A DNA stretch of 43,892 bases from a virus. The notes below the pieces were generated by a model. It worked only from the letters and a program-made list of their open reading frames with translations, was not told where the DNA came from and did no database searches. The DNA lies in IMG/VR virus record IMGVR_UViG_3300020203_000717, positions 1 to 43,892 of that record. One strand, given 5' to 3'. The position numbers were made by a program, and so were the translations under genes. This document shows, piece by piece, positions 1 through 43,892 of this stretch; the first letter of the stretch is position 1, and every line of letters begins with the position of its first letter.

Positions 1-342
1 CAGGGCCTCTTCCCATTGATCACGATTATCCGGAACCAACGAGGCCCGTGCGGTCCAATCATACTGGCGTGAGGGTTTCGTCTGCCACACCGCTGAACAG
101 ATCGTATTGGGGAATTCTTTGGAGAGTGTGCGATTGATCGTGACAAGTGCGACGGCAAGCCTCCCCTCAAGGGGATCGGATTTGGATTCATAGAACACCG
201 CACACGCAAGACATCCGGGTTGGTCCCCCTTGGCCTTGATTGCATGACAGTTCGGCTTAGGCGTGTGTAAGACTGGGTATTGGGCGTACGCGTGGGTGCT
301 CCATAGCAGCACGACGAGTGCGAGTATTACCTTGCGAATCAT
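1..342 (-). CDS. SleB/CwlJ-type cell wall hydrolase, 3' part outside window
   Basis: This gene starts inside the window and runs off its left edge, leaving 114 codons. Residues 1-20 form a clear signal peptide (MIRK, then a hydrophobic run ending THAYA before QYP), so the product is probably exported to the periplasm. The visible mature part contains CLACAVFYES, then LEGRLAVALVTINR and FPNTICSAVW, which match the start of the Hydrolase_2 (SleB/CwlJ) fold; the Glu in FYES is the family's catalytic acid. Known members cleave peptidoglycan glycan strands. In a phage the likely role is lysis or wall remodelling. A GGAGG ribosome site lies 7 bases before the ATG. A signal-peptide-bearing SleB enzyme could be an endolysin needing no holin, or a host-derived gene. 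The catalytic core is incomplete here, so activity cannot be judged. Confidence 0.78.
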   Translation of the reverse strand, partial: MIRKVILALVVLLWSTHAYAQYPVLHTPKPNCHAIKAKGDQPGCLACAVFYESKSDPLEGRLAVALVTINRTLSKEFPNTICSAVWQTKPSRQYDWTARASLVPDNRDQWEEAL

Positions 343-446
343 CAGTTTACCTCCGTTCTATTCAGACTTGTCCATTCTTCCCGGCGTGTCAACCCCGGGG
401 CGACTCTGCTGCAAAATCAAACACTTAGAATTTCATCCACGTCAAC

Positions 447-453
447 GTAAATA
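447..453 (+). promoter_or_regulatory. Putative late promoter core (GTAAATA)
   Basis: GTAAATA lies 24 bases before the GTG of the following gene. The same core occurs on the minus strand before gp20 and resembles the T4 late -10 box TATAAATA. It is divergent from the wall-hydrolase gene to its left. Confidence 0.45.
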
Positions 454-477
454 AATCACATGACGGAGAATAATTGA

Positions 478-972
478 GTGAGCGGCAGAATAATCTACAA
501 CGTCTCATATGAGATTCCTCTCGTTCGCGTGGGGGTTCCGGGACGACAGAATCGTGCCAGCGACGGGGTTCTTCGTATTACCCCGGGAATGACCGAGATC
601 ATGGAATTCTGGTTCGGCAACCATGATGGGATGCCAATCACGCTCGTCCCGTTCAAGGTCAAGCTGGTGTTCTGGAAGAACATCTCCACCGAGAGTCAGG
701 CACGGGTGATCGGCGGCGGTACCACAGATATCGTATTCGCGAAAGAAGCCGAAGTGCTGGATCCCTATGAGGGCAAGACCCTCGTTATGCTTTCTCAAAC
801 AGATACAACTCAGATCGGCTCACGCGGTGGGCCGAATTTATGTTGGTCACTCTTCATGATCAATTCCTCCAACGAGGTATTCCCCGCGTTGTGTAGTTCT
901 AATGGTTCACGGTTTGGATCGGTAATCCTCGATCAGGGTATACCCACCGCCGAGATGGTTCTTACGGCATAA
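478..972 (+). CDS. Unknown protein, possibly a virion (baseplate/fibre) component
   Basis: A 164-residue protein with no signal peptide or membrane segment. I do not recognise a named family. It alternates short beta-type segments (IIYNVSYEIPLVRV, MEFWFGNHDGMPI, VPFKVKLVFWK), which resembles all-beta baseplate or fibre proteins in which a field describing an extent or force is followed by FWFGN; that likeness is only an impression. Start choice: GTG at 478 with GGAG 9 bases upstream and a late-type promoter core before it. It is the first gene of a three-gene plus-strand run, with the next start 2 bases after its stop, so it is probably cotranscribed and late-expressed. Confidence 0.6.
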   Translation: MSGRIIYNVSYEIPLVRVGVPGRQNRASDGVLRITPGMTEIMEFWFGNHDGMPITLVPFKVKLVFWKNISTESQARVIGGGTTDIVFAKEAEVLDPYEGKTLVMLSQTDTTQIGSRGGPNLCWSLFMINSSNEVFPALCSSNGSRFGSVILDQGIPTAEMVLTA

Positions 973-974
973 AA

Positions 975-1367
975 ATGGAGATAGATTTGGAAATCGAGAA
1001 ACAGATGAAAGAGACCAGAACCAAGTCTCCTTTTCTGACTTATTTACTGATGGCGACCGGAGAAATCCGGGTAGGGATCGTCCAGAACGAGACCCAGCGA
1101 CATATCAACTTCTATGACCTGTCCAAGATTCGGGAAACCGGACAACAGAAAAAATTCATGGAATTCGGAGACAAATGGTGGTGGGAGTCGGGTAAATCGA
1201 TTCCCATCAATTTTTTCATCGGCATTCCGTTTGATGAGTTTCAAGAATCCCTCGTGGGGCTTTCGAAGAAGTCGGTGGATCAGGTGATCGGCCCCTCGTT
1301 CAGTTTGTCCGCGCTGTACATGAAGAGGATCAAAAAGCGTCGTATCGAGATTTTCGCGCACGCTTGA
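975..1367 (+). CDS. Unknown 130-residue phage protein
   Basis: Not recognised. The protein is mixed alpha/beta: a charged N-terminal stretch (EIDLEIEKQMKETR), a strand-rich centre (FLTYLLMATGEIRVGIVQ) and a basic C-terminus (MKRIKKRRIEIF). The centre holds WWW flanked by charged residues. There is no signal peptide. Its ATG lies two bases after the stop of the previous gene, so translation is probably coupled, and no strong separate ribosome site is seen. The tight packing and full-length frame argue that it is a real gene. Confidence 0.6.
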   Translation: MEIDLEIEKQMKETRTKSPFLTYLLMATGEIRVGIVQNETQRHINFYDLSKIRETGQQKKFMEFGDKWWWESGKSIPINFFIGIPFDEFQESLVGLSKKSVDQVIGPSFSLSALYMKRIKKRRIEIFAHA

Positions 1368-1418
1368 CATTGTTGATTTTATCCAGTATGAAGGTTTCCT
1401 AATTTTGGAGGAAATCAC

Positions 1419-1613
1419 ATGCCTTATCGATTTGTAACTTCGTTACCCGTCGAGTACACGGTGAAGTATTTCGAGATCAAGGCTTCGCTCGAACTCGTCC
1501 ATAATGATCAAATAGATGGTCTCAACGATGATGAGAAAACCGCTCTCATCCAGAGTTTGGAGGCCGACCTCGGAGAGTTCCGAAGGCGTATCAGGAGTTT
1601 GGTTGGTCCCTAA
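1419..1613 (+). CDS. Small unknown phage protein
   Basis: A 64-residue, largely helical acidic protein (DGLNDDEKTALIQSLEADL) of unknown function. A strong GGAGG ribosome site lies 7 bases before the ATG. It is the last gene of the plus-strand run and is followed by the convergent minus-strand block whose first stop is at 1661. No terminator hairpin is obvious between the two. Confidence 0.55.
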   Translation: MPYRFVTSLPVEYTVKYFEIKASLELVHNDQIDGLNDDEKTALIQSLEADLGEFRRRIRSLVGP

Positions 1614-1660
1614 ACGTGGCGTCGATTCGTCGGGGGCGAGGCATGAACTACGGCATGGGA

Positions 1661-2254
1661 TCAGGACAATTCTAACGCAATAACCTTGGCATGGAGGGAC
1701 ACAAGCAATCCATAGGCCAAGGAATGCGACTTCTTGAACGCGAACCCCTCGTCCGTCTTGGTCCATATTTCGGACAGGATGGTTTCCCACGGCTTCCCCA
1801 CGAGGTGTTTTTTGGCCGGTCTGATCATCGCGATCAATACGGCAAGATCACCCACGGACTTTGGGGGATGCCTCTTCACGACCTTGTAATAGCCGCCTAG
1901 GTGGACCAAACTGGACGTGGTCACATCCTCGATGTAGAACCGGGGATCGAGGTACCAGTCCCAATCGGTTTCCATCTCCATGAGCGCATCTAACTCGACG
2001 GGGATCAAATCCGCATAGACCCGGTTGTACAGGATATCCATTTTCATGAATCCCCGTTCCTCCGCGTCCTTATAGGGGAACACGGCCAACCGGGTATCGG
2101 GATCACTCGGTATATTCTGCAAGTACATTCCGGTTTCGTGCTTGATCAACCGGGTTTTATCCGAGGCGAGCAGACTGGCCCCGATTCCCCGAGGGAACAG
2201 GTTTAGGACCGCGTCTCGGTCACCCACATCCAGATCGACATCAGGCAGACTCAT
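1661..2254 (-). CDS. DNA polymerase III alpha-like (C-family) fragment protein
   Basis: The 197-residue product resembles the short PolIII-alpha-like proteins encoded by several T4-like marine phages. It keeps DVDLDVGDRDAVL near the N-terminus (the DxDxDF-like catalytic region of C-family polymerases), KHETGMYLQ, FMKMDILYNRVYADL, LVHLGGYYKVVKRHPPKS, and a C-terminal AVLIAMIRPAKKHLVGK followed by FKKSHSLAYG. At about 200 residues it lacks most of the palm, fingers and exonuclease domains of a full PolIII alpha, which exceeds 1,100. Polymerase activity is therefore unproven; it may be a regulatory or decoy derivative. Start: ATG at 2254. A TTG 36 bases further upstream would extend it, but the ATG has AAAG upstream and gives only a 14-base overlap with the previous gene. 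Confidence 0.65.
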   Translation of the reverse strand: MSLPDVDLDVGDRDAVLNLFPRGIGASLLASDKTRLIKHETGMYLQNIPSDPDTRLAVFPYKDAEERGFMKMDILYNRVYADLIPVELDALMEMETDWDWYLDPRFYIEDVTTSSLVHLGGYYKVVKRHPPKSVGDLAVLIAMIRPAKKHLVGKPWETILSEIWTKTDEGFAFKKSHSLAYGLLVSLHAKVIALELS

Positions 2255-2936
2255 TAAACAGTCTTTCGCATTCCACGCGGACCAAATCAAGTGACTTGGT
2301 TTCCCGAGTGACCTTGTCGATCCAATGAGAGGCGTTGAGGAAATCGTCCATCTCGTACATCAAATCCTGCGTGAACCGGGGAATAAGCTGATCCTCCGAT
2401 CCCCTATGTCCGAACAGAACCCACGGCAGCAGCCGATTCTCCCGTATCATCTCCAACGCGAGCACTGGGGGAACGTATTTGAAGAAGTCCTTCTTCGGGA
2501 GATTGTTATCGCGGCACCATTGGGTGACATTCTTATGGGTGATATCCACTTGAGCGACCGGGTCTTCGTGGTTTCTCATCCATTCCCGGAAGTTGTTCAG
2601 ATTGTATCCGTGGGTCCACCGCGAGGCACGGCACTTGGTCTCGATCAACCAATCCACATATCGGACATTGCTTACGAGATAGTTGAGACGACAAAACTCG
2701 GCCAGCCGCATGAACAGCTTATACTCACGGACTTTCTGGAATTCCTCCACCGAGGAGTCCCGCTTCCTTTTCACGAGCTTCTTCATCCAGTAGTTATAGA
2801 GCCGATTCGCCAAAACCGTGTTGATGTTGTTCCTCGCCAAGAACCGACGCTTCGACTCACACGCGTGCTTTTCGTACCACGGCTTGCGCGTGAACGATCT
2901 CTCACAATACGGGCAGCGGAAGTTTTTTTCGATCAT
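2241..2936 (-). CDS. C2H2-type zinc-finger protein, unknown role
   Basis: A 231-residue protein opening with a C2H2-like finger (CPYCERSFTRKPWYEKHAC, residues 8-26), then a basic, aromatic-rich helical body. Such N-terminal fingers usually bind DNA or RNA. I know similar zinc-finger proteins beside replication genes in T4-like phages but cannot name a function. The ATG overlaps the stop of the upstream clamp-loader-like gene by 4 bases (ATGA), and its own 3' end overlaps the PolIII-like gene by 14 bases, so the three genes are translationally coupled. The association suggests a part in replication, by inference only. Confidence 0.65.
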   Translation of the reverse strand: MIEKNFRCPYCERSFTRKPWYEKHACESKRRFLARNNINTVLANRLYNYWMKKLVKRKRDSSVEEFQKVREYKLFMRLAEFCRLNYLVSNVRYVDWLIETKCRASRWTHGYNLNNFREWMRNHEDPVAQVDITHKNVTQWCRDNNLPKKDFFKYVPPVLALEMIRENRLLPWVLFGHRGSEDQLIPRFTQDLMYEMDDFLNASHWIDKVTRETKSLDLVRVECERLFNESA

Positions 2937-3415
2937 AGGAGTTTCTCGATCTTGGTGAGGTCTTCTTTTTGATATCCAAGGCTCTTACATAGATCAAGAA
3001 TCTCCTCCGGACTAGCCCCCTTTAGGAATAGCTTGGTTTCCTCGGGTTTCGCATCGGGGTAGATTTCCAACACCATCGCGGTCAGGGGATCGACCTTCTT
3101 TATCCCCTTGGGCCGGGTAAATCGGTGTTTCATGGGATGGCCCGTCCCGCACGCGGCGAGAAGCTTGGCTCTCATCCGGGGGTTCGTTTTGAGATTCCCC
3201 CAGAGTTCGTTGGCGGTGTCATCGAACTTCTCGATCATCCCCCGATGACCACTCTCGGTCACCCCACCGGTCATCCACTGGGGAATGAGCCAACCGACTT
3301 GGGTTTCGAACTCTTTGAGCATTTCGGGATCATCCGACAATTGATCATACACGGTGAAGTCCCGAAGATCGAGATGTTTCAGGATCAGGAACAGGTCTAT
3401 CTGGGGCTTCGCCAT
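2933..3415 (-). CDS. Probable clamp-loader small subunit (gp62-like)
   Basis: A 160-residue protein. Its pattern fits the phage clamp-loader A (gp62) family: an N-terminal FTVYDQLSDD segment, QVGWLIPQWMTG, a central stretch with NPRMRAKLLAACGTG and basic KHRFTRPKG, and a C-terminal helical unit VLEIYPDAKPEETKLFLKG then SPEEILDLCKSLGY. In T4, gp62 forms a complex with gp44 that loads the gp45 clamp on DNA. gp44 and gp45 are not in this window. The assignment rests on pattern only, since the family is poorly conserved. Its neighbours (PolIII-like protein, UvsW, UvsX, gp32) fit a replication role. It starts 2 bases after the previous stop and has no strong ribosome site of its own. Confidence 0.5.
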   Translation of the reverse strand: MAKPQIDLFLILKHLDLRDFTVYDQLSDDPEMLKEFETQVGWLIPQWMTGGVTESGHRGMIEKFDDTANELWGNLKTNPRMRAKLLAACGTGHPMKHRFTRPKGIKKVDPLTAMVLEIYPDAKPEETKLFLKGASPEEILDLCKSLGYQKEDLTKIEKLL

Positions 3416-3416
3416 G

Positions 3417-3923
3417 TTACCAGATGTCCGACGAGGGTAAATGAACGTCGTGCTTGTTGGTGGAAAAGATCACACAACTCGGCTTATCCCCGGCGGATGA
3501 GTTGTTCGCGAGAAGCGGCACCACAATCATGTCCTTCTCGGACATCACCGGACAGGACCAATTAAGACTGGGATAAATCGCCGGAAGGCGAGTCGAGACT
3601 CTCATGGTCAAGTAATCCGGCATGAAACTACTGATCGGGTTGAACGCGAACACGATGTGATCATTCCGATTGATCTCTTCCAAGGGAATCGTCTGCACGT
3701 TCTCATAGTCCGAACACAAGATTCTCCAGTGCAACGGAACCACACAGGTGTAGTCCCCAATATCCAAAGAAATCGCGGGACACGTGTATTCTTCAATCGC
3801 CGTCAACGTACGATGAAAGAAGTCGGGTTCCTGATAATCCTCGAACGAGAGTACCCAATACCGAGTCTCTCGATTGATCTGGTCCGTGTTGAGGATTCGA
3901 TTGTCCGCACTCAAAATATACAT
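3417..3923 (-). CDS. Unknown protein between uvsW and the gp62-like gene
   Basis: A 168-residue soluble protein, beta-rich, with several prolines and the sequences CVVPLHWRILC, NRNDHIVFAFNPISSF and LNWSCPVMSEKDMIVVPLL. I do not recognise the family. No signal peptide, transmembrane segment or catalytic signature stands out. Its ATG overlaps the TGA of uvsW (TGATG), and its stop lies 2 bases before the gp62-like gene, so it belongs to the replication transcript. Confidence 0.6.
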   Translation of the reverse strand: MYILSADNRILNTDQINRETRYWVLSFEDYQEPDFFHRTLTAIEEYTCPAISLDIGDYTCVVPLHWRILCSDYENVQTIPLEEINRNDHIVFAFNPISSFMPDYLTMRVSTRLPAIYPSLNWSCPVMSEKDMIVVPLLANNSSAGDKPSCVIFSTNKHDVHLPSSDIW

Positions 3924-5362
3924 CAGTACCCTATCTTGGTCTCGTCGTATTGCTGCTTCGCCTTCCGATATAGTCTTTGACGTTCCTTCGCGTGAGACGC
4001 GCTGAATCCATCATTTGAGTGGAAATCCCAAATCTCAACGTGGGTCTTTTCCCCTTCTTTTCTCAATCCTCGTCCAATGACCTGCATGATCTTCACGAAC
4101 TGTTTCCCGAGTTCGATAGGAATCACATTCGCCAGTAGGGGAATATCAATGCCGACCGCCGCGATGCCATCGGTACATATCAACGTCCCCTGTTCGTAGC
4201 CATTGAATTCCCGGAACACCTCGTCTCGGATTTTCGCATTCACGTCACCATCCATATAGATAGACCCGGGAATAGACCTTTCAAGAGTTTTTCCAAATTC
4301 TTTGCGTGAAACGAGGACCAGACTGGGACCGGTTTGGGAAATTATCTGAATCATATCCGCAATAACACGGACCCGTTCCTCATTCCCCATCATCCATTTG
4401 AGATCGTCATCCCACGTGCGTTCGTCGTTGGTTCTCGTATAGTACTTCCATTCCTTTTGGGATTTGTCATCGATCTCGATTTGATGAATGATGGATTGAG
4501 CCAGAACGCCGCGTTTTTGCAACTTCCAAGCGGGCAACTCAAACATCACAGGGCCGAGAACGGATTTAATTTGTTTCTGGAACAAAACACTCTCGGGCAG
4601 CGATCCCGTACAACCGTACCGGAACGGGACGTTTTTACCCGATCCAGACAGAATAGAGTCTAATGTCTTCCCAGAGACTCCTTGGCATTCGTCTACAATC
4701 ACGCATACGACGCCCTCCATGAGTTCTTCATAGTGATCAAGACTTTGCCATGTCGATAGGGTGACTTGCTTTCTATCATGCTCCCCACCGTACCAAATTC
4801 CTGCGTCGATTCCGGCATCTCGAAAGGTCGAACGCGTCTGCAAGGCGAGTTGAATCGTAGGGACGATGACAACCACGTAACCGAAAGGGGCATATTTCTT
4901 CGCGATGGTTGCACACGTAATCGATTTTCCACCGGCGGTCGCGAGTTCCATTATGCCTCCCCCGGCCTGTAGAGAGGTATTCACCGCCTCTACCTGATAG
5001 TCACGGAGGACAACGGGCTTGCCGTTTTTGGCCCAGAATAGCCCCTCATGGACGTTCTCATCCACGAGGGTGATCTGTTCCGCGATATGAGACCAATCCT
5101 TGCGTTTGTCCACGAGGTTGACCCCGTATCCGGCCTTCTCCAGTATGGGAAGAATATCCGGCAAATGTCCCAATCGGGTTTTTCCCGATTCGGTCATCAA
5201 ACAGATGGTACCATCCCACCATCCCATTTTGTATTTGGGCATGAACCGGTATCCCGGCACATAGTGGGTGAGGTGATCTCTGATTTTCTTTGTCGTATCT
5301 GGATTAACACCCCCGATAAGGATATTCACTTCATCGAGGATTGTGATCTTAGCGGTTCGCAT
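3923..5362 (-). CDS. uvsW: UvsW-type recombination helicase (SF2)
   Basis: A 479-residue superfamily 2 helicase matching T4 UvsW, which unwinds R-loops, branch-migrates Holliday junctions and ends origin-dependent replication. The N-terminal substrate-binding domain carries YRFMPKYKMGWWDGTICLM (about 38-56). The motor follows: Q-motif-like LRDYQVEAV, Walker A ATAGGKS (141-147), motif II VDECQG, motif III CTGSLP, and a C-terminal RecA-like lobe with LVLVSRKEFGKTL, CTDGIAAVGIDIPL and motif VI QVIGRGLR. The length is close to T4 UvsW (about 500). It overlaps the HD hydrolase gene by 14 bases upstream and the next gene by TGATG downstream. It is probably expressed with uvsX and gp32. Confidence 0.93.
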   Translation of the reverse strand: MRTAKITILDEVNILIGGVNPDTTKKIRDHLTHYVPGYRFMPKYKMGWWDGTICLMTESGKTRLGHLPDILPILEKAGYGVNLVDKRKDWSHIAEQITLVDENVHEGLFWAKNGKPVVLRDYQVEAVNTSLQAGGGIMELATAGGKSITCATIAKKYAPFGYVVVIVPTIQLALQTRSTFRDAGIDAGIWYGGEHDRKQVTLSTWQSLDHYEELMEGVVCVIVDECQGVSGKTLDSILSGSGKNVPFRYGCTGSLPESVLFQKQIKSVLGPVMFELPAWKLQKRGVLAQSIIHQIEIDDKSQKEWKYYTRTNDERTWDDDLKWMMGNEERVRVIADMIQIISQTGPSLVLVSRKEFGKTLERSIPGSIYMDGDVNAKIRDEVFREFNGYEQGTLICTDGIAAVGIDIPLLANVIPIELGKQFVKIMQVIGRGLRKEGEKTHVEIWDFHSNDGFSASHAKERQRLYRKAKQQYDETKIGY

Positions 5363-5969
5363 ACTTTTGGATCGTCAATCGAGCTTCTAGCAACCATTCC
5401 GCGCCGGAATTCACATAATGATTGTAATGAACCCACTGCATCCAATTCCGGGCCGCGTCAATGTCTTTATCCGTGATTCCGATCATCTCCAAATACTCGA
5501 TCCCGTGCTGGGGAAACATGCACATGAGTTCCGCACAACCCATACGACGATCATACTGATGGAAATCCGGAGAGAGTTTCACGAATGGGAAATTGAATCG
5601 GTTACAGATCACCCCGAACAGACGATCCTCGATCTCGGAATATCCCTTGAACACGCGTTCCTTCAAGGGATGAAGAAGGTCCAACATGTACGCCTCGGTG
5701 GCATCGTGCCATATCGCCTGCTCCCGAAATTCCTCGGGAACCAGTTTGGACAAAAGTAGAGAATGAGTGGCGACCGTGATCGGCCATTCTCCATGACCAA
5801 TGAATCGGTTGATCGATCCAATCCCTTGGGCGATGTCCCGAACGTCAACATCCTGAGGTCGGGGATCGGTGATCCAGAATAGTTTTCCGTGAGTGGTGAG
5901 AATCGCAGTTCGTGGATCACGACCACCGGCCAAGAATTGTAGTTTCTCCTTGATGACTTCTCTACTCAT
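5349..5969 (-). CDS. HD-domain phosphohydrolase (nucleotidase-like)
   Basis: A 206-residue HD-superfamily protein. ITDPRPQDVDVRDIAQ near residue 33 is the signature start of phage/bacterial HD hydrolases related to 5'-deoxynucleotidase YfbR and COG1896. The metal-binding residues follow: H69 in ITVATHS, H88-D89 in AIWHDATEAY with E92, and a later acidic residue before AELMCMF. The family typically dephosphorylates (d)NMPs, which would fit nucleotide-pool control during replication. Start: ATG at 5969, overlapping the previous stop by 8 bases. A longer frame reaches 6041, but its first 24 residues (MPKSPRSGKPV...) look like non-conserved, arginine-rich antisense-like sequence. Confidence 0.8.
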   Translation of the reverse strand: MSREVIKEKLQFLAGGRDPRTAILTTHGKLFWITDPRPQDVDVRDIAQGIGSINRFIGHGEWPITVATHSLLLSKLVPEEFREQAIWHDATEAYMLDLLHPLKERVFKGYSEIEDRLFGVICNRFNFPFVKLSPDFHQYDRRMGCAELMCMFPQHGIEYLEMIGITDKDIDAARNWMQWVHYNHYVNSGAEWLLEARLTIQKYANR

Positions 5970-6612
5970 TAAGGGTCTCCCGCGTGGGATCAACCCACAC
6001 CTCTTCGAGACCGGCTTCCCGGATCGTGGTGATTTTGGCAATCATCACGGAACGGGTAGTGAATCCGTTCATAATATTTCCGAGTTGATTCTCCGCGTTC
6101 GCGAAACGCCGTACGTAGAGAGTCAAATCCGCAATCTCATCATCTGCCTCGGCCCACTTTCCGGCCTCGGTGACTTTCAATGCCCCGTGTTGGCGAATCG
6201 CCTCTGGATCATTCATGAGCCATTTCACCTTGCGGGCCTTTTGGATGTTCAACGCCTCTTCCAGATATTTTCTAACCTGCGAGGCATCGACGTGAACACC
6301 ACCGTATAAGGTCTGCAACCCCGGGGTCTCCTGCGCGAGTAAGAGCAGATTCCCCACGGCGGTCGCGTGTTGATGTGCATTCTCCACGACGATACGATAG
6401 TAGTTCAGGGCTTCTTCGAATTTTTGATATCGGGTGGCGTCCCAATTAGTCCCCCGAGTTACGATTTCGTAATACCGGTGGATCATCAGTTTATTGTCGG
6501 CCTCCGCAGATTTGACCAATTCCGGCCATACCGTGGTGGAGGTCGGAGATGATCTCCCCGACCCCTTTTTCTGATAGGTTGCCTTCAACCGTGATAGGGC
6601 ATCACTCGCCAT
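5962..6612 (-). CDS. Unknown helical protein downstream of uvsX
   Basis: A 216-residue, mainly helical protein. The N-terminus is flexible and basic (RLKATYQKKGSGRSSP), followed by long helices (KFEEALNYYRIVVENAHQHA, VRKYLEEALNIQKARKVKWL). Not recognised. It has a similar position and size to small recombination-linked genes after uvsX in T4-like phages, but no mediator (UvsY) signature is visible. It overlaps uvsX by 11 bases and the HD hydrolase by 8, so translational coupling is likely. Confidence 0.6.
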   Translation of the reverse strand: MASDALSRLKATYQKKGSGRSSPTSTTVWPELVKSAEADNKLMIHRYYEIVTRGTNWDATRYQKFEEALNYYRIVVENAHQHATAVGNLLLLAQETPGLQTLYGGVHVDASQVRKYLEEALNIQKARKVKWLMNDPEAIRQHGALKVTEAGKWAEADDEIADLTLYVRRFANAENQLGNIMNGFTTRSVMIAKITTIREAGLEEVWVDPTRETLNE

Positions 6613-7816
6613 CTTCCGGACCCTCTTGTTCGGGAACCACTACTGCGGGCTTGGACGAATCCTTCAAGGACACATCGGGCTGCATCGTCTTCATGATGCT
6701 GTCCACATGATCGCGATATTCAGCCTTGCGGAATTTCACGACCTTCTTGTCCAAGTTCGTGTACTGGTACCATCCGGCACTCTCCGTGGTGAGAGCGCCT
6801 TCGGACATCATCACGTCGAACAGTCCCGAGTAGGGATCAATACCCGTAAGATACGGAATTTGGATATTGATCTTCTCGTATGGCTTGCTCGCCCGGGACT
6901 TGATGTTTTCGGCGATACAAGTGATACCGATGGCCTTACCACCACCCCCGCTGGAATTCTTCGCGTACTTCTTCTTCAAGTCCGCTGTCATTTTCTCCGA
7001 GAGATTTTTGTAGTGGGTGACCACTTCTTGATCTTCCGAATCGTTGTTCCCAAGCTTCGCCTTGGTCAACAAGAGGCAACCCGAGGCCGCGTAGAGCATC
7101 TTGTGACCACCCGTGGTCTTATGCTTGGGACCATATTCCTCTTGGGAGTCCATGATATGCTGCACGCCGATTGTCAGAATTGGCAATCCAGAAGTCATAT
7201 GCACGCAGTCGATGATGATCTGTCCGATCATCTGGATACGCAGACCACGATCAAACTTCTGCTCGCCCTTTTCGGCGGCTTCCATTTGATTCGGCGTATT
7301 CATCATTGCCCACGAGTCCACAACGAGGACCATCGGAGGATATTCTTGGCCCTCTTCCTGAGCCGAGCGGTATTCCTGACAGATGTCGGACAGGATCGAC
7401 CGCGCATCCTGCGTTGTACCCGCACGAACGTAATGAAAACCCTCATCGTTGATATCGACCCCGGCGTTAGTAAGCCATTCCTTACCCGCATCCTGATCGT
7501 TCGCCTTTTCCACGTCTACCCAGACGACGTGAGCCCCGTGAGCCTTCTGGCACCGACCCGCAACCGTAGCCGCGAGATAGCTCTTGCCGCTACCGGAATC
7601 TCCGTAAAAAATGTACTTCCGACCGAACAGAAGTCCTCGGTCGAAACGACCGGACATGATTCGATTCAACGCGTAATTACCCAAATCGGCCCAGATGTTG
7701 ACGTTGGAAAATCCAACCGCAAACGTGGGGGACTTGATCGTCTTGAATGCCTTGTCGAGGTTCGCAGAGAATTTCTTTCCGAACGAGGACGCGACTGGTG
7801 ATTTTGCTTTTGCCAT
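6602..7816 (-). CDS. uvsX: UvsX RecA-like recombinase
   Basis: A 404-residue strand-exchange protein, close in size to T4 UvsX (391). Walker A is GDSGSGKS (72-79), followed by the RecA-core strand HVVWVDVEKAND. Walker B is MVLVVDSWAMM (about 162-172), followed by an L1-like loop region and the L2 region around QHIMDSQEEYGPKHKTTGGH. The C-terminus is acidic (EQEGPEDGE), as is usual for filament-regulating tails. It coats ssDNA with help from a mediator and gp32 and drives recombination-dependent replication. GGAG lies 10 bases upstream of the ATG. It is preceded by gp32 with a stem-loop between them, and it overlaps the next gene by 11 bases. Confidence 0.95.
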   Translation of the reverse strand: MAKAKSPVASSFGKKFSANLDKAFKTIKSPTFAVGFSNVNIWADLGNYALNRIMSGRFDRGLLFGRKYIFYGDSGSGKSYLAATVAGRCQKAHGAHVVWVDVEKANDQDAGKEWLTNAGVDINDEGFHYVRAGTTQDARSILSDICQEYRSAQEEGQEYPPMVLVVDSWAMMNTPNQMEAAEKGEQKFDRGLRIQMIGQIIIDCVHMTSGLPILTIGVQHIMDSQEEYGPKHKTTGGHKMLYAASGCLLLTKAKLGNNDSEDQEVVTHYKNLSEKMTADLKKKYAKNSSGGGGKAIGITCIAENIKSRASKPYEKINIQIPYLTGIDPYSGLFDVMMSEGALTTESAGWYQYTNLDKKVVKFRKAEYRDHVDSIMKTMQPDVSLKDSSKPAVVVPEQEGPEDGE

Positions 7817-7839
7817 GATTGATTACTCCGAAAGTGAGT

Positions 7840-7862
7840 GGGGAGGGAACTTGTCCCTCCCC
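7840..7862 (-). other. Perfect 9-bp stem-loop between gp32 and uvsX
   Basis: On the minus strand GGGGAGGGA pairs exactly with TCCCTCCCC around a 5-base loop (CAAGT). It lies 7 bases after the gp32 stop and 24 before the uvsX ATG. No U-run follows, so it is a poor terminator. An mRNA-processing or stability element, or a partial attenuator that keeps gp32 more abundant than UvsX, is more likely. Confidence 0.55.
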
Positions 7863-7869
7863 AGTTCCC

Positions 7870-9120
7870 TTAGGCCGCTGCCTTTGCAGCCTTGGCCTTT
7901 GCCGCTTCCACCGCACGGGCACGAACTCGGGCGATCACGGAACTCGACGAGTCCACAGCCGGAGCCTCGGCCTTATCCGGAGTAGGTTCCGGTTCAGCAG
8001 TAGCGGTTTCCGTCGGGGTCTCCACCGGGGCTTCCACAGTTTCAGTCTTCTTCGCACCACGGGCAAGATTGATCTTGTCCATGACGGCGGAAACCGAAGT
8101 CTTCGGGGTTTCCTCAGACGAAGAATCATCACTCTCGTTCTTCGTATTCGCACTCGGACGACGGTACGACGGACCACCGGACGAATCGCTTCCACCTTCG
8201 TTACGAGGACGGAACGGCTTCAAACCGACCTCTTCCCATTCCGGGTTCCACAGACCCTCATCGTCACCCATCATGCGACCGATGCTGATGCTGATCATCT
8301 CTTCCATCACCGCATACTGATCGGCGGTGGGACGCTCCGGGAGACGCTTGCTCAAATCGTGGAAACCGTGTTCCTCGATTGCGGCAAGTTCCTCGTCCGT
8401 GACGGGACCCCACTGGGAGTGCCACGCCGTGCCGGAAGCCCAATCCGCGAACTCGCCCTGCTTGGCCTTCTTCAAGAGGAGAAGCTTGCCCTGCATACGG
8501 GTGAGAAGTTCCTTCTTCGCGGCTGCATCGAGAGACCCACCCACAAGTGCGTGTACGTCGTCGATGTCGAACTCACCCGTGGGAATACGCTCGAACGGGT
8601 CTTCCTCGTTGTTCACAACCGTGTTCATGATCCAACCCTGAATCTTCTTCGTGAACGGAAACACACGAATCGGATTCACCGGAACGTTCTCTTCCTTCAA
8701 GGTGGACTTACGCACGGTGCCCTGATAGTAAAACGTGTTGCTCAACCAGTGAGCATTCGCGATGCTCTTGAGCGCAGTCGATGCCGCAGTATCTCCGGCG
8801 TTCTGCGCGGCCTTCTGCTCCGTGTAAAGTGCACGAACATGCTTCAACACCGGACACTTCTCGTCCCGAGTGTACATCTCCAGACACGGGGCCTTGAAAT
8901 TGACGATCTTGCTCGAATCCGCCGGATCGACAAACTTCATCGGGATGACCTTCTTCTCGGCCCAAAAGCCGCCGGTCATCTCGTCCGCATAGGGAAGTAG
9001 CCGTAGGGAGGTGACTTCGTTGAAATCCATGTTCCAGAACGGAAAGATGGAATTGTCAACTTCGAACGTCTTCTTGCGCGCGTTCAAACGCTCCTTCATA
9101 GCCTTCAAATTCATAGACAT
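7870..9120 (-). CDS. 32: gp32-like single-stranded DNA-binding protein
   Basis: A 416-residue gp32 homologue (T4: 301). A basic N-terminal region (KERLNARKKTFE) corresponds to the T4 cooperativity arm. The core OB-type region has FNEVTSLRLLPYAD and the zinc-binding segment C79...C89-P-x3-H94 (APCLEMYTRDEKCPVLKH). This aligns with T4 Cys77/Cys87, although the third T4 Cys is replaced. FPFTKKIQGWIMNTV and FDIDDVHALVGG match the T4 core. After residue 290 comes a long low-complexity tail rich in Ser, Pro, Glu and Thr, ending in an Ala/Lys run instead of the acidic tail that recruits partners in T4. AGAGG precedes the ATG. The role is to protect ssDNA and organise the replisome. Confidence 0.9.
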   Translation of the reverse strand: MSMNLKAMKERLNARKKTFEVDNSIFPFWNMDFNEVTSLRLLPYADEMTGGFWAEKKVIPMKFVDPADSSKIVNFKAPCLEMYTRDEKCPVLKHVRALYTEQKAAQNAGDTAASTALKSIANAHWLSNTFYYQGTVRKSTLKEENVPVNPIRVFPFTKKIQGWIMNTVVNNEEDPFERIPTGEFDIDDVHALVGGSLDAAAKKELLTRMQGKLLLLKKAKQGEFADWASGTAWHSQWGPVTDEELAAIEEHGFHDLSKRLPERPTADQYAVMEEMISISIGRMMGDDEGLWNPEWEEVGLKPFRPRNEGGSDSSGGPSYRRPSANTKNESDDSSSEETPKTSVSAVMDKINLARGAKKTETVEAPVETPTETATAEPEPTPDKAEAPAVDSSSSVIARVRARAVEAAKAKAAKAAA

Positions 9121-9221
9121 AGTCTGATACCTCTGTGTTCGATAGTTCTGTTAAGTTTCAAAAAGGACTTGGTGGCTCTACGATAGTTCTATGTTCAGTT
9201 CTATAAGAGAGCCAATTCGCC
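9121..9221 (-). promoter_or_regulatory. gp32 leader with repeats and weak hairpin
   Basis: The 101 bases before gp32 hold two copies of AGAACTATCG on the minus strand, at about 9139-9149 and 9180-9190. They also hold a 7-bp stem (9173-9179 with 9208-9214) closing a 28-base loop. In T4, gp32 binds its own leader to repress translation. Whether this leader does the same is inference. Confidence 0.3.
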
Positions 9222-9839
9222 CTAGGCCAAATCTACCTGCTCGATAATTTGCTCTTCCACGGGAAGAACTCTCAAGACAGGAGAAATAACCATTTGAGCG
9301 ATTCTCGATCCGGGTTCAATTCTGTACGTTCTCGTAGAGATGTTGAACACGACACACGATACTTCGCCCCGATAGTCGGAACTCACAGTTCCCGGAAGAA
9401 CCAGAATTCCCTTCGATGACAAACCAGACTGCGGTCTGATCTGGGCCTCGAAGCCGACCGGAATCGTCAATTCAATGCCACACGTGATGACAGCGATTCG
9501 ACGCTCTGCACTATTTAGGGTGACCGCCGCCTCATCCATGGAGGCATATATGTCGAACGCAAAACCGGGTTCGAATTTCACGCTCGTATAGTTGGGGAGG
9601 TAACGAACCCCCATCTCCAACGCAGCGTCCGTGAACTTCGGAGGAACAATCGTTATCGATTCTGATACAGGCACAACCTGTGAGGTCCGACGTGCTTGAT
9701 CCATAATCGCGGTAAGATTCTCCAATGGATCAGCCATCGCGGCTTCGGGTTCGTTCGGGATCACACCTCGAAGGAATGCATCCATCAAACTCTTGGGGTT
9801 CTCTTCGGCGAGCTTCGCGATATCAACGGTCTTGGTCAT
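9222..9839 (-). CDS. dUTPase-fold protein lacking the catalytic Asp
   Basis: A 205-residue protein with a trimeric dUTPase fold. It has motif 1 FAFDIYAS (93-100), motif 2 RPQSGLSSKG (135-144), motif 3 GTVSSDYRGEV (150-160) and motif 4 RIEPGSRIAQMVISPV. Two hallmarks are missing. The catalytic Asp of motif 3 (GxIDxDYRG in active enzymes) is Ser153, and the C-terminal glycine-rich motif 5 that closes over the nucleotide is absent, since the protein ends EQIIEQVDLA. About 90 N-terminal residues precede the fold. It is therefore probably inactive or altered: a dUTP sensor, a dCTP-deaminase-like relative, or a structural protein. Start: ATG at 9839 with AAGGTG 6 bases upstream. It lies between gp32 and a homing endonuclease. 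Confidence 0.78.
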   Translation of the reverse strand: MTKTVDIAKLAEENPKSLMDAFLRGVIPNEPEAAMADPLENLTAIMDQARRTSQVVPVSESITIVPPKFTDAALEMGVRYLPNYTSVKFEPGFAFDIYASMDEAAVTLNSAERRIAVITCGIELTIPVGFEAQIRPQSGLSSKGILVLPGTVSSDYRGEVSCVVFNISTRTYRIEPGSRIAQMVISPVLRVLPVEEQIIEQVDLA

Positions 9840-9898
9840 GTTTTTCACCTTGCCAATTCTAGGTATCCCCGGAATCGACAAAGGCAATACTTTCTAGA

Positions 9899-11242
9899 CT
9901 ATTGATTTTTCCATACATATCTGAGTTTTCCGCAATCCCATATTTTTCCCATATCCTTGGTCCGTTCCCTTTCGGATATCCCATCTTTTCGACGAAACCG
10001 CGATTTGTGATATCTTTTTTTGCTATCCAGATCGACATATGAATAATCGACCGCCACATTCCCATCCAACACAAATCCGTTCTTCGTATAAACAGTTCCA
10101 GAAAACCAACGCCGATCCAAATATGTAACGACATCCCCGGCTTCCGCAGTACCGAATTTTTTCATAAACCGGGACAACAAGCCGGGAACGGCCACTCGAA
10201 CGCAATACCGTTTCAATTCCCACGGGTAAGAAATGGTTTGGCGTGTGGGTTTTCCGTATACGGCAACCCCCACCAAGATATCATCTTGATACGCCCCATA
10301 TCGTATGGTTCCAGACGCCGAACCTCCAATATGATGGGTGTTCAAAAATGTATTCGACTCCATGAGGGATATTTCGCGGATTTTCAATTTACGAGCGTGA
10401 ATTTTTATAGTCTTTCCTGTCATCAATTGTAACGCGGTCTTCACTGCCGTTTGGCGGTCTCTCCACTCATCCTCGTTAATATGAATTAATCGGATCGCCC
10501 GCTTCTCCGCGAGATTGGTTTTATTGATGTGATAATCTTTTGTTTTACCCGTGTAGAATCTTGGATTTTCACAATGCCAAAACAGCCCATTATATTCGAT
10601 ACCTATTTTTTGTTCCGGCAAATAGAGATCAATTTCTTTGCCCAAGAGAGAACGATTTCGTTCTTCCACGTGAAGCCCAATAGATCGTAAATATTCACCA
10701 ATCTCGCGTTCTCCGCGAGATTGGCGCTTGGCACATATCGGACATCCCATTCCACGAAGATGATCATGAATCAATGGATTCCATACATGACCCAGTGGGC
10801 ATACAACCCGAATTTTGTCATGAACTAGCATATCGGTTTTCGTTTCCCACTGAGTTCCGACAGGCTGAACTAAATTGACCCGCTGAATAAATTCGGAATA
10901 TGTTACTCTCCGTTTTAATCCTCGTTTTTTGAACGAACATTTCGGACAACCACCCAACCCTCTTCGGCGTTGAGATTCGACTTTTTGATACGTGCCGTGG
11001 ATTTCACACGAAAGGGTAATTTTGTCCCTTGTACGGATGGCGTCTCCCCATCGCATCTTAGTTCTACGAACAACAGAACACTTCGGACAACCCGCCCCGT
11101 TTGCATGTTCACAAACTAGCTGGTTGAAAATACCATGAATTTCACATGTTATTTTTATTTTCTGATGGGCTCGCAGAGGCGTTTCACAATATGAATATTT
11201 CTCACCGTGCCGATCTGCTATTCTTTGTTTCCAATCGGTCAT
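9899..11242 (-). CDS. Free-standing homing endonuclease, Vsr-like/EDxHD type (HEG-A)
   Basis: A 447-residue member of the family of phage homing endonucleases with a very-short-patch-repair (Vsr-like) nuclease fold. The N-terminus has three zinc-ribbon-type units (CEIHGIFNQ...GCPKC at 33-55, CEIHGTYQK...GCPKC at 79-102, CPLGHVWNP...GCPIC at 148-170). The nuclease follows: GEREIGEYL, KEIDLYLPEQKIGIEYNGL and FWH (about 177-223), with D205, E216 and H223 the likely active-site residues. The C-terminal third has a compact fold with LVGVAVYGKPTR, VPGLLSRFM and TYLDRRWFSGTVYTKNGF, resembling GNAT/Mom-like acyltransferases. The ATG overlaps the terminase stop (ATGA), so it rides on gp17 translation. 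Its DNA is visibly more A+T-rich than its neighbours, which suggests transfer. Confidence 0.85.
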   Translation of the reverse strand: MTDWKQRIADRHGEKYSYCETPLRAHQKIKITCEIHGIFNQLVCEHANGAGCPKCSVVRRTKMRWGDAIRTRDKITLSCEIHGTYQKVESQRRRGLGGCPKCSFKKRGLKRRVTYSEFIQRVNLVQPVGTQWETKTDMLVHDKIRVVCPLGHVWNPLIHDHLRGMGCPICAKRQSRGEREIGEYLRSIGLHVEERNRSLLGKEIDLYLPEQKIGIEYNGLFWHCENPRFYTGKTKDYHINKTNLAEKRAIRLIHINEDEWRDRQTAVKTALQLMTGKTIKIHARKLKIREISLMESNTFLNTHHIGGSASGTIRYGAYQDDILVGVAVYGKPTRQTISYPWELKRYCVRVAVPGLLSRFMKKFGTAEAGDVVTYLDRRWFSGTVYTKNGFVLDGNVAVDYSYVDLDSKKRYHKSRFRRKDGISERERTKDMGKIWDCGKLRYVWKNQ

Positions 11243-14200
11243 ATCAATGGCATCACTGGGTTGTTTTCATCAGAATAATCATCCTCGGGATCAAAATCGT
11301 CCAACACATCGACCCGAATCATATCATCTAGTTCTGGTTCCTGAATTCTCAACTCGTCAATGAGCATCATCATTAATACGCAGGACATAACGATGTCGTC
11401 CTTCGATCCCTCTTTCGCACGCCACGAGGGACCGGTTCGAACGAACGTCTTCAACTGACTCACCAATCGATCCGATCTCGGAACGAACAAGTTTCTCTCG
11501 ATCAGGGATTTCAATTCCAACCCATACCGACGCTTCGATCCCACTGAGGTCCAAAGACCCCTCCATCGGTGTGGTTTATTGAACCCACCGGGGTCTCCCT
11601 TGGCGTTTACGGTGGTCATGGTGGCATCGACGAAGTTGCCCGGGAAGGTTTCGGGACCCATCACATCAATCACGCTGATAATGCCCATTCCGAGCCCGTT
11701 ACGTTCGATTGAGTAATAAATGTCACATCGGCCCAAGTCATGGTCGGGATCATCGTTCTGGGTCGAATAAATCGTTTCTAGGACCCGTTTGAGCATCTTC
11801 GCCTGTGTGGGCTGGTCCGCCTTGTTGTTGTTCCATTCCGCGACCTGAATCATACTGGGGTGTTCCCAGACCTGAATCACCGCATCGTCCGCATCCACGC
11901 CCTCGGAGGGGTCCAACACAACCAAATAGCCCGTATTGGGATAGATTTCCTCAAACCAACGAACCCCCCAACGGTCCACATATTTGGGCGGTCGGACACC
12001 CTCTTTCAGAACCGCCAGCTTCGCGGGACTAATCAGGGTGGGATCGGAGGAGATGAAGGAGCAGGCGAATTCGCGATTCCATTGGGAATCTGTGAAGCCC
12101 GCCTTGAACATCTTCTTCTTGAAAGCTTCTCCCCGGTAGGAAACGATATTTCCCCGAGCGTCAATCGCCTCGGGAGCCACCGTCCACGGTGCAAAAAATC
12201 CAGAGAAATTCACCGAAAGAGAAACTTCCACGGTAAGCGTATCTCCCGGGGAGAACGGCACCGAGGGATCGATTTTGAAAGTCTCGTGGTCAATGATTGT
12301 GAACAGGGACGGAAGTAGATGGCGTCCGTTCACCGAGATGGTTGTTTTGCTCTTGAGCTTGGGAATCTGTATCTTACACGTGTACGTGAACAGATTCGCG
12401 ACCGCTGTCATCTCTTCCTTAATGACATCGGTGGAATCATCATTCATGTTCGCACCGGAAAGTCGATCCTGTTCAAGGGTAAACTGTTCCTCGACTTCCC
12501 TCGTCGCAAACATAGTCTCGTATACTTCTTCCACTTCGTTCGCCGTGTGTTTCCGGGGCGAGTATACGTCTTGCCAATCCCAACTCGTTGGATGCATTTT
12601 GCAATTCAACCAAATCTTGGCGAATTTATCCTCGTCCGTGTTGGGAGTGCTCGTGATAATACACTTACCTCCGGCGGCGAGGACCGGAAAGATTGAGGTC
12701 CAGAACGCCTCTGCGATTCCCGGTCGGACGAACGAGAATTCATCGAGGTAAAGTAGGGAAATTGACATACCGCGTCCGGAACTTTCGGTGGTCGCGAGCG
12801 CCTTGATCTCGGTTCCGTTATCGAATTTTTTCGTTTGAACATCGTTCGTGATGATACCCGGCTTGATCCACCACGGAAGCTCCTCATAGGAGTACCAAAA
12901 CCGTGATAGAATATCCTTCGCTCCGACGTGATCCTTGGAGAGAATGAGAATCTTCTGATCTGGTTTGAAACACGCCCACCACAACACATAACCAGCAGCG
13001 CACTGCGTGTTGTGGGTAGGAATCATACTCTCACTACACAAGAACATATGGCTTTTATGTTCTACCTCAATGCATCTCACCGGAACATTATCTACTTTGG
13101 TAATAGTGTGAATATAATGGTGCTCGTTTTTCGGATGACCCATGCACTTTTCTTGAAGAATGTTTTTTCGATCCAATCCGAACACAACATGATCTATGGT
13201 TGAAAAAGACAGGGTATGATACAATTCTCCATTGACGATTTTTTCTCGAATACGATTCTTGATTCCCAGTGTGGACAACAACTCACGAACCGATTCAATA
13301 AACTCTCGGCTTTTTTGATAGAATTCACATGCACCTCGTGGGGTAGCGTGACCATCGGAGTCCATTAACCCACGAAGAAGGTCCAATCGCTGTGAAACTG
13401 ATCCTCTCAAATACTCCTTCGGAATGTGCTTATTTTGTCGTACACCAGTAGCACGGAGACCAGCATGAAGTTTATAGATGGTCCAACGCCCATTATTTTC
13501 GGTACGGGTGTCTTGTCTCCATTCTCCAACATCATAGCCGCAGGCTTTCACTCGTTCAGATAATGACGGGTAGTCCTGACGTGACGATGAAATCAACCCT
13601 GTTTGCTTGTCGCCGTCTCCTAACCACAAACCCAACACATAAGGATGAATTGCATAGGTCTTAGTTTCTAATTCGAGAGATTTCGTCTTCCTAATACGTA
13701 CGGGTTGGTCCTGTTTCTGAGACTTTTCCAATAATGGAATAATTTCCAATGTCGTGAGAATCGTTTCTTCGTTATTACGATAGACCGGTGTTGATATCTT
13801 CCACAAATGTTCAGCGTCCGCGACGATCTCTTGACCATTATCAAATATGAAACGATAGCATGGCCGGTCTGTCCTGATGGGATGAGCCTTAACAACACGG
13901 GTAATGGTACCATCTTCCGCGAATAATTCGTCACCGTCCTTCAATTCCCCCATAGTTGTCCAACCAGTAGGGGTAGGAATTTTGCATGATACGTGCAAAC
14001 TTTTTCCCGTCTGCCTCGAAAGCATGGCAATCGCGTAATGCGTTTCATCGTAGAAGCGAATAAGTTTTTCTTGATAATCGAATAGGTTGAACGGAAGCGA
14101 TCCCTGAACGGGGTGCTGGAGCTTCACATACTTCCGGATGAAGTAGATCGGGTCATTCGCGCACTTGACCAGTTCGGATAGCTGATCGGGCGTGTACTGA

Positions 14201-14256
14201 TGAGCGAAGTTGGCGGGCTTGTGTTTACCACCTTCGTGTTCTTTCAACCTAGGCAT
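11239..14256 (-). CDS. 17: Large terminase subunit gp17 with in-frame intein
   Basis: The packaging motor: ATPase plus headful nuclease. Counted from the ATG, the 1005-residue precursor contains an intein at about residues 86-416, leaving a 674-residue mature protein. The intein interrupts the P-loop: the exteins join as SRQTGK-TQCAAGYVLWW, which aligns residue for residue with T4 SRQLGK-TTVVAIF. Walker B is LLYLDEFSF, and STPN is the coupling motif. The C-terminal RNase H-like nuclease shows VVLDPSEGVDADD, YYSIERNGLG and SKDDIVMSCV. Between ATPase and nuclease lies an extra beta-rich segment of roughly 80 residues (about 617-695) absent from T4 gp17. Start: ATG at 14256 with GGGAGG upstream; a TTG 15 bases earlier lies inside that site. 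A late promoter core sits just upstream. Confidence 0.95.
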   Translation of the reverse strand: MPRLKEHEGGKHKPANFAHQYTPDQLSELVKCANDPIYFIRKYVKLQHPVQGSLPFNLFDYQEKLIRFYDETHYAIAMLSRQTGKSLHVSCKIPTPTGWTTMGELKDGDELFAEDGTITRVVKAHPIRTDRPCYRFIFDNGQEIVADAEHLWKISTPVYRNNEETILTTLEIIPLLEKSQKQDQPVRIRKTKSLELETKTYAIHPYVLGLWLGDGDKQTGLISSSRQDYPSLSERVKACGYDVGEWRQDTRTENNGRWTIYKLHAGLRATGVRQNKHIPKEYLRGSVSQRLDLLRGLMDSDGHATPRGACEFYQKSREFIESVRELLSTLGIKNRIREKIVNGELYHTLSFSTIDHVVFGLDRKNILQEKCMGHPKNEHHYIHTITKVDNVPVRCIEVEHKSHMFLCSESMIPTHNTQCAAGYVLWWACFKPDQKILILSKDHVGAKDILSRFWYSYEELPWWIKPGIITNDVQTKKFDNGTEIKALATTESSGRGMSISLLYLDEFSFVRPGIAEAFWTSIFPVLAAGGKCIITSTPNTDEDKFAKIWLNCKMHPTSWDWQDVYSPRKHTANEVEEVYETMFATREVEEQFTLEQDRLSGANMNDDSTDVIKEEMTAVANLFTYTCKIQIPKLKSKTTISVNGRHLLPSLFTIIDHETFKIDPSVPFSPGDTLTVEVSLSVNFSGFFAPWTVAPEAIDARGNIVSYRGEAFKKKMFKAGFTDSQWNREFACSFISSDPTLISPAKLAVLKEGVRPPKYVDRWGVRWFEEIYPNTGYLVVLDPSEGVDADDAVIQVWEHPSMIQVAEWNNNKADQPTQAKMLKRVLETIYSTQNDDPDHDLGRCDIYYSIERNGLGMGIISVIDVMGPETFPGNFVDATMTTVNAKGDPGGFNKPHRWRGLWTSVGSKRRYGLELKSLIERNLFVPRSDRLVSQLKTFVRTGPSWRAKEGSKDDIVMSCVLMMMLIDELRIQEPELDDMIRVDVLDDFDPEDDYSDENNPVMPLI
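13009..14001 (-). other. Intein in gp17 with LAGLIDADG endonuclease, class 3-like
   Basis: The insertion is 331 residues, from Ser1 (SLHVSCKIPTPTGWTT) to ...MIPTHN, followed by Thr+1. It carries the non-contiguous Trp-Cys-Thr set that defines class 3 inteins: Trp in block B (ADAEHLW), Cys at block F position 4 (PVRCIEVE) and Thr in block G (PTHN). Most class 3 inteins lack a nucleophile at position 1; this one has Ser, so class 1 splicing is not excluded. The central homing endonuclease has two LAGLIDADG-type motifs, VLGLWLGDG and LLRGLMDSDG, both with their acidic residue, so it may be active. The insertion point in the ATPase P-loop means that unspliced protein cannot hydrolyse ATP. Confidence 0.92.
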
Positions 14257-14271
14257 CCGTATCCTCCCCAA

Positions 14272-14278
14272 TATTTAG
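14272..14278 (-). promoter_or_regulatory. Putative late promoter core (CTAAATA) for gp17
   Basis: CTAAATA reads on the minus strand, ending 16 bases before the gp17 ATG. The predicted start of transcription would fall close to the GGGAGG ribosome site, giving an unusually short leader. Confidence 0.5.
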
Positions 14279-14343
14279 GGTGGATCGGAAAGGAATATTA
14301 ATTTTGGGAATTATATACTTTAGTCCCTTATGGCCCAAACTGC

Positions 14344-15195
14344 CTATTTCGGAGGCTTGAACGCGGCCAAGATGGTCGAGGCGTCGTCTGATCGGAGCAG
14401 GAGGCTGGTTTCGACCTTTTCGCGGGCATCTTCAATAGCGGCGATAGCCCGCCGTTTCGCATCCTCGGCCTCGTCCGCTAGCGCCTTCACCTTTTTGACC
14501 ATCTCCGGCTTCGGATATGGCATCGAAATGGGGTCGAACCCCTCTTTGACTTTCAGGATCGTGTATTCACTCGAAACAACGCAGCCATCGAGACTCTCTG
14601 GAACAACGGCGATGCTTCCATAACTTGCGGCGATATTCGATATTGCAATATCGCCTGCATGGACTGGATAGAGTTTCGAGTAGGTGCCTTCAGAAGGAAG
14701 AACTTCCTCGCCCTCCTCGGCAATGCCCTCATAACGCACCACCAGAACTCGAACATTTTCCGGATGGTCCTTGGTAATGATCTCTTCGTCTGTGTAAATG
14801 CGCTCCTCGACTACCTCAGAAAGTGGAAGGACTCGAAACCCGTTCTTCTTCCAGGTTTTTACGCTGCGGCCCGCCGTCATCATGCAGTTTTTTACATCAA
14901 GCCGATCAGCGATGCGGCTCGACGCTATGCTGTATCGTTTGCTCTCGCCATTTTGAAATTTCTCAAATTCAGACATAACAGTGGCGATCTCTTCATCTGC
15001 TAATTTCCGCGCGTCAACATCCCCGGCGCGCGGTCTCTGCCCCGGTAGAGAAATAACTGCGCGGATCAAAAACCATTTACGGATTTTGTCCCGAAACTCC
15101 TTGTAGGCATCTGATCTCAGTATGCCGTCGTCTATAATTGTGACCCACCGTCCACCGACACGAAGCAGATCGTAATAGCGTTCTGCGAACAGCAA
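14344..15195 (-). pseudogene. Type I restriction-modification M/S fragment, internally deleted
   Basis: The reading frame (283 codons) starts inside an N6-adenine methylase C-terminal region (LFAERYYDLLRVGGRWVTII, then DGILRS and IRAVISLPG). It then jumps to sequence with no methylase character and continues as a specificity-subunit-like domain (FRVLPLSEVVEERI, YPVHAGDIAISNI, VVSSEYTILKV) ending in a coiled coil (ALADEAEDAKRRAIAAIEDA). The AdoMet motif and NPPF/NPPY are missing upstream, and the text after ISLPG suggests an internal deletion. It cannot be a working methylase. It lies directly upstream of gp17 on the same strand, without an obvious phage promoter. It is probably a bacterial restriction-modification remnant, captured or assembled next to phage genes. 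Confidence 0.6.
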
Positions 15196-15412
15196 CGATG
15201 ACCTGACGGGGCTTTTCGAGGCGGAACAGCACGATGGTGTAATTCTTGATGGCGGCGGTCTTGAGCTGTTCTGCGACGCGCTGCTTCACGTTGCGCGTGG
15301 TTTGCCCTACCTTGAGCAGACCTTTGTGCGCTTCGTCGGCAATCGCGTAGGCGTAAATGCGCGGACGTGCTTCCGGCTTGGGCTCAAGGATTTCCTCTAT
15401 GGTTTTACTCAT
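15077..15412 (-). pseudogene. Truncated GIY-YIG/T5orf172-type nuclease start
   Basis: From ATG 15412 the first 60-odd residues ([55 protein letters not shown]) match the T5orf172/GIY-YIG-like N-terminal domain that begins certain bacterial restriction helicase-nucleases. After about NYTIVLF (near 15224) the similarity stops, and the frame runs on as arginine-rich sequence antisense in character to the neighbouring methylase fragment. The start overlaps the end of the methylase pseudogene by 8 bases, the arrangement expected in an intact operon. So the two were once adjacent genes, and a deletion fused this gene's start to the M/S fragment. Confidence 0.6.
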
Positions 15413-16556
15413 CGTCGTCGGAAACTGCGTCGTCGGACGCGTCGCTGGTGAGGTCCATCGGGCGGACAATCTTTTCGATGAAAGCGATCTCGTCGTCGGT
15501 AAGGCCATACCGATCATAGAGGTCGGCATCAGTCCATTTCTTCGTCCACTCTTGGACGGGGACAAAAGTATAGACCTTGCGAGTGGTGTCCTGAGAAGGC
15601 TTGTGTAGAAGGATCAAAAGACGTGTCAGGCGGCAGGTTAAGTAAGAAATCGCGCTTTCGGCTTCGTCCTTTGTGGCGAACGGGCCGATGCACAGGTAAG
15701 TTTCCGACGAGATCGAGCCTGGCCCAGCAACGAACGGCGTGCTGATGATCCGGTGCGGGTAAGTGTCCCTGTTTCCTGTTCCTGGCGCGGCGCGACCGAC
15801 GAATATCTTCCATGCATCAATCAGACCGCCACCTGCGGTTATGGCATTCCGAGCAATATAACCCGTTCCACCGTTCTGATAAACGAGCAGATCGTCGTCA
15901 GAATGCTTCTTAATCTTTCCCTTGAACTTGGTCTCGAGCCCGAATGGCTTTCGCGAACTGACGAGCCTCTCAAAGCGCTGGGTTTCAGGCAACGCCAAAA
16001 TCCCGCTCTGCCCGGTTTCACGGGCGATGACTTTGTGGAGGATCGACACGCCTTCGTTAAAGCGGATGAATATATCCGCGCCATTCTCCAGGAGCGGCCT
16101 TGTGACTTCAGAAACCGGCCAATCCTTGAAATGGGTTGCAACGCGGCAAGGTCCGCGATTTTCCTTGTCCCAAAGGAAATAGCAGACACCGCCTTTCAGA
16201 CCGACGCCGGGAAACACATCGGCAGCGCTTAAGTAATCGTTGATCGAACGCATCCGGTTATCGGACAACATCGACGCGCGGAAATCATCAAGACCTTTGC
16301 CTCCTGCGAACCAACGCGAAGGGATGACCATCGTTAGATATCGTGGCTCGAGCTTTTTCGCCTGTTCCACGAACAGCTGGTAGATTGGCGCTGCGCTGGT
16401 ACCGTGCCCGCCGTCGTCAAGTTGATAGGGCGGGTTTCCAATGATCACGTCGAAATGCATGTCGCCCCAAACAGCTCGGCGATCCGAGGCTTGATATCGT
16501 CGGTGTGGATGAACGCGTAGGCGTGGGACCGCTGCTGCCGACTTCGTAAGTGTCAA
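15405..16556 (-). pseudogene. Eco57I-type adenine methylase, 5'-truncated and frameshifted
   Basis: The C-terminal two thirds of a restriction-linked N6-adenine methylase: [15 protein letters not shown] (catalytic NPPY), [37 protein letters not shown], then a target-recognition-like region up to [20 protein letters not shown] and an acidic tail. Before DMHFD the frame turns to nonsense. The continuation is found one frame over as [20 protein letters not shown], which places a single-base deletion in the G-run opposite 16465-16468. Nothing matching the AdoMet-binding GxG motif remains further upstream; the sequence ends abruptly near 16545. The gene is thus dead twice over. Its genetic order with the GIY-YIG fragment fits a bacterial restriction island. 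Confidence 0.7.
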
Positions 16557-16632
16557 GAATGGTGATGGCGGGACCAGAATTTTTCATCTAAACGCGCTGG
16601 ACAAAGAACTGCCCGACGCAGCTACGGATCGC

Positions 16633-16917
16633 TCAGCCCTCCTGTTGACTGTCGAATTCGACCAACACGCGCTCAGCGAGGTGCTCCTCAAAGTCCCTAT
16701 CGGAGTCCGGATCGTCCAGATCGACTCCCTCAGCAGCGCAGATCGCCACGAACCGGCCGTACTTGGCCCGCAAAGCCGTGAGCGCCGCCTTGTACTCCGC
16801 CAGTAGGCTCCGCCGGGCGGCGGCCCTCACCGTGTCATACTCGGGCGGCAGGCCTTCGAGCGCCACGGTGTACTCGACCTGCAGAGTTGCGAGCGCCGCG
16901 TTGTGCGGCCAAATCAA
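16633..16917 (-). CDS. Small unknown protein with repeat shared by next gene
   Basis: A 94-residue acidic/helical protein from a TTG start at 16917; no ATG is available near the N-terminus. Its last 40 residues (RFVAICAAEGVDLDDPDS through LVEFDSQQEG) are almost the same as residues 27-66 of the gene upstream, encoded by a 117-bp direct DNA repeat. Function unknown. The composition (G+C-rich, Ala-rich) differs from the phage core and matches the rest of the 16.6-18.5 kb cassette. It may be a partial duplicate rather than an expressed gene, because its ribosome site is weak. Confidence 0.4.
   Translation of the reverse strand: MIWPHNAALATLQVEYTVALEGLPPEYDTVRAAARRSLLAEYKAALTALRAKYGRFVAICAAEGVDLDDPDSDRDFEEHLAERVLVEFDSQQEG
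16636..16752 (-). repeat. 117-bp direct repeat, copy A
   Basis: It matches 17303-17419 with about nine mismatches, three of them clustered at one end. Both copies are coding in the same frame and strand. Confidence 0.85.
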
Positions 16918-16931
16918 AGAGACTACAGGCC
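16918..16931. repeat. 14-bp inverted repeat, left copy
   Basis: AGAGACTACAGGCC here is the exact reverse complement of 18503-18516. The two copies bracket the small-gene cassette (16931-18498). With a one-base gap the match extends through TAAT. Confidence 0.6.
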
Positions 16932-17497
16932 TAATAGAGCGAGACGCGCGCGGTGCCGAGATCGAGCACGGTCATGTCGCGGCGCTCCGTCCCGCGCGCG
17001 ATCTGAAACCGCTCATAGATCAGGCAGTCGAGTCCGGCGACCTTCAGCAGCGCACGGCGGCCGCGCTCGCTCCAATGATTGTCCCGAGCCGCGTCAAAAT
17101 CGGCCAGTGTTTCAGTGGTGACCACGACTCGGCAGTCAATGCCGGGGTCAGTCGCGCCGCCGCTGTGGAGGTCCAGGGCTGCCAGCACGGCGGGCCACTG
17201 CGCGTCCGTGACCTGCGAAATCGCAGCGGCGGATCGATCGTCGATGTGCGCGGCATTGGCGTCCAAATAGGCACTCACGACAGGTCCGTTCGGGTTCGTA
17301 TGGCCCTCCTGCTGACTGTCGAATTCGACCAGCACGCGCTCAGCGAGATGATCCTCAAAATCCCTATTGGAGTCCGGATCGTCCAGATCGACTCCCTCAG
17401 CAGCGCACGCCGCCACGAATCGATCGTTCAGAACAGCCAGGTCGGCAGCGCTGTAGCCCTCGGTGTTGTCGGCTCTAAAGCAGGCGGTGGTGGTCAT
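16931..17497 (-). CDS. Unknown cassette protein (Asp/Ala-rich)
   Basis: A 188-residue acidic protein. The N-terminus (MTTTACFRADNTEGYSAADL) is followed by RFVAACAAEGVDLDDPDSNR, a central helical region (SAAAISQVTDAQWPAVLAAL) and a beta-rich end (GLDCLIYERFQIARG, DMTVLDLGTARVSLY). No family is recognised. The ATG at 17497 is preceded by AAAGGAAATTGAAC, nearly identical to the leader of the hexapeptide gene in the same cassette (AAAGGAATTGAAAA), so the cassette genes share their expression signals. The stop falls at the inverted repeat. Base composition differs from the T4-like genes on either side, which supports transfer from another element. Confidence 0.55.
   Translation of the reverse strand: MTTTACFRADNTEGYSAADLAVLNDRFVAACAAEGVDLDDPDSNRDFEDHLAERVLVEFDSQQEGHTNPNGPVVSAYLDANAAHIDDRSAAAISQVTDAQWPAVLAALDLHSGGATDPGIDCRVVVTTETLADFDAARDNHWSERGRRALLKVAGLDCLIYERFQIARGTERRDMTVLDLGTARVSLY
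17303..17419 (-). repeat. 117-bp direct repeat, copy B
   Basis: The partner of 16636-16752, about 667 bp away, inside the 16931-17497 gene. It encodes the shared AAEGVDLDDPDS segment. Confidence 0.85.
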
Positions 17498-17521
17498 GTT
17501 CAATTTCCTTTCATCCTCTTG

Positions 17522-17734
17522 TTATCTACCCTCAATTCGGATAATCGCCTGTACGGAATACGATGCAAGCGGAAAAGAGCGATACTTGTGGATAACTTTA
17601 GAAGCGGAGTATCGGTTACTTAAAGCGATCGACTGCGGAATATAAACCACAATTTCTAAATGGTTTACAGCGTTCACCGGAGCGAGCGGGCGGATATCGG
17701 CGCCCCAGTGAACGGTATACGAGGTTATAGCCAA
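17522..17734 (-). CDS. Possible 70-residue protein, unknown
   Basis: The open frame begins with TTG inside a triple 13-bp tandem repeat and ends 25 bases before the next cassette gene. The residues alternate in a beta-like manner (EIVVYIPQSIALSNRYS, YSVQAIIRIEGR), which looks more like protein than noise, and there is no competing frame. No convincing ribosome site precedes the TTG. I do not recognise it. It is either a real small gene of the cassette or a 5'-truncated remnant. Confidence 0.35.
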   Translation of the reverse strand: MAITSYTVHWGADIRPLAPVNAVNHLEIVVYIPQSIALSNRYSASKVIHKYRSFPLASYSVQAIIRIEGR

Positions 17735-17762
17735 CTGTTATCGCCAACTGTTATCGCCAACT
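17724..17762. repeat. Three tandem 13-bp repeats
   Basis: The unit GTTATCGCCAACT occurs three times head to tail (17724-17736 with one change, 17737-17749, 17750-17762), directly downstream of the hexapeptide gene and across the start of the 70-residue frame. Possible roles are an iteron-like binding site or simple slippage. Confidence 0.8.
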
Positions 17763-18145
17763 CAGTTTATAATTGAAACGGAGCGGATGACGCGCACATC
17801 GCCGCCGATGCTCACCCGCTCACCGATGACCACCCGCCTGCGGATAATCGCCCGCTCGCCGATGTTGGCCCGTGCGCGGACGGTCGCGTCTGCGCCGATG
17901 CGCGCGTCTGCGCCGACGTACGCCCGCTCGCCGACGTACGCGTACTCGCCGATAATCGCCCGCTCGCCGATAGTCGCATCGTCGGCGACGTACGCCCCGT
18001 CGCCGAGGTACGTCCGCTCGCCGATAACCACCCGCGCGCCGATGTGCGCGTACTCGCCGATAGTCGCATCGTCGGCGATAGTCGCGCCTGCGCCGACATG
18101 TATAGATACAATAGAGCCGTCCGGATTTGTATGGGTATCAGACAT
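17762..18145 (-). CDS. Left-handed beta-helix (hexapeptide-repeat) protein
   Basis: A 127-residue protein made almost wholly of hexapeptide turns of the [ILV]-G-x4 type (for example ATIGEYAHIGARVVIGE, AYVGADARIGADATVRA), about 17-18 turns. This is the fold of LbetaH acyltransferases and carbonic-anhydrase-like trimers, but the usual catalytic His and the acyl-binding C-terminal extension are absent. It is therefore either a bare structural helix, such as a fibre or spike segment, or a decayed transferase. The DNA is correspondingly repetitive (CTCGCCGAT-like units) and very G+C-rich. The ATG has AAAGGAATTG upstream. It overlaps the region of the next small gene by only a few bases. Confidence 0.75.
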   Translation of the reverse strand: MSDTHTNPDGSIVSIHVGAGATIADDATIGEYAHIGARVVIGERTYLGDGAYVADDATIGERAIIGEYAYVGERAYVGADARIGADATVRARANIGERAIIRRRVVIGERVSIGGDVRVIRSVSIIN

Positions 18146-18148
18146 TTT

Positions 18149-18367
18149 TCAATTCCTTTCAATAGAGAGAGATGCGTCCAGAATGCGCGCAACTCGTTCG
18201 GCCGCGTCTGCCGGCGTCACGCCGCCGCGCACCGGCATGAGAACGACGCGGCAGACGGCCGGGACGCTGAACCACGTGTCAGCCTCTCCCGTCACGTAGG
18301 CCGTGGCCCGTGGATTGGTCCCTGCTAGACCGTCTAGTCTGCAGTTATTTACGCGCGCCAATGACAA
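18149..18367 (-). CDS. Small unknown cassette protein
   Basis: A 72-residue frame starting with TTG. The central part (NPRATAYVTGEADTWFSVPA, VCRVVLMPVRGGVTPADAAE) looks like a compact beta-strand plus helix unit. I cannot assign it. It overlaps the end of the upstream fragment by 19 bases and ends 3 bases before the hexapeptide ATG, which suggests one transcript running through the cassette. The start is uncertain; a second TTG two codons on is equally good. Confidence 0.4.
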   Translation of the reverse strand: MSLARVNNCRLDGLAGTNPRATAYVTGEADTWFSVPAVCRVVLMPVRGGVTPADAAERVARILDASLSIERN

Positions 18368-18498
18368 TCCTCCCGTCCGGCTACCACCACGATAGCCCGG
18401 CGCTCCCCCGCGCCGAGAGGGAACGCGATAATCTCCGACCGAAGATGGTCCCAGAGACGGCTGGCGTCATAACTCAGCCTCCCGTGCCTGGGGACCGA
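18349..18498 (-). pseudogene. 5'-truncated small cassette gene
   Basis: An open stretch of 49 codons with no ATG, GTG or TTG in its first part (only CTG). It encodes a protein-like segment (SYDASRLWDHLRSEIIAFPL then GAGERRAIVVVAGREDCHW) with a helix followed by a beta-strand. It ends just after the start of the next gene. The missing start and its position directly inside the right inverted repeat suggest that its 5' end was lost when the cassette joined the phage sequence. Confidence 0.35.
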
Positions 18499-18502
18499 TT
18501 AC

Positions 18503-18516
18503 GGCCTGTAGTCTCT
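18503..18516. repeat. 14-bp inverted repeat, right copy
   Basis: GGCCTGTAGTCTCT is the exact reverse complement of 16918-16931. It lies 12 bases from the SpoVR stop codon, at the edge of the foreign cassette. Confidence 0.6.
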
Positions 18517-18527
18517 AGCCCCCGACA

Positions 18528-20768
18528 TCAGATGAGTCCCTCAAATAAGTCGGTTTGTCGGGCTTCACGATCCATAAGTTCCACAGGACCGCCCCAAAGT
18601 TGACTGACGTGGTACATCATCTCGGTTCGATTCTCCACCGAGAGCGAGCGGGAACGACGATCCGTATGCCGCAGATGCAGAGTGCGGGACTTGCGGGACC
18701 ACTTCTTGACCTCGATCACCGGAGTATGGGTATCCCATTCCTGCATCTCAGCAAGCTTTTCTCGAATTCTCTGATACCCGCGATCATCATGGATCGACTT
18801 AACCACGAAGTGATCCTTCACCTTCTCATCGTATACGTGGAACATTCCGAAATCTCGGATCACCTTCGGGGAGAGGAATTGCAGGATAAACGACTCGTCT
18901 CGATAGTTCACCACCGAGTCCTTCACGGTCTGCCACGGGTCCTGTCCGACCATATCGGGGAACCACCGTCGATCCTCCTCGGTCGGATTAGAACAAATCC
19001 GTTCCATGTCCCGCATCATCTCGAATCCGAGTTTATACGGATTAAACCCGGAGTAGTGCGGACTACCGATCTTCGGCTGGTTCAAAACCCCCGAGTGGAC
19101 AGAGAGAAATTCCAAGTGGGCTCCGTCCGTGGTCAGGCCCTTCTCGTGCAAACGATTCATAATCTTGTAGTGCACGGTCGAGGCAAACCCCTCGTTCATG
19201 ATCTTGGTCTGACTCTGGGGGTAAAAATATTGGGCCACTTTGCGAACGATACGGATCAACTCGCGTTGCCAGCCTTTGATGTCTCCGTATTTTTCACAGA
19301 AATACAGAAGGTTCTCCTCGGGGTGTTCGGGGAAATCCCGATCCTCTGGGTCCACCTCGGAATTCTTTTGAACCACCCGAGGGGCGATTCGATCCAGTTC
19401 ACTTACCCGGGACTGCAAGTACTCGTCCTTCTGACGGTCCATCTCTTTCCGGATGTTCATGTTCACTTTACTTGGACGGTGGTATCGGTTCACCCCGTAA
19501 TCCATCAACGCGTGGGCGGAATCCAAAAACGCTGCCACTTCGGACTCACCGTATTTTTGCTCGCACTTCGTCACATAGTCTCGGGCGAATACCAGATAGT
19601 CCACGATGGCCGCAGCGTCGGTCCATTGGCGGAACAGGTAGTTGTTCTTGAAGAAATGATTGTGTCCCATCCCCGCATGGGCCAATACCAACGCCTGTAG
19701 CGTCATAGTATTGTCTTCCATCAAGTAGTTCACACACGGATCGGAATTGATCACCAACTCATAAGCCAGTCCGGATCGCCCCTGTTTGTAGGATTCCTGT
19801 TCCCGTACAAACGATTTACCGAAGCTCCAGTGATTGTACATGATGGGCATCCCGATGGAACAATTGTGCATGGGGTAACCATCCACAATCATCGTTCCGG
19901 TCGAGGTGGTTATTTTGACAATGGTACGAATTCCAATCGGAGTCACGGATACCACTTCTTCAAAAGAATCCGTCTTCATCAGACCAAGACGATCAAAAGA
20001 CATATTATTGATCAGCCGTTTCGGCTGATTTTCTCCAAGAAATTGGAGACGATTCCGTACTTCCCCGAGAATAGCTACTCGTTTGCATTGATCGTGCTTC
20101 CGATTACGGACGGTCACTTCGTGGTTCTGATCACGAATTAGACGTACCACTTCATCCAACACCGGTCCGGAATTTTGTGCCAATCCAAGATGATGCAATC
20201 CGCCTCTAAGAATGTTCCCTTCTTCATCGAACATTCCAGCAAGCCATCCAGATTCTTTCGTCGTGAATTCGGACCAGACATCGAGAACCTTCGGAATACG
20301 ATGCGGAGTATATCGCTCCGTATCTGCTCCTCGAAGTTCATCGGTTCGTTTCCAATCAAGACGTGATGCTTGACCTTTCGACATTCTAACCAACCATTTG
20401 TGTTCCGCTGTAGCTTTAATCTTGTGCCCAGAAGACAACAATACCTCAAATACAGGTTCTTCGGCCAATTCCACACGAGAAATTACCGCCGAACGATAAG
20501 ACCGAAATGGACCGTTTTCATCAAATCCAAGAATGTTCATACCCACAGTAGCTTCCCCGGCGGGAATCCAATGAAGGTCTTTCGTCAAAATCAAATGATC
20601 GGGGGTGACACAATATGCGTCCAGCATTTGCTCCGAACCAATGATTTCAATCTGGTTCGGATACGTGTCCAATCCCATCTCACCATGTCCGATGGCCTCG
20701 ATCTCATTGAACACTTCATGGAGGCATTTCATGGTCCACTGAGAATCGGTCCAGATTGGCTTGGTCAT
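18528..20768 (-). CDS. SpoVR/YcgB family protein with in-frame intein
   Basis: The precursor is 746 residues. After removal of a 250-residue intein (residues 53-302) the mature protein is 496 residues, close to E. coli YcgB (510). The exteins match the SpoVR family strongly: LDTYPNQIEIIGSEQMLDAY joins to CSIGMPIMYNHWSFGK, then YELVINSDPCVNYLMEDN, HAGMGHNHFFKNNYLFRQW, NLLYFCEKYGD, RIVRKVAQYFYPQSQTKIMN, WFPDMVGQDPW and ESFILQFLSPKVIRDF. SpoVR is needed for spore cortex formation in Bacillus and is linked to stress physiology in enterobacteria; its biochemistry is unclear. It is the third gene of a PrkA-YeaH-SpoVR run in the bacterial order. AGGAG lies 7 bases before the ATG, 8 bases after the YeaH stop. 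Confidence 0.93.
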   Translation of the reverse strand: MTKPIWTDSQWTMKCLHEVFNEIEAIGHGEMGLDTYPNQIEIIGSEQMLDAYCVTPDHLILTKDLHWIPAGEATVGMNILGFDENGPFRSYRSAVISRVELAEEPVFEVLLSSGHKIKATAEHKWLVRMSKGQASRLDWKRTDELRGADTERYTPHRIPKVLDVWSEFTTKESGWLAGMFDEEGNILRGGLHHLGLAQNSGPVLDEVVRLIRDQNHEVTVRNRKHDQCKRVAILGEVRNRLQFLGENQPKRLINNMSFDRLGLMKTDSFEEVVSVTPIGIRTIVKITTSTGTMIVDGYPMHNCSIGMPIMYNHWSFGKSFVREQESYKQGRSGLAYELVINSDPCVNYLMEDNTMTLQALVLAHAGMGHNHFFKNNYLFRQWTDAAAIVDYLVFARDYVTKCEQKYGESEVAAFLDSAHALMDYGVNRYHRPSKVNMNIRKEMDRQKDEYLQSRVSELDRIAPRVVQKNSEVDPEDRDFPEHPEENLLYFCEKYGDIKGWQRELIRIVRKVAQYFYPQSQTKIMNEGFASTVHYKIMNRLHEKGLTTDGAHLEFLSVHSGVLNQPKIGSPHYSGFNPYKLGFEMMRDMERICSNPTEEDRRWFPDMVGQDPWQTVKDSVVNYRDESFILQFLSPKVIRDFGMFHVYDEKVKDHFVVKSIHDDRGYQRIREKLAEMQEWDTHTPVIEVKKWSRKSRTLHLRHTDRRSRSLSVENRTEMMYHVSQLWGGPVELMDREARQTDLFEGLI
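19863..20612 (-). other. Intein in SpoVR, class 1 with one LAGLIDADG-like motif
   Basis: The intein runs from Cys1 (CVTPDHLILTKDLHWIPA) to the terminal PMHN, followed by Cys+1, the standard class 1 residues. Block B is GHKIKATAEHKW with TxxH. The middle part holds one clear dodecapeptide, GWLAGMFDEEGNI, so the endonuclease is small and the partner motif is degenerate or lost. The insertion splits the highly conserved DAY-SIGMP segment of SpoVR. Confidence 0.9.
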
Positions 20769-20776
20769 TCGAACTC

Positions 20777-22039
20777 CTAACGCTTAGCGAATATGTTACG
20801 AAACACGGGTACTATCTGGGATTCGTCGCTGATTTTGACCATAAGCAAATTATCCGGGTTCGCCTTACTCAGGGGACTGATAATCTCATCGAGTTCAGTA
20901 ATGTAGGAATCATTATTCCCCCACATTCCCGACGTGGGCCGAACTTCCAAATACATCATGAACTGCACGATCTGGAGCAATTTCCCGATCTGCTCCACAC
21001 AGGCATCCGCGTCATCCATGGTATTGTCCCCATCGGAGACCTGAGCCAAATAAATATTCCAATCCGTCGCGGGATATTTCTTCCGAAGAATCTCCAAACT
21101 CAACTCATACGCGGGAGACACAATAGTACCCCCGGTCTCACGGCTAGTGAAGAAAGTTTCCTCGTTACACTCGGAGGCTTCCTCATGATGCCGGATAAAC
21201 ACGACTTGTACATTTTTGTATTGACGCCGCAGAAACCGATTCAACAAGAGGAAGAACTTCTTCGCGATGATTTTGTGTTCTTCGCTCATGGAGAAACTCA
21301 CGTCCATCACGCATACCATGACGGCCTGTGAAACGGGCTTCTTCACCATAACCCGGTTATTATACCGGAGATCGATGTCGTCCAAGAAACCCACGGCGTT
21401 TGCGCGGATACGCAGGGCGGATATCTCGGCTTCGATCTCAAGCAACCGCTCCGCATTGGCGTGCTTTGCCTCTTCTTCCAATTCCTCAATCTGACTCGTC
21501 TTGGGGTTCTTCAACGCAATACGCCGACCAATACCCGACATCATGGTCTTGATCACGTTCAAATTCGCTGGAACCCCCGACGTGGTATATCCAGCACGCT
21601 GGGATTCCAACACGACACTGTTCTTATCCGAGGTCTTGGTGAGATTGGGAAGCTCCAACCCCTCGAAAATCACATCGAGGAATTCTTCATAGGAGATGGC
21701 AAACTCGAAATCATCATCTCCGGAATCGCCACTCCCCCCGGCACCGCCGCGACCACTAGCGCCCCCACGGGGTTTGAAAATCTTCTCCCCCACGATGTAG
21801 GTGTCGTTTCCGCTCACCACATAATCTTGCTGTCCCGTCGTCGGATCATGACGAAACTTCTCTTCCTTCGTGCTCCCACCATTGATCTTTACATTGGTCG
21901 GACCCTCGTCGTTGATCGATCTCTGACCAATCGTCTTCTTCGCGGATTCCTTCACCGCTTGCTTCACTCGGTCCATAAATCGGCGGCGATTGCTCAGCGA
22001 CTTCGACTTGGGATTCTTTCGCCGGTCAATGATATTCAT
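20777..22039 (-). CDS. YeaH/YhbH family (DUF444) VWA-like protein
   Basis: A 420-residue protein, close to E. coli YeaH (427). It has an N-terminal basic region (DRRKNPKSKSLSNRRRFMDR, then VKQAVKE), a Gly-rich linker (about 125-145) and a C-terminal von Willebrand A-like domain whose MIDAS starts VMDVSFSMSE (DxSxS). This is followed by FIRHHEEASE, RETGGTIVSPAYEL and YLAQVSDGDN. DUF444 proteins are encoded between PrkA and SpoVR in many bacteria and are thought to work with the kinase; the mechanism is not established. The same three-gene order is kept here. GAGGA lies upstream of the ATG. Confidence 0.93.
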   Translation of the reverse strand: MNIIDRRKNPKSKSLSNRRRFMDRVKQAVKESAKKTIGQRSINDEGPTNVKINGGSTKEEKFRHDPTTGQQDYVVSGNDTYIVGEKIFKPRGGASGRGGAGGSGDSGDDDFEFAISYEEFLDVIFEGLELPNLTKTSDKNSVVLESQRAGYTTSGVPANLNVIKTMMSGIGRRIALKNPKTSQIEELEEEAKHANAERLLEIEAEISALRIRANAVGFLDDIDLRYNNRVMVKKPVSQAVMVCVMDVSFSMSEEHKIIAKKFFLLLNRFLRRQYKNVQVVFIRHHEEASECNEETFFTSRETGGTIVSPAYELSLEILRKKYPATDWNIYLAQVSDGDNTMDDADACVEQIGKLLQIVQFMMYLEVRPTSGMWGNNDSYITELDEIISPLSKANPDNLLMVKISDESQIVPVFRNIFAKR

Positions 22040-22086
22040 TTACGCATTCCTCAGAGTTCTACACGATACACTAGGAAGTGTACCCC

Positions 22087-24024
22087 TCATGAACTTTTCT
22101 GGATTCTCATATACCAGTCTACCAAGCGGCGGGTTTGCCGTTCTGTGTAGCCCTTGATCTTCATACGATCCACGAATTCACCGTGCTTCTTTTGCTCCTC
22201 GGCACTCGCCTTGGCTCCGAACGAGATCACCGGGAGAAGATCGGCGACCTGACTGAACATCTTCTTTTCGATGACCTTCTTGAGCTTCTCATAGCTGGTC
22301 CACAACACCGGCTTGCCCTTGGTGGCTTTCTGTCGGAGGACGAAATTCACGACCTCGTTTCGGAAATCCTTCGGGTTCGAGATCAGTGCCGCCTTTTCGA
22401 TCTTCTCCAACTCGTTATTCAAAACCTCACGGTTGAACAAGTTGCCCGTGTCGGGGTCCTTGAAATCGATTTCCTGCATCCAGTGATCCGCGTAGGCGAT
22501 ATATCGGTCGAAAAGGTTCTGACCATAGTCGGTGTAGGATTCCAGATATGCGGTCTGAATCTCGTTCTCGATATAGTCCTTGTACTCCTTGGAGAGGAAG
22601 TCCTTGATGTAGCTCAAGTACTTCGTCTCGACCTCCTCCGAGTACTGTTCCCGCTTGAGTGCAGACTCCAGTGTGAGCATAAGATGCACGGGATCGGCAG
22701 AAACTTCCTCAGTGTCGTGGTTGAACGTCTGCGAAAGCGTCTTGAAAGCGAATCGCGTGGATACTCCGTTCATACCCTCATCGACACCGGCATCGTTACG
22801 GTATTCTTCGATTGACTTCGCGCGAGGATCGATGTCCCGCATGTTATCGCCATCGTAAACGCGCATCTTCGAGTAAAGATTCGAATTCTCGTGGTCCCGC
22901 AAACGGGTCATGACACAGAACTGCGCGAGCATCTTGAGAGTTTCAGGCGCGCAATTCGCATTTTTCAAATCAGAGGCTTGGAGCATTTTCTTGTAAATCT
23001 GCTCCTCCTCGGTCCTCCGCAAGCAGTAGGGAACCTTGATCACACAAACTCGGTCGATGAACGCCTCGTTGTTCTTGTTCGCCCGGAACGCCTGCCATTC
23101 ACTTTCGTTACTGTGAGCTAAAACCATTCCGTTGAACGGGATTGCGCCGATAGCCTCGGTTCCCACATAGTTCCCTTCCTGCGTCGCGGTCAACAGGGGA
23201 TGGAGAACCTTGATCGGAGCCTTGAACATTTCGACGAATTCCATCAACCCCTGATTCGCACGGCAGAGGCCGCCCGAGAAGGAATAGGATTCGGGATCGT
23301 TCTGGGAGAATTTCTCCAATTTACGAATGTCGGTCTTGCCCACCAAGGACGAGATATCCTGATTGTTGTCGTCACCGGGTTCGGTCTTGGTGATTGCCAC
23401 CTGTTCCAGCCGGGACGGCATCATACGAGAAACGGTGAACTTCGTAAGATCACCACTGAATTCCCGAAGCTTCTTAATCGCCCACGGGGAAGCGATCTGG
23501 TTCAGATAACGGGCATCAATACCATACTTCTCGGCAAGGTCCTTACCGAATTTGACCGCACTGAACAGGCCCAACGGGGATTCAAATACCGGGCTGACCT
23601 CGGTTCCCGCAGTGAGCACATAAATCGGATACTTCTCCATCAACGCCTTGAGCGTCTCGGCCAAGCTGGACTTCGCCGCACCAACGGGACCCAACAGGTA
23701 CAGAATTTGCTTCCGCTCTTCCAAGCCCTGTGCGGCATGACGGAAATAACCCACGATCCGCTCAATCGTATCTTCCATCCCGAAGAACTCGGAAAACGCC
23801 GGATAGGTCAGGATGGTACGATTCAGATAGATTCGCGAGTACCGGGGATCAGTGCTGGTATCCAGCTTCTTGGGCTCGCCAATCGCCTTGAGCATCCGCT
23901 CCGGGGCGGTCGCATACGCGAGAGGATCACTCTTGCATAGCTCCAAATAATCCAAGAGGGACATATCCGTTGTACGGGATTCTGTGTAATTCTGCCGGAA
24001 TGCTGCGAACAAGTCCAAATCCAT
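22087..24024 (-). CDS. PrkA/YeaG serine protein kinase homologue (AAA+)
   Basis: A 645-residue protein matching PrkA/YeaG almost exactly in length (YeaG 644). It opens with SLLDYLELCK, followed by a PrkA-type AAA domain: PERMLKAIGEPKKLDTS, FFGMEDTIERIVGYF, Walker A GPVGAAKSSLAE (usually GPVGGGKSS, here with AA). Later come PLGLFSAV, GLCRANQGLMEFVEMFKAP, GMVLAHSNESEW, RVCVIKVPYCLR and a C-terminal kinase-like region with DPDTGNLFNREVLNNEL. In bacteria it is induced by starvation and has reported kinase activity. Start: ATG 24024 with GAGGAG upstream; a TTG at 24081 is possible but lacks a ribosome site. It is the first gene of the triad. Confidence 0.93.
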   Translation of the reverse strand: MDLDLFAAFRQNYTESRTTDMSLLDYLELCKSDPLAYATAPERMLKAIGEPKKLDTSTDPRYSRIYLNRTILTYPAFSEFFGMEDTIERIVGYFRHAAQGLEERKQILYLLGPVGAAKSSLAETLKALMEKYPIYVLTAGTEVSPVFESPLGLFSAVKFGKDLAEKYGIDARYLNQIASPWAIKKLREFSGDLTKFTVSRMMPSRLEQVAITKTEPGDDNNQDISSLVGKTDIRKLEKFSQNDPESYSFSGGLCRANQGLMEFVEMFKAPIKVLHPLLTATQEGNYVGTEAIGAIPFNGMVLAHSNESEWQAFRANKNNEAFIDRVCVIKVPYCLRRTEEEQIYKKMLQASDLKNANCAPETLKMLAQFCVMTRLRDHENSNLYSKMRVYDGDNMRDIDPRAKSIEEYRNDAGVDEGMNGVSTRFAFKTLSQTFNHDTEEVSADPVHLMLTLESALKREQYSEEVETKYLSYIKDFLSKEYKDYIENEIQTAYLESYTDYGQNLFDRYIAYADHWMQEIDFKDPDTGNLFNREVLNNELEKIEKAALISNPKDFRNEVVNFVLRQKATKGKPVLWTSYEKLKKVIEKKMFSQVADLLPVISFGAKASAEEQKKHGEFVDRMKIKGYTERQTRRLVDWYMRIQKSS

Positions 24025-24084
24025 GAATCGGTACTCCTCTGGAAACCAATCTGTATATAGACTGGCGGAAACTACAGACAAGAA

Positions 24085-25011
24085 TTAATCCGTAGGGTTG
24101 AGTGCCAGCAATGTATCCCCGGAAATTCCCTCTTCCGATTTCACCTGTTCCAAACCCAGATTGCGTGCTTGTAGTGAATCCGTTGCGCGGACCGCAGCGG
24201 TATAGGTACGTCCCGTCGATGTGTCCTTGACCCGAACCTCGTAGGGACGATCTTCCATCAACGCCCAACGGGCATCTGTCAAATCCAAAACGTATTCGAC
24301 GAGATCGCCGTGATTCGTCATCATCGGACGGGTCGTGCTCTTCATATTCCGTACCAGCCCCTCGACCATGGCGAGACCCACGGGTATATTCGTATAGGGG
24401 CCAGTGATGGACAGCCGCTTCTTCGACTCATCCAAGGAACGAACCATCCAATACCCACGAGAGACGAGGGACTCACGGATCAACGGACGTAGCTCGTCCG
24501 CACCAACACAAAACGCCTCATACACGGGACGCGTCTTGATCTTTGTATCCCGTTCCTTCCGGGCCTTTTTCATCTCAGCCATGAAATCGTCGATGCGCTT
24601 CTGACCGACTTGATCCTGTGCGGCCACTTCCTTGCTCGTGTCAAGATCAGCGATGGTCTCGATCTTCGTTTCATCGAGTTTCTCTATATCTCCGTAAACA
24701 CAGAAATACATTTTTTCAATACCCGTATACAGGGCGAGCAATTCCTCGATCTCGCGCTGACCCATCTTCATTCCAATTACAACATTCACCGTATAAATGG
24801 GAAGTCCCACTGGGGCCTCGGGAAGCTCTTTGTCAATTTTTCCAGTAAACGGGATAATCCGGTCCGCCTCGACCTTTCGGACCTGATGCCCCATAAATGC
24901 CGAGGTGATCTTCTCCACATGCGCCGGATCATGAATGTTCACGACCGACTTTATGGTGATCTTGTATTCTTTCTCGGATTCCATTACTAACAGGGAGAGC
25001 GATTTCCGCAT
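24085..25011 (-). CDS. Unknown 308-residue late protein
   Basis: Not recognised. It is an alpha/beta protein with two similar-looking halves. An N-terminal repeat-like unit (YKITIKSVVNIHDPAHVEKI, TSAFMGHQVRKVEADRIIPF) follows the start, and a later VYEAFCVGADELRPLIRESL leads into MVRSLDESKKRLSITGP. A charged coiled-coil stretch (EMKKARKERDTKIKTR) links them. No signal peptide. GAGGA lies 8 bases before the ATG at 25011, and an alternative ATG lies at 24984. A CTAAATA late core overlaps the stop codon of gp16, 38 bases upstream, so it is probably late. It sits between gp16 and the PrkA triad. Confidence 0.6.
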   Translation of the reverse strand: MRKSLSLLVMESEKEYKITIKSVVNIHDPAHVEKITSAFMGHQVRKVEADRIIPFTGKIDKELPEAPVGLPIYTVNVVIGMKMGQREIEELLALYTGIEKMYFCVYGDIEKLDETKIETIADLDTSKEVAAQDQVGQKRIDDFMAEMKKARKERDTKIKTRPVYEAFCVGADELRPLIRESLVSRGYWMVRSLDESKKRLSITGPYTNIPVGLAMVEGLVRNMKSTTRPMMTNHGDLVEYVLDLTDARWALMEDRPYEVRVKDTSTGRTYTAAVRATDSLQARNLGLEQVKSEEGISGDTLLALNPTD

Positions 25012-25047
25012 CTTAAAATTTCCTCTACCGTACTAAAAGGGTACTTT

Positions 25048-25584
25048 CTATTTAGTCGGATCAGGGGTTGTCAGAATATCAGAAAAATTTGCATCTCCGG
25101 CCTCTTCCACCCGGGCCTTGACCAGTGCATGAAGGATATCCTTCTGGATAAACAGGTTATTATTGACGACTTGGGGATCACCGTCCTTCTCGTCCTTGCT
25201 CCGACTGAGACCGACAAATTTGGCCTCGTCCATCCGGGATTTCTTCTTCTTTAATTGGAGTTCTGATTTGAACTTGATTACGTCCGCCGTGGTTTGGAAC
25301 ACCATGACGATCCTCTCCGTATGGGCGTTTCTCAAGTTCGGGGCCAAGGTGCCATTCTCCTCGGACATGGACTTGATCATACTAAGACCGGTCTGGATCA
25401 GGCTTTCGAGTTGGCGCTCCCCCTCGACCAGATTTGTCTCGATGTCTTCCATCGGAGGCAGATTGGGGTTATTGATAACAACCAGAGAGGTGGGATCAAT
25501 CGGTTCCGGAATCGGGACTGTCGATACCTCCACCGCTTCCTCGGGCAAATCCACCCCAAGAGAAGAGATCATTTTGGAATTCAC
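25048..25584 (-). CDS. 16: Small terminase subunit gp16
   Basis: A 178-residue protein with the features of T4 gp16 (164 residues): an acidic, proline-rich N-terminus (VPIPEPIDPTSLVVINNPNL), a central coiled-coil core (DIETNLVEGERQLESLIQTG, then NAHTERIVMVFQTTADVIKF) that forms the oligomeric ring, and a C-terminal NNNLFIQKD strand like T4 MNIQNATVF. gp16 recognises DNA for packaging and stimulates gp17. The start is GTG at 25584, sharing bases with the gp4 stop (GTGA), with AAAGGAG 9 bases upstream. Unlike T4, gp16 is not next to gp17; about 11 kb separate them here. Confidence 0.8.
   Translation of the reverse strand: MNSKMISSLGVDLPEEAVEVSTVPIPEPIDPTSLVVINNPNLPPMEDIETNLVEGERQLESLIQTGLSMIKSMSEENGTLAPNLRNAHTERIVMVFQTTADVIKFKSELQLKKKKSRMDEAKFVGLSRSKDEKDGDPQVVNNNLFIQKDILHALVKARVEEAGDANFSDILTTPDPTK
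25049..25055 (-). promoter_or_regulatory. Putative late promoter core (CTAAATA)
   Basis: CTAAATA overlaps the gp16 stop codon (ACT AAA TAG) and lies 38 bases before the next ATG at 25011. It may drive the 308-residue gene and the PrkA triad. Confidence 0.4.
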
Positions 25585-26174
25585 TGTGGTCTCCTTTTGA
25601 TATTACCCGGACCCCGTACCCCGGGTACTCTCATCGTGTGCTTTCGTGCTTTCGTGGGAACCACTGCCGCTCGGGCTCTTGCAGCCTTGGCGCGGATATC
25701 CTTCGCTACCGCCGGGGTCCACGATTGAATCGCAGTGCCCTTTCGAGTCAGGGCCTGTCCGGAGTAGAGTTGGGTTTCGTCCATGACCCGGAATTCCACC
25801 CCACGGCGGGCGCACCACGCCATCGCGGCTTCCCACTTCGCATTATTACGAGCGATCAACGGCATCGTATTCTGATTCGTTGCCGCTGACATCACAGCTT
25901 CCTTGATCGGCTTGATCTCGATCAACTGCGTAACCGGCTCCTTGTTGATCAAAAACGTCACGAGGAAATCCGGAATGTAGATTTTCTGCAACCCCGTGAC
26001 CGGGTCCCGGTAAGGAATTCGCCACGGCTCCGAAGCCCACGAAATAATCGTACTGAGAATATCACACATCGTGGCGAACTCAAATTCCCACGAACTACGC
26101 ATGAGAATCGGATAATCCCCAATATACTTCTCGGGATTGGTCGGTGTGAACTCGTTCACCTTGGGACGGGCCAT
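25581..26174 (-). CDS. 4: Head completion protein gp4 (TnsA-like nuclease fold)
   Basis: A 197-residue homologue of T4 gp4/gp50 (150 residues). It aligns through KYIGDYPILMRSSWEFEFAT (T4 KYRGDPKKITYRSNWEKFF), ISWASEPWRIPYRDPVTG (T4 IAWGSETAVIPY), IPDFLVTF and QLIEIKPIKEA, the D...E-x-K catalytic arrangement of the TnsA/PD-(D/E)XK fold. Then comes KWEAAMAWCARRGVEFRVM (T4 KWKAAQSLAEKRGIKFRIL). An extra basic C-terminal tail of about 45 residues is present. The protein acts at the end of packaging, preparing the head for tail joining. Its ATG overlaps the stop of the upstream gene by one base (TAATG). Confidence 0.9.
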   Translation of the reverse strand: MARPKVNEFTPTNPEKYIGDYPILMRSSWEFEFATMCDILSTIISWASEPWRIPYRDPVTGLQKIYIPDFLVTFLINKEPVTQLIEIKPIKEAVMSAATNQNTMPLIARNNAKWEAAMAWCARRGVEFRVMDETQLYSGQALTRKGTAIQSWTPAVAKDIRAKAARARAAVVPTKARKHTMRVPGVRGPGNIKRRPQ

Positions 26175-27673
26175 TACTTGGTAACCCCGGACTTGAACGT
26201 CCTCATAAAGTTCTGATTGAAATCCGCAAACGGGGCACCCGCGTTGGGAATCGAATAGTTACGCTTCTCCGGAGTGGAGTAGTTACGTTGAATCGGCGTA
26301 GGCGTAATTCTCGGAACCGGATTCACCACAGTACCGGTTGGGGTCAGTCCTCCGTCCGGGACGTAGGACATGTTCTTCCGTTCGGGTTTAGTCAACTCGT
26401 AGAATTTCTCGGTATTCGTCGTGGCGGACTTGGTCGCGGGGGGATAACCAATATAACTATAATTATCCCCTCCTACCCGAGCACTCTCCAACGCCCGCAA
26501 ATTATCAATTTCATCACGGCGAATCGCCGCCTCAGGGGAATCCTCGGTGGCCCCGCCATAGTAGAGGCTATAGTTGTTCTCGGCCCGCTGCCGACGATCC
26601 GAAACGTATTTCTGCGAATCCTCGTAATCCAGTTTGGGCGCATTCCTCAATCCTCCCTGCGAGGGGAGAAGCTGATTCCGGAACAAGGCCGCATCTTCAA
26701 GGAGGTTCCGTGTGACGGAATCCACCCCGCCATCGATGAATTTCTCGATCACCCCGGTAACGTCTAGGTTATGATCCTTGGGATTCGGCGTTCCGCATTG
26801 GGCCAAACACATCGGTGACAAATCCTGAGCCACCTCAAACGAAGTCCCCTGCTTACCGTGGATGTTCGAGGACCGGTACGCGGGAGCTTCCACCCCAAGA
26901 ACCCGGCTAACGAAATCCCGAACCTGTGCGTGGGGCTGTCCGATCATGAAATAATAGTTTTCATACTCAAACGTGAGATTGACCTCTCCAAAACTAGTCC
27001 GGTCGTACATGTCCAATGGAGTATGATCCAACCCCACCAGCATGGGGTTGTGATAGATGTAGACGTTGATCGAATCCGGCTCGGTTCCCAAATCATAGAT
27101 GATCACATGCGAGAGCCACGTACGGGAACAATCCTGTATTCTCATACCCAAACTGGGCCGCTTCGCCAATTCGGATCGATCCGGATTGATAAAAGTCTCA
27201 ACCCCGGTCGTCCCTGCCTGATACTGAGCCAAGCCCTGATTGATATTCTTGTTCAAATCATTCACTGGGCCGTTCCCGATATCCCCCACATGATTTGCGT
27301 GGTTCACCAACTCCTTCACCAAAGCCATGGCGAAACTCGTCGAATCATCATGGAAAATCATGGAAAATTGTGGCATCTCCATCTTGGTCTGAACCTTGTA
27401 CCGACGATTATACGAGTTCAACGTCTCCGTCTTAAACGTGGGATTGGGCAACCCAACGGTCTTCAAATGCGTGTATAAATGACCCTGTCGAAGTCCCAAC
27501 TCGGGCAAATTCGTAATCGATCCCGTATCGTTGGGAACGAATTCCGCCAACCACGTAAACCGGTAACGGGGAATCGCCATAGGCACACCCGTTTCCGCAC
27601 CCGTCCGGGAAACCGAGTTGAACAAGCGCAAATTGGTAGCATGATTAACGAACGGCCAGCCGTTGACACTCAT
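26174..27673 (-). CDS. Tail-tube-fold protein, baseplate/tube initiator type
   Basis: A 499-residue protein whose first half resembles tail tube proteins. RYRFTWLAEFVPND is followed by HLKTVGLPNPTFKTETLNSY, MEMPQFSMIFHDDSTSFAMA and, after a spacer, FGEVNLTFEYENYYFMIGQ, the same order of elements as gp19 later in this window (NRFRVTF, ITRPNVTFETQTLYSY, WNTMSISFYDD). It is far longer than gp19 and has a disordered, Asn/Pro/Tyr-rich C-terminal third. T4 has three tube-fold proteins (gp19, gp48, gp54); gp54 or gp48 are the likely counterparts. GAGGG precedes the ATG and a GTAAATA core lies upstream. It is coupled to gp4. Confidence 0.7.
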   Translation of the reverse strand: MSVNGWPFVNHATNLRLFNSVSRTGAETGVPMAIPRYRFTWLAEFVPNDTGSITNLPELGLRQGHLYTHLKTVGLPNPTFKTETLNSYNRRYKVQTKMEMPQFSMIFHDDSTSFAMALVKELVNHANHVGDIGNGPVNDLNKNINQGLAQYQAGTTGVETFINPDRSELAKRPSLGMRIQDCSRTWLSHVIIYDLGTEPDSINVYIYHNPMLVGLDHTPLDMYDRTSFGEVNLTFEYENYYFMIGQPHAQVRDFVSRVLGVEAPAYRSSNIHGKQGTSFEVAQDLSPMCLAQCGTPNPKDHNLDVTGVIEKFIDGGVDSVTRNLLEDAALFRNQLLPSQGGLRNAPKLDYEDSQKYVSDRRQRAENNYSLYYGGATEDSPEAAIRRDEIDNLRALESARVGGDNYSYIGYPPATKSATTNTEKFYELTKPERKNMSYVPDGGLTPTGTVVNPVPRITPTPIQRNYSTPEKRNYSIPNAGAPFADFNQNFMRTFKSGVTK

Positions 27674-27691
27674 CTGAGGACCCTCACCCAG

Positions 27692-27698
27692 TATTTAC
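27692..27698 (-). promoter_or_regulatory. Putative late promoter core (GTAAATA)
   Basis: GTAAATA on the minus strand, about 19 bases before the ATG of the tube-fold gene. It would serve the tube-fold, gp4 and gp16 transcript. Confidence 0.5.
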
Positions 27699-27746
27699 CT
27701 GAAAAATAAAGGGTCCTTAACCATACATACTAGGAGGGGTCGTCCA

Positions 27747-27806
27747 ATGAGGACACCGTCCAACAGAGGACGGAAACGGAGATTCAAACCCTTCCCCTCA
27801 CCATGA
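27747..27806 (+). CDS. Possible 19-residue basic peptide upstream of rpsU
   Basis: ATG at 27747 follows a strong AGGAGG (27732-27737) by 9 bases and opens MRTPSNRGRKRRFKPFPSP, a very basic peptide. No promoter is evident before it, and a 6-bp hairpin (CCGTCC/GGACGG) lies inside it. It may be a leader peptide or chance. Confidence 0.25.
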   Translation: MRTPSNRGRKRRFKPFPSP

Positions 27807-27821
27807 CTTTTGATATTTTTC

Positions 27822-27828
27822 CTAAATA
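27822..27828 (+). promoter_or_regulatory. Putative late promoter core (CTAAATA) for rpsU
   Basis: CTAAATA on the plus strand, 33 bases before the bS21 ATG, followed by an A+T-rich leader and the ribosome site GAAGGAAG. It implies late expression of the ribosomal protein. Confidence 0.55.
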
Positions 27829-27861
27829 TATCGCATATATTTATGAAGAAAGAAGGAAGTC

Positions 27862-28065
27862 ATGATTGTCGTCGTTTTCAACAATGATGTGAATTCAGCG
27901 TATAAGAAGCTGAAAAAGAAGATGTTCGACGAGGGCGTGATCCGGGAACTCCGGGATCGCCGCTTCTACGAGAAGCCCTCGGAGAAGAAGCGTCGGAAAC
28001 GCGCAGAATCAATCCGCCGGATCAAGAAAGACAGCCGGATTCGGCGTCGCGAGTTGGGTTTCTAG
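27862..28065 (+). CDS. rpsU: Phage-encoded ribosomal protein bS21
   Basis: A 67-residue homologue of bacterial bS21 (71 in E. coli). It aligns along its full length: YKKLKKKMFDEGVIRELRDR corresponds to the bacterial RRFKRSCEKAGVLSEVRRR, then RFYEKPSEKKRRKRAES (bacterial EFYEKPTTERKRAKAS) and a basic tail ending RIRRRELGF. bS21 binds 16S rRNA on the 30S platform near the anti-Shine-Dalgarno sequence and aids initiation. Phage copies, known from Pelagibacter and other phages, could replace host bS21 and redirect initiation. The gene has its own late promoter core and a GGAAG ribosome site. Its stop codon overlaps the stop of the convergent homing endonuclease by three bases. A diverged copy of its last 29 bases lies at 29693-29721. 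Confidence 0.93.
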   Translation: MIVVVFNNDVNSAYKKLKKKMFDEGVIRELRDRRFYEKPSEKKRRKRAESIRRIKKDSRIRRRELGF

Positions 28066-29678
28066 GAGTTCCACGCCCACCGGGTTTTTCCACAGTCCCA
28101 GATACGGTCGTATTGGAGTCCGAACATGATTTCGGATTCCGAACCCCGTGGAAATCCCACCTGACGCAACCGGGAAGTGCGAAACCGGGATTTGTTAATT
28201 CTGGATTTCTTCCCCACGTACGCATAGTCGGGAGGGATGTCTCCATCCCGAGTGAATCCCATCCGCTCGTACAATCCACCGAGGAATAAACGGTTGTCCG
28301 AGAAACTCACCACCGATTGGGGTTGGTGTTCCCGGATGTAGGTCTGGAACATTTTCGATCCCAACCCGGGAAACGATCCGGTTGAGCAAAAACGTCGAAG
28401 CTCAACGGGATGTCCGGACTGGCGAGAGGGCTTCGCGAAAATCATCACCCCAACGAGGTGATCCCCCAAGAATGCCCCCAAGGCGGTGCTGATCTGACAC
28501 CGCCCCTGAACATGATTCAAATCACAAAATTCCCCAGCGAGCTTCTTTCCAATCTCCTCAACCCTGAGGGACCTCGCTCCCGGCCCCCGTGGCGTGGCTC
28601 CGAGGGCGTTCTGGATCAATCCCCGGACACACGTGGGGCGTTCCAGCCATTCATCCTCGAACACCGTAAGGAGGCGGATTCCCTGCTTCCGGCACCTCTC
28701 ATACTTGTCCCAATGATAGAGACGATCCTTTCCGCGTTCTTCGGTGTGCCAGTACAGTCCACAATACTCGATAGCGAGGTTTCTCTCGGGTACCCAAATG
28801 TCGAGTTCTCGGTTTCCCAAAATTTCACGATTTCGTCTTTCCGCCGGGACTATTTGATTGACAAAATCATAAATTTCCCGTTCCGCCTCGGATTCGATCC
28901 TACCACAGGTGGGACATCCATACCCGGTCAGATGATCCGCCGGGGTTTGATTAAACACCCCGTGTTTAATACACTTGATCTCGACCTTCTCCAACGCCTT
29001 TACATAATCGGTTCCCGTGTAATCAAATTTCGCCCCATGGACGTTCTCGGCTTTCGCGACGAACTCCGGGGTATTGGATTGGACCTTCCCGCCGCACTGG
29101 GGACACCCGTGACCGGTGAGATGATTTCCCGGGGTCTGTTCGAAATCCCCGTGGTGGGAACAGGTTATGGTGAGTTTATCCAATCCGGTGCGGTATACGG
29201 CGCGATCATATCCGTATCGATTCCCGTGTTGGGCGCGGGCCTTCTTGACAACGGTTGCAAGATCATGAGTGCGTTTCGACACGCGTTGGAGAATCCCACA
29301 TTGGGGGCATCCGTACCCGCTCAAATGACCCGCCGGGGTCTGTTCGAACTCCCCATGACTGGTGCAAACGATGGTGACCCGTTCGGTGGCTCCTCGATAG
29401 TGAACCCGGGAATAATCATACCGAGACCCATGCACGGCGTGAGATTTCTCGATGAATTCATCCGAACTCGACCGGGCTCGCTTCTTTTTCCCACATCCGG
29501 GACATCCGCGACCGTTCAAATGGGAATACGGAGCCTGCTCGAACCAACCATGATTCGAACACCCAATGGTGATTTTCCCAGTGGCCCCCGAATAAACCGT
29601 ACGGGTGTAGTCATACGTCTCCCCGTGGACCGCAACCGCGCTCTTCAAATACTCCGTCGTGGTTAATCTACGTCCCAT
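28062..29678 (-). CDS. Homing endonuclease, Vsr-like/EDxHD type (HEG-B)
   Basis: A 538-residue homologue of HEG-A. It has five zinc-ribbon/repeat units (HGWFEQ...GRGCPGC, HGEFEQTPAGHLSGYGCPQC, HGDFEQTPGNHLTGHGCPQC, HGVFNQTPADHLTGYGCPTC and a less complete one), then the nuclease (SEAEREIYDFV, ELDIWVPERNLAIEYCGLYW, H) and the GNAT/Mom-like C-terminal part (LVGVMIFAKPSRQ, PGLGSKMFQTYI, GGLYERMGFTRDG), ending IWDCGKTRWAWNS. Its stop codon is built from the complement of the rpsU stop (CTAG), so it abuts bS21 exactly. Its ATG overlaps the end of HEG-C by 11 bases; AGGA lies 8 bases upstream. Such enzymes cut an uninvaded allele so that repair copies the gene across. The obvious target is the rpsU 3' end. 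Confidence 0.85.
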   Translation of the reverse strand: MGRRLTTTEYLKSAVAVHGETYDYTRTVYSGATGKITIGCSNHGWFEQAPYSHLNGRGCPGCGKKKRARSSSDEFIEKSHAVHGSRYDYSRVHYRGATERVTIVCTSHGEFEQTPAGHLSGYGCPQCGILQRVSKRTHDLATVVKKARAQHGNRYGYDRAVYRTGLDKLTITCSHHGDFEQTPGNHLTGHGCPQCGGKVQSNTPEFVAKAENVHGAKFDYTGTDYVKALEKVEIKCIKHGVFNQTPADHLTGYGCPTCGRIESEAEREIYDFVNQIVPAERRNREILGNRELDIWVPERNLAIEYCGLYWHTEERGKDRLYHWDKYERCRKQGIRLLTVFEDEWLERPTCVRGLIQNALGATPRGPGARSLRVEEIGKKLAGEFCDLNHVQGRCQISTALGAFLGDHLVGVMIFAKPSRQSGHPVELRRFCSTGSFPGLGSKMFQTYIREHQPQSVVSFSDNRLFLGGLYERMGFTRDGDIPPDYAYVGKKSRINKSRFRTSRLRQVGFPRGSESEIMFGLQYDRIWDCGKTRWAWNS

Positions 29679-31587
29679 TCGATTTTCCTAATAGATTCGT
29701 CGCCGGGAGTTGGGTTTCTAGAGCCCTTGTCCATTCCAATCGCAGCTTGCCACAATCCCATATGCGATGGTACCCGATTTCTCGCATCAACTCATGCTTG
29801 GTCATATCGGCTCGATCCGGGTTTTCACTAGTGTTGACAAGTTCCTCCCTCGTATAAGATCGACGATGAAGCCTAACGTGACCATCCGTGTAGAACAACG
29901 AAGGCTCGGTGATGCCCGTGGAATGGAAACCCGAGATGGCCTTGAACCCCCCGGTGAACCATCGGCGATCCACGAACGCCATAACCCTCTCATATTGGAA
30001 TTTTTCAATGGCCCATTTGAACATGCGCGAACCCAGACCGGGATGATTCCGCCCGTCCGTGACGAACCGTTTCATCTCCACTTGATCGGTCCGCCCCCGT
30101 TCATCACTGGGAACTCCGAAGGTCATGACCGCAATCAGAGTGCCATCCGTGTCGAACGCCCCCACTCGGGTTTTCCCCGGGGTACCCGAACCGAGTAAAT
30201 GGTGTTGATCCAAGAAAGGGGCCGCCCGTTTCCAATCGATCTCCTCGATGTGGGCCTTTCTTGCGTATATTCCCCGCTCGGACCGGCCCGTGAAGTGTCG
30301 AAGCACCGCTGAAACCTTGTCCCGTTGTTGTTGCCACTCATCCTCAAAAATTGTTATGAGTCTGACCCCATGTGTTTCACAGGCTTGGTGCTTGTTCAAT
30401 AAATGTCTTGAATCAGTTTTGATCGCATCACTATGCCAATACAAGCCCGTGTATTCAATTCCAATATTGAAACGGGGAAGGAAAAGATCGATCTCCATTC
30501 CGTCAACCCGGTGTCGATGAATTGTCTCAACCCCCAAATCGTTCATCAACCCGAGGATTTCTCTTTCCCCATGGCTGCTCCCCCGGATATCCGGACAACA
30601 CTTCACACATACTTGATTGAATTTTCTCATTCTCTCCCGTAATCCCAACGCGGAGAGAACCGTCGAGGTACCACAGCCGGAGCATTTGAAATCCACCCGA
30701 GAGGTCAATCCTTTGGAATTCACCGTTATGGACCGAACCACCACCCCCGCTGGAACCATGCCCTGATACGCCTCGACCATGTCCCGGGTGCCATAACGTT
30801 TTTTTGCTATCCCGTTACGGACGAGATTTCGGTATTCCGGCGTCTTCGAACGGAGACGAGATTGCTCAATCATCCCCGGAGTGGTCAAAAACGTAGTGGT
30901 GCCATACCTTTCGACATTGGTAGCACTCGTCTTATTCCGGTTGATTTCAAGTTTCATCGCATTATCCACACCATACCGTTCCACCAACGTGGCCTGTATA
31001 GCTAGAACGCGATCTTTGATTTTTCCATTCCCCACCTCATACTGGCGGGCGCATTTATACGAACAGGTTTCCGGATATGATCGTATCTGATCCACATACC
31101 TTAATTCCGTTGAACACACCGGACACGTCGGACGATCCGCCCAATTCCCGGCCAGATGCTTGAGTTCCCCCGAAGTATGGTCCGGGTACAACAACCCCAA
31201 CCGGGTAATAACCCCCGGTTCGTTCTTTTTAAGACTATTGATGATCGCTCGGGTCGATCCCCCGTCCCGGAATGCCGCTTGTAATACCGTTTGAGCCTTC
31301 GTGGGGGAACTCGGTTCCGTTCCGGGATCAACCACTATCGGAATCGGGTGATGACGATGAATCGCCAACGTCTCCGCCTGCTTCACCCTCATACACGCGA
31401 AACATCCACGACCACGAAGCAATACACTCGAACGAGTTTCGTACTCTCCGTGAATCTTCCCGTCCGAAATCTCCTCACACCGGATCAATACCGGAGTGCG
31501 AGAAGTCTTGTATTCCCCAAGAACCACAAGCTTTTCATATCGAGCCTCGATTCTCGTTTTGAACTCCTCCGCTGTTAATCGTTTCAT
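29668..31587 (-). CDS. Homing endonuclease, Vsr-like/EDxHD type (HEG-C)
   Basis: About 639 residues from ATG 31587 (GGTGGG upstream). The N-terminal part has a repeat domain of the ERYGVDNA/ERYGTTTF type common in phage homing enzymes, plus zinc-ribbon cysteines (CFAC, CPVC, CSGC, CVKC). The nuclease is SSHGEREILGLM, MEIDLFLPRFNIGIEYTGLY, WH. The C-terminal module has VTDGRNHPGLGSRMF and FVDRRWFTGGFKAISGF. Its end is odd: other family members stop right after the IWDCGKxRxxW motif, but here the frame reads on through the antisense of an rpsU 3'-end copy (LETQLPATNLLG) and stops inside HEG-B's start. So the natural stop was lost when its 3' neighbour changed. It shares a 48-bp identical tract with HEG-E. 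Confidence 0.85.
   Translation of the reverse strand: MKRLTAEEFKTRIEARYEKLVVLGEYKTSRTPVLIRCEEISDGKIHGEYETRSSVLLRGRGCFACMRVKQAETLAIHRHHPIPIVVDPGTEPSSPTKAQTVLQAAFRDGGSTRAIINSLKKNEPGVITRLGLLYPDHTSGELKHLAGNWADRPTCPVCSTELRYVDQIRSYPETCSYKCARQYEVGNGKIKDRVLAIQATLVERYGVDNAMKLEINRNKTSATNVERYGTTTFLTTPGMIEQSRLRSKTPEYRNLVRNGIAKKRYGTRDMVEAYQGMVPAGVVVRSITVNSKGLTSRVDFKCSGCGTSTVLSALGLRERMRKFNQVCVKCCPDIRGSSHGEREILGLMNDLGVETIHRHRVDGMEIDLFLPRFNIGIEYTGLYWHSDAIKTDSRHLLNKHQACETHGVRLITIFEDEWQQQRDKVSAVLRHFTGRSERGIYARKAHIEEIDWKRAAPFLDQHHLLGSGTPGKTRVGAFDTDGTLIAVMTFGVPSDERGRTDQVEMKRFVTDGRNHPGLGSRMFKWAIEKFQYERVMAFVDRRWFTGGFKAISGFHSTGITEPSLFYTDGHVRLHRRSYTREELVNTSENPDRADMTKHELMREIGYHRIWDCGKLRLEWTRALETQLPATNLLGKSNGT
29693..29721 (+). 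pseudogene. Diverged copy of the rpsU 3' end
   Basis: The 29 bases match rpsU 28037-28065 at 25 positions and encode the same IRRRELGF-stop. The differences within the coding codons are synonymous Arg changes. It lies between HEG-B and HEG-C, 1.66 kb from the gene, and is a remnant of a bS21 allele left by homing. Confidence 0.85.
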
Positions 31588-31597
31588 CAATCCCACC

Positions 31598-31604
31598 CTA
31601 AATA
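31598..31604 (+). promoter_or_regulatory. Putative late promoter core (CTAAATA) for gp19
   Basis: CTAAATA on the plus strand, 41 bases before the gp19 ATG. It lies in the leader of HEG-C, just upstream of that divergent start. Confidence 0.55.
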
Positions 31605-31645
31605 CTCCGTGCTCAATATAGAGCATTTATCGTGAGAAGCAATCC

Positions 31646-32374
31646 ATGAGCGTGAATTCCCTCGCAAATTTCGGAGTCCCCGGCTACAACGGAGATCGTT
31701 CAGCGGTCCTTGCACCTATATTTACAAATAGGTTTCGAGTTACGTTTTACAACTTCGGATCGACTTTCGAACCGGGTCCGTATTCGTTGACGCGTCAGAT
31801 TAATAAGATCACGCGTCCGAATGTGACGTTTGAAACGCAGACGTTGTATTCGTACATGAGCACGGTTTACGTGGTGAATCGTGGCGAGTGGAATACGATG
31901 AGCATCTCGTTCTACGATGACATCTACAACGAAGTAACGAACCGGGTTATGAATCAGGTTGCGAAGCAGCAAAACTTCTTCGACCAGACCGCTTCCCGTG
32001 CGGGTGAGAACTACAAGTTCGAAATGGACTTGGACGTGCTCGCGGGTGGAGCCAGCGCCGGAGGGACAAACGATCCCAACATCATTCAGAAATGGTGCTA
32101 CACCGGATGTGAGATCACCGAAAACGACATGGGCGAGTTCAACTACAAAAACCAAGAATTTATGGAAGTCGGAGCCACGATCAGGTACGACAATGTGATC
32201 GGTTTTGATCATAACGGTAGGATGATGGGATCGTTTTCGCATTCTCCCGAAATTCAGGGACGTATGGGCGGACTTTCCACGGGTGCGGGTGTTGCCAGTT
32301 CAGGACAGTTCGGATCGGGAATTTCCCTTCTAAATGCAGCAGTTGGCGTGGCTTCGATCCTCAGTCAGACCTGA
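31646..32374 (+). CDS. 19: Tail tube protein gp19
   Basis: A 242-residue tail tube subunit (T4 gp19 163 residues). It shows the family's order: FTNRFRVTFYNFG, YSLTRQINKITRPNVTFETQ, TLYSYMSTVYVVNRGEWNTM, SISFYDDIYNEV, then after a spacer WCYTGCEITENDMGEFNYKN and VGATIRYDNVIGFDHNG. The C-terminal 45 residues are a Gly/Ser-rich extension. Stacked hexamers form the tube inside the sheath through which DNA passes. It has its own late promoter and is flanked on both sides by homing endonuclease genes. No sheath gene (gp18) is visible in the window, unlike T4, where 18 and 19 are adjacent. Confidence 0.88.
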   Translation: MSVNSLANFGVPGYNGDRSAVLAPIFTNRFRVTFYNFGSTFEPGPYSLTRQINKITRPNVTFETQTLYSYMSTVYVVNRGEWNTMSISFYDDIYNEVTNRVMNQVAKQQNFFDQTASRAGENYKFEMDLDVLAGGASAGGTNDPNIIQKWCYTGCEITENDMGEFNYKNQEFMEVGATIRYDNVIGFDHNGRMMGSFSHSPEIQGRMGGLSTGAGVASSGQFGSGISLLNAAVGVASILSQT

Positions 32375-32401
32375 TTTTTTCATTGACCGGGGCTTTCAGA
32401 A

Positions 32402-32482
32402 TTCTAAATAGAGGTGGGTACTTTCTCCCACTTCTATTAGAGAATTTCTAAATAGAGATGGGTACTTTCTCCCACTTCTATT
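32402..32482 (+). repeat. Tandem promoter-hairpin units (two 37-bp copies)
   Basis: Two 37-bp copies (32402-32438 and 32446-32482), one mismatch apart. Each starts TTCTAAATAGAG, which contains CTAAATA, and folds into a 12-bp stem (AATAGAGGTGGG with CCCACTTCTATT; one G-T pair in copy 1) around an 8-base loop. They lie between gp19 and HEG-D and could combine late promoters with 3'-end or processing hairpins. Confidence 0.8.
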
Positions 32483-32491
32483 GGAAATATT

Positions 32492-33940
32492 ATGGATACT
32501 CTCGCTTTCATCACCAAATCTCGTAAACGGCACGGGACTAGATTTTCCTATGACCGGGCGATTTACGTTAACGCCAAGACCAAGATTATTATCACGTGTA
32601 CGAAACATGGGGATTTTACTATTATTCCCAGAGCACACCCCAAAGGAAAGGGTGGGTGTCCCACGTGTAGATATGTGATGTCGGCGGAAACTCAGACGGA
32701 CTCACTGGAATCATTCGTGGAGAAGGCCAGTGTCCACCACGGAATGTTTTATTCATATCCCAATGATGCTCTTTCCGTACGTGAGTATGTTAAGATCATT
32801 TGTCCTCATCACGGTTTGTTTTCCCAAAAACGGTACACCCATCTTTCCGGCGGAGGATGTAGAAAATGTGGTATTGATAGAAGAAAATTGAAAAACCTTC
32901 TTCCCGTGAATATGGTATTAACGAAATTTCATCAAGTTCACGGAGATCGTTATGATTATTCTCGAATGGTATATTTCGGAGTAGGGAATAAAATTGAAAT
33001 CATTTGTCCGGTTCATGGATCGTTTTGGCAAACTCCTGATGGACATGTAGCTAATTCCGGATGCCAGCGATGTTCCCGTTGGGGAGCCTCCAAGGGCGAG
33101 CGTGAAATTATTTCTCATTTCACCGCATTCAATCCCGTTTCTTCGGTTCGTGGATTGATCGGGGGGAAACGGACCGGATATGAGATCGATATCTGGTTTC
33201 CCGACCACCTATTGGGTATCGAATTTTGTGGAATCCATTGGCACAGTGAACGGTATAAACCGCGAAATTATCATCGGGATAAGATGATAGCGGTGAATGA
33301 AATCGGAGGCAGATTGATCACCGTGTTCGAGGACGAATGGACCGATCATCCCGATTTGGTTATTCGTCATATTTCTCACGCTTTGGGAAAAACCCAAATC
33401 GGGGTGGGAGCCCGGAAGTGCCGTATCGAGGAGATATCGACATCCGAGGGGAATGTTTTTCTCAATCAGAACCATTTGCAAAACGCCGGAAAGGGTAGTC
33501 TCCTATACGGGGGATACTACGATGATCGTTTAATCGGGGTGATGAAATTCGGTCCCCCGGGGAGACAATCGTCGAAACATCAATGGGAGCTTCGTCGATT
33601 CGCGACCGATGGGAAAACCTACCCGGGCTTGGCTTCTCGGATGTTTACTCGGTTCCGGAAGGACCATGATCCATCATCGGTCGTCACCTTTACAGACCTT
33701 CGTTGGTTTCGGGGTGACACTTACAAACATATGGGTTTCATCGACGACGGGTTTATTTCCCCGGACTATTCATATGTCCGGGGGAACACGAGGACTCACA
33801 AATCCTCGTGGCGAAAATCCGAGATTCGGCGCAAACACCCGGAACTCTCTCATTTGACCGAGAGTCAGGCTACGGCTCAACTGGGTATGGGGCGCATTTA
33901 TGATTGCGGAAAACTACGACACGTTTGGATCAAACCCTAA
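32492..33940 (+). CDS. Homing endonuclease, Vsr-like/EDxHD type (HEG-D)
   Basis: A 482-residue family member, the only one of the five on the plus strand. Its zinc-ribbon units are CTKHGDFTI...GGCPTC, CPHHGLFSQ...GGCRKC and CPVHGSFWQ...SGCQRC. The nuclease is SKGEREIISHF, YEIDIWFPDHLLGIEFCGIH, WH. The C-terminal GNAT/Mom-like part has LIGVMKFGPPGRQ, ATDGKTYPGLASRMFTRF, TFTDLRWFRGDTYKHMGFID, ending IYDCGKLRHVWIKP. It directly follows gp19 and the duplicated promoter-hairpin, so it is probably expressed late with gp19. The ribosome site is weak (TTGGAAAT). Its 3' end overlaps the convergent 113-residue gene by 27 bases, evidence of insertion against that gene's end. Confidence 0.85.
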   Translation: MDTLAFITKSRKRHGTRFSYDRAIYVNAKTKIIITCTKHGDFTIIPRAHPKGKGGCPTCRYVMSAETQTDSLESFVEKASVHHGMFYSYPNDALSVREYVKIICPHHGLFSQKRYTHLSGGGCRKCGIDRRKLKNLLPVNMVLTKFHQVHGDRYDYSRMVYFGVGNKIEIICPVHGSFWQTPDGHVANSGCQRCSRWGASKGEREIISHFTAFNPVSSVRGLIGGKRTGYEIDIWFPDHLLGIEFCGIHWHSERYKPRNYHRDKMIAVNEIGGRLITVFEDEWTDHPDLVIRHISHALGKTQIGVGARKCRIEEISTSEGNVFLNQNHLQNAGKGSLLYGGYYDDRLIGVMKFGPPGRQSSKHQWELRRFATDGKTYPGLASRMFTRFRKDHDPSSVVTFTDLRWFRGDTYKHMGFIDDGFISPDYSYVRGNTRTHKSSWRKSEIRRKHPELSHLTESQATAQLGMGRIYDCGKLRHVWIKP

Positions 33941-34255
33941 CTCTGGGTTGATGGGGTTGAGGGAAGCGATGGCTTTCTCGATTGCAGTCGCGGACTGCAC
34001 CCAACTATCGTCATGGTGTTTCGGCGGATTGCATCCAATGAACGCCGCTTCAAATCGCGCCGCTTCCCTGCACGCGAGGAAACCACGTTCGTACTCGGGG
34101 GAGGCGGAGAGAGCGGCGCGGGCGTGTTTGCGGTGGGCGGCCTTGACGGCTTCGGGCTGATCTTCCCAGCGAGGGTCTGGAACGCCCGCAGGCGGTGAAA
34201 ACCCATCGCAAAGGAACAGTGCCTCAGCCACGCGCTCCACCTCTTCTCTGGTCAT
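33914..34255 (-). CDS. Unknown 113-residue protein
   Basis: A helical, Ala/Glu/Arg-rich protein (MTREEVERVAEALFLCDGF, then DPRWEDQPEAVKAAHRKHAR, ACREAARFEAAFIGC). It resembles small bacterial or prophage proteins rather than T4 core products, but no family is recognised. The start overlaps the stop of a 17-residue frame (ATGA). It is the last gene of a four-gene minus-strand group. Its 3' end overlaps HEG-D by 27 bases, so the C-terminus may have been altered by the insertion. Confidence 0.55.
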   Translation of the reverse strand: MTREEVERVAEALFLCDGFSPPAGVPDPRWEDQPEAVKAAHRKHARAALSASPEYERGFLACREAARFEAAFIGCNPPKHHDDSWVQSATAIEKAIASLNPINPELGFDPNVS

Positions 34256-34305
34256 CTCACAAAATCCTCCTTGATGTAGCGCACCAGATCGGCGCGTCGG
34301 GTCAT
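34252..34305 (-). CDS. 17-residue frame, possible leader peptide
   Basis: MTRRADLVRYIKEDFVR, stop. It ends by ATGA overlap with the 113-residue gene and supplies that gene's AAGGAGG ribosome site inside its own codons. It may exist only to couple translation. Confidence 0.35.
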   Translation of the reverse strand: MTRRADLVRYIKEDFVR

Positions 34306-34309
34306 GGTT

Positions 34310-34477
34310 TCACTCCGTGTTTTGACGTAAATGCTCACGATCCTTTAGAAGCATGTCACTGAGGATGCCCATCGCGTCGTATTCTTCCTGATACTTCCCG
34401 GCCTGTCGAAGCTTGTAGAATTCCACATAGAGGCTTGCTACAGCCGTCTCTAGCGGGGTTGGTGGGGGATTCCCCAT
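34310..34477 (-). CDS. Small unknown protein (55 residues)
   Basis: The protein opens MGNPPPTPLETAVASLYVEF and continues YKLRQAGKYQEEYDAMGILS to a helical, charged end. It is a short Pro-led segment followed by an amphipathic helix. Upstream GAAGGAAC lies about 8 bases before the ATG. It sits between the 51-residue gene and the 17-residue frame on the same strand. Function unknown. Confidence 0.5.
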   Translation of the reverse strand: MGNPPPTPLETAVASLYVEFYKLRQAGKYQEEYDAMGILSDMLLKDREHLRQNTE

Positions 34478-34490
34478 CACTTTAGTTCCT

Positions 34491-34646
34491 TCACGTGGGT
34501 GTCACAACTGTACACTCGGACTCAATCTCGAAATCAACATCGAACGTGTTGGGATTGATCGAAATACTCATAATCTTCATGTTGATCTCGCTCATACCCA
34601 ACGCAGATTCCAACCCCTCCAACGTGCATGTAAGTTTCAATTTCAT
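34491..34646 (-). CDS. Small unknown protein (51 residues)
   Basis: MKLKLTCTLEGLESALGMSE, then a strand-rich end (MKIMSISINPNTFDVDFEIE). It has a strong AGGAG ribosome site 8 bases upstream. It is the first of the four small genes and lies downstream of a hairpin and a late promoter core. Function unknown; the sequence looks like a compact beta-hairpin domain. Confidence 0.5.
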   Translation of the reverse strand: MKLKLTCTLEGLESALGMSEINMKIMSISINPNTFDVDFEIESECTVVTPT

Positions 34647-34671
34647 GATCTATCTCCTGTTATTTGAAAAT

Positions 34672-34703
34672 GAAAAAGGCGAGAACCATTTCTGGTCTCG
34701 CCT
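34672..34703 (-). terminator. Intrinsic terminator or attenuator hairpin (minus strand)
   Basis: AGGCGAGA pairs with TCTCGCCT, with two further G-C pairs beyond a single-base bulge and a 6-base loop. On the minus strand the stem is followed by TTTTTCA. It lies downstream of HEG-E and upstream of the 51-residue gene, and also downstream of a CTAAATA core, so it could attenuate that promoter. Confidence 0.65.
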
Positions 34704-34760
34704 CTTCCGAGCGAATCGCCCCCTTTCCGGGTGTCCTTTCGGACTTGCTAGAGTTACATA

Positions 34761-34767
34761 TATTTAG
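34761..34767 (-). promoter_or_regulatory. Putative late promoter core (CTAAATA)
   Basis: CTAAATATA on the minus strand between HEG-E and the small genes, 115 bases before the 51-residue gene. The terminator-like hairpin lies between promoter and gene. Confidence 0.45.
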
Positions 34768-34836
34768 GGGCTTTGATCTTGTCCGGTCCGCGCGGATTCA
34801 GGATTCGTCCAGAAAGGGCCGTGAATTTCAGCGATT

Positions 34837-36774
34837 TCACTCGGACGACCACATCAGGCGATGCTTACCACAATCCCAGATTTTATGATACCCCAGCGTT
34901 CGCATCATCTCAGATTTGGTCTGATTCATCTCACCGAGTTGTTCTTGAAGTTCTTGTTTATTGAACGAACGTCTATGATAGCGTTGACGAAAATTGGTCC
35001 AGAACATCGCCGGAACGGTCGCCCCGTCCATTACGAATCCCGAAATGGATTTGAATTCCCCCGTGAACCATCTACGGTCCACAAACGCGACGACTTGATT
35101 GAATTGATATTCCCGGACTGCCCATCGGAACATGCGCGAACCCAGACCGGGATGATTCCGCCCGTCCGTGACGAAGCGTTTCATCTCGATCAACTCGGTC
35201 TTCCCTCGTTCATCACTGGGTGAGCCGAAGGTCATACACGCGATCAGTTGATCCCCGTCTAGGGCTCCGATTTGAATATTACCGGGACGACCCGCCCCGA
35301 GTAAATGATGCTCTTGGAGAAATGGTTTCGCCCTATTCCAATCGATTTGTTCAATCCGAGCCTTTCTCGCGAATATTCCTCGGGGAGATTTTCCAAGGAA
35401 GTGACGAAGGGTGGATTTCACTATGGATTTTTGGTTGATCCATTCGTCCTCGAAGATGGAAATCAAACGAAACCCCTTGGCTTCACAGGCGAGGTGTTTA
35501 TCGAGGTGTTTGTTCATCCAATGCTTATCCTGCTGGGGATATGCTTTCTTCGGCGCGTTACTGTGCCAATAAAGTCCGTGGTGTTCGATGGCGATTTTCA
35601 GGTCGGGAATCAGAATATCGACATCGCGACGATCATCGAATATCTTCTGATGCCGTTTGACCCTATCCTCCCCGATCAGTCCCACGATGAATTCCACGAT
35701 CTCATCTTCGGCCCGCGATTTGTTCGAGAAACACTCCGGACATCCCTGTCCCTGTTGATGGTAATGGGCGTTGACCGTGAAATACGAATGTTCAGGACAC
35801 AATACCGTGATGGTTCCAAAAATACCCCCGTATTGGGTATCCGTATAGTCATACCGTTGCTTGTGAATATCCGAGACCATCGTCAAGTAGGATTCTCGGG
35901 TATGTCCCCGTTTTTCCACTGCACATCGAGGGCAACCCTGTCCCGCAAGATGCGCGTAGGGGAGTTGTTCGAATATCCCATGCGATCCACAGAGAATCTT
36001 TACCTTATCAACCATTCCCTTATATTCAACACTATCGTATCCATACGCGGAATGAATCTCTTGGGCATCACGAATGAAGTTTTCCCGACGCTGTTCTAGC
36101 GAACCATACATATCATCGTTCCGGGAGACTCGAAGACTGGATAATTTTTCCCGAACCGAATTGGCCTTCGACGCCACCGCGTATCCATATCGTTGGAGAT
36201 TAGTCTCTTCCGTACGAGCCCGAATTTCAGCAACCTGTCCGGGATTTGCCTTGCCATATCGGGCGATCATTCCCCCTTCCCGGGCCTCAATATCAGAGAG
36301 CATCGAGGTCCGTCCGTGTCGTGCAAGCATAGTCGCGGTTCGCTTATCATTGACTGATTTCGCGGCGGAAACGTTTCGAGTGCCATATTTCTTCAACACT
36401 GTAATCTCACGACGACGATTTGCTTCTGCTTTATCCTCCGGGGTATGCGTTTGTCTCGTAAGACGGACCTTGTGTCCTATTTCTTGCATGAAGCATTCAC
36501 ATACCTTACCTCTTCCGCAATACCCAAATCCTTCCGTGATATTGATCCAACGCCGAATTTTCCCCCGCTCGCATATCACCGGGTTCCCCGGATTCAATAC
36601 CGTATAGATTCGCGAAGGCACCCCCACTTGTTCGGGAAGGTCGGCGGTTCGTCGGGTAATTTCTTGATACAGGACCGCATTTCGAGTCACGGCCCGAGCA
36701 TAATTCTTCGGCCCCGCCGTCTCGACCAGCTTCCGCAGATCGTCTTCGAAATTCATCCCATGTAGGTATGACAT
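34837..36774 (-). CDS. Homing endonuclease, Vsr-like/EDxHD type (HEG-E)
   Basis: About 645 residues from ATG 36774; a further ATG at 36756 is possible. N-terminal repeats of the KKYGTRNV/ARHGRTSM/ARYGKANP/QRYGYAVA kind precede zinc-ribbon units (CGSHGIFEQLPYAHLAGQGC, CPEHSYFTV...GCPEC). The nuclease is SRAEDEIVEFI, RDVDILIPDLKIAIEHHGLY, WH; here EHHGLYWH replaces the usual EYxGLYWH. The C-terminal module has VTDGRNHPGLGSRMFRWA and FVDRRWFTGEFKSISGF, ending IWDCGKHRLMWSSE. It is closest to HEG-C and shares a 48-bp identical stretch with it. It lies downstream of gp23 and is separated from it by a strong terminator, so the head operon does not express it freely. Confidence 0.85.
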   Translation of the reverse strand: MSYLHGMNFEDDLRKLVETAGPKNYARAVTRNAVLYQEITRRTADLPEQVGVPSRIYTVLNPGNPVICERGKIRRWINITEGFGYCGRGKVCECFMQEIGHKVRLTRQTHTPEDKAEANRRREITVLKKYGTRNVSAAKSVNDKRTATMLARHGRTSMLSDIEAREGGMIARYGKANPGQVAEIRARTEETNLQRYGYAVASKANSVREKLSSLRVSRNDDMYGSLEQRRENFIRDAQEIHSAYGYDSVEYKGMVDKVKILCGSHGIFEQLPYAHLAGQGCPRCAVEKRGHTRESYLTMVSDIHKQRYDYTDTQYGGIFGTITVLCPEHSYFTVNAHYHQQGQGCPECFSNKSRAEDEIVEFIVGLIGEDRVKRHQKIFDDRRDVDILIPDLKIAIEHHGLYWHSNAPKKAYPQQDKHWMNKHLDKHLACEAKGFRLISIFEDEWINQKSIVKSTLRHFLGKSPRGIFARKARIEQIDWNRAKPFLQEHHLLGAGRPGNIQIGALDGDQLIACMTFGSPSDERGKTELIEMKRFVTDGRNHPGLGSRMFRWAVREYQFNQVVAFVDRRWFTGEFKSISGFVMDGATVPAMFWTNFRQRYHRRSFNKQELQEQLGEMNQTKSEMMRTLGYHKIWDCGKHRLMWSSE

Positions 36775-36790
36775 CAAACTGGATGAAGCA

Positions 36791-36822
36791 ACAAAAAAGA
36801 CCTCCGAGGAGGTCTTTTTTGT
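36791..36822. terminator. Strong bidirectional intrinsic terminator after gp23
   Basis: ACAAAAAAGACCTCC pairs with GGAGGTCTTTTTTGT around a 2-base loop. The A-run and T-run allow termination in both directions. It ends the gp20-gp23 head operon on the minus strand, 30 bases beyond the gp23 stop. Confidence 0.9.
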
Positions 36823-36851
36823 AAATTTCTCAATTTCTCAAACTGCTCAGC

Positions 36852-38075
36852 TTACATCCAAGTGAGGTTGCCGGAGTTGATACCGACCGTTCCCAGATAG
36901 TCCTTGGAATTACCCAAGCTGGAAGCGGTGTTCGTGAACTGCACATATCCGTATCTGGAATAAAATGAGGTCACAAATTCGAACGTGTTCGGATCGACAA
37001 CCACACCGTGCGTGGTCAGCGGTACGTACGGGCAATAGAAGGTGGCTGCGTCGATCTCAGACGGACCCTTGTAACCGATGAGAATCGGTGTGGAGTCATC
37101 TGCGTAGGTATCGACGAAGAGCTTCATCGCGTTGTTCATTGTGCCGACGTACTTGTTGTTCGTCGGAGCTTCGAAGTTGCCTTCGACGGTACGAACGAAC
37201 GCGCTTGCACGAGCGGATTCAAGAATCGTCAGGACGGTCGGGGAAACGACTGCCCAGTTGCCCTTACCACGACGGGTGCGGGTGGCGATCTTGTTGGCTT
37301 CGCGGTTCATCAACACTGCGAGAGCAGCGAAGTAGTCCACGATGGAGTTCGGCTGGCCGGTAGCAGCGGCAATGTCGAACGTGTTCACTGCGGCAGCCGG
37401 AGGCGGAAGCGCACGGAGCGAGCGGAGGATTTCCTGATCGATTTCGACCACGATTTCCTGAGCGACTGCGTTCACCAGTTCCTCTTCAACGTCCACACCG
37501 TACTGGTTGCTGGCGTCGGTCTGTGCTTCCACAGTCCAACGAGCGGCCAAACGACGAGTGCGGGCATCGACCGTCTGCTTGAGCATCTCAAGCTTCAAGA
37601 CGTTACCCGGAACGCCTTCCAATTGCGCCGTGAGCGCACCGGCAGGCATTGCGGCGTTCTGGTTACCCGAGAGCGCAACCGCGAGATCACGAACGTGCAA
37701 CGGGGCCATTGCTTCCTCACCGCCGATTACGCCAGCGGTCGCAACGGTGTTGCCATACGTGTAACGCATGGTCATGATCTGAGCAGTCGGACCCGGCATC
37801 GGCTGAACACCGACGATTTCATTCGCAATCACGTTCGGCAGAACGCGGCGGATGATCGGCAGAATCACCTTGTTGAGGGTCGCGATGTTTCCGGTGGAAA
37901 CCGCCGAAGCCGACGCATTTTCCATCAGCATACGCTGGCGGGAAACGTAATCGTTCCGGGTGGAATCCAAGCACAAGCTCAGAATACGAGCCTGCTTCTT
38001 GTTCAATCCCTCGCAGAGGACATCCTTGATTGCCATCCACTTCGTGTCGGGAGTCATCTTAGCTACATGCACCAT
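36852..38075 (-). CDS. 23: Major capsid protein gp23
   Basis: A 407-residue HK97-fold capsid protein of the T4 type. The signature stretch is present: VLPNVIANEIVGVQPMPGPT, AQIMTMRYTYG, then GVDVEEELVNAVAQEIVVEI, the central GKGNWAVVSPTVLTIL, FVDTYADDSTPILIGYKGPS and the C-terminal AATFYCPYVPLTTHGVVVDP with SFYSRYGYV. It is shorter than T4 gp23 (521), mainly from a shorter N-terminus and insertion domain, so prohead cleavage by gp21 probably removes little. AGGAG lies 11 bases before the ATG, and a CTAAATA core is 37 bases upstream. It is the last gene of the head operon, with a strong terminator behind it. Confidence 0.95.
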   Translation of the reverse strand: MVHVAKMTPDTKWMAIKDVLCEGLNKKQARILSLCLDSTRNDYVSRQRMLMENASASAVSTGNIATLNKVILPIIRRVLPNVIANEIVGVQPMPGPTAQIMTMRYTYGNTVATAGVIGGEEAMAPLHVRDLAVALSGNQNAAMPAGALTAQLEGVPGNVLKLEMLKQTVDARTRRLAARWTVEAQTDASNQYGVDVEEELVNAVAQEIVVEIDQEILRSLRALPPPAAAVNTFDIAAATGQPNSIVDYFAALAVLMNREANKIATRTRRGKGNWAVVSPTVLTILESARASAFVRTVEGNFEAPTNNKYVGTMNNAMKLFVDTYADDSTPILIGYKGPSEIDAATFYCPYVPLTTHGVVVDPNTFEFVTSFYSRYGYVQFTNTASSLGNSKDYLGTVGINSGNLTWM

Positions 38076-38111
38076 TGTCTTTTTTCTCCTACTTAGACTT
38101 CGGTTCCATTT

Positions 38112-38118
38112 TATTTAG
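38112..38118 (-). promoter_or_regulatory. Putative late promoter core (CTAAATA) for gp23
   Basis: CTAAATAAAAT on the minus strand between gp22 and gp23, 37 bases before the capsid ATG. It gives the most abundant virion protein its own promoter, as in T4. Confidence 0.6.
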
Positions 38119-38154
38119 AAACCACTGTTGAAAAACCTGTCAAAACCCCTGTTT

Positions 38155-39231
38155 TTAGCGTCCCATTCCGGCAAGACGACGAATGTCCACCAAATCGGAA
38201 TCCTCCACTTCGACTTCCTCGGTCAAAGAGGGCTTCGATTCCTGACTGTCACCAGTCCGGAGGCGAATCGTCTTTTCCGTGATCGTTTTCTTCTGGGAGG
38301 GGACCGTCCCCTCGTTCAGGAATTCCGGAAGGAACTTCGAGAAATTCCGCTTCATTGCATCGACGCTGGTGCAAGACTCCAACACGGTACGCATCTTGTT
38401 CCTTGCATCGCCCTTGAGCGTGCTGAGGAGGTGCGTCCGGGTCCGGGCCAGTGCCACAGATTCGGTGAGCTTCTTGTGCGCGGCAGTTGCGATTGCAGCC
38501 TGTTGGACGGCTTCGTCTACGCGCTTCTTCGCTTCGATCTTGATCTTCACGTTCGACTCCGAAAGAGCCTTCGTCTTTGCGGCGAGATCACGAACTTCCG
38601 TATTCGTATTGAAGAAGTGGCGACGGTAGACCGAGTTGAACGCCTCGAAGATTTCCCGACCAAAGTCGGCTTCGTTGGCGGCCTTGATCTCGTTCCGGAG
38701 TTCGCCGAGCATGTCCTTGACGGTCTTTTCCAAGAACATCTCCAACACCAGTGCGGTCTTCTTCTTGAGTTCCTCTTCCATCCGCGCGTAACGGGTCTTC
38801 GACTCATTGATCGCGGACAGGTATGCACGACGGTTCGTACGCACGTCGTCGTGCAGTTCGCTCATTTCCTTCTTGATGATCTGCTCCACGGCGGATTCGA
38901 TGACGTTCACGCGCTTTGTGTATTCCGTCTTCAACGCCTTCTCGATTCCCGAGGCACGCTCGGCGAGGGTCTTCTTCATGGCGGCAACCTCTTCGGTTCC
39001 CTCCTTCAACTCCTTCACGTGCGGTGCGATCTCCGAGGCCATCCACTTCTCCATAGCCTCGTGGAGGTCCTTCTCACTGTCCTTGAACTGCTGAACGAGT
39101 TCACCACGGACACGCTTTTCCGCCTCTGCCTCGACCAACTTGATCGAGTTCTGGAAAGCCGCCGTAAGTGCCTTCTTCGTTTCCTCAGAGAGAACCTCGC
39201 TGCTGAGTAGCTTCTTCAATGCCTCATCCAT
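38155..39231 (-). CDS. 22: Prohead core scaffolding protein gp22
   Basis: About 358 residues from ATG 39231, highly charged and almost entirely helical. Heptad-like coiled coils run through KLVEAEAEKRVRGELVQQFK, AAMKKTLAERASGIEKALK, KTRYARMEEELKKKTALVLE and VKIKIEAKKRVDEAVQQAAI. It forms the internal scaffold around which gp23 assembles and is degraded by gp21 during maturation. It starts 4 bases after the gp21 stop, with GGGAGA overlapping that stop. An earlier frame start (39336) would overlap gp21 by 100 bases and add an arginine/serine-rich non-helical stretch, so it was rejected. Its position between gp21 and gp23 is as in T4. Confidence 0.88.
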   Translation of the reverse strand: MDEALKKLLSSEVLSEETKKALTAAFQNSIKLVEAEAEKRVRGELVQQFKDSEKDLHEAMEKWMASEIAPHVKELKEGTEEVAAMKKTLAERASGIEKALKTEYTKRVNVIESAVEQIIKKEMSELHDDVRTNRRAYLSAINESKTRYARMEEELKKKTALVLEMFLEKTVKDMLGELRNEIKAANEADFGREIFEAFNSVYRRHFFNTNTEVRDLAAKTKALSESNVKIKIEAKKRVDEAVQQAAIATAAHKKLTESVALARTRTHLLSTLKGDARNKMRTVLESCTSVDAMKRNFSKFLPEFLNEGTVPSQKKTITEKTIRLRTGDSQESKPSLTEEVEVEDSDLVDIRRLAGMGR

Positions 39232-39235
39232 GTGC

Positions 39236-39874
39236 TTATCTCCCAAACTTGAACTCGTCCTGAACGCTGACGAGGAACCGGTTGAACTCTTCCGACAAAT
39301 ACTTCTGGGCACCCGCGTCGTCGCGGAGCGCCTCACTCAATTTCACTGATTCCGCGCCGTGCTTATTACGAAGGATCGATTCTGCGAGGCTCGCGCCGGG
39401 GAATGCCTTCGGAGCACTCGGGTTTGCAACGATATCAATCGTGACAATCGCGAAATCCGATACACGACCCGAACCATCGACATTTCCAGAACCACGACTG
39501 GAAACACCAATCTGCATTCCGGCTTCGACGCATCCACGAACGACCTTACCCAAGCCCTCGTTGATCACCCGCATGGTCCCAACACCGTTCGGGCCTTCCA
39601 TGTTGATATCAGTAATCACATGGGAGATTCGGTCGAAATTAATGTTCAAACCCTCCGGATGGTCCAATTCGCCGGGTACTGGTCCGCGCTCGGCGATCTT
39701 CTGCTTCATCGCCGCAACCGCCCTACCAATCTCATCACGGGGATAGTTCCGCCCGTTATGGTTCTGAACATCTCCTTGAATGAAGAGACCCTTCAAATAG
39801 ACGAATCGCCCCTGTTGATCGTTCTCGACCAACAGTGGCTTCATCTCGGGCAGGATCATCTCGGTCAAAAGCAC
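39236..39874 (-). CDS. 21: Prohead core protease gp21
   Basis: A 212-residue serine protease of the T4 prohead protease family (herpesvirus-assemblin-like). It has FVYLKGLFIQGDVQNHNGRN, then YPRDEIGRAV, the catalytic His in PGELDHPEG, and the catalytic Ser in GMQIGVSSRGSGNVDGSG. Next comes VSDFAIVTIDIVANPSAPKA. The enzyme cleaves scaffold and capsid proteins at I/L-x-E sites after assembly. The start is GTG at 39874 with AGAGGAAA 7 bases upstream; an internal ATG lies 5 codons later. It lies 12 bases after the core-protein stop and 4 bases before gp22. Confidence 0.93.
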   Translation of the reverse strand: MLLTEMILPEMKPLLVENDQQGRFVYLKGLFIQGDVQNHNGRNYPRDEIGRAVAAMKQKIAERGPVPGELDHPEGLNINFDRISHVITDINMEGPNGVGTMRVINEGLGKVVRGCVEAGMQIGVSSRGSGNVDGSGRVSDFAIVTIDIVANPSAPKAFPGASLAESILRNKHGAESVKLSEALRDDAGAQKYLSEEFNRFLVSVQDEFKFGR

Positions 39875-39886
39875 AGACGTTTCCTC

Positions 39887-40636
39887 TTACTTGCGGGCCT
39901 TGATCTTGGCCTTGCTTCCACCCTTAACCCGGGCCAACGGCTGAGCCGACTCCATGGCGTTCTTGATCGGGGTCTCACCGTCAATTTCGTCACCACCAAG
40001 CTCATCACTCGTTGCTAGATCGTCGCCGAGGTCATCGCTCATGTCGCTTTCCACGTCACCTTCCGGCGAGGCCAGATCAGCGAAGCTCAAATCAGCAAAG
40101 GTATCGTCGCCGAGGTCGTCGCCACCGATGTCGCCACCAATGTCTCCGCCCATATCGGGATCGACCACATCGTCACCGCCTAGTACGGCTGGATCGGAAT
40201 CGATGCCGCCGTCCTGTTCGAGATCACCACCCATCTGGGCGTCATCGTGACCGATTCCTGCATTCTGGAAATCCTCGTCACCGTCCTGCGGGGACGTATC
40301 CATCTCGGGCTCTTCATCCATAAGACCTTCCACGATGGCCTTGATGTCGAAGCTCAGCGACTCACCCAAAGAGGGGACCGAACCGGTTCCGTCATTGGTC
40401 TTGTCCATGAGTTCCTCGATCTTGACTTCGCCGTCGAGGCTTTCGAGGCTGTCTTCATCGGCTTCCTTGATGGTCCAGAAGTCGCGCATCATTCCACGGA
40501 CCGCTTCGCTCATTGCGGCCTTCGCGGCATTCATCTTCTCTTCGCTGATCGTAACGGTCTCGCCGTTTGCCTTGAACGCGGAACCTTCAATCATGTTCTC
40601 AGCGATTACGGCAGTTAGCCCTACGTACTTGCCCAT
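39887..40636 (-). CDS. Acidic prohead core protein (gp67/gp68 position)
   Basis: About 249 residues from ATG 40636, with AGGAG upstream. It has an N-terminal helical domain (MGKYVGLTAVIAENMIEG, then NAAKAAMSEAVRGMMRDFW), then a long, very acidic Gly/Asp-rich stretch (PDMGGDIGGDIGGDDLGDD type repeats), and a short basic end (RVKGGSKAKIKARK). In T4 the genes between 20 and 21 encode small prohead core proteins gp67 and gp68; position and charge fit, but length and sequence do not allow a firm match. The acidic repeats suggest packing inside the scaffold, or proteolysis to acidic internal peptides. Confidence 0.65.
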   Translation of the reverse strand: MGKYVGLTAVIAENMIEGSAFKANGETVTISEEKMNAAKAAMSEAVRGMMRDFWTIKEADEDSLESLDGEVKIEELMDKTNDGTGSVPSLGESLSFDIKAIVEGLMDEEPEMDTSPQDGDEDFQNAGIGHDDAQMGGDLEQDGGIDSDPAVLGGDDVVDPDMGGDIGGDIGGDDLGDDTFADLSFADLASPEGDVESDMSDDLGDDLATSDELGGDEIDGETPIKNAMESAQPLARVKGGSKAKIKARK

Positions 40637-40683
40637 TGGTGCTTCTCCTAAATTTTTCGGTTGTGTGCACATCCGTCGCTCAT

Positions 40684-40690
40684 TATTTAA
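40684..40690 (-). promoter_or_regulatory. Putative late promoter core, variant TTAAATA
   Basis: TTAAATAATG on the minus strand between gp20 and the core-protein gene, 47 bases before its ATG. It is one base from the common CTAAATA core. Confidence 0.35.
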
Positions 40691-40726
40691 CCGGTATCCT
40701 CATTTTTCCGGTCTTTTCCCCGCTTT

Positions 40727-42799
40727 TTAGAACGGACCGCCGCCCATACCGTCATCTCTCGGCGGGGGTGCGTAAATTTGAGCGACAATCTTCCGCCTCT
40801 TCTCATTCTCGATTCGACGAGCCATATGAGAGAGACGAATCTTCCTGATGACTTCGAGTTTCACCCGAGAGGCATCATCCTTGAGGGGATCGTTAGCCAT
40901 GATGGAACGGTCATTCGGGGTTCCCATCACGACTTTGCCCGAGCCAGTCCCAGTTTTAGAATCGGGAGCGACGATGTCGGAGGACTTGATATCCTCATGA
41001 AGACGGCGATTCTCTTCAAACAGAGCATCGCGTTGTGCCAGTGTGGTCTTTTGTGGTTTCTTCATTGATTCGCCCATTCCTCCTCCAAGCGGGGCCATGG
41101 TGGCTCCACCGCCGCCCATATCCATTCCACCGCCGCCCATATCACCCCCGCCCCCGTGTGGGGCCATATTCGCGTTTGCGGGGCTTTGACCCATCATCGG
41201 TGGTCCCGGAGGAGCCATTCCTCCACCACCCATGGCGTCTTCGGGATTCGTATTGAGTTTGTTCGTCTCGTCCTCACCCGCGTTCAACTCCTCGGCCTTC
41301 ATCCGCTCATTCTCAAGCAGATCGTCCTCGGTGATGCCCATCGTGTATGTGGCCCACCAACGCTTGCTCAACCAAGATTCGTCCTTGGCCTGTGTCCACA
41401 CCCCAATAGCTTCGGCCAAACGGGCAAGCTTCTTCGATTCCTCGAAATTGTCTGGAGGGATCAACGACAGGATGAAGTCGGAAAAATTGATATTGAGATC
41501 ACGCCAGTTGCAGTAGAGTTTGAATTCCTCGTCGAACGTGTCCTGCAAAATATTCTGGAGCTTGCGGCAATGCCGGGAGAATTCAATCTCCTCCTGATAC
41601 GCCGTACCCACCCGACCATCGCTGAACATGGCTCCGCCCTTTGTCGGACCCAGCATCCACGCATAAGGAACGCGAAAGCCACGGAAGAGCTTTTCGTTCA
41701 TGTATTCTAGCTCGGGAAGGTTGTCCCACGACTGGCCCTCAAGCATGTCCACTTTCGATCCCTTTTGATCGAAACGGAGAGGAATGAAGATGTCTTCAAT
41801 CTGCGATAGTGGCGAGAACACTGAATCTACCGTGCGTTCTCCACTTCCCTGATTACCCACACTGGGGGTTCGACGCTGGTTCAACTCCTGCTTGAACTGT
41901 TGCACCATCGTCTGCGCCATATCCGGACGAGCACGACCCGTGTCGATGTACCAGACCAATCGGGAACTCGCTCGTTGGAGTCGATGAATAACCGCACTCT
42001 GTTCGACCATCTCACGCTGACGGAACGTCCCATAAAGCGGCTCTAATAGGGACTCGCCGAAGGGGAACCGTGTGGTGTGTCGATCCTGAGGTTCGTCCAC
42101 CGAGGCTGATCCCGCATATGCACCTTCGGCCAAACTCAGATGGATCAAGTGGATCGCGGGAAGAACCCGCATTTGACGCACCGAGGTGTTCGTGGAAATA
42201 TTCGAGTACGCCTGTTTGTACTTCGAGGAATCCACCGCAAGGTCGAGGTTTTCGACATCGAACTTGAAATTACGAATCGCCCACGCCTCGACCTCGTTCG
42301 TCTCGGGATCGACGAAAGCCCCGATCACATGCTTGGGATGCAAATTATAAAGCTGGAACGTATTTGGATTTCGGAAAAGGAACCAATCTCCATACTTGAA
42401 CACGTTTCGCGCAATCTTGCTGATACGCTTGCGCCACTTGTTCAGGTTCGACCACGTGATCAACGCGTTATAGAGGATCGAGGATTCCTGTTCGGTGGGA
42501 TTTTCAATCTGCCACTCGAACTCGAAGAAATACCCTTCTTTGTCTCCCTGCGTGCACTGGTCGGCAATCATCGTCAACGCACGGGACACGTCGGAGTCAC
42601 GGTCCATCCAATCATATCGCATATAGGCTTCACGACGATCCCACCGACCGCGCATCATTCTCATCGTGCGGTCATCACCGGACTGGACCAGCCCCCCACC
42701 CCATACGGAATCTCCAGAAACCTGCTCCAGAGAAAGCCGCTTTCTCTTGCGATGCGCCATATTCGGGGATACGACCGTGGTCCAATTCGTATTCGTCAT
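40727..42799 (-). CDS. 20: Portal vertex protein gp20
   Basis: A 690-residue portal protein (T4 gp20 524). It carries the characteristic RREAYMRYDWMDRDSDVSRA, LNKWRKRISKIARNVFKYGD, HPKHVIGAFVDPETNEVEAW, VIHRLQRASSRLVWYIDTGR, LPELEYMNEKLFRGFRVPYA with WMLGPTKGG, and GRVGTAYQEEIEFSRHCRKL. Dodecamers form the ring through which gp17 pumps DNA, and the portal nucleates the head. After about residue 500 comes an extension of some 190 residues: a Gly/Met/Pro low-complexity stretch (GGGGMAPPGPPM type), then a charged helical tail (RKIRLSHMARRIENEKRRK). GGAGG lies 5 bases from the ATG, and a GTAAATA core is just upstream. It is the first gene of the head operon. Confidence 0.95.
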   Translation of the reverse strand: MTNTNWTTVVSPNMAHRKRKRLSLEQVSGDSVWGGGLVQSGDDRTMRMMRGRWDRREAYMRYDWMDRDSDVSRALTMIADQCTQGDKEGYFFEFEWQIENPTEQESSILYNALITWSNLNKWRKRISKIARNVFKYGDWFLFRNPNTFQLYNLHPKHVIGAFVDPETNEVEAWAIRNFKFDVENLDLAVDSSKYKQAYSNISTNTSVRQMRVLPAIHLIHLSLAEGAYAGSASVDEPQDRHTTRFPFGESLLEPLYGTFRQREMVEQSAVIHRLQRASSRLVWYIDTGRARPDMAQTMVQQFKQELNQRRTPSVGNQGSGERTVDSVFSPLSQIEDIFIPLRFDQKGSKVDMLEGQSWDNLPELEYMNEKLFRGFRVPYAWMLGPTKGGAMFSDGRVGTAYQEEIEFSRHCRKLQNILQDTFDEEFKLYCNWRDLNINFSDFILSLIPPDNFEESKKLARLAEAIGVWTQAKDESWLSKRWWATYTMGITEDDLLENERMKAEELNAGEDETNKLNTNPEDAMGGGGMAPPGPPMMGQSPANANMAPHGGGGDMGGGGMDMGGGGATMAPLGGGMGESMKKPQKTTLAQRDALFEENRRLHEDIKSSDIVAPDSKTGTGSGKVVMGTPNDRSIMANDPLKDDASRVKLEVIRKIRLSHMARRIENEKRRKIVAQIYAPPPRDDGMGGGPF

Positions 42800-42813
42800 T
42801 AAAGCCTCCGGTC

Positions 42814-42820
42814 TATTTAC
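42814..42820 (-). promoter_or_regulatory. Putative late promoter core (GTAAATA) for gp20
   Basis: GTAAATA on the minus strand, 14 bases before the gp20 ATG, immediately followed by the GGAGG ribosome site. The short leader resembles that of gp17. Confidence 0.5.
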
Positions 42821-42861
42821 AAATCCCCGTCGTTCGAAGTGTTCATTGCTATCCCATTATT

Positions 42862-43100
42862 CGAGCACGTTTGATAGTATTAGCCGAGGAGCACGGCGTC
42901 CGTTGCACCTCGGTTGATCCGGCTTACACCAGTCAAACCTGTTCGTGTTGCCACCGCATCGATAAGACCGCCCACAGGGCGAAATCTACCGCTGTGCTGG
43001 TTGCGGCTTGTTGATGGACGCAGATTTAAACGCGGCTATCAACATCCGTGAGCGAGCCTTCTATAGTAGCTCGTCGGCAAAAATGTACGAAAGTACGTAA
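42862..43100 (+). pseudogene. TnpB (IS200/IS605 OrfB) 3' relic, frameshifted
   Basis: Only the C-terminal end of a TnpB nuclease remains: LAEEHGVRCTSVDPAYTSQT leads into the first zinc-ribbon half CSCCHRIDK. A one-base shift at about 42993-42996 (GCGAAATC) then moves to the frame with IYRCAGCGLLMDADLNAAIN, the second ribbon half and the last RuvC Asp (DADLNAA). The stop is TAA at 43098. The upstream 300 or so codons are gone. The zinc ribbon and RuvC-III order are diagnostic of TnpB/OrfB. It lies between the gp20 promoter and the next gene, pointing away from gp20. It cannot be active; it is the scar of an IS605-type element. Confidence 0.82.
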
Positions 43101-43287
43101 CTATTTAAGGCTGGTCCCGGCAGGGGTGGTTCCATGCACAAAAAACTCCCCAAACCGGGAAGAGATTCACCGACTTATCGGTGATGGTCGATCTGGAACA
43201 ATAAACCCAGTCCGGGTTCGTTCTAACGAGTTATAACCGAGGAGGTCGATGTACTCGGTTCGTTCTCAACGAGGTTCTGGGATTGTT
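43101..43287. repeat. Non-coding stretch after TnpB relic with short direct repeat
   Basis: No convincing gene is present. GGTTCGTTCTAACGAG (43215-43230) recurs with one added base at 43257-43273, each copy able to form a small hairpin (CTCGTT/AACGAG-like arms). By position this could be the right end, or the 3' guide-RNA region, of the former IS605-type element. Confidence 0.45.
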
Positions 43288-43892
43288 CTAGAACATCTTC
43301 ACCCCGGGCTGCATCGGGGGCAGGGTGGCTTGGGAAACTGTTGTACGGACGATTCCCGCGCCCTTGTCGAGGGCCTGTTTGATTCCGTCCAAATAGCTGT
43401 TTGAGGTTTGAATCGCCGTCAGCAGGGTTTCGGACGCGCTCACGGAGCGGTCGAATCCCGAATTGAGGCTTGCCGTGACATGATTCCAACCATGTGCGGG
43501 AGGTCTCGCCACGGAGGTCTGAGCCGGGGAGGAACCCGCGTCCGCATCGGAACCGATATTCGCCGCGATCATTCCACCGAGGCCGCCGACCGCTGCACCG
43601 ATCATCGCTCCAACGGGACCGGCAATTGCTCCAATGGCTGCGCCCGTAAGTGCACCATTGAGACCGGACATCATTGTAGACTTACCTTTGAATTCCGGAG
43701 TGAGCATATCGGCACCCGCCACAGCAAGTCCACCCAGTGCGGCTGCTCCACCCACCTTGAGGGCTCCAGCCATCCTACCCCCAGCGGGCCTCGCCCCAGC
43801 GATAGTGGCAGCACTTGCGGGGGAACCCCCGACGATTGGTGCAACTCCCGCCGCACGCGCGGTTGCCGTCGCAGAGGCCGCCGCAGAACCCC
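43288..43892 (-). CDS. Glycine-zipper protein, 5' end outside window
   Basis: The frame is open to the right edge, so at least 200 residues are missing their start; an ATG at 43773 is only an internal candidate. The visible N-terminal part is Ala/Gly/Pro-rich low complexity. It is followed by a glycine-zipper membrane segment (GALTGAAIGAIAGPVGAMIG, AAVGGLGGMIAANIG) and a helical C-terminus (NSGFDRSVSASETLLTAIQT, SNSYLDGIKQALDKG). Glycine zippers insert in or span membranes and occur in tape-measure and DNA-ejection proteins. This could be the C-terminal end of such a tail protein. Homology is not recognised. Confidence 0.6.
   Translation of the reverse strand, partial: GSAAASATATARAAGVAPIVGGSPASAATIAGARPAGGRMAGALKVGGAAALGGLAVAGADMLTPEFKGKSTMMSGLNGALTGAAIGAIAGPVGAMIGAAVGGLGGMIAANIGSDADAGSSPAQTSVARPPAHGWNHVTASLNSGFDRSVSASETLLTAIQTSNSYLDGIKQALDKGAGIVRTTVSQATLPPMQPGVKMF

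Follow-up and report, generated by a model that had tools for sequence, protein, structure and literature searches.

The PrkA-YeaH-SpoVR set is among the most conserved of bacterial stress modules. In Escherichia coli, YeaG (PrkA family) and YeaH together form a joint 'metabolic brake' in nitrogen starvation, where survival needs both proteins and recovery is slowed (PMC4664914, PMC10954441), and in Bacillus anthracis neither kinase nor protease activity was detected for PrkA, which oligomerises with ATP (PMC13001217). The bacterial genes (YeaG, YeaH and YcgB in E. coli; prkA-yeaH-spoVR in Alphaproteobacteria) share their families, order and strand with the locus described here, and their PrkA is 60-68% identical to its own; our locus differs in being phage-borne, in the placement of its proteins in separate all-viral clades, and in carrying an AAKS P-loop in PrkA and an intein in SpoVR.

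Neither the three families nor their occurrence in phages is new. The Ralstonia jumbo phage RsoM2USA, which has a long latency (270 min), encodes SpoVR (ORF28) and PrkA (ORF30) two ORFs apart (PMC8504454), although these were published as single annotations rather than as a module; it was not among the matches in our search of a phage collection, and the comparison is by description only. In viruses of the ETNP oxygen-minimum zone, spoVR is the most abundant sporulation AMG (PMC8940887). The Thermus phages phiYS40, phiLo, MN1 and Lalka8 likewise have VWA, SpoVR and PrkA genes together, but these are 21-32% identical to ours, stand in the order VWA-SpoVR-PrkA, and have P-loops reading GPVGTAKS or GPPGSAKS. 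Closer in layout are the jumbo and huge phages LR745206 and LR756504 and the IMG/VR contigs L020 (415 kb) and L024 (578 kb), which have the same trio in the same order; the latter two are close viral kin of our locus, yet their P-loop is an intact GGGKS and their SpoVR lacks an intein. The first-pass annotation of this DNA mentioned single members in other large phages, for which there are indeed published precedents, and the whole trio proves to be common as well. As far as could be searched, three features are undescribed: a complete trio that is widespread in phages and passed on vertically as a module, the occurrence of inteins at two sites in SpoVR, and the convergent alteration of the P-loop.

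Gene content and operon layout

The window, by which we mean the whole stretch of DNA analysed, is a complete IMG/VR record of 43,892 bases (Table 1). The gp20 portal, gp23 capsid, T4-type terminase (gp17) and UvsX-like genes all lie on this one 43.9-kb contig, and because they are present we assign it to a T4-like myovirus, as had been proposed at first pass. The neighbours of the trio are late genes (gp4-like, tail tube, gp23, gp20, terminase). The canonical T4 late promoter TATAAATA was not found within the window, and a DNA-level search returned no match between the window and named phages.

Table 1. Coordinates of features in the window and, in the last row, on a related contig
Feature	Position	Strand	Evidence or detail
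spoVR with intein, 746-aa precursor	18528..20768	-	Pfam SpoVR 2.2e-147 (two stretches), SpoVR_C 1.9e-9
Intein in SpoVR, 250 aa, C1 ... HN/C+1	19863..20612	-	profile, AF2 model, fold matches
yeaH / DUF444 (VWA-like), 420 aa	20777..22039	-	Pfam DUF444 1.3e-134
prkA (yeaG-type AAA+ protein), 645 aa	22087..24024	-	Pfam AAA_PrkA 1.7e-166, PrkA C-terminal 8.6e-67
P-loop / Walker A GPVGAAKS (bacterial GPVGGGKS)	23670..23693, approximate to a codon	-	sequence, survey, tree
Hairpin TACACT-TCCT-AGTGTA	22067-22082	-	perfect, small
Terminase large subunit, intein-interrupted after P-loop SRQTGKS	11239..14271	-	intein C-terminal region, LAGLIDADG_3, Terminase_6N
Intein in terminase large subunit	~13006-13998	-	ends THN/TQC, two LAGLIDADG-like motifs
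gp23 major capsid protein	36852..38075	-	Pfam Gp23 1.6e-85
gp20 portal protein	40727..42799	-	Pfam Portal_T4 1.3e-55
HNH/homing endonuclease, Mom-like ORFs	9899-11242	-	phrog_559/3339
	28062-29678	-	phrog_559/3339
	29668-31626	-	phrog_559/3339
	32492-33940	+	phrog_559/3339
	34837-36777	-	phrog_559/3339
Eco57I-type methylase-like ORF	15405-16556	-	
Hexapeptide-repeat protein, 127 aa	17762-18145	-	left-handed beta-helix
ORF of 308 aa	24085-25011	-	no match in Pfam, PHROG or NCBIfam
SpoVR ORF of contig L035, with second-site intein in conserved HAAxGHNFFFK motif	11427-13856		

The trio comprises three intact minus-strand ORFs with Pfam and NCBIfam matches far beyond chance, arranged in the same order as at bacterial loci (compared: L102 and L181), which confirms the complete single-strand module that had been reported. 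PrkA scored 1131 bits against the NCBIfam PrkA equivalog (PRK15455; cut-off 576) and YeaH 458 bits against PRK05325 (cut-off 396), placing them in the PrkA/YeaG and YeaH/DUF444 families, and the MIDAS motif of YeaH (DxSxS) reads DVSFSM in a motif survey. The statement that all three products are near bacterial size was wrong for SpoVR, the ORF of which is enlarged by the intein at residues 53-302. A solved PDB relative exists for PrkA (9xip), and a PDB search found none for YeaH or SpoVR.

We read prkA, yeaH and spoVR as one operon because the gaps between them are short, 47 nt from prkA to yeaH and 8 nt from the end of yeaH to the start of spoVR, and because each is preceded by a Shine-Dalgarno-like sequence. 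The start of prkA is taken as the ATG at 24024, which has the Shine-Dalgarno sequence AGAGGAG; a longer ORF starting at TTG reaches 24081. The 47-nt gap contains a perfect small hairpin, which may tune expression.

Inactivating changes in all three genes, a possibility raised at first pass, were not found: the ORFs are intact, and bacterially invariant positions are kept at 192 of 203 sites in PrkA, 46 of 53 in YeaH and 66 of 68 in SpoVR. Residues K116, R232 and K426 are retained in the window PrkA, and E. coli YeaG mutants at these positions fail to complement (PMC4664914).

Ancestry and spread of the module

In the PrkA tree, the window falls in an all-viral clade of 12 rows with 100% SH-aLRT support, which is nested in an all-viral clade of 31 rows (94%); the 29 proteobacterial rows fall outside both. 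The trees of SpoVR and YeaH give the same picture, and the nearest kin there include L020, L035 and L024. We take the operon to be phage-native, acquired long ago from bacteria and passed down in one lineage of large phages, T4-like and jumbo.

Bacterial contamination, a chimeric assembly, or a decaying recent acquisition from the host would offer a trivial explanation for such a locus. Misclassification is possible for IMG/VR contigs, a gp20 or terminase match is missing from many trio records, and in the lambda-like Enterobacter phage LAU1 (L005, positions 1-3308) yeaG and yeaH stand at the extreme end of the record; these two genes are near-identical to L085 and resemble flanking or transduced host DNA more than a phage module. 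For the window, this explanation is already refuted and we give it a negligible probability: gp20, gp23, gp17 and UvsX flank or accompany the trio on the same contig, every ORF is intact, a contig from another metagenome (L011) is 99.98% identical across the locus over 10.6 kb, and the phylogeny, where the first-pass annotation would have looked for recent host contamination, puts all three proteins in all-viral clades.

Far from being unusual in phages, the trio is both widespread and old there. A search of IMG/VR with PrkA yielded 122 encoding stretches, those long enough mostly carrying the trio, and a search with SpoVR yielded 336. Co-occurrence of the three families, the check that had been proposed, was found at 76 of the 78 viral SpoVR loci examined; the remaining two start less than 300 bases upstream of SpoVR, which leaves the other genes out of view. 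Since IMG/VR labels alone are no proof of viral origin, trio records were searched for hallmark genes: 7 of 50 contained a gp20 portal and 18 of 41 matched a terminase, three of these matches being weak and under the family cut-off. Among the hallmark-positive records are contigs of 342, 415 and 578 kb together with four huge-phage genomes of 595-642 kb.

An intein within SpoVR

Two stretches of the SpoVR ORF match Pfam SpoVR and the part between them an intein domain, and an NCBIfam intein-containing family matches residues 51-304. The intein starts at Cys53 and ends in GYPMHN302, followed by Cys303, and its insertion point lies inside the conserved motif DAY/CSIGMP...HWSFGK, where intein-free relatives read DAY[S/A/T]S[V/I]GMP. 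The unspliced ORF scored 665.6 against the NCBIfam SpoVR equivalog, just below the cut-off of 679, and the 496-aa protein spliced in silico scored 688.3, which places it in the family; by this measure the extein is a normal SpoVR.

All PDB profile matches of the insert are inteins, its AlphaFold (AF2) model has a mean pLDDT of 94.9, and the best 50 PDB fold matches listed are inteins or related Hint autoprocessing domains. With C53, a block B of T..H71, H249-N250, a +1 Cys and the Hint fold, it belongs to the class 1 inteins, and since Cys1, TxxH and HN/C are all kept it is likely to be self-splicing. Class 1 LAGLIDADG inteins form a phage family found in DNA polymerase, HNH and other proteins, with kin in mycobacteriophage terminases; the window's intein shares their terminal Cys1, TxxH-type block B, HN/C end and Hint fold, and differs in that its host protein is SpoVR. 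The literature search found no paper mentioning SpoVR and intein together.

Homologous inteins occupy one SpoVR site in phages of three divergent lineages, namely that of the window, that of L092/L093 (50% identical, with Ser as the +1 residue) and that of L187 (36% identical), the latter two also carrying the whole trio. Within the window's own clade, L035 has a different-looking SpoVR intein at a second site, HAA/C...GN/CGHNFFFK. We consider it likely that the window's intein is a selfish element only, with no bearing on function: it keeps a single LAGLIDADG-type motif (WLAGMFDEEG), its relatives are inserted in many unrelated phage proteins, and the same contig contains another intein, in TerL, as well as five endonuclease ORFs of the HNH family. 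Conditional splicing is no more than conceivable; the recurrence at one site in three SpoVR lineages might be held against the selfish reading, though homing alone accounts for that recurrence. The window genome as a whole is crowded with mobile elements, the HNH-family ORFs being five large paralogues within 44 kb, and the terminase intein is the other of its two inteins in Table 1.

The PrkA P-loop and the possible role of the module

The altered Walker A motif noted at first pass, GPVGAAKS, is real in both the sequence and a motif survey, and it departs from the canonical GxxGxGKS while retaining the Walker lysine. Bacterial PrkA P-loops read GPVGGGKS in 100 of 100 cases (81 + 19, mostly Proteobacteria), and in some phages GGKS is replaced by AAKS, SAKS, SSKS or TAKS. 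On a PrkA tree built with the P-loop masked there were 7 P-loop changes, at least 5 of them forced by well-supported branches, from which we take the change in phages to be convergent. The majority of trio phages, jumbo phages included, retain GGGKS.

An AKS P-loop is also the natural state of E. coli RavA (GPPGIAKS), the gene of which adjoins viaA. RavA is an active ATPase, so that the motif is compatible with activity and inactivation of the phage PrkA is unlikely; an inactive PrkA was therefore set aside as the less likely outcome given the AKS of RavA and the retained catalytic residues. By this analogy, the AAKS P-loop probably retunes the PrkA ATPase rather than killing its activity. RavA-ViaA and other MoxR AAA+/VWA pairs resemble the phage pair in having an AAA+ ATPase beside a VWA protein and an AKS P-loop, but they constitute a separate AAA+ family that PrkA matches weakly (19.4 bits for the window PrkA against the RavA equivalog, cut-off 681, which excludes membership). 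PrkA may thus work like RavA, though it is no family member.

Membership of the PrkA family stands as first annotated, and the label of kinase is doubtful; an AAA+ remodeller is favoured over a kinase because the B. anthracis PrkA has shown no kinase or protease activity (PMC13001217). In the mechanism that we propose, PrkA would act as an AAA+ ATPase or remodeller and YeaH as its MIDAS-bearing VWA adaptor, in an architecture as in RavA-ViaA; the pair would act on or with SpoVR, the active form of which would arise only after the intein had spliced itself out. During infection the module would impose or sustain the starvation-survival ('metabolic brake') state of the host, and for the duration of a long infection this brake would keep a nutrient-limited host viable and its resources under control. 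Conserved HAxxGH and NEGxA motifs in SpoVR raise the idea of a metallopeptidase, which we do not claim, as the AlphaFold model of a phage SpoVR (pLDDT 85) had no PDB fold match with E < 0.001.

Because large phages keep all three genes together, we regard these as one machine controlling something that phages need. The active control of host physiology suggested by the first-pass annotation is supported in part: the genes are phage-native, old and conserved, and the action of YeaGH as a metabolic brake in E. coli under nitrogen starvation (PMC10954441) makes it plausible that they serve in hosts that are starved or stressed. We put the probability of a phage-borne brake that keeps starved hosts viable through long infection at roughly 50%, the direction of its effect being what we infer.

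Two main rivals compete with the brake: gene position hints at a late role in assembly, and the P-loop at a dominant-negative decoy. The location of the trio in the late/structural region speaks against a brake and could indicate a role in virion assembly, in which the AAA+, VWA and SpoVR proteins would have been repurposed as a remodelling chaperone that acts late, in the assembly of heads or tails or in packaging; besides its late neighbours in the window, the trio lies between portal and TerL in the Thermus phage Lalka8 and near TerL in phiYS40. Such a role is nonetheless unlikely, as conservation of the bacterial type and the bacterial gene order are retained, the late-region position may merely reflect timing, and most T4-like phages lack the trio and assemble without it. 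A phage PrkA with an impaired P-loop might instead poison the PrkA rings, and hence the brake, of the host and keep it metabolically active. The glycine preceding the lysine can matter for nucleotide binding in other P-loop proteins, and the glycine pair has changed repeatedly in phages (in the 7 changes above) and in 0 of 100 bacterial PrkAs; yet the active RavA has AKS at the same position, Lys116, Arg232 and Lys426 are retained, GGGKS is kept in most trio phages, and a decoy would have no need to conserve YeaH and SpoVR, all of which makes this reading quite improbable.

Returning to the brake, a broader reading that we offer tentatively is that large phages of many lineages maintain a complete starvation-control machine, the P-loop of which has been re-engineered independently (GG to AA, SA or SS, unseen in sampled bacteria) into a retuned or host-orthogonal brake; inteins homing into SpoVR active-site motifs would make splicing a further step in activating it. 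Manipulation of dormancy by phages would bear on viral persistence in starved oceans. The recurrent change in the P-loop and the intein insertions in two motifs of SpoVR mark out functional sites, so that a mechanism can be tested.

Three further ORFs of the window may be mentioned: a hexapeptide-repeat protein adjoins the operon, a 308-aa protein is encoded directly upstream of prkA, and there is also a methylase-like gene of the Eco57I type.
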